Numbered from the stretch's first letter, positions 1 to 41,651 are shown. The stretch is 41,651 bases of DNA from Mycobacterium sp. (GCA_031292695.1 JARLGS010000742.1:1-41651); one strand, 5' to 3'. The notes: generated from the sequence alone by a model not told the origin. Numbers and translations: made by a program.

Positions 1-1524
1 AGGCAGATCGGATGAATAGTTGACGGTATTGGTGGCCCGGCGCATGTAGGCCTTCCAGGAATCCGAGCCGGATTCGCGGCCACCGCCGGTCTGCTTCTCG
101 CCACCGAACGCGCCACCGATCTCGGCGCCCGAGGTGCCGATGTTGACGTTGGCGATGCCGCAGTCGGATCCGTCAGCGGCCATGAAACGTTCCGCCTCCC
201 GTAGGTCCGTGGTGAAGATTGCCGATGAAAGACCCTGCGGTACAGCATTGTTGAGTTCGATCGCCTCATCGAGGGTGTCGTAGGTCAGGACGTAGAGGAT
301 CGGCGCGAACGTCTCGTTGTGCACGATCGCGGTCTGCTCGGGCATGCGCACCACCGCCGGTGTCACGTAGTAGGAACCGGCACTGGCCGATTCTCCGAGG
401 TAGACCCGCTCGCCACCGGTCACCTCCCCACCGTCTGCGCGGGCCTGTTCCAGGGCACCCACCATGTCCCGGTAGGACTGTTCGTGGATCAACGGCCCGA
501 TCAGCGTTCCGGCGGCGGCTGGGTCGCCCACCGGCAGGCTCCGGTAGGCGGTGATGATCCGCTCCACGAGGGCATCAGCGACCGAATGGTGCGCGATGAC
601 CCGGCGCAGCGTCGTGCACCGCTGTCCGGCGGTGCCGGCGGCGGCAAACACAATGCCGCGCACGGCCAGATCCAGATCGGCCGACGGCGTGACGATGGTC
701 GCGTTGTTGCCACCGAGTTCCAGCAGCGCCTTGCCGAATCGCTGGGCCACCCGTGGACCGATCTGCTGACCCATCCGTACCGAACCGGTCGCACTCAGCA
801 GGGCGACCCGCGCATCGTCGACCAGGTGCTCGCCGATCTCGCGTCCGCCCAGCACCAGGAGGCCGACACGCCCCGACACGCCAACATCCGAGGCGGCGCG
901 TTCCAACAGCGCCTGGCACGCGATGGCGGTCAGTGGGGTCAGTTCGGAGGGCTTCCACACCACGGTGTCCCCGCACACCAGCGCGATGGCGGCGTTCCAG
1001 GCCCACACCGCGACCGGAAAGTTGAACGCGGTGATGACACCGACCACGCCGAGCGGATGCCAGGTCTCCATGAGCCGGTGCCCGGGCCGCTCGGAGGCGA
1101 TGGTGCGCCCGTACAGCTGCCGCGAGAGGCCGACTGCGAACTGGCAGATGTCGATCATCTCCTGCACCTCGCCGAGTGCTTCGGAGGTGATTTTTCCGGC
1201 CTCGATGGTGACCAGGGTGCCCAGATCGGCTTTGTGCTCGACGAGCAGCTCGGCCAGCCGTGCCACCAGCGCACCGCGCACCGGCGCGGGGGTGACGCGC
1301 CAGGCGGTAAAGGCCTGTGCGGCTTCGGCGATCGCGACGTCCGCCTCATTGACCGTGCTCTCGGCGACGGTGAAGAGGACCTCGCCGGTGATGGGGGTGC
1401 TGGCCGGCAAGCCATGGGTGCCGGGCGGGTTGAGCGTGACCTCAGCGCCGACGGCCTGCAGTGCCGTACGCACCCGGTCGCGAAGTTGATCGGCCGTGGG
1501 TAACAGAGTCTGCACGGAAGTCAT
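1..1524 (-). CDS. pcd: L-piperidine-6-carboxylate / aminoadipate-semialdehyde dehydrogenase (ALDH7-type), 3' end outside window
   Basis: Minus-strand translation from ATG at 1524: MTSVQTLLPTADQLRDRVRTALQAVG...GVITAFNFPVAVWAWNAAIALVCGDTVVWKPSELTP...LELGGNNA...GTAGQRCTTLRR; typical ALDH motifs; next to lat/lrp as in mycobacteria. Confidence 0.9.
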   Translation of the reverse strand, partial: MTSVQTLLPTADQLRDRVRTALQAVGAEVTLNPPGTHGLPASTPITGEVLFTVAESTVNEADVAIAEAAQAFTAWRVTPAPVRGALVARLAELLVEHKADLGTLVTIEAGKITSEALGEVQEMIDICQFAVGLSRQLYGRTIASERPGHRLMETWHPLGVVGVITAFNFPVAVWAWNAAIALVCGDTVVWKPSELTPLTAIACQALLERAASDVGVSGRVGLLVLGGREIGEHLVDDARVALLSATGSVRMGQQIGPRVAQRFGKALLELGGNNATIVTPSADLDLAVRGIVFAAAGTAGQRCTTLRRVIAHHSVADALVERIITAYRSLPVGDPAAAGTLIGPLIHEQSYRDMVGALEQARADGGEVTGGERVYLGESASAGSYYVTPAVVRMPEQTAIVHNETFAPILYVLTYDTLDEAIELNNAVPQGLSSAIFTTDLREAERFMAADGSDCGIANVNIGTSGAEIGGAFGGEKQTGGGRESGSDSWKAYMRRATNTVNYSSDLP

Positions 1525-2726
1525 GATGCCGCTTTCTCGTAGAGGTCGTACGGATCGTAGATGTGGTGGCCGATGGCGCCGGCCATCCAGTCAAGGCTGT
1601 AGTCCGCGGGACCGTCGGTACCAGCGGCTTCGATTTGTGCGTCGCGGTCCAGATTGGACCGGAAGATGCCTGCCGCCGACGCCGGCAGGAAGTCCTCGTA
1701 GACAACGGGTTTCGTGGGGTCGCCGGCGCGGTAGTAGGCGAGTCCCTGTTCGGCCATCTCAGCGTCGGTGGTGGGGAAGTACCGGGCCCAGTGTTCCCGA
1801 TCGGTCATGGCGGCGTCGTAGCGGTCCCGGCCCTTGCGGGTCAACGCCACCCCGCGCGCCTCCACCTCGCCGAAGCGTATCCGCAGTGTCCCGTCGAACA
1901 CGGTGCCGTCTGCGGTGCGGAACGCCCGCGGCTCGGCCAACGCCCGAAACGATGTCTGCCGCAACAGGACTGGCGGGCCTTCGGTGCGAGGCGGGCCTTG
2001 GATGGCGTCGATCATGGTGATGCCGCGGGCGGTCATCCGCCGGTACAGCTCATCGATATCGAGCACTCGCGGGGTGAGGTGGTTGATGTGGGTGGTGCTG
2101 ACCCCGGCGATATCGGCGGCCACCGCGGACACCTCGCTGAGTTCGTCGTACCAGGCCTTGTCGATGGGCAGGTGGGACAGGGCGAACGCCGCGGCGGCGC
2201 GCCGCACGAATTCGTCGGCATCGACTGCCGGACAGCCGTCGACGGCAATCCGGCGGGCCTGGGCGATCAGCGCCGGGTCGAACAGCTGACGTTGCTCGAC
2301 GAACCGTTGCACGCGGGCTCGCAGATCGGGGGAGAAGAACCGGGTATCCTCGATCGCCAGCATCGAGGTGAACACCCGAAATGGGTTGCGGTCCAGTTCT
2401 TTTGAATCGATGGGACGGAACGCGGTCGAGACCACGGGGACCGGCGAGGCCGCCTCGCGCAGGTCGTAGAAACCGACCGGATGCATCCCGAATGCCGCGA
2501 ACAGGTCCGCGACGTCGGCGAGTTCGGCAGCACTGCCGACCCGGATGGCGCCGTGCCGTTCTGCGGTGACCCGGTCGACGGAACCGAGCCGCTCATCGCC
2601 GGCACAGTCCCGGTTCACCGCAGTGCTGACCTCCACCAGCGTGGTATATGCCGGTACTTCGGCGCCGTACATGCTTGATAGTGCGGCGGCGAAAGCGGTG
2701 CGTAGCTCCGAGGTTTGGACCGTCAT
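1521..2726 (-). CDS. DUF1338 / HglS-like 2-oxoadipate dioxygenase/decarboxylase
   Basis: MTVQTSELRTAFAAALSSMYGAEVPAYTTLVEVS...ERHGAIRVGSAAEL...THINHLTPRVLDIDELYRRM...GVALTRKGRDRYD; ATGA overlap with pcd. Confidence 0.8.
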   Translation of the reverse strand: MTVQTSELRTAFAAALSSMYGAEVPAYTTLVEVSTAVNRDCAGDERLGSVDRVTAERHGAIRVGSAAELADVADLFAAFGMHPVGFYDLREAASPVPVVSTAFRPIDSKELDRNPFRVFTSMLAIEDTRFFSPDLRARVQRFVEQRQLFDPALIAQARRIAVDGCPAVDADEFVRRAAAAFALSHLPIDKAWYDELSEVSAVAADIAGVSTTHINHLTPRVLDIDELYRRMTARGITMIDAIQGPPRTEGPPVLLRQTSFRALAEPRAFRTADGTVFDGTLRIRFGEVEARGVALTRKGRDRYDAAMTDREHWARYFPTTDAEMAEQGLAYYRAGDPTKPVVYEDFLPASAAGIFRSNLDRDAQIEAAGTDGPADYSLDWMAGAIGHHIYDPYDLYEKAAS

Positions 2727-2753
2727 TGGCCACCGCCGGGGTAGTCTCCGGCC

Positions 2754-3215
2754 ATGGCCGAAGGCGAGCAGCTTGACGACGTGGATCGCATCCTGGTGCG
2801 CGAGCTGATAGCCGACGGCCGGGCCACACTGGCGCATCTGGCTACGGCGGCGGGGTTGTCGGTGTCGGCGGTGCAGTCGCGGGTGCGTCGGCTGGAATCG
2901 CGCGGTGTGATCACCGGATACACCGCCCGGATCAATCCCGAGGCCGTCGGCCGCATGCTGTCGGCGTTCGTTGCGATCACTCCGCTCGATCCTTCCCAAC
3001 CCGATGATGCCCCCGCCCGGCTGCGACATTTCACCGAAATCGAGTCCTGCCATTCGGTGGCCGGCGAGGAGAGCTACGTCCTGCTGGTGCGTGTTGCCTC
3101 GGCGCGGGCGCTGGAAAACCTACTGCAACGGATCCGCACTGCCGCCGGCGTTCGCACGCGAAGCACTATCATCTTACAGACTTTTTACGATGATCAGGTT
3201 TGCGTACCGGAATAG
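2754..3215 (+). CDS. lrpA: Lrp/AsnC family transcriptional regulator
   Basis: N-terminal HTH (LDDVDRILVRELIADGRATLAHLATAAGLSVSAVQSRVRRLESRGVITGYTARI) and RAM-like C-terminus; divergent from HglS/pcd, upstream of lat. Confidence 0.9.
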   Translation: MAEGEQLDDVDRILVRELIADGRATLAHLATAAGLSVSAVQSRVRRLESRGVITGYTARINPEAVGRMLSAFVAITPLDPSQPDDAPARLRHFTEIESCHSVAGEESYVLLVRVASARALENLLQRIRTAAGVRTRSTIILQTFYDDQVCVPE

Positions 3216-3238
3216 TTACTGCCCACTGGCGTGCACAC

Positions 3239-3251
3239 CGTAAATATTACG
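3239..3251. promoter_or_regulatory. AT-rich palindrome cgtaa-ata-ttacg upstream of lat, candidate Lrp site
   Basis: Perfect 5-bp arms, 14 nt before the lat ATG in otherwise GC-rich DNA. Confidence 0.4.
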
Positions 3252-3264
3252 TTAGGATGGCGGC

Positions 3265-4599
3265 ATGACCGCTGTTCTGACATCTGGTGATGGACTGTCG
3301 GCCGGCAGCGCCCGCGACGTCCGTGACGTACTGGGCCGCAGCATCCTGACTGACGGCTTGGACCTCGTCCTGGACCTCGACCGTTCGGGCGGTTCATATC
3401 TTGTCGACGCGCGCGACGGCAGTCGGTACCTCGATATGTTCACGTTCTTCGCGTCCTCGGCCCTGGGTATGAATCACCCGGCGTTGGCCGACCCGGCATT
3501 TCGGGCCGAACTGGCGCAAGCGGCGGTGAACAAGCCGAGTAATTCCGACGTCTACACGGTTCCGATGGCACGCTTCGTGCAGACTTTCGCGCGGGTGTTG
3601 GGCGACCCGGCGCTACCGCATCTGTTCTTTGTCGACGGCGGGGCATTGGCCGTCGAGAACGCGCTGAAGGTGGCGTTCGACTGGAAGAGCCGGCTCAATG
3701 AATCCCGCGGGATTGACCCGTCGTTGGGCACCCGGGTGCTGCATCTGCGCGGCGCCTTCCATGGCCGCAGCGGCTACACGATGTCGCTGACCAATACCGA
3801 CCCCAACAAGGTGGCGCGTTTCCCGAAGTTCGACTGGCCGCGCATCGACCCGCCGGTGGTGGCGCCCGGCGTGGATATCGCTGCCCTGGAGCGTGAATCG
3901 CTGCGGCAGGCCCGCGTGGCGTTCGAGGCGTACCCGCACGACATCGCCTGTTTCATCGCTGAGCCGATCCAGGGTGAGGGTGGTGACCGGCATATCCGCG
4001 CCGAATTCTTCGCCGCGATACGGGATTTGTGTGACGAATTCGACGCGCTACTGATCTTCGATGAGGTGCAGACCGGTTGCGGAATGACCGGAACCGCTTG
4101 GGCCTACCAGCAATTGGGGGTCACGCCCGATGTGGTGTCCTTCGGGAAGAAGACTCAGGTGTGCGGGGTGATGGCAGGCAGGCGTGTCGACGATATCGCC
4201 GACAACGTCTTCCACGTCAGCTCGCGGATCAACTCCACCTGGGGTGGCAACCTCACCGACATGGTGCGGGCTCGCCGCATTCTCGAGGTGATCGAGGCGG
4301 ACGGGCTGATCGACAACGCCGTCAGGTTGGGATGGTATCTGGTTGGCCGGTTGCGTGGTCTGGCAGGCGAATTTCCTTCTCTGGTGCTCGATCCGCGCGG
4401 GCGCGGCCTGATGTGTGCTTTCAGCATGCCGTCGGCCGGGCAGCGCGATGAGGTGATCCGGCGGTTATGGGAGCGGCATGTCATTCTGCTGGCCAGTGGC
4501 GTGGACTCTGTGCGCTTCCGGCCCGCGCTCACGGTGTCCCGGGCTGAGATCGACGAAGCCGTGCAAGCGGTGCGAGAGGTGCTACGCACGCTCGACTGA
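3265..4599 (+). CDS. lat: L-lysine 6-transaminase (class III PLP aminotransferase)
   Basis: SILTDGLDLVLDLDRSGGSYLVDARDGSRYLDMFTFFASSALGMNHP...LRGAFHGRSGYTMSLTNTDPNKVARFPKFDWPRI...LIFDEVQTGCGMTGTAWAYQQLGVTPDVVSFGKKTQVCG. Confidence 0.95.
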   Translation: MTAVLTSGDGLSAGSARDVRDVLGRSILTDGLDLVLDLDRSGGSYLVDARDGSRYLDMFTFFASSALGMNHPALADPAFRAELAQAAVNKPSNSDVYTVPMARFVQTFARVLGDPALPHLFFVDGGALAVENALKVAFDWKSRLNESRGIDPSLGTRVLHLRGAFHGRSGYTMSLTNTDPNKVARFPKFDWPRIDPPVVAPGVDIAALERESLRQARVAFEAYPHDIACFIAEPIQGEGGDRHIRAEFFAAIRDLCDEFDALLIFDEVQTGCGMTGTAWAYQQLGVTPDVVSFGKKTQVCGVMAGRRVDDIADNVFHVSSRINSTWGGNLTDMVRARRILEVIEADGLIDNAVRLGWYLVGRLRGLAGEFPSLVLDPRGRGLMCAFSMPSAGQRDEVIRRLWERHVILLASGVDSVRFRPALTVSRAEIDEAVQAVREVLRTLD

Positions 4600-4612
4600 T
4601 TCCTCGCGGAAT

Positions 4613-5152
4613 TCACGCCCGCCGGGTCTCGGTGTGCTGTCGGATCAAACCGCGAAGTCGCGTCAGCTCGGAGCCGCTGACCAGGGTGCAGTCGTGCAGT
4701 TCGGCCAATTTCCTTGCGGCAGGGGTGAAGTCGTTGTTGGTGACCACCATGGTGTGTGTGCACTCCTGCATCGGTGCACCGGCGACCACTTCCTGTACGG
4801 CGCCTGGGCCCACCGGCCGGGACAGCCTTTTGCATTGAATGGCAAGCCGATTGGGCCTCGTGCCGACGATCAGATCGACGCCCCAGTCCCCGGATAGCTC
4901 GGTCATGATCACCGGGACGCCGCAGGACCGGGCTATGCGAGCGATGTAGTCCTCGAATTCGGTGCCGGACATGTCGTGCACCGGGTCCTCGCGGCGGCTC
5001 GGCGTGCGCAGGCCGGCCAGAAAATGTGGTGCGCCGGCCGCCAACAGCGCCGTGGCCACCGCGATGGTCGTCGCGACCGGCCCGCTCAGGCCGTGCAGGT
5101 ATGCCGCGATCCCGGCCACAGCGCCCAGGGCGACGAACAGCTTGATCCGCAC
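4613..5152 (-). CDS. Membrane-anchored Mrr-like restriction-endonuclease-fold protein
   Basis: N-terminal hydrophobic helices then EFEDYIARIARSCGVPVIMTELSGDWGVDLIVGTRPNRLAIQCKR (D...QxK Mrr-type catalytic motif); likely GTG start at 5152. Confidence 0.7.
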   Translation of the reverse strand: MRIKLFVALGAVAGIAAYLHGLSGPVATTIAVATALLAAGAPHFLAGLRTPSRREDPVHDMSGTEFEDYIARIARSCGVPVIMTELSGDWGVDLIVGTRPNRLAIQCKRLSRPVGPGAVQEVVAGAPMQECTHTMVVTNNDFTPAARKLAELHDCTLVSGSELTRLRGLIRQHTETRRA

Positions 5153-5310
5153 TGGAGCATCGTAGGTGGTCGGTCCGACAAGCCGAGACTGCGTGCGTGC
5201 AGTGAAAGTTCGAGTAAGTGCCGGCTGGAATGCAGTTTCGGCGGTGGGGTCTTTACATGACCGCGTGCCGCGTGATCTGCAATCTGCGGGTTGCAAGATG
5301 GTTGAACGTA

Positions 5311-5328
5311 TGCAACTCTTGAGTTGCA
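5311..5328. promoter_or_regulatory. Palindrome tgcaactc-tt-gagttgca, candidate ArsR-family operator
   Basis: Perfect 8-bp arms with 2-nt centre, immediately upstream of the SRPBCC/ArsR operon. Confidence 0.5.
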
Positions 5329-5353
5329 CATGTCCACCACCTGAAGGAGAATC

Positions 5354-5785
5354 ATGGACACTCTGGACATCACCCGCACCATCGACATCAACGCACCGAT
5401 TCAAAGGGTGTGGGATGCCCTGACAAAGGCCGATCTGATCGCCCAGTGGTTCGGTGACTCAGCGGAATTCGAGGCTAGCCCCGGAGGTACCGGGTTCTTC
5501 GGCTGGAACACCCACGGCAAGTTCCGGGTCCTGGTTGAACAGGTCGAGGCGCCGCACACGCTGGTCTACCGGTGGGCGCATCGCGAAGCCGACGCCGAAC
5601 CGGCGCCCGGAAACTCCACGATGGTGCGCTTCGACCTCACGGAGATCGATGGCGGTACCCGATTGGACCTGTGCGAGAGCGGCTTTGAGAACCTGACTGA
5701 TCCGACGACGGCGCATGCCGAGAACAGCGGCGGTTGGACGGCGGAGCTCGGCGACTTGGTGGAGTACCTCCGGGCGTCGGCGTGA
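5354..5785 (+). CDS. SRPBCC / AHSA1-like domain protein
   Basis: DITRTIDINAPIQRVWDALTKADLIAQWFGDSAEFEASPGGTGFFGW...; typical of ArsR-linked AHSA1 proteins. Confidence 0.85.
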   Translation: MDTLDITRTIDINAPIQRVWDALTKADLIAQWFGDSAEFEASPGGTGFFGWNTHGKFRVLVEQVEAPHTLVYRWAHREADAEPAPGNSTMVRFDLTEIDGGTRLDLCESGFENLTDPTTAHAENSGGWTAELGDLVEYLRASA

Positions 5786-6108
5786 CCGACACCCGCGTGC
5801 CGGCGGTGCTGGCGGTGCTGGCCGACGAAACCCGGTGGCGGATCCTCACCGAGCTGGGGGCCGACGACCTGTCCGCCAGTGCGCTGGCGGGCCGGTTGCC
5901 GGTGAGCCGACAGGCTATCGCCAAGCACCTGTCGGTGCTGGCCGAGGCCGGGCTGGTCGAGCCGGTCCGGGTTGGTCGGGAGATTCGCTACCGTGCCCTG
6001 GGCGCCAAGCTCAGCGCGTTGGGCAGCGAGTTGGAAACCATTGGCAGGCAATGGGATCGGCGACTGGCCGCGATCAAGCGGATTGCCGAGGGCGGGCTGG
6101 CGCCGTAG
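5782..6108 (+). CDS. ArsR-family HTH transcriptional regulator
   Basis: VTDTRVPAVLAVLADETRWRILTELGADDLSASALAGRLPVSRQAIAKHLSVLAEAGLVEPVRVGREIRYRALG; GTGA overlap with preceding gene. Confidence 0.9.
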   Translation: MTDTRVPAVLAVLADETRWRILTELGADDLSASALAGRLPVSRQAIAKHLSVLAEAGLVEPVRVGREIRYRALGAKLSALGSELETIGRQWDRRLAAIKRIAEGGLAP

Positions 6109-6132
6109 CGGCGATCGGGCGCATACTGGGGG

Positions 6133-6501
6133 TTGGCGGTGATATCGATGCCTTACGAGTTCCGCGAGGACGACCCCAGTGTGCATCAGGCCGCGCGGTT
6201 CGCTCTGGTGACGGGGACGCTCGGCGTCGCGTTGCAGGTGCTGGCCGCTGTCTGGGTGAAGCACTGCCACGGTTTCGACTCTGCGGCGTGCACCATGCCG
6301 TATCGCACCATGCTGGCGCTGGCGTCGCCGGTGATCCTGTTCGCCGGTGGGGTGTGGGCCTTTGTGCGCACCTACCGGGCGTGGCGGCACTACCAGGTCT
6401 GGTTTGCCTGGCAGGGCGCCGGCTGGTTCCTGTTGCTACTGATGTCGGTGGTGCTGACAGTGAGCCTGCCGGTGCTCGCTGCTGTGACGCAGTACGGCTA
6501 G
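6133..6501 (+). CDS. Small membrane protein of unknown function (exact start uncertain)
   Basis: Three hydrophobic segments in the translation; alternative starts at 6139 and 6148. Confidence 0.6.
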   Translation: MAVISMPYEFREDDPSVHQAARFALVTGTLGVALQVLAAVWVKHCHGFDSAACTMPYRTMLALASPVILFAGGVWAFVRTYRAWRHYQVWFAWQGAGWFLLLLMSVVLTVSLPVLAAVTQYG

Positions 6502-6815
6502 CCCAGCATTGCGTCGGCGAACCGGCGCACCGCGTCGGCGCCGGTCGCCGCGGCGTCGTCGAAGCCGGCCCGGGTTCGAACGTCGATCACCCGGGTCGCG
6601 GGATCGAGCGTCACCTCGGCCAGCAGCTCGCCGGTCGTCGGTTCGCAGACTGCCCACGAGTACAGGGTGTCGGATTCCCATTGCGCCGCACGGGTTTCCA
6701 CGTGGCCGGGGGAGTGCTCACCCAGGTCGGCGAGGCTGGGCCGGTCGTCCATCCGGTCATCGGCGCGCAGCGCGCGCAGATACCAGGCGCCGGCGTTGAT
6801 CTCGATGGGTTGCAC
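6498..6815 (-). CDS. Hypothetical protein, GNAT-N-terminus-like
   Basis: MQPIEINAGAWYLRALRADDRMDDRPSLADLGE...YSWAVCEPTTGELLAEVTLDPATRVIDVRT; gaggag RBS-like sequence upstream. Confidence 0.6.
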   Translation of the reverse strand: MQPIEINAGAWYLRALRADDRMDDRPSLADLGEHSPGHVETRAAQWESDTLYSWAVCEPTTGELLAEVTLDPATRVIDVRTRAGFDDAAATGADAVRRFADAMLG

Positions 6816-6835
6816 GAAACACTCCTCCAGAATGC

Positions 6836-6874
6836 ACTCAGGGCTGCGATCCGAAGTGGATCACAGCCCTGAGT
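6836..6874. terminator. Strong stem-loop 3' of accA3 (17-bp arms, one mismatch, 5-nt loop)
   Basis: actcagggctgcgatcc-gaagt-ggatcacagccctgagt. Confidence 0.6.
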
Positions 6875-6905
6875 ACGAAACCAACTACCAGCTCGCCGAG
6901 ATCGA

Positions 6906-6944
6906 CGAACGGGCCGGATTTACTCGCACTTTGCGGCCCGTTCG
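6906..6944. terminator. Second stem-loop 3' of accA3 (perfect 11-bp arms)
   Basis: cgaacgggccg ... cggcccgttcg. Confidence 0.55.
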
Positions 6945-6967
6945 TCCGTTTGGGCGAAAAGAGACAG

Positions 6968-9695
<2,728 letters not shown>

Positions 9696-9743
9696 GCCGC
9701 GCTCAGCGCTAACCGCCGCGGCTCGTGCCTCGCCGCTTGATTG

Positions 9744-10163
9744 TCACGCGGCCTCGCGCAGGCGACGTTTGATCCGGGTCAGCATTGCCGACATCCCCCG
9801 TAGCCGCAGCGGGCTGATCAGCTTTGCCAGCCCCAGGTCTGCATAGAAGTCATCGGGGACGGCCAGGATGTCGGACGCCGGCAGGCCGTCCAGCCCAGCG
9901 GCGAGGATCGCGGCGAAGCCACGCGTCGTCGGTGCTTCGGCCGGGGCGCTGAAGAACAGCCGCACGTGCTCGGGATCGACGGCGTCGACGTGCAGGAACA
10001 ACGGCGACTGGCACTCCGGCACCGGCTCCATCGCGGCTTCTTCCAGCGACGGCGGCAGTGCTGGGAGTTCATTGGCGAACTCCAGCAACAGCGCCAGCTT
10101 GTCCTGCCCCTGCATCTCGGCGAACTCCGACACCACCTCGGCCAGGGCCTCGGGCAGGGTCAC
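9744..10163 (-). CDS. SufE-like cysteine desulfuration protein
   Basis: [63 protein letters not shown]...; next to sseA. Confidence 0.85.
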
Positions 10164-11050
10164 GAAGGTGCGTCGCCTGGCTGCTCGCCGGCCACCACCG
10201 GAACCCGCACCGCGTTACCCCACTCGGTCCAGGAGCCGTCGTAGTTGCGGACGCCGGGCAGGCCGAGCAGATGGGTCAGGACGAACCAGGTGTGGCTGGA
10301 GCGCTCGCCGATGCGGCAGTACGCGACGGCCCGGTCGTCGGGGGAGATGAAGCTGTACAGCTCGTCGAGCTCGGCCCTGCCGCGGAACCGGCCGCTGTCG
10401 TCGACGGCCTTTGCCCACGGGACCGACCGCGCGGTGGGGATATGACCGCCGCGCAGGGCGCCCTCGTCCGGATAGTCGGGCATGTGGGTGCGCTCGCCCG
10501 TGTACTCCTGCGGCGAGCGGACGTCGATCAGCGGCTCTTTGCCGAGGATGGCGAGCACGTCGTCCTTGAAGGCCCGGATCGGCCCGTCGTTGCGCGCGAC
10601 GACGGGGTACCCCGAGGTCTGCTTGCTCGGCACGTCCAAGGTGGTGTCGCGGCCATTGGTGATCCACAGATCCCGGCCGCCGTCGAGCAGCCGGACATCC
10701 GGGTGTCCGAACAACGTGAACACCCACAGCGCGTAGGCGGCCCACCAGTTGCTCTTGTCGCCGTAGATGACCACCGTGTCGTCCCGGCTGATGCCCTTGC
10801 GATCCATCAGGGCGGCGAACTGCGCTCCGTCGATGTAGTCGCGGACGTGCGGGTCATTGAGGTCGAGATGCCAGTCGATCTTCACCGCGCCGGGGATGTG
10901 GCCGGTGTCGTAGAGCAGGACGTCTTCATCGGACTCGACAATGGCCAGACCGGGCCGTCCGATGTTGCCGGACAGCCAGTCGGCGGTCACCAGTCGATCG
11001 GGATGCGCGTAGGTGGCGAAAGCGGGATGTGAGTCTGCGGGCAGCGGCAC
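10160..11050 (-). CDS. sseA: Thiosulfate/3-mercaptopyruvate sulfurtransferase
   Basis: Two rhodanese domains; ...[45 protein letters not shown] start at 11050; ATGA overlap with SufE-like gene. Confidence 0.9.
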
Positions 11051-11173
11051 ACTGTGAGCGTACCTACGCCCGAAATGCGGCGACGACCCGTAAGGTCGAA
11101 ACTTGTTTGCGTAGCAGCTGCCGCGGTATGAAAACAGCCGTCTCCCACAGGGCTGACCGGAGGGATTGAGGAT

Positions 11174-12523
11174 TTGCCAGAGAAATACGATGTCGGAATC
11201 ATCGGCCTTGGCTACGTCGGGCTGACCCTGGCCACGGTGTTGGCCGAGGCGGGCAATTCTGTGGTCGGAATCGAGACCCGTCAGGAATTGGTCGACATGA
11301 CCAATCAGGGTTTGCCGCATTTCACCGAAACCGGCCTGCCCGACGCGCTCGAGGGCGTCACCCGATTCGGGAAGCTCAAGGCCGTCACGGGATTCGATGA
11401 CAGCTTCACCTGCGACACCTACATCATCACGGTCGGCACCCCGTTGTCCGCCGACGGTGTGGCCCGGGTCGACATGATCGAAGCCGCGGCCCGCGACATC
11501 GCGGGCAACATGCAGGACGGGGCGCTGGTGATCCTGCGCTCGACGGTCAAGGTGGGTACCACCCGCGATGTCGTGGCGCCGATTCTGACCGCCAGCGGCA
11601 AGCGCTTCGACATCGCGATGTGCCCGGAGCGCACGCTGGAAGGCAAGGCACTGCAGGAACTGCGCGAACTGCCGCAGATCGTCGGCGCCGACGATCCGGC
11701 TGTTGCCGACCGCGCCGCTGCGGTGTTCCGCCGGCTCACCAGCTCGATCGTCCTGGTCTCCGATATCGAGACCGCCGAGATCATCAAACTGGTCAGCAAC
11801 ACTTTTCGCGATGTGCAGTTCGCATTTGCCAACGAAGTCGCCCGGGTCTGCGATGCCTTCGGAGTGAGCGCCTACGAGGTGATCTCGGCCGGCAAGCTGG
11901 GCTACAACCGCACCAACATCCCGTTGCCGGGTTTGGTCGGCGGGCCGTGTCTGGAGAAGGACCCGCACATCCTCATGGAGAGCGTGCGGGAGCGGGGCGT
12001 GACGCTGGACATCACCGCCGCCGGCCGGCTGGTCAATGAGCGGCAGCCCGCCGAGACGGTGCGCTTCATCAGCAGCGAGATAGCGCGCCGGGGACTGAGC
12101 TCGGGTTCAGAAGGGCCGCTGCGAATCAACTTGCTGGGCATGGCGTTCAAGGGCCAGCCCGAGACCAGTGATCTGCGCGGGTCGATGTCGATCAAGGTGT
12201 TCAATGAGTTGAAGGCCGCGCACCCCGACGCCGAGATCGGCGTGTACGACCCGGTCACCCCGAATGACGTTCTGGCCGAAGCATTTCCGGGCCACCGCGT
12301 GTACAACCGGTTCGGTGATGCGGTGAGTGGCGCGGACGTCGTCGTGCTGGGCAACAACCACCCGTCGCTGGGCACCATCTCGCCGCGCAGCATCAGCGAA
12401 TTCATCAGGCCCAACGGGTTCATCTTCGACTACTGGAACCACTACAGCCACCTGCCGGCCACCGAACTTGGCGACAGTTACTTCGCCGTGGGTCGCAGCG
12501 GACGGGTGGTCGACTATGTCTAA
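11174..12523 (+). CDS. Nucleotide-sugar dehydrogenase (UDP-Glc/GDP-Man DH superfamily, WecC-like)
   Basis: [29 protein letters not shown]...[29 protein letters not shown]...[14 protein letters not shown] start. Confidence 0.9.
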
Positions 12524-13496
12524 GCGCGTTGTCGTCACCGGTGGCGGCGGATTCATCGGTGCGTATCTGGTCAAGCAACTGGTCTGGGACGGCTGGCAGG
12601 TCGCGGTCGTGGACTCGATGGTCCGCGGCGACGCCAGCCGATTCGCCGAAGTCGCTTCGGACGTCGAGCTCTTCACCTGCGACGTGCGCGACCAGGAGGC
12701 ACTCGAGAAGGCATTTGTCGGCGCCGAGGTGGTCATGCATCTGGCCGCCATCAACGGCACAGAGAACTTCTACAAGCAGCCGGAGCTCGTGCTCGACGTG
12801 GGCCTGCGCGGCGCGCTGGCGGTGACTAACGCCGGCCGGGCCGCGGGAGTGCCCGACCTGATCGTCGCCTCGACCGCCGAGGTCTACCAGACGCCGGCGA
12901 TCATCCCCACCCCGGAAACCATTCCGTTGATGCTGCCGGACAGCCTCAATCCCCGGTACTCCTACGGTGGCGGCAAGATCGTCAGCGAGTTGATCGCCTT
13001 CAACTATGGGCAGGACCACTACCGACAGGTGCAGGTTTTCCGGCCGCACAACGTGTTTGGCCCCAACATGGGTTGGAAGCACGTCGAGCCGCAGTTCATC
13101 CTGCGGGCACTGGGGTGCCAGGAGGCCGGTGACCCGGCATTCCCGATCCAGGGCGACGGCAGCGAGACGCGCTCGTTCTGCTACGTCGACGACGTCGTCC
13201 AGGGCATCCTGACAATGTACGAAAAGGGCGGGCACCGCGAGATTTACCACATCGGCAGCGACGAGGAACTCTCCGTTCGGGAGCTGGCGACGCGGATCGG
13301 GCGGGCCGTCGGAGTCGAGCTGGAGATCCAGCCCGGTGAGTTGCAGGCGGGTGGCACACCGCGCCGATGCCCGGACATCTCGAAGATGCGGGCACTGGGC
13401 TGGTCGCCGCAGGTAGCCCTCGACGACGGCCTGGGGCGCACCGTGGCGTGGTACCGCGAGCACCGAAATGATGTGCCGGCCAACGATTTGATGTAA
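12516..13496 (+). CDS. NAD-dependent sugar epimerase/dehydratase (extended SDR)
   Basis: [36 protein letters not shown]...RYSYGGGKIVSELIAFNYG...RSFCYVDDVVQGI; overlaps preceding gene. Confidence 0.9.
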   Translation: MSKRVVVTGGGGFIGAYLVKQLVWDGWQVAVVDSMVRGDASRFAEVASDVELFTCDVRDQEALEKAFVGAEVVMHLAAINGTENFYKQPELVLDVGLRGALAVTNAGRAAGVPDLIVASTAEVYQTPAIIPTPETIPLMLPDSLNPRYSYGGGKIVSELIAFNYGQDHYRQVQVFRPHNVFGPNMGWKHVEPQFILRALGCQEAGDPAFPIQGDGSETRSFCYVDDVVQGILTMYEKGGHREIYHIGSDEELSVRELATRIGRAVGVELEIQPGELQAGGTPRRCPDISKMRALGWSPQVALDDGLGRTVAWYREHRNDVPANDLM

Positions 13497-13503
13497 TCAG
13501 GCG

Positions 13504-14277
13504 ATGCGGGTGAGCTCACGGATGGTCGCACTGGCCATCATCGCGGTGCTGGTGGGTTCCGGGTTGGTGGCGTTGATCTTTACCCTCACCCACCGGGACC
13601 CGGGCCCCACGCAGGCCAAACCGACGACTCAACTGCCGATGGTGGGCAAGGCTGCGCTGGAGCAGGCGATTCACGATGCCTTCACCAGTCAGCCGCCGCA
13701 GGCGGTGATCTGCGAGCACGGCCTGATCGCGCAGGTCGGGCAGAGCACCCGGTGTGACGTCACCATGTCAGCCGCCTACGGCATCCAGCCGACCGTGACC
13801 GTGTCGGGGGTCGACAACGGCAAGGTCAGCTACTCGATGACCCCTGCCGTGTCGAAGACACAGCTGGAAGCTGCGGTGACGGACATGGTGACCCGCACGC
13901 GCAAGACCGCACCGGATACCGTTGTCTGTCTGTCGGGGCTCGAGGGAAAGCAGGGGGCCACCGCGCTCTGCGACATCACCGCAGCAGGTTTCACCAGTCG
14001 GCGCACTGTGCTGGTGGGCGAAGTTTCCGGGCTGGCGATGAATTACGGCCTGACGCCCGTGCTGGAGAAGTCGGTCGCCGAATCCTCACTGGCCGCGCAG
14101 TTGCGCCAGAGCGGCCGCAGCCCGGATGCGGTGACGTGTGTCGGCGATGTGGACAGCAAGGTCGGCGCCACCCAGCGGTGTACCGCGGTCACCGCCGGCC
14201 AGAGCCATGACTACACACTGACCGTGACCGCCGTGTCTGACGGCAAGGTGTCATTCACCTATCGCGCGACGAATTGA
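13504..14277 (+). CDS. Membrane-anchored protein with three tandem DUF4333-like repeats
   Basis: N-terminal TM then three ~70-80 aa units each with C-x(n)-G-x(4)-C. Confidence 0.7.
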   Translation: MRVSSRMVALAIIAVLVGSGLVALIFTLTHRDPGPTQAKPTTQLPMVGKAALEQAIHDAFTSQPPQAVICEHGLIAQVGQSTRCDVTMSAAYGIQPTVTVSGVDNGKVSYSMTPAVSKTQLEAAVTDMVTRTRKTAPDTVVCLSGLEGKQGATALCDITAAGFTSRRTVLVGEVSGLAMNYGLTPVLEKSVAESSLAAQLRQSGRSPDAVTCVGDVDSKVGATQRCTAVTAGQSHDYTLTVTAVSDGKVSFTYRATN

Positions 14278-14565
14278 ACCGCCGTGTGCAGCGCCCATTC
14301 GTGGGTAGCGGAACATCGCGAGCCATCCGCAGGCCGAGCGGCACCGAATCGCAGATGAGGGCGATGCGACTCGGAGGTTTCATGGGGATCGAGTACATCA
14401 GCACAGACCCGAGGACTACGCTCCACCCGCTCGATTCGTCGACGAATTTGGCCGCGACGGGTTGCGTTCGCTCCCAGCGAATTTGATCGGGCATTGGCGT
14501 CATGAACATCGCTTCGGCCTCATGACAGATCAACCGACCGCGATGCTCACCGGGAGGTCGACCCG

Positions 14566-14997
14566 ATGATCGACGCACAGCGACAACTGATCGTCGAAGC
14601 GCCGGCGAACGCCGTCTTCACCTACTTGGCTGACTTCACCACCACCGAACAGTGGGATCCCGCTACCGTGAGTACCACCCGCATCTGCGGTGCCGGCGGT
14701 GTGGGCACCCGCTACGTGAACACGTCGCGATTCGCCGGCCGCACTTCTGAGATCACCTACGAGGTGACCAGCGTGACGCCGGGGCAGTCGATCGAACTGC
14801 GTGGGGTGAACCAATTCCTGATCGCACGTGACACCATCACCGTGAGCCCGCAGTCCGACGGAACCCACATCACCTACCGGGTCAGGTTCGCCTTTCAGGG
14901 CTGGCTGCGGTGGATCGAGCCGCTGCTCCAGTTGGCGGTCGGGCACCTACTCGACGACGGGGCGCGCGGGCTCCGCCGCGAACTGGCACGAATCTGA
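14566..14997 (+). CDS. SRPBCC family (polyketide cyclase-like) protein
   Basis: MIDAQRQLIVEAPANAVFTYLADFTTTEQWDPATVSTTRICGAGGVGTRYVNTSRFAGRTSEITYEVT. Confidence 0.85.
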   Translation: MIDAQRQLIVEAPANAVFTYLADFTTTEQWDPATVSTTRICGAGGVGTRYVNTSRFAGRTSEITYEVTSVTPGQSIELRGVNQFLIARDTITVSPQSDGTHITYRVRFAFQGWLRWIEPLLQLAVGHLLDDGARGLRRELARI

Positions 14998-15017
14998 TTC
15001 AGCGTCAGTCGAAGTCG

Positions 15018-15974
15018 TCACAACCCGACAGCTGCTGTGCAGTACTGCCATACCTGCTGCAGTTGTGCGTCGGTGTAGTGGGTCGTAGGCAGATAGTGCG
15101 TGGGACGGACCCGGCGGTCGTGCCAGAACTGTCCTGAGATCGGCGCCGGGCTGGTCGTGGTCAACCAGACCGCAGTGTCGGCGGCCTGCTCCGCGGTGCG
15201 CAGGATCGGCCGCGTCAGGCGGCGAAACGCGGGTAGTGATTGGGCGACGCCCGGCGTGTCGGCCCAACCGGGATGCATGGCAGCCACCGTCACCGGCGGT
15301 TCGGACCAGCGCCGCGCCAGCAGTGGTGTCAGTGCAACCTGAATGCGCTTACTGCGCGCATAGGCGGTCGCGCCACGGTAATGCCCTTGCCGGTACTCGA
15401 TGTCATCGACCGGAAGCGGCTGGGTGTACATGCCACCAGAGGACATCAGCACAACCCGCGGGTCGGGTGCGGCGGCCAGCGCGGGCAGCAGGAGCTCGGT
15501 CAGCAGCAGTGGGCCGAGAACGTGAGTGGCCAACGAAAGCTCGTGTCCTTCAGCGCTTTCCGTTCGGTGCTCGGGCATTACCCCGGCGTTGTGGATAATC
15601 GCGTCCAACCGTGGATACCGCTGCATGAGCGGGCCCGCGCAGGAGCGGACCGCGGCCAGGTGCGACACGTCGCATACTTCCACCGCCACATCGGCCTCCG
15701 GCGCGACGGTGAGCACGTCGCGCCGGGCGGCCTCGCCGCGGGCCAGGTCGCGCACCGTCATCAACACCGCCGCGCCGAGCGTTGCGAGTTGCGTGGCAAT
15801 GGCCTTGCCGATGCCCGAATTCGCGCCGGTGACCATGACCGTGGTGCCATCGAGTGCGTGGGCCGGCACGTCTGGCTTCGGCCAGAGCCGTTTCCGGACG
15901 GCCAAACCCAGCCGCGAATATCCCAGTACGACGGTGCGGTCGAGGAGTTCGTCGAAAAATGCGTCGACTGTCAT
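15018..15974 (-). CDS. Short-chain dehydrogenase/reductase
   Basis: TTVMVTGANSGIGKAIATQLATLGAAVLMTVRD...HNAGVMPEHR...YARSKRIQVALTPLLARRW; ATGA overlap with rskA. Confidence 0.85.
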   Translation of the reverse strand: MTVDAFFDELLDRTVVLGYSRLGLAVRKRLWPKPDVPAHALDGTTVMVTGANSGIGKAIATQLATLGAAVLMTVRDLARGEAARRDVLTVAPEADVAVEVCDVSHLAAVRSCAGPLMQRYPRLDAIIHNAGVMPEHRTESAEGHELSLATHVLGPLLLTELLLPALAAAPDPRVVLMSSGGMYTQPLPVDDIEYRQGHYRGATAYARSKRIQVALTPLLARRWSEPPVTVAAMHPGWADTPGVAQSLPAFRRLTRPILRTAEQAADTAVWLTTTSPAPISGQFWHDRRVRPTHYLPTTHYTDAQLQQVWQYCTAAVGL

Positions 15975-16723
15975 GGTCGGGTCAGTGAGACGACGACTAC
16001 CGGCGTGCTCGTCGGTTGACTGGACCCGGACCCGGGTTCGACCGTGACGGCAACCTTGGTGGCCGAGTTCAACGCCGGCACCACTTCGCCACCTGGGGGC
16101 GGCATGGTGTCCGCACCCATGGTGCCTGCCGACCGCGGGTTCCCCGACTCCGCCAGGAACCACATCTGATACACGTGTCCGGCGGGCGGTGGTGGCACAT
16201 TGGCCATTGCCACCACGACGGCATTCGCCTGCGTTGACGCGCTGAGCGTCATGGTGCCGCCGGCGACCGCCGCGGAGAACGTGCGAATGTCGGGCGTGGA
16301 CAGGACCTGCGCGACGGTCGGCTGCGCCGGGTGATGGGTGAATCGCTGGGCGACCACCGTCGTGCCGATCACGATCGCGCAGACCGCGGCCGCGGCCGCC
16401 ACCACCCGGATGATCAACCGTTGTCGTCGAATGCGCTTGAGCGCCAATTCATCCGAACCGTTGTCCGGTGATTGGCCGGTGATGGCCTGCAGTAGGCGGG
16501 CCCGCAGCCGAGGTGGGGGAGTCACCGCATCGCCGGCAGTCACTCGGGCGATCGTCTCCTGAGTATCGCTGACAATCCGGGAGAATGCCTGCGCCGTGTG
16601 CGGCGCGGCGATGCCGAGACGACCGGCGATCTCCGAGCGTTCGGCCTCGGACACCGCATCGAGCGCGTAAACGTACGCCAGATCGAGCAATTGCTGTTCG
16701 TCTTCGGTGTAGCTGTCAGGCAT
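15971..16723 (-). CDS. rskA: Anti-sigma-K factor RskA
   Basis: N-terminal zinc-less ASD, single TM, extracytoplasmic domain GTMTLSASTQANAVVVAMANVPPPPAGHVYQMWFLAESGNPRSAGTMG...VAVTVEPGSGSSQPTSTPVVVVSL. Confidence 0.9.
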   Translation of the reverse strand: MPDSYTEDEQQLLDLAYVYALDAVSEAERSEIAGRLGIAAPHTAQAFSRIVSDTQETIARVTAGDAVTPPPRLRARLLQAITGQSPDNGSDELALKRIRRQRLIIRVVAAAAAVCAIVIGTTVVAQRFTHHPAQPTVAQVLSTPDIRTFSAAVAGGTMTLSASTQANAVVVAMANVPPPPAGHVYQMWFLAESGNPRSAGTMGADTMPPPGGEVVPALNSATKVAVTVEPGSGSSQPTSTPVVVVSLTRP

Positions 16724-17339
16724 CGACGCCCACCCCCAAGCAGTTCTTCAGGCGGATCAGTCCGTCCCGGATGCGGGACTTGATGGTGGGCAGCGTGACA
16801 TCCAGGTGCTCGGCGACTTCCCGGTAGGTGTGCCCGCTGTAGTACGCCAGCCCGATGGCCTCCCGCTGGACGTCGGTCAACCCGCTGAGACAGTCGGTGA
16901 CCTGCTGCTCATCGAGTCGCTGGCCCACTTCGTCGGCGACGGTGTCGTGCTCACGGCCCAGGTTCGAGGCCCCATAAGCGTGGTTGCGGTCTGCTGCCGA
17001 CTGCTCGGACCGGACCCGATCGACACTCCGACGGTGGGCGAGTGTCAGAAGCCAGCCGATCGGACTGGCCAGAGTCGGGTCGTACTGTCGTGCCGCCGAC
17101 GTCCACACCTGCAGGTACACCTCTTGTGTCACATCCTCGGCCAGAGTTTGGTTGCGCACAACTCGATTGGCCAGCCCGAACACTCGGGCGGAGGTCAGAT
17201 CGTAAAACTCGGCGAATGCGGCCCGGTCTCCGTTCGCGATCGCGGTCAATCGGGCTCCGAGATCGGCGGCATCGCGGGAAGCGCGCACCCGGCCGGACCC
17301 AGGCGGCGACTCGGCGGTGTTGGCGGGATCGCCGTCCAT
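16716..17339 (-). CDS. sigK: ECF sigma factor SigK
   Basis: ARLTAIANGDRAAFAEFYDLTSARVFGLANRVVRNQTLAEDVTQEVYLQVWTSAARQYDPTLASPIGWLLTLAHRRSVDRVRSEQ...YREVAEHLDVTLPTIKSRIRDGLIRLKNCLG; overlaps rskA. Confidence 0.92.
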   Translation of the reverse strand: MDGDPANTAESPPGSGRVRASRDAADLGARLTAIANGDRAAFAEFYDLTSARVFGLANRVVRNQTLAEDVTQEVYLQVWTSAARQYDPTLASPIGWLLTLAHRRSVDRVRSEQSAADRNHAYGASNLGREHDTVADEVGQRLDEQQVTDCLSGLTDVQREAIGLAYYSGHTYREVAEHLDVTLPTIKSRIRDGLIRLKNCLGVGVDA

Positions 17340-17410
17340 GCCGGAATCGTCGCACAGCTGCAGGTGAGCCGTGTCCGTTCGGCTGGGACGGCCGGGCCTC
17401 GGTGGCGTGG

Positions 17411-18703
17411 TCACGCTCCGACTCGCGGCTCGAGGACCACCTGGTGCAGATCGAGGTAGCCCGAGGCGAAGCCGGCCTCCGAGTAGGCAAGGTAGAAGCG
17501 CCACATGCGACGGAATATGCGGTCGAACCCCAGTGCGTCCGCGCCGGCGCTGTTCGCGGTGAACCGCTGCAGCCACAGCCGCAGAGTGTGGGCATAGTGC
17601 GGCCCGAATGACTCGCGGTTGACGATGCGCAGCCTGGTGTGGGTGGCGATCGTGCGTTCGAACAGTTCGACCGATGACAGGAAGCCGCCAGGGAAAATGT
17701 ACTTGTGTACCCACGTGTAGGTGTTGCGGGAGGCCAGCATTCGTTTGTGCGGCATAGTGATCAGCTGTAGACCTATCCGCCCGTCGCCGTCGAGGAGGCG
17801 ATCGAGGGTGCGCAGGTAGGTGGGCAGGTAGCGGTACCCGACGGCCTCGATCATCTCGATGGAGACGATGGCGTCGTAGCTTCCGCTGACGTCCCGGTAG
17901 TCGCACAATTCGACGGTGATCCGGTCTGACAACCCCGCCGCCGCGATGCGCTCACGGGCCAGCAGTTGCTGCTCGCGGGACAGCGTGACCGTGTGGACCT
18001 GCGCCCCGCGCTGCGCGGCGCGAATCGCCAATTCGCCCCAGCCGGTGCCGATTTCGAGTAGTCGCGTGCCGACGCCGACGCCGGTGGCATCGAGTAGCCG
18101 GTCGATCTTGCGGTGTTGTGCGGCGGTCACGTCGCGCCAGTCAGGAACCGGGTCAAGGGTGTCGAACACCGCGCCGGAGTAGGTCAGCGTGGGGTCGAGG
18201 AACAGGCTGAAGAACTCGTTGGACAAGTCGTAGTGATGAGCGATGTTCGCCCGCGCATCCGAGCGGGTGCCGCGGTGGTTGCGCGGTGTCCGTGGCAGGA
18301 GCACCGATCGTAGGCCTTGTAACGCGGCAGGTACGACCGTATCGATGCGGGAGGCCAGTGCGGTCAGCACGGCGGTCAGCTCCGGCGCCGACCAGTCGCC
18401 GGCCATGTATGCCTCACCGAAACCGATCAAGCCGCTGTTGGCGATGCGGCCGAAGAAATCGTCGGGCCGGTGCAACAGCATTCGCGGTGCGGTCGGGACC
18501 GACTCGTCGACGGCTCCCAGCAGGGTGCCGTCCGGATACTCCACCCGCACTGGAAGATCCCGTACCGCAGCCCGGAACATCGCGCGTACGACCGGGGAAC
18601 CCAGCCTGGCGCGCAGGCCGCCGGGGGCCTCGGCGATCTCGGTCCAGCGTGCGGGCAGGCACGGTTCGTACGCCGGTCCGTCGTGTAGCTGGTTCGTCGT
18701 CAC
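17411..18703 (-). CDS. ufaA1: Cyclopropane-fatty-acyl-phospholipid synthase-like SAM methyltransferase
   Basis: RANIAHHYDLSNEFFSLFLDPTLTYSGAVFD...LLEIGTGWGELAIRAAQRGAQVHTVTLSREQQ...MIEAVGYRYLPTYLRTLDRLL...YIFPGGFLSS; GTGA overlap with DUF1365 gene. Confidence 0.9.
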   Translation of the reverse strand: MTTNQLHDGPAYEPCLPARWTEIAEAPGGLRARLGSPVVRAMFRAAVRDLPVRVEYPDGTLLGAVDESVPTAPRMLLHRPDDFFGRIANSGLIGFGEAYMAGDWSAPELTAVLTALASRIDTVVPAALQGLRSVLLPRTPRNHRGTRSDARANIAHHYDLSNEFFSLFLDPTLTYSGAVFDTLDPVPDWRDVTAAQHRKIDRLLDATGVGVGTRLLEIGTGWGELAIRAAQRGAQVHTVTLSREQQLLARERIAAAGLSDRITVELCDYRDVSGSYDAIVSIEMIEAVGYRYLPTYLRTLDRLLDGDGRIGLQLITMPHKRMLASRNTYTWVHKYIFPGGFLSSVELFERTIATHTRLRIVNRESFGPHYAHTLRLWLQRFTANSAGADALGFDRIFRRMWRFYLAYSEAGFASGYLDLHQVVLEPRVGA

Positions 18704-19422
18704 AGGGCGGCCTCCTGGGGTCGGGGTTGCAGTGGCAGTCCGCGTGCCCACAGACGCACGCCCTGCCAGCGGACGCGTGCCGCCACCATGAGCGGTGCCA
18801 ACGGTGCGGTCAGCGTGGCTCTCAACACTGTGGCGGTGCGCGCGGGGTGGATGGATCCGGTCCAGGCGGCGGTGAGGATCAACCCGCCGGACAAGTCGTG
18901 AAGCCTGATCGTCACGGAGAGCCGGTCACGGGTCGGCTCGGGAGTTCGCAGCACATATCGGCCGCTCACCGGGTTGAAGGGCGAGACGTACAACGCCTTG
19001 GGCACGGTCACCTCGCCGCGATGATCGACCCGCAGCAAATATCGGTGCCGCCCCCGGTAGGTGTTGTGCACCTCGGCGATGACGCAGACCAGTGCGCCGT
19101 CAGGGTCGTGGCACCAATACAGGGTCAGCGGATTGAACACGAAGCCCAGTACCCGTGCATTGGCCAGCATGCGGATTCGGCCGCCGCGCAGGTTGATCCC
19201 GTGTTCGCCGAGATAGGCGTCGACATTCTCGCGCAGCGTGCAGTGCGGATCGCCGACGTGGTCGGCGGCGCGAAACCGCGCCAGCGGCCGTAGCAGGCGG
19301 GGTAACTCGGGCAGCGCGTCGAGGTCGACCAGCCAGCTGTAGCTGCGGTAGGTGAATGCGTGGCGCACGGGCACATTACGCGCGTGGTGGATTCGCGTTC
19401 GCACGATCTGGGATGCGTTCAT
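18700..19422 (-). CDS. DUF1365 family protein
   Basis: MNASQIVRTRIHHARNVPVRHAFTYRSYSWLVDLDALPELP...GFVFNPLTLYWCHDPDGALVCVIAEVHNTYRGRHRYLL; ATGA overlap with FAD oxidase. Confidence 0.9.
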   Translation of the reverse strand: MNASQIVRTRIHHARNVPVRHAFTYRSYSWLVDLDALPELPRLLRPLARFRAADHVGDPHCTLRENVDAYLGEHGINLRGGRIRMLANARVLGFVFNPLTLYWCHDPDGALVCVIAEVHNTYRGRHRYLLRVDHRGEVTVPKALYVSPFNPVSGRYVLRTPEPTRDRLSVTIRLHDLSGGLILTAAWTGSIHPARTATVLRATLTAPLAPLMVAARVRWQGVRLWARGLPLQPRPQEAAL

Positions 19423-20732
19423 ACGGCACTGCCCACCGGCCGAATCACCGGGGGTACCGGACCGCTCCACCTGCCGCCGAGTCGCTCGGCGGCCGCGACA
19501 CCCGACGCCGCGCCGTCTTCGTGAAAACCCCATCCGTGATAGGCGCCGGCGAACGCAAGGCGGTGATCGCCCAGGGCGTCCAGACGTTGCTGCGCGGCCC
19601 GGAATTCGGGGGTGTACTGCGGATGGTCGTAGATCATCGTGTCGATCACCTGGGTCGGGTCGACCCGATCTCCGCCGCCCAGCGTCACCACGAAATGGCG
19701 ATCGGTGATTCCGGCGAGTCGCTGCAGGCGGTTGAGGTCATAGCTGACCAGGACCTGCTCGGCCCGTACGTCGCAGGAGGGCATCCGGTAATTCCACGAC
19801 GCCCGGGCGCCGCGGCGGCGCGGTAGTAGCGACGTATCGGTATGCAGCACTGTGTGATTCAGCGAGTAACGCAACGCTCCGAGTACCTCGGCCTCGTCCG
19901 GCGTTGGCTGGTCGAGCATCGCCAGTGCCTGATTCGGGTGGGTCGCGATCACTGCGGCATCGAACTGCTCGACCCGGTCTGCATCGTCGCGCACCGTCAC
20001 TCCGTCCGGTTGGCGGGTGACGGTGCGCACCGGCACGCCGAGGCGCACCGCCGGCAGCCGCGTGGTGATCGCTTACACCTACCGTGCAGAAACTACCGTC
20101 ACCGTGTGCCAGGTGGGTGACCGGAACACTGTCAGCATCCCGTGGTGGTCGAGGAACGTCAGCAGGTAGTCAGCCGGGTAGTCGAGCGCGACATTCGGCG
20201 GGCATGACCAGACTGCAGCCACCAGCGGCACTACGAAATGTGCAATGAAGTAGCTGGAAAACCTTGACGCGGAGAGAAATTCACCCAGAGTACAGCCGTC
20301 GTCGGCAGGGCGGTCCAGCTCGGCGCGAGCCAACCGGTGGAAGCGGGTCACCTCGGCGAGCAGGTGCAGGTAGCGTGCGGAGAACAGGGCGCCCGGTGTG
20401 GCGAACAGGCCGGTCGGACCTTTGCCGCCGGCATACTCCAGTCCGCATCCTTCGCAGCAGACCGACATCGACATGTCGGATTCCTGCGTGTCGACGCCCA
20501 ACTCGGCAAACAACCGCAGCAACGTCGGGTAGGTGCGGTCGTTGTGCACGATGAATCCCGAATCGACTCCGACCCGCTCGACCCCGCCTTGGCGGGCCGG
20601 CAATTCATGGGTGTGAGCATGACCGCCGCACCGCGACTGCGCCTCGTACAAAGTGACCTCGCTATCGCGTGCGAGCACCCAGGCGGCGGTCAGCCCCGCT
20701 ACGCCGCTCCCGATCACTGCAATTCGCCGCAC
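19419..20732 (-). pseudogene. FAD-dependent oxidoreductase/amine oxidase (Rv0449c-like) interrupted by two in-frame stops
   Basis: N-part MRRIAVIGSGVAGLTAAWVLARDSEVTLYEAQSRCGGHAHTHE... and C-part ...LGVPVRTVTRQPDGVTVRDDADRVEQFDAAVIATHPNQALAML... are in the SAME frame, separated by TAG (20079-20081) and TAA (20073-20075). Confidence 0.8.
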
Positions 20733-20763
20733 CGCATCCGTCCTTCCTGGTTTGTCACCAGAG

Positions 20764-20791
20764 GTTCGGTGCGCTCACCCGCGCGGATGGG
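20764..20791 (-). promoter_or_regulatory. Candidate SigK-type promoter (CCATCC-N16-CGAACC) upstream of the sigK operon
   Basis: Reverse strand CCATCC GCGCGGGTGAGCGCAC CGAACC, -10 about 32 nt before the first start codon, followed by AGGAAGGA. Confidence 0.55.
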
Positions 20792-20879
20792 TCGGACTTA
20801 TCGCGAAATCGACGACCACGGACGCTGCGGCAGCGTCAACGGCACTGCGGCAGCCGCGGCATGTTGCGGCCTGGAGGTC

Positions 20880-21536
20880 TCAGGCGGTGCCAGGTGCAGA
20901 GGCCGGTCGGTTGGTCGTCCATAAGGTGGCGATCGGCAGGCCGAGTTGAGCCAGCATGGTCCGCAGCAGCGGCAGGCTCAGCCCGATCACATTCGATGGG
21001 TCGCCCTCGATGCGGTCGATGAACCAGCCGCCGAGACCGTCGAGAGTGAAAGCGCCGGCCACCCACAGTGGTTCACCGGATGCCACGTAAGCGTCCAGGT
21101 CGGTGTCGGTGGGCGAACCGAAATGCACTGTGGTGGAACCCAGTTCGCTTGCCCGTGCGGTGACCTCACCGTTCCGCAGGCGCAGGGTGCAGTGTCCGGT
21201 GTGCAGGATGGCGCTGCGGCCGGCCATCGAATTCCATTGCCGCCGGGCCACCTCCGGTGACCCGGGCTTGCCGGTCAACCTGCCGTCGAACTCCAGCATC
21301 GAATCGCAGCCGATCACAACGCAATCCGAAGACACCCGGCGATCGGCCAACTCGGCCACCCGTTCGGCCTTGGCTGTTGCCAGCGCAGATACGACCGTGC
21401 CGGGCGTGGCGTCCCCGAGGCCCGCGATGATCGCGTCCTCGTCGACGTCGGACACCAGCACGACCGGATCGATACCGGCCTTGCGAAGCACGCTGAGTCG
21501 GCCTGAGGAGGCCGAGCCCAGCACTACCCGCGTCAT
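20880..21536 (-). CDS. maf: Maf-like nucleotide pyrophosphatase
   Basis: [34 protein letters not shown]...[23 protein letters not shown]. Confidence 0.93.
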
Positions 21537-21564
21537 CGGTGAGTTACTCCTTGCAAGCGGCTGA

Positions 21565-21834
21565 TCAACGCCGCATGTAGGTGCGCTCCACCAAGGTGAC
21601 CATCTGCCAACTGGTCTGCGAGTAACGCAACTTCGACACCGGGTGACCCCAGAGGTTGCGTTCGCCCGGACCGGCATCGGCACTGCCGCCGGAGGCGCCG
21701 GCCAGCACTGTCACCAGGGCGGCAATCTCCTCGTCGGACGGATTGCCCTTGACTACCTGGAACAGCGCGGCGGCCGGGGTCTGGGTCTCGGGCTCGTCGG
21801 CCACGTTCGTCTCGGTCACGTTCGTCTCGGTCAC
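21565..21834 (-). CDS. accE5: Acyl-CoA carboxylase epsilon subunit
   Basis: [28 protein letters not shown]...[32 protein letters not shown] overlap with accD5. Confidence 0.9.
21805..21834 (-). repeat. 15-bp perfect tandem duplication at accE5 5' end (GTGACCGAGACGAAC x2)
   Basis: Encodes [10 protein letters not shown] and duplicates the GTG start codon. Confidence 0.85.
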
Positions 21835-23459
21835 AGCGGGATGTTCCCGTGCTTCTTCGGCGGCGTCTGGACGATCTTGCGCTCAAGCAGTCGCAGCGAG
21901 TTGGCGATGTAGCCGCGCGTGTGCGAGGGCGGGATGACCGCGTCGACGTAGCCACGCTCGGCCGCGACGTACGGGTTCACCAGGGTGTCCTCGTACTCCT
22001 GCTGCAGCTCGAGGCGAAGGGCATCCACATCGCGGCCGTCCTTCTCCGCTGCCTTGAGCTCCGAGCGGTAGACGAAGCCGACCGCACCCGAGGCACCCAT
22101 GACCGCGATCTGGGCCGTCGGCCACGCCAGGTTCACGTCGCAGCCCATGTCCTTGGAGCCCATGACGCAGTACGCGCCGCCGTAGGCCTTGCGGGTGATG
22201 ACGGTGATCTTGGCGACGGTGGCCTCACCGTAGGCGTACAGCAGCTTGGCGCCGCGGCGGATGATGCCGTTGAACTCCTGCTCGGTGCCCGGCAGGAAGC
22301 CCGGGACGTCCACCAGCATGATGATCGGGATGTTGAAGGCGTCGCAGGTCCGGATGAACCGCGCGGCCTTCTCCGAGGCATTGATGTCGAGGCAGCCGGC
22401 GAACTGGGTCGGCTGGTTGGCCACGATGCCCACCGGACGCCCGTCGACCCGGCCGAAGCCGATGACGATGTTCTGCGCGTAACCGGGCTGGACCTCGAGG
22501 AACTCGTCGTCGTCGAGGATGCGCGAGATGACCTCGTGCATGTCGTACGGCTGGTTCGGCGAGTCCGGGATCAGCGTGTCGAGCTCGAGGTCCTCATCGG
22601 TGAGGTTGTCCTCGATGGCGCCGGGGTGCGGTGGCTCGGGGTAACGCGGCGGATCGGCGTAGTTGTTCGGCGGCAGGTAGCTCAGCAGGTCCCGGACGTA
22701 ATCCAGGGCATCCTGCTCGCCGGAGGCCACGTAGTGGACGGTGCCGGACTTGGCCTCATGGGTGTGGGCGCCGCCCAGCTCCTCCATGGTGACCTCTTCA
22801 CCGGTGACGGTCTTGATGACGTCCGGTCCGGTGATGAACATCTGGCTGGTCTGGTCGACCATGATGATGAAGTCGGTGAGCGCGGGGGAGTAGACGTGAC
22901 CACCGGCCGCGGCACCCATGATCAGCGAGATCTGCGGGATGACGCCGGAGGCCAGGATGTTGTTGCGGAAGATCCGGCTGTACAGGCCGAGGGAAACCAC
23001 GCCCTCCTGGATGCGGGCGCCGGCGCCGTCGTTGATGCCGATCAGCGGGCGGCCGGTCTTGATGGCCAGCTCCTGGATCTTGACGATCTTCTCGCCGTAG
23101 ACCTCACCGAGGCTGCCGCCGAAGACGGTGGCGTCCTGGCTGAAGAGGCAGACCTCGCGGCCGTCGATGGTGCCGTAACCGGTCACCACACCGTCGCCGA
23201 CTGGGTGCTTGTCACCCAGTCCGAAGTTGGTGCTGCGGTGCTTGGCCAGCGCGTCGAGCTCGACGAACGAGCCCTCGTCCAACAGCGCCAGGATGCGCTC
23301 GCGAGCGGTGAGCTTGCCCTTCTGGTGGACCTTCTCGACCGCGGCCTCGCCGACCGGGTGAAGGCTCTCTTCGGTACGCCTACGCAGGTCCGCCAGCTTG
23401 CCGGCGGTGGTGTGGATGTCGATGGACTGTCCCACCGGCGGCTCGGTCACGCTCGTCAT
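21831..23459 (-). CDS. accD5: Acyl-CoA carboxylase beta subunit
   Basis: [69 protein letters not shown]...[32 protein letters not shown]. Confidence 0.95.
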
Positions 23460-23474
23460 AGTCGTCGATGTTAA

Positions 23475-23488
23475 CGGTTCTCTAAGAA
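23475..23488 (-). promoter_or_regulatory. TTCTTAGAGAACCG element upstream of accD5
   Basis: Same 14-mer and same 15-nt spacing to the start codon as at accA3. Confidence 0.6.
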
Positions 23489-23517
23489 GATGCGTCAGCG
23501 GGTGCCGGTTCGGCGTT

Positions 23518-24270
23518 TCACGCGGGCTTGCGCAATACCACTGCCGCAAAGCTGGTGAGGGCCGGGACCGGGTGCTTGAGCAGGAACTGGGACTTCGCCC
23601 GCTCCAGCGCGTCCAGCGGCGGGATCACCCTGTAGTAGCCGTGCCCGTAGGTGCCGGCCCACGATTCGACCTGGAAGCCGACACTCTCGTAGCGCTTGAT
23701 GGCCCGCCGCGTGGGGCCGGTGGTCCACCGGTAGTAGGCCGGGAACTTCTCATGGTGTGGGTTCTGCAACCGCCCCGGCTGCAGCTTGCCGATGACGGTG
23801 CGCGCCGCTTGCTCTGGGATGAGCAGGTTCACCACGAACGGGAACGCGAACAGCGTCGGGAAGAAGTGCACCGAAAGGCCGCCCGGGCGAAGCAATTTGA
23901 AGCAATTCTCGTGGAACGTGCGGGCATCGGGCAGGTGCTCGCACAGCATCTTCGAGAACACCAGGTCGTACGCATTCAGCTCATCGTTGATCGGTTTGCA
24001 CAAGTCGGCGACGCGGGTGTGTACCGTGCTGTCGGCCTTGGCCAGCTCGGTGGCGGAGATGTCGATGACCACGCGCTCGTCGGCGAAGTTCCACTCGTCG
24101 CCACCGATGATCGGGTTGGCACCGCCGCCGAGTTCAGCGACGGCCTGCACGCCCTCCCGCTCGGCCAGCGTCCGGACGGAGTCGTCGTAGCCCTGCCAGA
24201 GTGCGTCCAGGTCCTTGTAGTCGACAGCCACGCGTGTACCGCCCATCTGAGCCATCTGAGCACCGTCCAT
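23518..24270 (-). CDS. Class I SAM-dependent methyltransferase
   Basis: [96 protein letters not shown]; start among several possible ATGs. Confidence 0.85.
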
Positions 24271-24717
24271 GTGAGTTCCCGCGCTCGTACAGGTCTCGCC
24301 GGGTCGGCGACCGTCCGCAGCCTGCGCGTAGTTTGCTGGTAAGTCAATATACCTTGCGGTCGCAATGTGCGCCCGTGACTCGGGGCAATCATGGTTCTGG
24401 TTCTGGAATTTGCTGGTCCGGTAGCCGATAACGGGCCGTCCAGGCGTTTGCCGGGACGCGGGTTTTGCCTGGTACAGGCTGCGCCATTGTTCGACTTGAG
24501 GGCGCTTGCCGGCAGCTTTCCGCGCTCCGGGGCGTGCTGGCTTGGGCTTAGCTGGCGGGCTGAGTGCGCACCGCGGCGATGGCATCCTGGACAGGCTCAA
24601 TGCATTTGGCTTGTCATTTGCGTAAGTTTGCGGTTCGATATGCGTGCCCGCTCTTCTCGGGTTCCTGACTTACGACCGCGAAACGATCGGCAGATCGTCG
24701 CAAGGGGATTATCAACA

Positions 24718-25866
24718 GTGCAATCGACGCGCAAATACGACGGAGTGGACGGGCCCAAGGTCGCGATCGCTCACGATTACCTGACCCAGTTCGGCGGCGC
24801 GGAAAAAGTTGTTCTTTCGATGACCAAGGCGTTCCCGGACGCCCCGCTGTACACGATGCTGTACGACCCGGAGCTGACCTATCCGGAGTTTGCCGACCTG
24901 GATATCCGGGTCTCCGCATTGAACAAGGTGGGTCTGGCCCGCAAGTACCACCGGGCCGCGCTGCCGATCTATCCGCTGGTGGCCGAATCGATGCACATCG
25001 ACGCCGACATCGTGCTGGCGAGTTGCAGCGGCTGGTCGCACGGTTTTCACACCCGCGGCAAGAAGCTCATCTATTGCTACAACCCGGCTCGCTGGCTCTA
25101 CCAGACCGAGGCGTATCTCGGGGACAATGCGAGCCTGGCCAAACGAGTCGGCCTCAAACTCACCAAGGGCTACCTGACGGCCTGGGACCAGAAGCAAGCG
25201 CGCTCAGCTGACAAGTACCTCGCCATCTCCACCATGATCAGCGGGTACATCAAGAAGGCCTACGACATCGACTCCGAGGTGATGTTCGCGCCGGTAGCCA
25301 TGTCGCAATCCTACGCGGTCGAGCCTGTCGACGAGATCGCCGACAAGGTCGATCTGACCGATCCGGCCAGCAGCTTCTACCTCGTTGTCTGCCGGCTGTT
25401 GCCGTACAAGAACGTCGACGTCATCGTCCGTGCCTTTGCCGGCACCGACCGGCAACTGGTGGTGGTCGGCAATGGGCCCGAAGCAGAGCGGCTCCGGGCG
25501 ATGAAAACCGACAACGTCACCATGCTCCACAATCTCACCGACGGTCAGATGGCCTGGCTCTACAAGAATTGCCGGGCGCTCCTGTCGTCGAGCTTCGAGG
25601 ACTACGGCTTGACCCCGATCGAGGCCGGGGTGTGGGGCCGGCCCAGTGTCGCGCTGCGGTTCGGCGGTTTCCTGGACACCATCGCCGAAGGCGTCACTGG
25701 TCTGTATTTCGATGAACCGCAACCGAATTCGGTGCGCGAGGCGTTGGATCGATTCGAGTCGGCGGCGTGGGATCCGGAGAAGATCAAGCGGCACGTCGCC
25801 CAGTTCACCGAGGACGCGTTCACCGCTCGACTGCACGAAGCGGTCGATAAACTGGCCGGCGACTGA
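24718..25866 (+). CDS. GT-B glycosyltransferase (GT4-like)
   Basis: KVAIAHDYLTQFGGAEKVVLSMTKAFPDAPLYTMLYDPE...FYLVVCRLLPYKNVDVIVRAFAG...SSSFEDYGLTPIEAGVWGRPSVALRFGGFLDTI; GTG start after aagggg. Confidence 0.9.
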   Translation: MQSTRKYDGVDGPKVAIAHDYLTQFGGAEKVVLSMTKAFPDAPLYTMLYDPELTYPEFADLDIRVSALNKVGLARKYHRAALPIYPLVAESMHIDADIVLASCSGWSHGFHTRGKKLIYCYNPARWLYQTEAYLGDNASLAKRVGLKLTKGYLTAWDQKQARSADKYLAISTMISGYIKKAYDIDSEVMFAPVAMSQSYAVEPVDEIADKVDLTDPASSFYLVVCRLLPYKNVDVIVRAFAGTDRQLVVVGNGPEAERLRAMKTDNVTMLHNLTDGQMAWLYKNCRALLSSSFEDYGLTPIEAGVWGRPSVALRFGGFLDTIAEGVTGLYFDEPQPNSVREALDRFESAAWDPEKIKRHVAQFTEDAFTARLHEAVDKLAGD

Positions 25867-25975
25867 TGCGGAATTCCGCCGCGGCCCGGCACCTTCGCGA
25901 CTGGAGACCGGTAGTTCGGTTCGGGGGCATCGTCATGGCCGTGGGGTCGGCCGCTCAGGAACAGGAGCAACCACG

Positions 25976-27100
25976 GTGACCACGCTCAAGGACTACCGGC
26001 TGGTGTATGTCGGCCCGGCGGATCACGAGACAGCCGTGGGCGACTACGCGGAGAACCTGATCCGCGCGCTGCGGCCGCATGTGGGTGAGCTGGTCGAGCA
26101 TCGCACCCTGGGTCCGGGGTCGGAGAGTGTGCGCGACGTGCTGGGGCACCGTCGCGCGGTGGCGGATCTGGTGGCCGGGGGGCAACCCGGTCGGGTGCTG
26201 GTGCATGCGGAGTTGGCTGCCGGTGCGGTGTCGGCCTTTTGGTCGATCGCGGGGTTGCGTGGGGTGCCGGTGACCGCGACGGTGCATGATCCGCCGCAGG
26301 GGATCTGGTGGCCCGGGCGGACGCGGTTCGTGGCGCGGCACAAATTGGTGATGCACGGTTTGCACTACCCGCTGCGTCCGGTGTCTCGGATGGTCGAGGG
26401 TCTGGTCAACGGTCACCGAACCTTGTTCGCGCTCAGCAAGATCGGGCGGCAGTCCATCGTGGACACCTACCCGCATACCGATGTGGCGTACGTGCCCTAT
26501 CTGGTTTGTGAGCGGCCGAAGATTCGCCCCGTCACCGAGCGTCCGAAGGCGGTGGGCTTTTTCGGGCACGTGTACCGCGGTAAGGGTTTTGAGCAGATTG
26601 CCCGCATTCGGCGGGAGCTGCCGGACGACATTGTCATTCGGGTGGCCGGCCGCGGGACCGAGGCGTTGCCGGGTGGTCCAGGTGTGGAGATCGTGGGCGC
26701 AGTTGATGGTCCGGACGAGGATGCGTTCTTCGATTCGGTGCGAGCCTTGGTGATTCCGTACGGCAAACGGCATTTCTATGCCGAGACCTACCCCGCCTCC
26801 TCGGTCGCGGCGCACGCCATGGCCTACCGCACCCCGGTGGTGTGCACCGACTACGGCTCACTGGCCGAGTTCGGCACCGAGACCGGCGCGATCGTCGTCG
26901 CGATGGACTCCGATGACCCGAAGGCATTGCCCGCGGGGTTCTCTGGGGTGATCGAGTCGCTGCTCAACGATGAGGCCCGGCTGAAGGAACTGGAGCTGAA
27001 CGCCGACCGGACGCGCCAGGCCCGCTCGCCGGAAAACACCGCTGCTGCGTACGCCGCGAAGTGGTCGGAGATGCTGACCCGCCGGGGCCAACTGAGCTGA
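25976..27100 (+). CDS. Glycosyltransferase (GT-B), paralogue A
   Basis: DYRLVYVGPADHETAVGDYAENLIRALRPHVG...KAVGFFGHVYRGKGFEQIARIRRELPDDIVIRVAGRGTE...TPVVCTDYGSLAEF. Confidence 0.8.
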   Translation: MTTLKDYRLVYVGPADHETAVGDYAENLIRALRPHVGELVEHRTLGPGSESVRDVLGHRRAVADLVAGGQPGRVLVHAELAAGAVSAFWSIAGLRGVPVTATVHDPPQGIWWPGRTRFVARHKLVMHGLHYPLRPVSRMVEGLVNGHRTLFALSKIGRQSIVDTYPHTDVAYVPYLVCERPKIRPVTERPKAVGFFGHVYRGKGFEQIARIRRELPDDIVIRVAGRGTEALPGGPGVEIVGAVDGPDEDAFFDSVRALVIPYGKRHFYAETYPASSVAAHAMAYRTPVVCTDYGSLAEFGTETGAIVVAMDSDDPKALPAGFSGVIESLLNDEARLKELELNADRTRQARSPENTAAAYAAKWSEMLTRRGQLS

Positions 27101-27115
27101 AGAGGCTGGGGCACT

Positions 27116-27832
27116 GTGGTTAACTCGGAATTCCGGACGACGGGAGCGAAAAAGGTGATTGGCGAGCCGGCGGCTGCAGACCCGGCGGATGTGGCGCGCA
27201 AACTGGCGGCCGCTCCGACGTTGAAGATGCCACCTGACCCGGAATGGGAACTCGGCGAGGACGGCCGCGTCACCCACTACAAGATGCAGAGCATGAGTGT
27301 TCGCCGCAAGGCGCGCAACCGCATTGGTGAGCTCCTGTTCAACATGTTCGTCACCCACATCCCGTCACACACCATCCGCCAGGGCTTTCTCCGGGCATTC
27401 GGGGCCACCATCGGGGAGTGGTCGACGATCATGCGGGGCACCACGATTCTGGACATCGAGTTCCTCACCATCGGCAACGGCACCACGATCGGTTTCCGCT
27501 GTCTGCTCGACGCGCGGGCCGGGCTGTGGATCGGGGACAACGTCACCATCGCCAGCGATGTCCAAATGCTCGGTGGTGGACATGACATCAACCACCCGGA
27601 CTTCCTGCCGATCCCGATTCCGACGGTGATCGAGGACTACGTGTGGATCGCCAGCCGGGCGATGACGCTGCCCTGCCTGATCGGCCGCGGCGCGGTTGTC
27701 GCGGCGCAGGCACTGGTGGTCAAGGATGTGGCTCCGCTGGACGTGGTGGGCGGCAATCCGGCCAAGCCGTTCGCCAAGCGCAATCCGGATGCATTGGGCT
27801 ACAGCGCAAAGTACCGGCCCCTGTTTTGCTGA
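27116..27832 (+). CDS. Hexapeptide-repeat acyltransferase, paralogue of the gene at 9009
   Basis: FGATIGEWSTIMRGTTILDIEFLTIGNGTTIGFRCLLDARAGLWIGDNVTIASDVQMLGGGHDINHPDF...VWIASRAMTLPCLIGRGAVVAAQALVVKDVAPLDVVGGNPAKPFAKRNPDALGYSAKYRPLF. Confidence 0.88.
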   Translation: MVNSEFRTTGAKKVIGEPAAADPADVARKLAAAPTLKMPPDPEWELGEDGRVTHYKMQSMSVRRKARNRIGELLFNMFVTHIPSHTIRQGFLRAFGATIGEWSTIMRGTTILDIEFLTIGNGTTIGFRCLLDARAGLWIGDNVTIASDVQMLGGGHDINHPDFLPIPIPTVIEDYVWIASRAMTLPCLIGRGAVVAAQALVVKDVAPLDVVGGNPAKPFAKRNPDALGYSAKYRPLFC

Positions 27833-28959
27833 TGCCGGTCGATCTACGTGACTATCGGCTGGTTTACATCGGCCCCAAGGTGGGCCAGACCGCGGTAGGT
27901 GACTACGCCGAGAACTTCGTCAACGCGGTGCAGCCGCTGTTCGGCGAGGTGGTACAGCGTCGCACCTTGGGCCCCGGCGCGGAGACCGTGGCCGAGGTGC
28001 TGGGGCACCGTCGTGCGGTGGCGGATTTGGTGGCCGGTGGACGGCCGGGCCGGGTGTTGGTGCACGCGGAGTTGGCTGCCGGTGCGGTGTCGGCGTTTTG
28101 GTCGATCGCAGGGTTGCGCGGGGTGCCGGTGACGGCCACGATCCACGATCCGCCGCAGGGGATTTGGTGGCCGGCGCGGACGCGGTTCGTGGCGGACCAC
28201 CGGCTGGTGATGCATGGGTTGCACTATCCGTTGCGTCCGGTGTCGCGGATGATCGAAGGTATGGTCAACGGCCGCCGCACGCTGTTCGCACTGAGCGACA
28301 CCGGCCGGCGCGCCATCAAAGACACCTACCCGCACACCGATGTCGCCTATGTGCCGCACCTGGTGTCCGAACGCCCCATGTTGCGGCCGCTCACCGAGCG
28401 GCCGAAGGCGGTGGGTTTCTTCGGGCACGTGTACCGGGGTAAGGGTTTTGAGCTGATTTCCCGAATTCGGCGGGAGTTGCCGGACGACATTGTGATTCGG
28501 GTGGCCGGCCGGGGGACCGAGTCGTTACCGGCTGCTCCGGGCGTGGAGATCGTGGGTCCGGTTGATGGTCCGACCGAGGACGCGTTCTTCGATTCGATAC
28601 GCGCCGTGGTGATTCCGTACGGGAAGCGGCATTTCTATGCCGAGACCTACCCGGCATCCGGATCGGTGGCCCACTCGACGGCCTACCGTACGCCGGTGGT
28701 GTGCACCGACTACGGCTCACTGGCCGAATTGGACGAGCGCACCGGCGCATTGGTGGTCCATACCCGCGACTACGCGCCGGAGACGGTAGCGCCGGCCCTG
28801 GCCACCGCGATCGTGTCTCTGGTCGACGACGATGAGCGCCTGGCGCAGTTCGGTCGCGACGTCGACGACTATCGCGCGGCCTGTTCCGGCCCTCGTACGG
28901 CCGAGGCTTTCGGCCGGGTGTGGACGGACATGCTGTCCCGAGTATCTGCGAGTGTGTGA
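27832..28959 (+). CDS. Glycosyltransferase (GT-B), paralogue B
   Basis: Close paralogue of 25976-27100: DYRLVYIGPKVGQTAVGDYAENFVNAVQPLFGE...KAVGFFGHVYRGKGFELISRIRRELPDDIVIRVAGRGTES. Confidence 0.8.
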   Translation: MPVDLRDYRLVYIGPKVGQTAVGDYAENFVNAVQPLFGEVVQRRTLGPGAETVAEVLGHRRAVADLVAGGRPGRVLVHAELAAGAVSAFWSIAGLRGVPVTATIHDPPQGIWWPARTRFVADHRLVMHGLHYPLRPVSRMIEGMVNGRRTLFALSDTGRRAIKDTYPHTDVAYVPHLVSERPMLRPLTERPKAVGFFGHVYRGKGFELISRIRRELPDDIVIRVAGRGTESLPAAPGVEIVGPVDGPTEDAFFDSIRAVVIPYGKRHFYAETYPASGSVAHSTAYRTPVVCTDYGSLAELDERTGALVVHTRDYAPETVAPALATAIVSLVDDDERLAQFGRDVDDYRAACSGPRTAEAFGRVWTDMLSRVSASV

Positions 28960-30244
28960 CCTGGCTACCCCCGAAGCACCCGAAGCGCCCGGTCGCAATC
29001 TGGCGAAGACCCTGATCTCGCTGGTCTGGATCTACGGTGGCCGCGGGGTGGGTCTGCTGTGGACGCTGGTTCTGGTGCACCGCCTGGGTGTTGCGGAGTA
29101 CGGCCTGTACGCCATGGCGACCGTGCTGAACGGCATCGTCGGCAACACCGTGGACAATCCCTTCGCGGTCCGCGCTATCCGGGAATCTGAGGAACATTTC
29201 CACCGGGAGCGCACCATGCGCTACCTGGTCGCGGTGGTTCTGGTCGGCACCGGGCTGGCCGCCTTCCAGTTCAACTACGTGGTCGGCTTCGGCCTCATGG
29301 TGGCCGGCGGCGAGATCGGCCTGAACGTGGTGAAGAGCCAGTTCGCGCGGGATGGTCACCCGGACAAGGTGTACCGATTCGACACCGCGCGCCAGTTCTC
29401 CAGCGCCGGGATCGCCGCGGTGTACCTGTACACCGCGGCACATCCGACGCTGACCGTTGCGACGCTGGTGTACTGCACGCCGTACGTGGTGATCATGCTG
29501 GCGGGCGCACGGTTGGCGATCGGACACCGGCCCGCGCTGCCCGGCCCGCCCAAGCTGATCGCCGCACTGAGCGGCGAAATGCTCGGCACCACCCTCTATC
29601 TGGGCGGCGACGTGCTGCTGCTCGGCACGCTGGTGGATACCAAGGCCGCGGGCTACTACCAGTTGGCGTGGGTAGTGGCCGCTGCGGTGGCGGCAGCCGG
29701 ACAGTCGTTCGGCATGACTTACCACGAGCCGCTCCGGAAGAGCGGTGGTGACCCGGCGGCCGGCCCGCCGCTGCGGAACACGCTGCGCATGGCCGCACTC
29801 GGCGGCTCGGTGCTGCTGATCATCGGCGGGTGCCTGTTCGCGGCCGGAGCGCCCACCCAGCTGGCCACGACGATGGTGATCATGGGCGGATTCGCCGCGC
29901 TGCGCATCGTCATCTTCGTGTTCCAGGTGATCCTCTACACGCAGCGTCGCGACGTCTTCCGGCTCACCATCGCAGTCGGACTGGTACCGGTGAAGCTCGG
30001 TATGGTGGCGGCACTGACGCCATTCGGTGCCATTGGTGCGGCGATCGCGGCTACCGTCGCCGACGCGATGATGCTGGCGGGATTCACCTGGGCGGTCTAC
30101 CGGCCACGGCCGGTAGAGCCGGAAGAGCTGGTAGAGCCGGTAGATGCGGCGTCGGAAGATTCGGCCGAAGCCACAGAGACGACGACGATGGGGACGGATG
30201 CGGTGCCGTCCGAGCCGTCGGCCGGACGGCCGGAGGAATCATGA
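28952..30244 (+). CDS. Polysaccharide flippase (Wzx / MATE-like, MVF superfamily)
   Basis: Many TM segments; KTLISLVWIYGGRGVGLLWTLVLVHRLGVAEYGLYAMATVLNGIVGNTVDNPFAVRAI...; acidic C-terminal tail. Confidence 0.8.
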   Translation: MCDLATPEAPEAPGRNLAKTLISLVWIYGGRGVGLLWTLVLVHRLGVAEYGLYAMATVLNGIVGNTVDNPFAVRAIRESEEHFHRERTMRYLVAVVLVGTGLAAFQFNYVVGFGLMVAGGEIGLNVVKSQFARDGHPDKVYRFDTARQFSSAGIAAVYLYTAAHPTLTVATLVYCTPYVVIMLAGARLAIGHRPALPGPPKLIAALSGEMLGTTLYLGGDVLLLGTLVDTKAAGYYQLAWVVAAAVAAAGQSFGMTYHEPLRKSGGDPAAGPPLRNTLRMAALGGSVLLIIGGCLFAAGAPTQLATTMVIMGGFAALRIVIFVFQVILYTQRRDVFRLTIAVGLVPVKLGMVAALTPFGAIGAAIAATVADAMMLAGFTWAVYRPRPVEPEELVEPVDAASEDSAEATETTTMGTDAVPSEPSAGRPEES

Positions 30245-31410
30245 CGGTACCCATGGCAGGGGCCAAGCCGAAGACTGCGTTCATCCTGTCGAAAGACCCG
30301 GTGCTGGAACACACCGGTGACATCGCGCTGGCCCGGATGCTCATGCAGTTGGCTGCCGACTCCTTCGACGTGTCGGCCATCTCCCTTTCACCGGAAACCG
30401 GCACCGTCACCGCCGATGTCATCCCCGGCGGAATGCCGCTGGACCGGGTGCACAAGCCTGCTGTCCGCCCGCACCGCCTGCTCATCGACTCACTGCGGCT
30501 GCGGCGCAGTCTGGTGCACGTCCGTTTCGACACCGACGAGCTGGTGCGCGCCATCGACCGCAGTGACGCCGACGTGTTCGTCGCCGAGCACAGCTATATG
30601 GCCGAATCTTTCTTCCGCAGCAGGCATTTCGGGAGCAAGCGCCTCGTCATCAACACCAACGTGAGCGAATCGCTGGTATGGCGGGCGTCCCGCGGAGTGC
30701 TCGGGCGGATCGACGAACCACGGCTGATCCGCGATGAACTGCGGGTTGCGCGGGCGGCCGACGGCGTCGGCACCTACGACGCCGAGGAAGCTGACTACTA
30801 CCGCGACAACGGCGTCCGCGACGCCCGCTTCATGGACATCACCATGCCGCCGGGCGAGCAGGTCGACGTCGCGAACACCCCACCTCGGTTGGTGTTCATG
30901 GGCACCAGGGACTGGCCACCCAATCAGGAGGGCTTCCTGCGGGCGCTGCAGCTGTGGCCGCGGATTTCAGCGGGTATCGAAGGTGCCGAACTGTGTGTGA
31001 TCGGTGCCAAGAAACCGGGTGCACCCGACCCGGCTTACCCCGACGGGGTGCGCGACCTGGGATTCGTCGATGACCTCCGGGCATTTCTCAGCACCTGCCG
31101 GGCGCTGATCGCGCCGATCAGCACCGGTGGGGGAGTCCGGGTGAAGCTGTTGGACACCTTCCGGATCGGGCTGCCGGCAGTCGCAACCACCGCGGCGATC
31201 GGATCGCTCGGGCCGATCTTCGGGCTGGAGCCGCTGGACGACGACGCGGCGTTCGTCGCGGAGTGCCGGCGCCTGCTCACCGACGTCTCAGCTGCAGCCG
31301 AACTCGGGAACCGGTTGTTCCAGGTCAACGGGCAACGGTGGCAAGACCGGTTACCGCACAAGGCGGTGGCCGACCTGCTGCGCGGCACCCGGCAGGATCA
31401 GCTCGGGTAG
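30241..31410 (+). CDS. Glycosyltransferase (GT-B, GT4-like)
   Basis: ...RLVFMGTRDWPPNQEGFLRALQLWPRISAGIEGAELCVIGAKKPG...DLGFVDDLRAFLSTCRALIAPISTGGGVRVKLLDTFRIGLPAVATTAAIGSL; ATGA overlap with flippase. Confidence 0.85.
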   Translation: MTVPMAGAKPKTAFILSKDPVLEHTGDIALARMLMQLAADSFDVSAISLSPETGTVTADVIPGGMPLDRVHKPAVRPHRLLIDSLRLRRSLVHVRFDTDELVRAIDRSDADVFVAEHSYMAESFFRSRHFGSKRLVINTNVSESLVWRASRGVLGRIDEPRLIRDELRVARAADGVGTYDAEEADYYRDNGVRDARFMDITMPPGEQVDVANTPPRLVFMGTRDWPPNQEGFLRALQLWPRISAGIEGAELCVIGAKKPGAPDPAYPDGVRDLGFVDDLRAFLSTCRALIAPISTGGGVRVKLLDTFRIGLPAVATTAAIGSLGPIFGLEPLDDDAAFVAECRRLLTDVSAAAELGNRLFQVNGQRWQDRLPHKAVADLLRGTRQDQLG

Positions 31411-32945
31411 ACCTTCATGCCCACCCACGGTATCCACGCCATGTAGCCGTGCTGGAAGTCCACCCGGTTGGTGCCGTTGTCGTAGTGCTCGTCGCTGGTG
31501 GCCAAACCCAGTTGCGGCACATAGGCCTGGGCGAAGCCCTGCGAGGCCCAGTGCGCGCCGGTCTCCTGCGACCACCACACCCGGAATGGCTGGGCTGCCG
31601 TGAAGTCCTGGAAGCCGCCCGCGAACGGCCCGGCCGGCAGCGCCTGGCGCTGCAGTGCGAGATCGGCCACCGCACGTGGCGAGGACACGTACCCGGTCGG
31701 CATCTCGAACAAGGTATTCACCATCCGCACCTGAGCCCACACCTGCGGGGTGGCCCGGAACACCGGACTGAGCACGGCACCGTGCGCCGGATCGGTGATC
31801 TGCGAAAATCGCTGGAATTCAGGTGATTTCGGTACACCCGCGCTGATTGCGGTACGCAGATCGGCTTGTGCCGGCTTCGGCGACCAATCGCTGCGGTAGA
31901 CGCCGATGGTGGCGTCGGGCGCGGTGCTGCCCGTCTGTCGGTCGCGGGTGGTGTAGACCAGCAGTGGGCCGGTGTACGGCATCTCCTGCCACTTCGTGTA
32001 CATGTCCTTCAAGTAGGTGGTCTGGGTGGCTTCGCTGACCGACGAGGTGGGCTCGCCGTACTCGGTGGCCCAGATTCGCTTGTCGTCGTCGCCGTTGTCG
32101 AGCATCAACTGGCGCATCTGAACTAGTTGCAGAACAGGCGAATTCGCGACAAGCATGCCGTCCGAGAACTTCAGGGTGTACTGATACGGGTGAAACGACA
32201 GCGCGTCGAAATTACCCTTGGCGCCCGCGCTGTACATGCCGGAGAGGAAGCGCACCGGGTTGATCGCCCAGGTGCCCCAGTCGATCACCGCACCCAGCGC
32301 AGCGCCGATCACGGTCACCGACGGATCGACGGCCTTGATCCGGGGATAGGCGGCCTTGAGCAGGCTGGTATAGCCCGCCGGGTCCGGTGCCGGGGTGTAG
32401 AAGAACACCGCGTTGGGCTCGTTCCAGATTTCGTAGGCGGCGATCTTCCCCTTGTAGCGGGTGGCCACTTTCGCGGCGAATTCACCATAAGCGTCCGGTG
32501 ACGCCGGCTGGCTGCTGAGCGGAAATCCGCCGGGCGACACGGCCCACGCGGGAGTGGAGTTGATGAACCCGATGATCGACATATTTTGTGCCGCAGCGGC
32601 ATTCACGATCTTGTCGACGTTGGTCCAATCGAGCTGCCCCGGCAGGCCCTCGACGCCGGCCCACGGAATCATCAGCCGGATGGTGTTGACGCGGGTCGCC
32701 GCCATCAGTGCGATGGTGTGGGTCACGTCCGCAGCGGACATGCCGTAGATGTCGGAGTCGGCAAAGCCGATCGTGGTCGGCAGGTTGACCACATTGGCGC
32801 GCTCGGCCACGTTGATTCGTTTGGGGGCATCGGCGGGAATGCCGGTCAGTGCGATAAGGGTGCAGACCACACCGCCGGCCACGGCTGACGCCGCACTGGA
32901 AAATCGCCGGGGGGCACGGCGTGGCGGGCGCTGGCCGGGCATCAC
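31398..32945 (-). CDS. Secreted glycoside hydrolase (clan GH-A, GH39/GH5-like) with C-terminal LGFP-like repeats
   Basis: Acid/base motif AAYEIWNEPN, nucleophile region IWATEYGEPT; C-terminal WWSQETGAHWASQGFAQAY...LGLATSDEH...FQHGYMAWIPWVG. Confidence 0.8.
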   Translation of the reverse strand: MMPGQRPPRRAPRRFSSAASAVAGGVVCTLIALTGIPADAPKRINVAERANVVNLPTTIGFADSDIYGMSAADVTHTIALMAATRVNTIRLMIPWAGVEGLPGQLDWTNVDKIVNAAAAQNMSIIGFINSTPAWAVSPGGFPLSSQPASPDAYGEFAAKVATRYKGKIAAYEIWNEPNAVFFYTPAPDPAGYTSLLKAAYPRIKAVDPSVTVIGAALGAVIDWGTWAINPVRFLSGMYSAGAKGNFDALSFHPYQYTLKFSDGMLVANSPVLQLVQMRQLMLDNGDDDKRIWATEYGEPTSSVSEATQTTYLKDMYTKWQEMPYTGPLLVYTTRDRQTGSTAPDATIGVYRSDWSPKPAQADLRTAISAGVPKSPEFQRFSQITDPAHGAVLSPVFRATPQVWAQVRMVNTLFEMPTGYVSSPRAVADLALQRQALPAGPFAGGFQDFTAAQPFRVWWSQETGAHWASQGFAQAYVPQLGLATSDEHYDNGTNRVDFQHGYMAWIPWVGMKVYPS

Positions 32946-33015
32946 GCAACCACCCTTCGCATTGGCGGCTCCGGAGAGGCTCGCGATCAGTGCGTTGCGG
33001 GGAGCGAACGCGAGA

Positions 33016-34440
33016 TCAGTGTGCCGCAGCCATGGGAATTTGCTGCGAATTCTCTCGGGCGTGTCGCGCTAGCTCGGCTCTGCGCAATCGGTCGACGTGC
33101 ACGAGGAATGCCAGCAAAATGGAGAATTCCAGCGTCGCCGGTGGGATACCGACCACTGGATGGTCGAGTTCGAGCGCCACCACGCAGAATCCGATGAAGA
33201 CGCCGCCGTACACCGCCCACGGGAAATGATTGGAGCGGATCGCCCGGTAGCTCATGATGCAGCCGATCAGCATGATCGCGAAGAACGCCAGGCCGGTGAA
33301 GATACCGCCGCGGTAGATGGTCAGCAATGGTGCGTTCGACACGTGGTTCAGCACGAATGCATAGTTGCCATCCCGGAATTCGAGCCGGTTCCACCCTTTT
33401 CCGAACAACCAATAACCCGCCATGGTGTCGGGGAATTCGCGGATGGCATCAATTCGAGAAGTGGACCCGACGTCGTCGCTGCTGAACGAATGTACGAACC
33501 TGATTCGGACTTCCGGAACCGAGGCTGCAGCGATGAACGCGGTGACCATCGCCGTGAGGGCGAGCGCACGGTCCCGGGACCGCATGGTGTGGAAGGCCAG
33601 AACCAGCAATATGCCGCCGACGACGGTGAACATGCCGGCCCGACTCAGCGTGAGCAGCAGCGAAACGCCGAAGATCGATTCGATCGCGATGCGCTGCCAA
33701 CCGGTCATCACCACGATGCACACGACGATCGCCACCACCAGGGCAATGCCTTCGGCGTTGGGGTCCACCGCCGTGCCGCCGAGGCGCATCGATCGCTCGA
33801 CACCGCCGTCGGTGTACGCGAAGCGGGTCACGGTGTATTTCGCCGCGTAGCCGAAAATCCGGAGATATTTGAACGACGTCTGGTTCGGGTCGAAGGCCAC
33901 GATGTAGAGGCCGAACACGGCGTTGAACAGGGTCGCGTAGACAAAGATGCGGCCGAACTTCTGTGCGTGCCCCCAGGACAGGCCACTGAGGGCCAGCGCG
34001 ACCAACGTGACGGCGCACCACCGGACGATCTGAATGACGTCACCGATACCGGTGCCCGTGATTGCGACCGACAGTATTGAGGTCAGCACCAGGGCGATGA
34101 TCGCCCATTCCAGCGGGTGGATCGGCCGGGCCAATCGGGGATGCACGAACAACGCGACCACTGCGCCGAATGCGAAGGGCAGATACAACGGCACGTGAAC
34201 GCCGGGGAAATACCCGAATGGCAGGGCGCCGATAACGACGGCCAATCCGTACAGGAACCACAGCGGGTGCCGCAATCCGACATAGATTCCGACCACGAGC
34301 GCAGTAACGGCGACAACGCCCAACAAAGTGATCTTGCCGAATGACGTCGCCAACCAGACCAAACCCACGATCCCGGCCAGAATCCCGGCCGATGACTTAA
34401 GATTGCCGAGTTGACCCAAATGGGCGTTCATAGCGACCAT
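33016..34440 (-). CDS. O-antigen ligase / Wzy-like polymerase
   Basis: Polytopic; GGTAVDPNAEGIALVVAIVVCIVVMTGW...FGVSLLLTLSRAGMFTVVGGILL...GKGWNRLEFRDGNYAFVLNHVSNAPLLTIYRGGIFTG. Confidence 0.85.
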   Translation of the reverse strand: MVAMNAHLGQLGNLKSSAGILAGIVGLVWLATSFGKITLLGVVAVTALVVGIYVGLRHPLWFLYGLAVVIGALPFGYFPGVHVPLYLPFAFGAVVALFVHPRLARPIHPLEWAIIALVLTSILSVAITGTGIGDVIQIVRWCAVTLVALALSGLSWGHAQKFGRIFVYATLFNAVFGLYIVAFDPNQTSFKYLRIFGYAAKYTVTRFAYTDGGVERSMRLGGTAVDPNAEGIALVVAIVVCIVVMTGWQRIAIESIFGVSLLLTLSRAGMFTVVGGILLVLAFHTMRSRDRALALTAMVTAFIAAASVPEVRIRFVHSFSSDDVGSTSRIDAIREFPDTMAGYWLFGKGWNRLEFRDGNYAFVLNHVSNAPLLTIYRGGIFTGLAFFAIMLIGCIMSYRAIRSNHFPWAVYGGVFIGFCVVALELDHPVVGIPPATLEFSILLAFLVHVDRLRRAELARHARENSQQIPMAAAH

Positions 34441-34561
34441 GCTCTCAGGTCGACCAGCTAAGCTCAAGCGGGTTGCTCGGCCCGTCGCGCGCCTGATGGT
34501 GGGTGCGGTGCCAGACCGCTATTCTGTGAGCCGTCGCATAGCTGAACTAAGGGGCACGTCC

Positions 34562-36139
34562 TTGGAGATCAAAGAATACCTGCGGATTTTCGGCCGGTAC
34601 TGGTGGGCGATCGTGGTCCTGGCGGTTGTCGGCGCGGCCGCGGGCTGGGCGTGGTGGGAGTTTGGCACCCGCGAATACCAGTCCAGCGCGACGCTGTTCG
34701 TGGCAACCCAGAACGGCACCTCGGTCACCGAGGCCTACCAGAACAACCTGTTCTCCCAGGACCGGGTGAATTCCTACGCCAGCCTGGCCACCAGCGAGCA
34801 GGTCGCGGCCCGCGCGGTGGATCAGTTGAAGGCCAACATCTCGGCCAGCGAGTTGCGGTCGAAGATCACCGCGATTCCGGTGCCGAAGACGGTGTTGCTG
34901 CAGGTATCTGTGACCGATTCGGACCCGGGCCAGGCCCAGACCTATGCCAGCGCGGTCGCGGACCAGCTTGCCGGCCTGGTCGGGGAGCTGGAGACCTCGC
35001 GCCGGGGCGGCAGCCCGGCGGCCCGCGCGATCGTGGTGGATGTGGCCGGCTATCCGACCAAGCCCCTCGGCTATTCGATGATCACCAAGATCGGCTTCGG
35101 CGCCGCCGGTGGTATCGCGCTCGGCATCCTGGCGGCAATCGTGCTCGGAATCGTCGACCGGCGGGTGCGCGGCCGCGAGCGGGTGGCCGACGCCAGTGGG
35201 TCGCTGCTGATGGGTGCGCTGCCCGCCGACCCTGCCCGGAGCAAGGCGGCAGTGGTCGATCTGGCCTCCGAAAGTGCCTATGCGGAGTCCCTTCGCGAGC
35301 TCCGAAATAATTTGCGGTTCACCGTCCCGGCAAACCGTGATGAGCCGGCTCGAGTGATCGCGGTGACCAGTCCGTCGGCATCCGACGGACGCACCACGCT
35401 GGCCATCGACCTGGCCACGGTGCTCGCCGAGACCGGCAAGCCGGTGGTACTCGTCGACGGTGACCTGCGCAACCCGGCGGTTGCCGCACGACTGGACCTC
35501 AGCCCGGCGGCCCGGCAGGGCGCCGCGGACCGCGGCCTGAGCACCGTGCTGGTCGGCGAAAACACCGTGGCTGAAGGCCTGATCGCCGAGGTGCCGGTCG
35601 GCCAGCATCGAATCTCGTTGTTGCCCGCCGGCCCGACCACCACGCGTCCCGGTGAGCTGTGGGCCGGCGACCACGCCGAGAGCCTTTTCGCTCAACTCGC
35701 GGAGCAGTTCGACTATGTCGTGGTCGACACGCCGCCGCTGGGCAAGTACAACGACGGTGCGGTCGTGGCCGCTCTGTCCGACGGTGCCTTGCTGCTCGGG
35801 CGCATCCGTCGCACCACCAGCGGGGCGCTGACCCGTGCGGTGCAGACGCTGAAGTCCGCCAACGCGGTGCTGATCGGGTCCGTCGCCACCGACGAACCGG
35901 CTCACTTCAAGGTCAACATCGGTGGCGCCGCTGGTGCGAAGTCGACCGGGGGCAAGAAGGCGGCCAAGAAGTCCGCGCATGAGAAGCCGGGTGCCGCGAA
36001 GTCGGCTCCGAAGCAGGCCGCCGGCCAGGACACGGGCACCCCGGCCCCGGCCCGCGTCGCGACCGGCGCCGCCGGTCCGGATCCCCCTGAAGTGATCCGG
36101 CCGATCGAGCCCGGTACCCATCCCGACGAGGCGCGCTGA
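34562..36139 (+). CDS. Wzz-domain / CpsD-like (BY-kinase fold) polysaccharide co-polymerase with degenerate Walker A
   Basis: N-terminal LEIKEYLRIFGRYWWAIVVLAVVGAAAGW Wzz TM; AVTSPSASDGRTTLAIDLATVLAETGKPVVLVDGDLRNP; YVVVDTPPL; basic Lys/Ala-rich C-tail; TTG start after aagggg. Confidence 0.85.
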   Translation: MEIKEYLRIFGRYWWAIVVLAVVGAAAGWAWWEFGTREYQSSATLFVATQNGTSVTEAYQNNLFSQDRVNSYASLATSEQVAARAVDQLKANISASELRSKITAIPVPKTVLLQVSVTDSDPGQAQTYASAVADQLAGLVGELETSRRGGSPAARAIVVDVAGYPTKPLGYSMITKIGFGAAGGIALGILAAIVLGIVDRRVRGRERVADASGSLLMGALPADPARSKAAVVDLASESAYAESLRELRNNLRFTVPANRDEPARVIAVTSPSASDGRTTLAIDLATVLAETGKPVVLVDGDLRNPAVAARLDLSPAARQGAADRGLSTVLVGENTVAEGLIAEVPVGQHRISLLPAGPTTTRPGELWAGDHAESLFAQLAEQFDYVVVDTPPLGKYNDGAVVAALSDGALLLGRIRRTTSGALTRAVQTLKSANAVLIGSVATDEPAHFKVNIGGAAGAKSTGGKKAAKKSAHEKPGAAKSAPKQAAGQDTGTPAPARVATGAAGPDPPEVIRPIEPGTHPDEAR

Positions 36140-36146
36140 CATTCCC

Positions 36147-37433
36147 GTGACGGGTCAGATTGGATTGCGGCGCACCGTGATGGCACTGGCAGCAGTGCTG
36201 GTCACCGTCGCCGCGTGTGGGCAGTCCGGCCCGGTGCCGCCGAGGCCGGGCGATGACGTGCGTCCGACCCGGGACCTGAAACCGATGTTCCCGGGTGCCG
36301 AGGCGTTGCCCGCACCGGACCTCACCGACGACGGGCCGGGTTCGCTGGTCGAGGTCAAGCCGGTGAAGGGAGACCCGAGCTTCGACGAGGCCGGTGTCAC
36401 CGCCGCGCGCATCGTGTACCGGTCGACCAGTGGCCTGGACGGCCACCCCATCGAGGCCAGCGCGCTCATCGCGGTGCCGTCGGGTCCGCCGCCGAAGGGG
36501 GGCTGGCCGATCATCTCCTTCGGCCACGACACCACCGGCGTGCTGCCCAAGTGCGCACCGACACTGGCTCCGCAGTTCTGGGGTTATTCAAACGGTATGT
36601 CGGTGTACCTGCGCCGTGGCTTCGCCATCGCGCTGCCGGACTACCAGGGCCTGGGGATCGATCCGGGCCCCGGCGGTCGTCAGCACTCCATGCTGGACGT
36701 GCCCAGCCTGGGAAACAACATGATCGACGCCGCGCGCGCCATCCACCGCGCCGTCCCCACCACCAGCACCAACTGGGGGGCGCTCGGGGCCGGTGAGGGC
36801 GGTCTGGCCGCTTGGGCGGCTGCCGAGCGCGCGGGGGCGTACGGCGCCGGCATGAACATGGTGGGAGCGGTGGCGGTCAACCCGATCGCCGACCTCGCGC
36901 CGCTGGCCGATCCGGACCGGATCGCCGCGCTGTCCACCCCCGACCAGTTCCGATTGCAGATCCGGATGTTGCAGAGCCTGGCCACGATCCAGCCGGACTT
37001 CGACCTCGACGCGCACCGCTCGCCGAAGCTGAAGGATCAGTGGGACCTGTTGGTCGACTGTGCGCCGAAAGATGTTGCCGCCGCGCAGCTGGCGCTGAAT
37101 CAGTTGACTCCCAAGGATTTTCAGGCGAAGGATGCCGCTGCTGAGGCGGATTTGAAGCGCCGGCTCAGCGCCGTCGCGCTGCCGAGTGCCTATGCGGGAC
37201 CGAATGATCCGCCGGTGCTGGTGGCATTCGGCACGGCTGATCCGGTCAATCCGGCCGCCGGGATTCTGCTCGCCACCGCGTCCGCGTGCGGGCGGGGCGA
37301 ACAGATCGTGGTGATGCGAGGGGTCGGTGACACCGGCCAGATCAACGATCAGACGATGCAGAACGCATTGGCTTGGCTGCAGGCGCGATTCGATGGCGAG
37401 CGGCTGGCCGACGTCTGTGTGGGGGCGACGTGA
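36147..37433 (+). CDS. Lipase-family (secretory LIP-like) lipoprotein, predicted catalytically inactive
   Basis: Signal + lipobox VAAC; GGWPIISFGHDTTGVLPKCAPT; nucleophile elbow reads GAGEG not GxSxG. Confidence 0.8.
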   Translation: MTGQIGLRRTVMALAAVLVTVAACGQSGPVPPRPGDDVRPTRDLKPMFPGAEALPAPDLTDDGPGSLVEVKPVKGDPSFDEAGVTAARIVYRSTSGLDGHPIEASALIAVPSGPPPKGGWPIISFGHDTTGVLPKCAPTLAPQFWGYSNGMSVYLRRGFAIALPDYQGLGIDPGPGGRQHSMLDVPSLGNNMIDAARAIHRAVPTTSTNWGALGAGEGGLAAWAAAERAGAYGAGMNMVGAVAVNPIADLAPLADPDRIAALSTPDQFRLQIRMLQSLATIQPDFDLDAHRSPKLKDQWDLLVDCAPKDVAAAQLALNQLTPKDFQAKDAAAEADLKRRLSAVALPSAYAGPNDPPVLVAFGTADPVNPAAGILLATASACGRGEQIVVMRGVGDTGQINDQTMQNALAWLQARFDGERLADVCVGAT

Positions 37434-38122
37434 TCTCCCCGTACGGCGTACCGCGGGTGCGCGACTACGTGCTGTTCGTCAAGAACAGCTGGGTGCTGGT
37501 GCTCGTCACCACGGCAGTGTGCGCGGCGGTGGGGTGGTGGAGCTGGCACGAAGCCAAGCCGGTGTACCAGTCTTCCGCGTCGGTGTTCGTCAGAACGGAG
37601 GGCAGTGCGTCGCCGCTCGACGCGTACTACGGCGATTCCAACATGATCGGGTTGATGGAGACCTACCGCCAATTGGCCACCAGCGCCCAGGTCACCTCGC
37701 CGATCATCCAGAAGCTCGGCCTCATCGAGTCCGAAAAGGAGCTCGCCGCCCGGATTCTGATATTTCCCGGTGCCACCGCGCTGATGACCATCACCGTCAC
37801 GGGCGCCGACGCCGACCAGACCAGCCAGATCGCGCACGAGGTGGCCAACAACATGGTCGCGGTGTCCACCCGGCTGGCGGTCGTTGCCGGCACCGGTGCG
37901 GGCCTGGCCATCGTCGATGACGCCAGTCCGGCCCAGCGGGTAGGTGGGATGTGGTCATTCATCCTGACCGCGACCGTGCTCGGTTTCGCGCTCAGCGTGG
38001 TCGCGGTGCTCGCCCGTGCGCTGATCCTTGGGCGGGTGCAGAGCCGCCGGCACCTCGAACGGTTGGTGTCGGATGCCTGCGCCGCGGTACCGGCCGGGGC
38101 GCAGGTAGGCGAGACCCCATGA
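37430..38122 (+). CDS. Wzz-like chain-length determinant/co-polymerase without kinase domain
   Basis: VPRVRDYVLFVKNSWVLVLVTTAVCAAVGWWSWHEAKPVYQSSASVFVRTEGSASPLDAYYGDSNMIGLMETYRQLATSAQV... and C-terminal TM; GTGA overlap. Confidence 0.82.
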   Translation: MISPYGVPRVRDYVLFVKNSWVLVLVTTAVCAAVGWWSWHEAKPVYQSSASVFVRTEGSASPLDAYYGDSNMIGLMETYRQLATSAQVTSPIIQKLGLIESEKELAARILIFPGATALMTITVTGADADQTSQIAHEVANNMVAVSTRLAVVAGTGAGLAIVDDASPAQRVGGMWSFILTATVLGFALSVVAVLARALILGRVQSRRHLERLVSDACAAVPAGAQVGETP

Positions 38123-39426
38123 TCAGGACGCCGTGGTCGCGGCGGCCGCAGGGCCGGATTGTGGCCGGCGTGCTCGCCGCGGCTTGCCTGGCCGTACCGG
38201 CCTGCCAGAGCAGTTCACCGCCGAAATCGATTGGGCCGGGCGCGGTTTCCGGGATCGATCTGAAGCCCGACACGACCGGCGCCGGTTCGGTTCCCGGTGC
38301 GCTGGTGTCGGCATCGACCTTTTCGACTGTGGATATGCGGCTCAAGTCGGCGTCGTCGCTGGCGGCCCGCATCGAATACACGTCGACTTCGGGTATCACC
38401 GGTGCGCACACCGAGGTGTCGGGTTCGGTGTTCGTGCCGATCGGGACACCCCCGCAGGGCGGCTGGCCGATCATCGTCTTCGGGCACGCGACGACCGGCA
38501 TGCACCGCGACTGCGGGCCGTCGGCGTCGTCGACCCTGCTCGGGTTGTCGGAACCGATCACCGCGCTGGTCAAGGCGGGCTACGTAGTGAGTCTGCCTGA
38601 CTACCAGGGCCTCGGCCCGGGCACCGACGGTCACCCGTACGCCGACGCCACTACGGTCGGATACAACGTCATCGATTCCGCGCGTGCGGTGCACCGCCTG
38701 GTGCCGGAGTCGTCGGAGCGCTGGCTGGCCGTCGGGGTGTCGCAGGGCGGCCAGGCCGCTTGGGCCGCAAACGAACTCAACGCGCGATACGGCACCGGCC
38801 TGAATCTGGTGGGCACCGTCAGTCTGTCGCCGGCCAGCGATCTCACCGGTCTGGCCGCCGGGGCGGCCGCGGGCACCCTGTCTACGGAGCAGGCGGCGTT
38901 GCTCCAGCTGATCCTGGCCGCACTGGCGAAGGAGAACCCGTCGCTGAACCTGGACGACTACCGGCGCGGCTCGGTTGCCGAGCACTGGAATGTGCTGCAG
39001 TCCTGCCGTTCCGAGGACGCCCAGGATCGCGCCGCCGCGGTCGCCAAGATCACTCCCGACGAGGTGCGGCCTGCCAGTACGCAGGCGGAGGCGACGCTGG
39101 AAGGGCTGCTGGCCAAGCGCAGCCTGCCCAAGGATCCGACTTCGGCGCCCATGCTCGTGCTGTATGGCGGCCAGGACACCCTGCTGTCGCCGGACTGGAC
39201 GAACAAGGCGCTCGGCGCCGCGTGTCGGCTCGGCGACGACATCGACATCATGTTCCAGCCGAACAAGGGACATGCCGACATCGATGTGACGGCGTCCTTC
39301 GACTGGATCAAGGACCGGTTCGACGGCGTGCCCGCGCCGAACAGCTGCGCGTCCTTCGAGTCCGCACCGGGCGCCCGCGACCACGCGGCCGCCGGCGCCA
39401 CCGCGGCCCCCGGAGCCGGACAGTGA
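38119..39426 (+). CDS. Lipase-family (secretory LIP-like) lipoprotein, catalytic motif intact
   Basis: Signal/lipobox LAVPAC; GHATTGMHRDCGPS; WLAVGVSQGGQAAWAAN; GGQDTLLSPDW; NKGHADID. Confidence 0.85.
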   Translation: MIRTPWSRRPQGRIVAGVLAAACLAVPACQSSSPPKSIGPGAVSGIDLKPDTTGAGSVPGALVSASTFSTVDMRLKSASSLAARIEYTSTSGITGAHTEVSGSVFVPIGTPPQGGWPIIVFGHATTGMHRDCGPSASSTLLGLSEPITALVKAGYVVSLPDYQGLGPGTDGHPYADATTVGYNVIDSARAVHRLVPESSERWLAVGVSQGGQAAWAANELNARYGTGLNLVGTVSLSPASDLTGLAAGAAAGTLSTEQAALLQLILAALAKENPSLNLDDYRRGSVAEHWNVLQSCRSEDAQDRAAAVAKITPDEVRPASTQAEATLEGLLAKRSLPKDPTSAPMLVLYGGQDTLLSPDWTNKALGAACRLGDDIDIMFQPNKGHADIDVTASFDWIKDRFDGVPAPNSCASFESAPGARDHAAAGATAAPGAGQ

Positions 39427-40652
39427 ACGCCCCGCTGTCGGTGCCGGCCCGCGTTCGGGTCCGGATCATCGGCCTGGACGGGGCCCGAGGACTGTCGTGC
39501 CTGGGCGTGGCGGTCATGCACGTCACCGGCCACTATTCGCCGCACACGGCCTACCACTGGAAGACGAACCTCTTCGGGCTGTCGCTGATCTTCTTCTACG
39601 CGCTCAGCGGGTTCCTGCTGTTCCTGCCGTATGTGCGCAACCTGATCGAGAATCGCGACCTGCCCAGCACCGCGAATTTCGCGGTACACCGGATCGCCCG
39701 GATTCTGCCCGGCTACCTGGTGATCTTTCTGCTGTGCAACTACCTGTTGCAGATCGTCTACATCCAGAACGCGTCGCTGCAGCCCACCCGCACCGAAGAC
39801 GGCACCGGGATGATCACCGACCCGTGGCAGCTCATCGCCAACCTCACGCTGACGCAGTCCTACTTCCCGAAATACTTCCAGACGGGGCTGAACCCGTCGT
39901 GGTCGCTGACGCTGGAATACGCCTTCTACCTTTCCATTCCGCTGCTGGGCATGCTGCTGTTCGCCATCGGCCGGCGGTCGCGGATGCGGCCGTGGCTGAT
40001 CGTGTCCCTCGGGCCGGCGTTGCTGATCGCCCTCGGATTCACCGGCCGGGCCTTCGTGCCGTGGATGATCTCGGCGTTGCACCTCACCGATCCCACCGCG
40101 ATCAACTGGGGTGCCAACTGGGTGGCCGTCTATACCAAGACGTTCCTGACCAACTCGGACACCTTTGCCTTCGGGATGGCTGCCGCGGTTCTGGTGGTGG
40201 CCATGGAGCACAACGCGATAGCGGAGAAGCTCAGCCGCCGGGTCCGGCGGTCCAGTTTCCTGGCGATGTTCCCGGTAGGCGTGGTGATGCTGGGGCTGAT
40301 CGCGCTGGCCAACCCGTATGCCACCTCTGCTCTGGCGCTGCTGTGCGCGTTGTCGATCTTGGTGATCGTCGCGCCGCTGTTCCGCGGTGAGCGGTCCGGG
40401 CTGGCCGAGCTGCTGGACACTGCGCCCTTCCGCTTCGTCGGCAAGGTCTCGCTGTCGGCCTATCTCTGGCACTTCCCGCTGATGCTGCTGCTCGGGCGTT
40501 GGGGCCTGATGGCCAGTGACAGCCTGCCCGGCATGCTGCGCAACGTGGCGTTGGTGCTGGTGGTGACGCTGGCAGTATCCACGGTCACCTACTACGTGGT
40601 GGAGGAGCCGGTGATGAAGCTCGCCAGGCGGTACCGCACCAGGTGGTCCTGA
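39423..40652 (+). CDS. Acyltransferase-3 family membrane O-acyltransferase
   Basis: RIIGLDGARGLSCLGVAVMHVTGHYSPH...FFYALSGFLLFLPYVRNL...NPSWSLTLEYAFYLSIPLLGMLL...VGKVSLSAYLWHFPLMLLLGRWG; GTGA overlap. Confidence 0.92.
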   Translation: MNAPLSVPARVRVRIIGLDGARGLSCLGVAVMHVTGHYSPHTAYHWKTNLFGLSLIFFYALSGFLLFLPYVRNLIENRDLPSTANFAVHRIARILPGYLVIFLLCNYLLQIVYIQNASLQPTRTEDGTGMITDPWQLIANLTLTQSYFPKYFQTGLNPSWSLTLEYAFYLSIPLLGMLLFAIGRRSRMRPWLIVSLGPALLIALGFTGRAFVPWMISALHLTDPTAINWGANWVAVYTKTFLTNSDTFAFGMAAAVLVVAMEHNAIAEKLSRRVRRSSFLAMFPVGVVMLGLIALANPYATSALALLCALSILVIVAPLFRGERSGLAELLDTAPFRFVGKVSLSAYLWHFPLMLLLGRWGLMASDSLPGMLRNVALVLVVTLAVSTVTYYVVEEPVMKLARRYRTRWS

Positions 40653-41651
40653 ATGCGCCGTGCGGTCCAATGGGTTGCCGCGGTCTGCGCAGTACTCCTG
40701 GTCGTGGGCTCGCTGCCGGCCATGTGGAAGGTGGGTAGCTGGGCCCTGGACCGGCTGCGTCACGGTGGCGCCGGTGACTCCGTGCCGATCCGGACCGCGG
40801 ATCTGACGGGGTCCGGGCCGGGCAGCCTGATCAGCGCGATGACCATGCCCGTGCTGACCAACTCGGTGGACGGCAAGGACCTGCAGGCGGCCCGGGTGAT
40901 CTACCGGTCCACCTCGGGAGACACCGGTGACGCGACGGTGGTGTCGGGATCGGTGTTCACCCCGCTGGGCAAGGCCCCGGACGGCGGCTGGCCGGTGGTC
41001 GCACTGGCCCACGGCACCACCGGCATCGACCAGCCGTGCGCGCCGTCGCTCTCGGCGAATCTGCTGGGCTTCGTCACGGCAGTGCAGGGGCTGGCGAACT
41101 TGGGCTTCGCAGTGGCGGTTGCCGACTACCAGGGACTGGGCGCGCCCGGCGTGCACCCGTACACCGACAGCCGTACCGCGGGCCGCAATGTCATCGACTC
41201 GGTCCGGGCCCTCCGCCACACCTTCCGCGATATCTCCACCCGCTGGGCCGTGTTCGGCGGCTCGCAGGGTGGTGGTGCGGCGTGGGCAGCCAACGAAGAG
41301 GCGCGGAGCTATGCCCCCGAGCTCGACCTGGTGGGTGTGGCGGCCAGCGTGCCGTCCGCCGATGTGGCCGGCATCGTCGACAAAGCCACTGCCGGCACCA
41401 TGACCAAGGATCAGGAGGCGGCGTTCCAGGCGATCATCGAGTCGCTGGCCCGGCTGCATCCCGACCTGAACCGGGACGACTACCGGCGGGGTGCTGCGGC
41501 CAAGTACTGGAAGGTGTTGTCGGCGTGCTCCGGACCGGACGTCGCGTACCGCGCCGCCGCCATCGATGCGATGCAGCCGACCGACCTGGCACCGGCCGAC
41601 CCGGCCGCGGCGGCCCGGCTGCGCCGCTATCTGCAGGCCTGGGCCCTGCCG
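40653..41651 (+). CDS. Lipase-family (secretory LIP-like) exported protein, third paralogue, truncated by window edge
   Basis: N-terminal TM/signal; GGWPVVALAHGTTGIDQPCAPS; WAVFGGSQGGGAAWAANEEA; no stop before window end. Confidence 0.85.
   Translation, partial: MRRAVQWVAAVCAVLLVVGSLPAMWKVGSWALDRLRHGGAGDSVPIRTADLTGSGPGSLISAMTMPVLTNSVDGKDLQAARVIYRSTSGDTGDATVVSGSVFTPLGKAPDGGWPVVALAHGTTGIDQPCAPSLSANLLGFVTAVQGLANLGFAVAVADYQGLGAPGVHPYTDSRTAGRNVIDSVRALRHTFRDISTRWAVFGGSQGGGAAWAANEEARSYAPELDLVGVAASVPSADVAGIVDKATAGTMTKDQEAAFQAIIESLARLHPDLNRDDYRRGAAAKYWKVLSACSGPDVAYRAAAIDAMQPTDLAPADPAAAARLRRYLQAWALP

Follow-up and report, generated by a model that had tools for sequence, protein, structure and literature searches.

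Six genes at the end of a Mycobacterium sp. contig (the window, 41,651 nt in full) form a compact array in the order WzzK-Lip1-Wzz2-Lip2-AT3-Lip3. Gene calls and Pfam searches on the window gave all six genes the expected domains and bore out the original prediction of a Wzz/CpsD-like protein, a lipase, a Wzz protein, a lipase, an acyltransferase-3 and a lipase (Table 1). Overlaps of 4 nt (GTGA, ATGA and GTGA) join lip1 to wzz2, wzz2 to lip2 and lip2 to at3. The predicted overlaps were present at these junctions and ended there: 7 nt separate the wzzK stop from the lip1 start, and at3 and lip3 abut with zero overlap. The start codon of wzzK is TTG; an alternative upstream ATG is possible at 34439. 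Lip1, Lip2 and Lip3 all score above the cut-off of the LIP profile. As proposed earlier, the three lipases carry export signals and two of them lipoboxes, a good one in Lip1 (VAAC) and a weaker one in Lip2 (VPAC). The Lip3 N-terminus resembles a signal anchor. Wzz2 has a short extracytoplasmic domain between two membrane segments, the PCP layout. Its match to Pfam Wzz is weak (E 1.8e-4, 22.2 bits, just under the cut-off of 25.5), and it also matches TIGR01006 (E 2.4e-10). AT3 is without a fused SGNH domain.

Table 1. Features of the array, of the surrounding gene cluster and of its continuation. Positions are those of the window unless a locus is named.
Feature	Position	Strand	Assignment and basis
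Mrr-type restriction endonuclease domain protein	4613-5404	-	stand-alone between metabolic genes
accD5	21831-23549		cluster boundary
Glycosyltransferases and hexapeptide-repeat transferase	24391-31410 (genes 24391-25866, 25646-27100, 27116-27832, 27643-28959, 29830-31410)	+	EPS cluster; Pfam, relatives
wzx flippase	28832-30244	+	AF2 model
GH5-type glycanase with LGFP repeat	31398-32945	-	Pfam; beside wzy
wzy-like polymerase	33016-34467	-	divergent from wzzK; Wzy_C E 1.4e-8, 35.1 bits, cut-off 31.7
wzzK	34562-36139	+	co-polymerase fused to BY-kinase-like ATPase; Pfam Wzz and AAA_31
lip1	36147-37433	+	predicted exported lipoprotein, LIP/CALA fold; LIP PF03583
wzz2	37430-38122	+	second co-polymerase, kinase-less; 4-nt overlap with lip1 and with lip2
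lip2	38119-39426	+	predicted exported LIP/CALA-family protein, weak lipobox, triad intact
at3	39423-40652	+	membrane O-acyltransferase, acyltransferase-3 family; Acyl_transf_3 E 1.6e-24
lip3	40653-41651	+	signal-anchored LIP, first 333 aa; contig end cuts gene
SASA-type (SGNH) carbohydrate esterase	L212 12626-13600	-	directly 3' of lip3
SASA-type (SGNH) carbohydrate esterase	L069 15540-16514	+	directly 3' of lip3
birA	L212 8290-9108		cluster boundary

The neighbouring genes belong to exopolysaccharide (EPS) synthesis. The position of the wzy-like gene is conserved among relatives. O-antigen ligases also carry a Wzy_C domain, and a ligase is therefore a possible identity of this protein. The flippase gene had no Pfam match above the cut-off; the top structural matches of its AlphaFold model (pLDDT 86) were WzxE and MurJ. 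The glycanase beside wzy is often conserved, being seen in many relatives, and possibly trims or releases EPS. The Wzx-fold protein, the Wzy_C domain, the LGFP glycanase and an initiating transferase identify the locus as Wzx/Wzy-type. A polyketide synthase or a dedicated lipid-donor gene was not identified in the cluster. Overall, the locus belongs to a known kind, the Wzx/Wzy EPS clusters. Like the loci with PCP/BY-kinases of the CpsCD, Wzc and EpsG types, it has glycosyltransferases, a Wzx-fold flippase, a Wzy_C polymerase, Wzz co-polymerases, an initiating sugar-phosphate transferase and an O-acyltransferase. Unlike them, it intersperses its co-polymerase genes with two to five paralogous PF03583 lipases, and its co-polymerase ATPase has neither the Walker-A Lys nor the Tyr tail.

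The unit extends past position 41,651 and is larger than the six genes first proposed: one more lipase and a carbohydrate esterase belong to it, as does the initiating transferase. The remainder of lip3, which encodes its catalytic Asp and His, was found at the extreme end of contig C478 (locus L212) of the same genome, G000. It is followed by the SASA-type esterase, the initiating sugar-phosphate transferase, lip4 as a fourth LIP gene, and birA. The families of esterase and transferase were assigned on the copies of M. llatzerense; the C478 transferase is 94% identical to the M. llatzerense copy. The L069 gene matches the initiating polyprenyl-phosphate sugar transferase model TIGR03025 with 413 bits. 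AT3 is without an SGNH domain of its own, and the SASA-type esterase may serve it as a separate partner.

The cluster is bounded by accD5 and birA. A clean insertion site between these genes was rejected: they are directly adjacent in five of 30 birA loci inspected, and most loci have intervening genes. The neighbours of birA vary widely among the genomes of the genus, so the interval looks like a variable region rather than a clean empty site. An assembly chimera was also rejected, as single-contig genomes have the identical gene order and C478 resumes lip3 within a few bases of the window end.

Conservation of the gene order was studied by a Wzz2 search of 198 genomes of the genus and subsequent mapping of the genes at the loci. 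The array was present in 23 genomes, source genome included. A collection of named genomes provided 34 loci with the array, from Mycolicibacterium, Williamsia and one Rhodococcus; Mycolicibacterium carriers include M. llatzerense, M. elephantis, M. neoaurum, M. frederiksbergense, M. canariasense, M. bacteremicum, M. moriokaense and M. aurum. The original prediction, which had named an absence of conservation as its refutation, withstood this check. Chance co-location of the array genes was rejected because the array recurs across loci. A LIP gene lies directly 3' of wzzK in all 34 named loci, and wzz2 is placed between the first and second LIP gene in 29. In L099 and L100, wzz2 is missing and three LIP genes follow wzzK, possibly the older arrangement. 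The number of LIP genes in view varies from two to five per locus. The presence of AT3 varies too: several arrays of the named loci showed no at3, which may thus be dispensable for the module. The overlaps at lip1/wzz2, wzz2/lip2 and lip2/at3 recur in L068-L071, L073, L074 and L076; the remaining loci have most, not all, of the ATGA/GTGA overlaps.

Signal sequences suggest an export of the LIP proteins. A lipobox-like motif was present in 34 of 35 first LIPs, in 32 of 35 second LIPs and in few later ones (named loci and window). Lip1 and Lip2 are thus mostly predicted lipoproteins, and the array was found solely in genera bearing mycolic acids. Both observations would fit a ligase system that tethers the finished polysaccharide to mycomembrane lipids, with several paralogues working in series, an idea already contained in the original prediction. 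Such a function is improbable, as the genes scanned comprised no mycolyltransferase or LCP-type ligase and the analysis gave no connection between LIP proteins and mycolates.

The kinase domain of WzzK deviates from canonical BY-kinases, which have a Walker-A Lys and a Tyr-rich C-terminus. In the motif alignment, the Walker-A Lys is replaced by Arg277 (codon 35390-35392), and the Tyr-rich tail is missing. Among the array WzzK proteins of Mycolicibacterium and Williamsia, the Arg is present in all but L099 and a Tyr-rich tail in none. L099 and the Rhodococcus locus L100 have also lost the Lys, with residues other than Arg in its place. Walker B is kept in most sequences and Walker A' in part. 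An order-wide search separated these proteins from other co-polymerase kinases. The eight best-scoring WzzK proteins all combined a Walker-A Arg and a LIP neighbour with a C-terminal stretch of 60 residues free of Tyr. Among the next 22 proteins, not one had a LIP within 1.5 kb; the Lys was seen in 21 (in L155 the motif went unread), and 20 had at least one tail Tyr. WzzK, labelled Wzz/CpsD-like in the original prediction, is probably a pseudokinase co-polymerase and not a usual CpsD-type autokinase. The Arg falls short of proving inactivity, with Walker B largely retained. A precedent is the BY pseudokinase EcpK, an EPS scaffold in Myxococcus (PMC12004946). EcpK, of the EcpK/EpsV system of Myxococcus xanthus, and WzzK are both BY-kinase-like proteins of an EPS locus that lack the Tyr tail and at least some catalytic residues. 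EcpK is a stand-alone protein without any Walker motif, whereas the ATPase of WzzK is fused to a co-polymerase and mostly has Walker B, variably Walker A', and no Walker-A Lys.

The lipase paralogues are not equivalent, and Lip1 stands apart. The Ser-Asp-His triad reads Gly-Asp-Gly in the window: the nucleophile Ser is replaced by Gly216 (36792-36794), Asp365 is kept, and the His is replaced by Gly397 (37335-37337). The triad of Lip2 is intact (Ser208, 38740-38742; Asp353, 39175-39177; His385, 39271-39273), as is that of Lip3 with the Asp and His supplied by C478. The intactness of the Lip4 triad was read in relatives. In the genus set, 14 of 23 genomes have a Lip1 with the Ser to Gly exchange plus loss of the His, and the other nine have an intact triad. 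The first LIPs of the named loci and the window divide into 17 with Gly, 16 with Ser-Asp-His and two with other losses (35 in total): L099 has Ala at the nucleophile position and L098 has lost the His only. The second to fifth LIPs have an intact triad in 88 of 91 cases, and the three exceptions include the window lip3, cut by the contig end. The catalytically dead Lip1 sequences form one clade with a support of 1.0, so the main loss was probably a single event. L099 (first and second LIP) and L088 (third LIP) suggest independent losses. At L099 6090-11000 (Mycolicibacterium sp. 018/SC-01/001), the first two of three LIPs after wzzK have an Ala for the Ser and have lost the His.

Comparison with four close relatives yielded dN/dS values of 0.11-0.16 for Lip1, 0.21-0.26 for Lip2 and 0.10-0.20 for Lip3. 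Purifying selection on Lip1 matches that on the active paralogues in strength. The Lip1 model (pLDDT 86) has a complete Candida-antarctica-lipase-A (CALA) type fold, and its 12 best PDB matches were exclusively CALA-type lipases, Xanthomonas LipA or a Legionella relative. The array lipases share with CAL-A/CpLIP2 and Xanthomonas LipA the fold, the nucleophile elbow and, in the later lipases, Ser-Asp-His. They differ as bacterial tandem paralogues encoded in an operon, with a Lip1 without Ser and His and with activities that are predicted. The loss of Ser and His, the purifying selection and the complete fold indicate that Lip1, a predicted pseudolipase, is kept for a role other than Ser-His catalysis. 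These data also bear on the idea that the lipases are nutritional or stress enzymes that share the operon by chance. Solo LIP genes are indeed common across Mycobacteriales, but the lasting linkage with 4-nt overlaps, the duplication inside the array and the conservation of a dead Lip1 under purifying selection make this explanation very improbable.

The array is best read as the part of a Wzx/Wzy-type EPS locus of mycomembrane bacteria that provides co-polymerases and decorates the polymer. We consider it about an even chance that it encodes a polymerase-docked unit that tailors acyl groups outside the cytoplasm, with an O-acylated, perhaps fatty-acylated EPS as product. WzzK would be a scaffold without tyrosine phosphorylation. 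Lip1, membrane-tethered and non-catalytic, may use the glycan or the Wzz proteins as its docking site, and may recruit or regulate the active lipases or bind the acylated polymer. Docking on Wzz is suggested by gene order and overlap only. At the membrane, short acyl chains would be attached by AT3. Lip2-Lip4 and the co-encoded SGNH-type esterase would act on ester-linked acyl groups, either transferring or removing them. Most likely these would be long fatty acyl chains, taken from a glycolipid and passed to the extracytoplasmic polysaccharide, which would yield an amphiphilic, fatty-acylated EPS. The intact triads of Lip2-Lip4 are equally compatible with hydrolysis and transfer.

Three precedents make acyl tailoring the best reading, ahead of deacylation as its main rival. 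Few lipases perform acyl transfer in water; the CAL-A/CpLIP2 enzymes do so, using long-chain donors (PMC7383625). In M. tuberculosis, the periplasmic alpha/beta-hydrolase Chp2 transesterifies acyltrehaloses (PMC4183827). Rhodococcus EPS bears ester-linked palmitate and stearate (PMC12786566). Chp2 (Rv1184c) resembles the array lipases as a membrane-anchored alpha/beta-hydrolase on the periplasmic side beside a cell-envelope export pathway; it differs by its cutinase-like family, its glycolipid substrate in acyltrehalose synthesis and the lack of a polysaccharide locus. The acidic EPS of Rhodococcus represents, within Mycobacteriales, the product type predicted for the array, and the literature searched named no genes for its acylation.

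The rival explanation sees the active lipases as carbohydrate esterases that edit the EPS during export by stripping off the acyl groups added by AT3, with no fatty acid involved. The closest solved relative of Lip1 and Lip2 in sequence is LipA of Xanthomonas oryzae, a cell-wall-degrading esterase, acetyl xylan esterases come next in the Lip1 fold search, and a SASA-type carbohydrate esterase is present in the same cluster. Deacylation would place one acylase and two to five deacylases in a single cluster, several LIPs persist in arrays where at3 was not seen, and the main reputation of the CAL-A-related enzymes is for using acyl donors with long chains (PMC7383625). Stripping is thus the less likely function, though a possible one. 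The acyl-tailoring unit retains the periplasmic system for acyl groups on a nascent polysaccharide that was originally predicted and is in agreement with the conserved gene order, with changes in three parts: the role of Lip1, the kinase and the extent of the unit.

Carried by environmental mycobacteria and some of their relatives, the array points to an undescribed mechanism by which a surface polysaccharide gains or loses acyl groups, perhaps fatty acids. In the open-licence literature, searches on lipases in Wzz/Wzy loci, mycobacterial PF03583 proteins and Mycolicibacterium EPS clusters yielded nothing relevant and no published description of the array, which is weak evidence of novelty. 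Three features are undescribed to the extent searched: the array of lipases, the pseudolipase conserved in it and the pseudokinase signature linked to it. Fatty-acylated EPS of Mycobacteriales has been described chemically, and a lipase-fold array tied to polymerase genes is a concrete, testable gene candidate. Tentatively, a dedicated extracytoplasmic complex of pseudokinase co-polymerase, pseudolipase adaptor and several CALA-type acyltransferases may fatty-acylate a Wzx/Wzy polysaccharide during polymerisation, which would supply the biosynthetic route so far missing for the fatty-acylated EPS of mycomembrane bacteria.

With WzzK lacking the Walker-A Lys and a Tyr tail and Lip1 often lacking Ser and His, the module combines several intact lipases with a predicted pseudokinase and, frequently, a pseudolipase. 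Lip1 offers a natural experiment: in a defined clade, and mainly on one occasion, a lipase lost its catalytic Ser and His, and it has since been retained under selection, beside a co-polymerase whose kinase likewise looks inactive. Judged from their residues, pseudolipases recur in the LIP family. Solo LIPs outside the array, at L097 9809 and L109 9836, have the nucleophile replaced by Gln or Gly.
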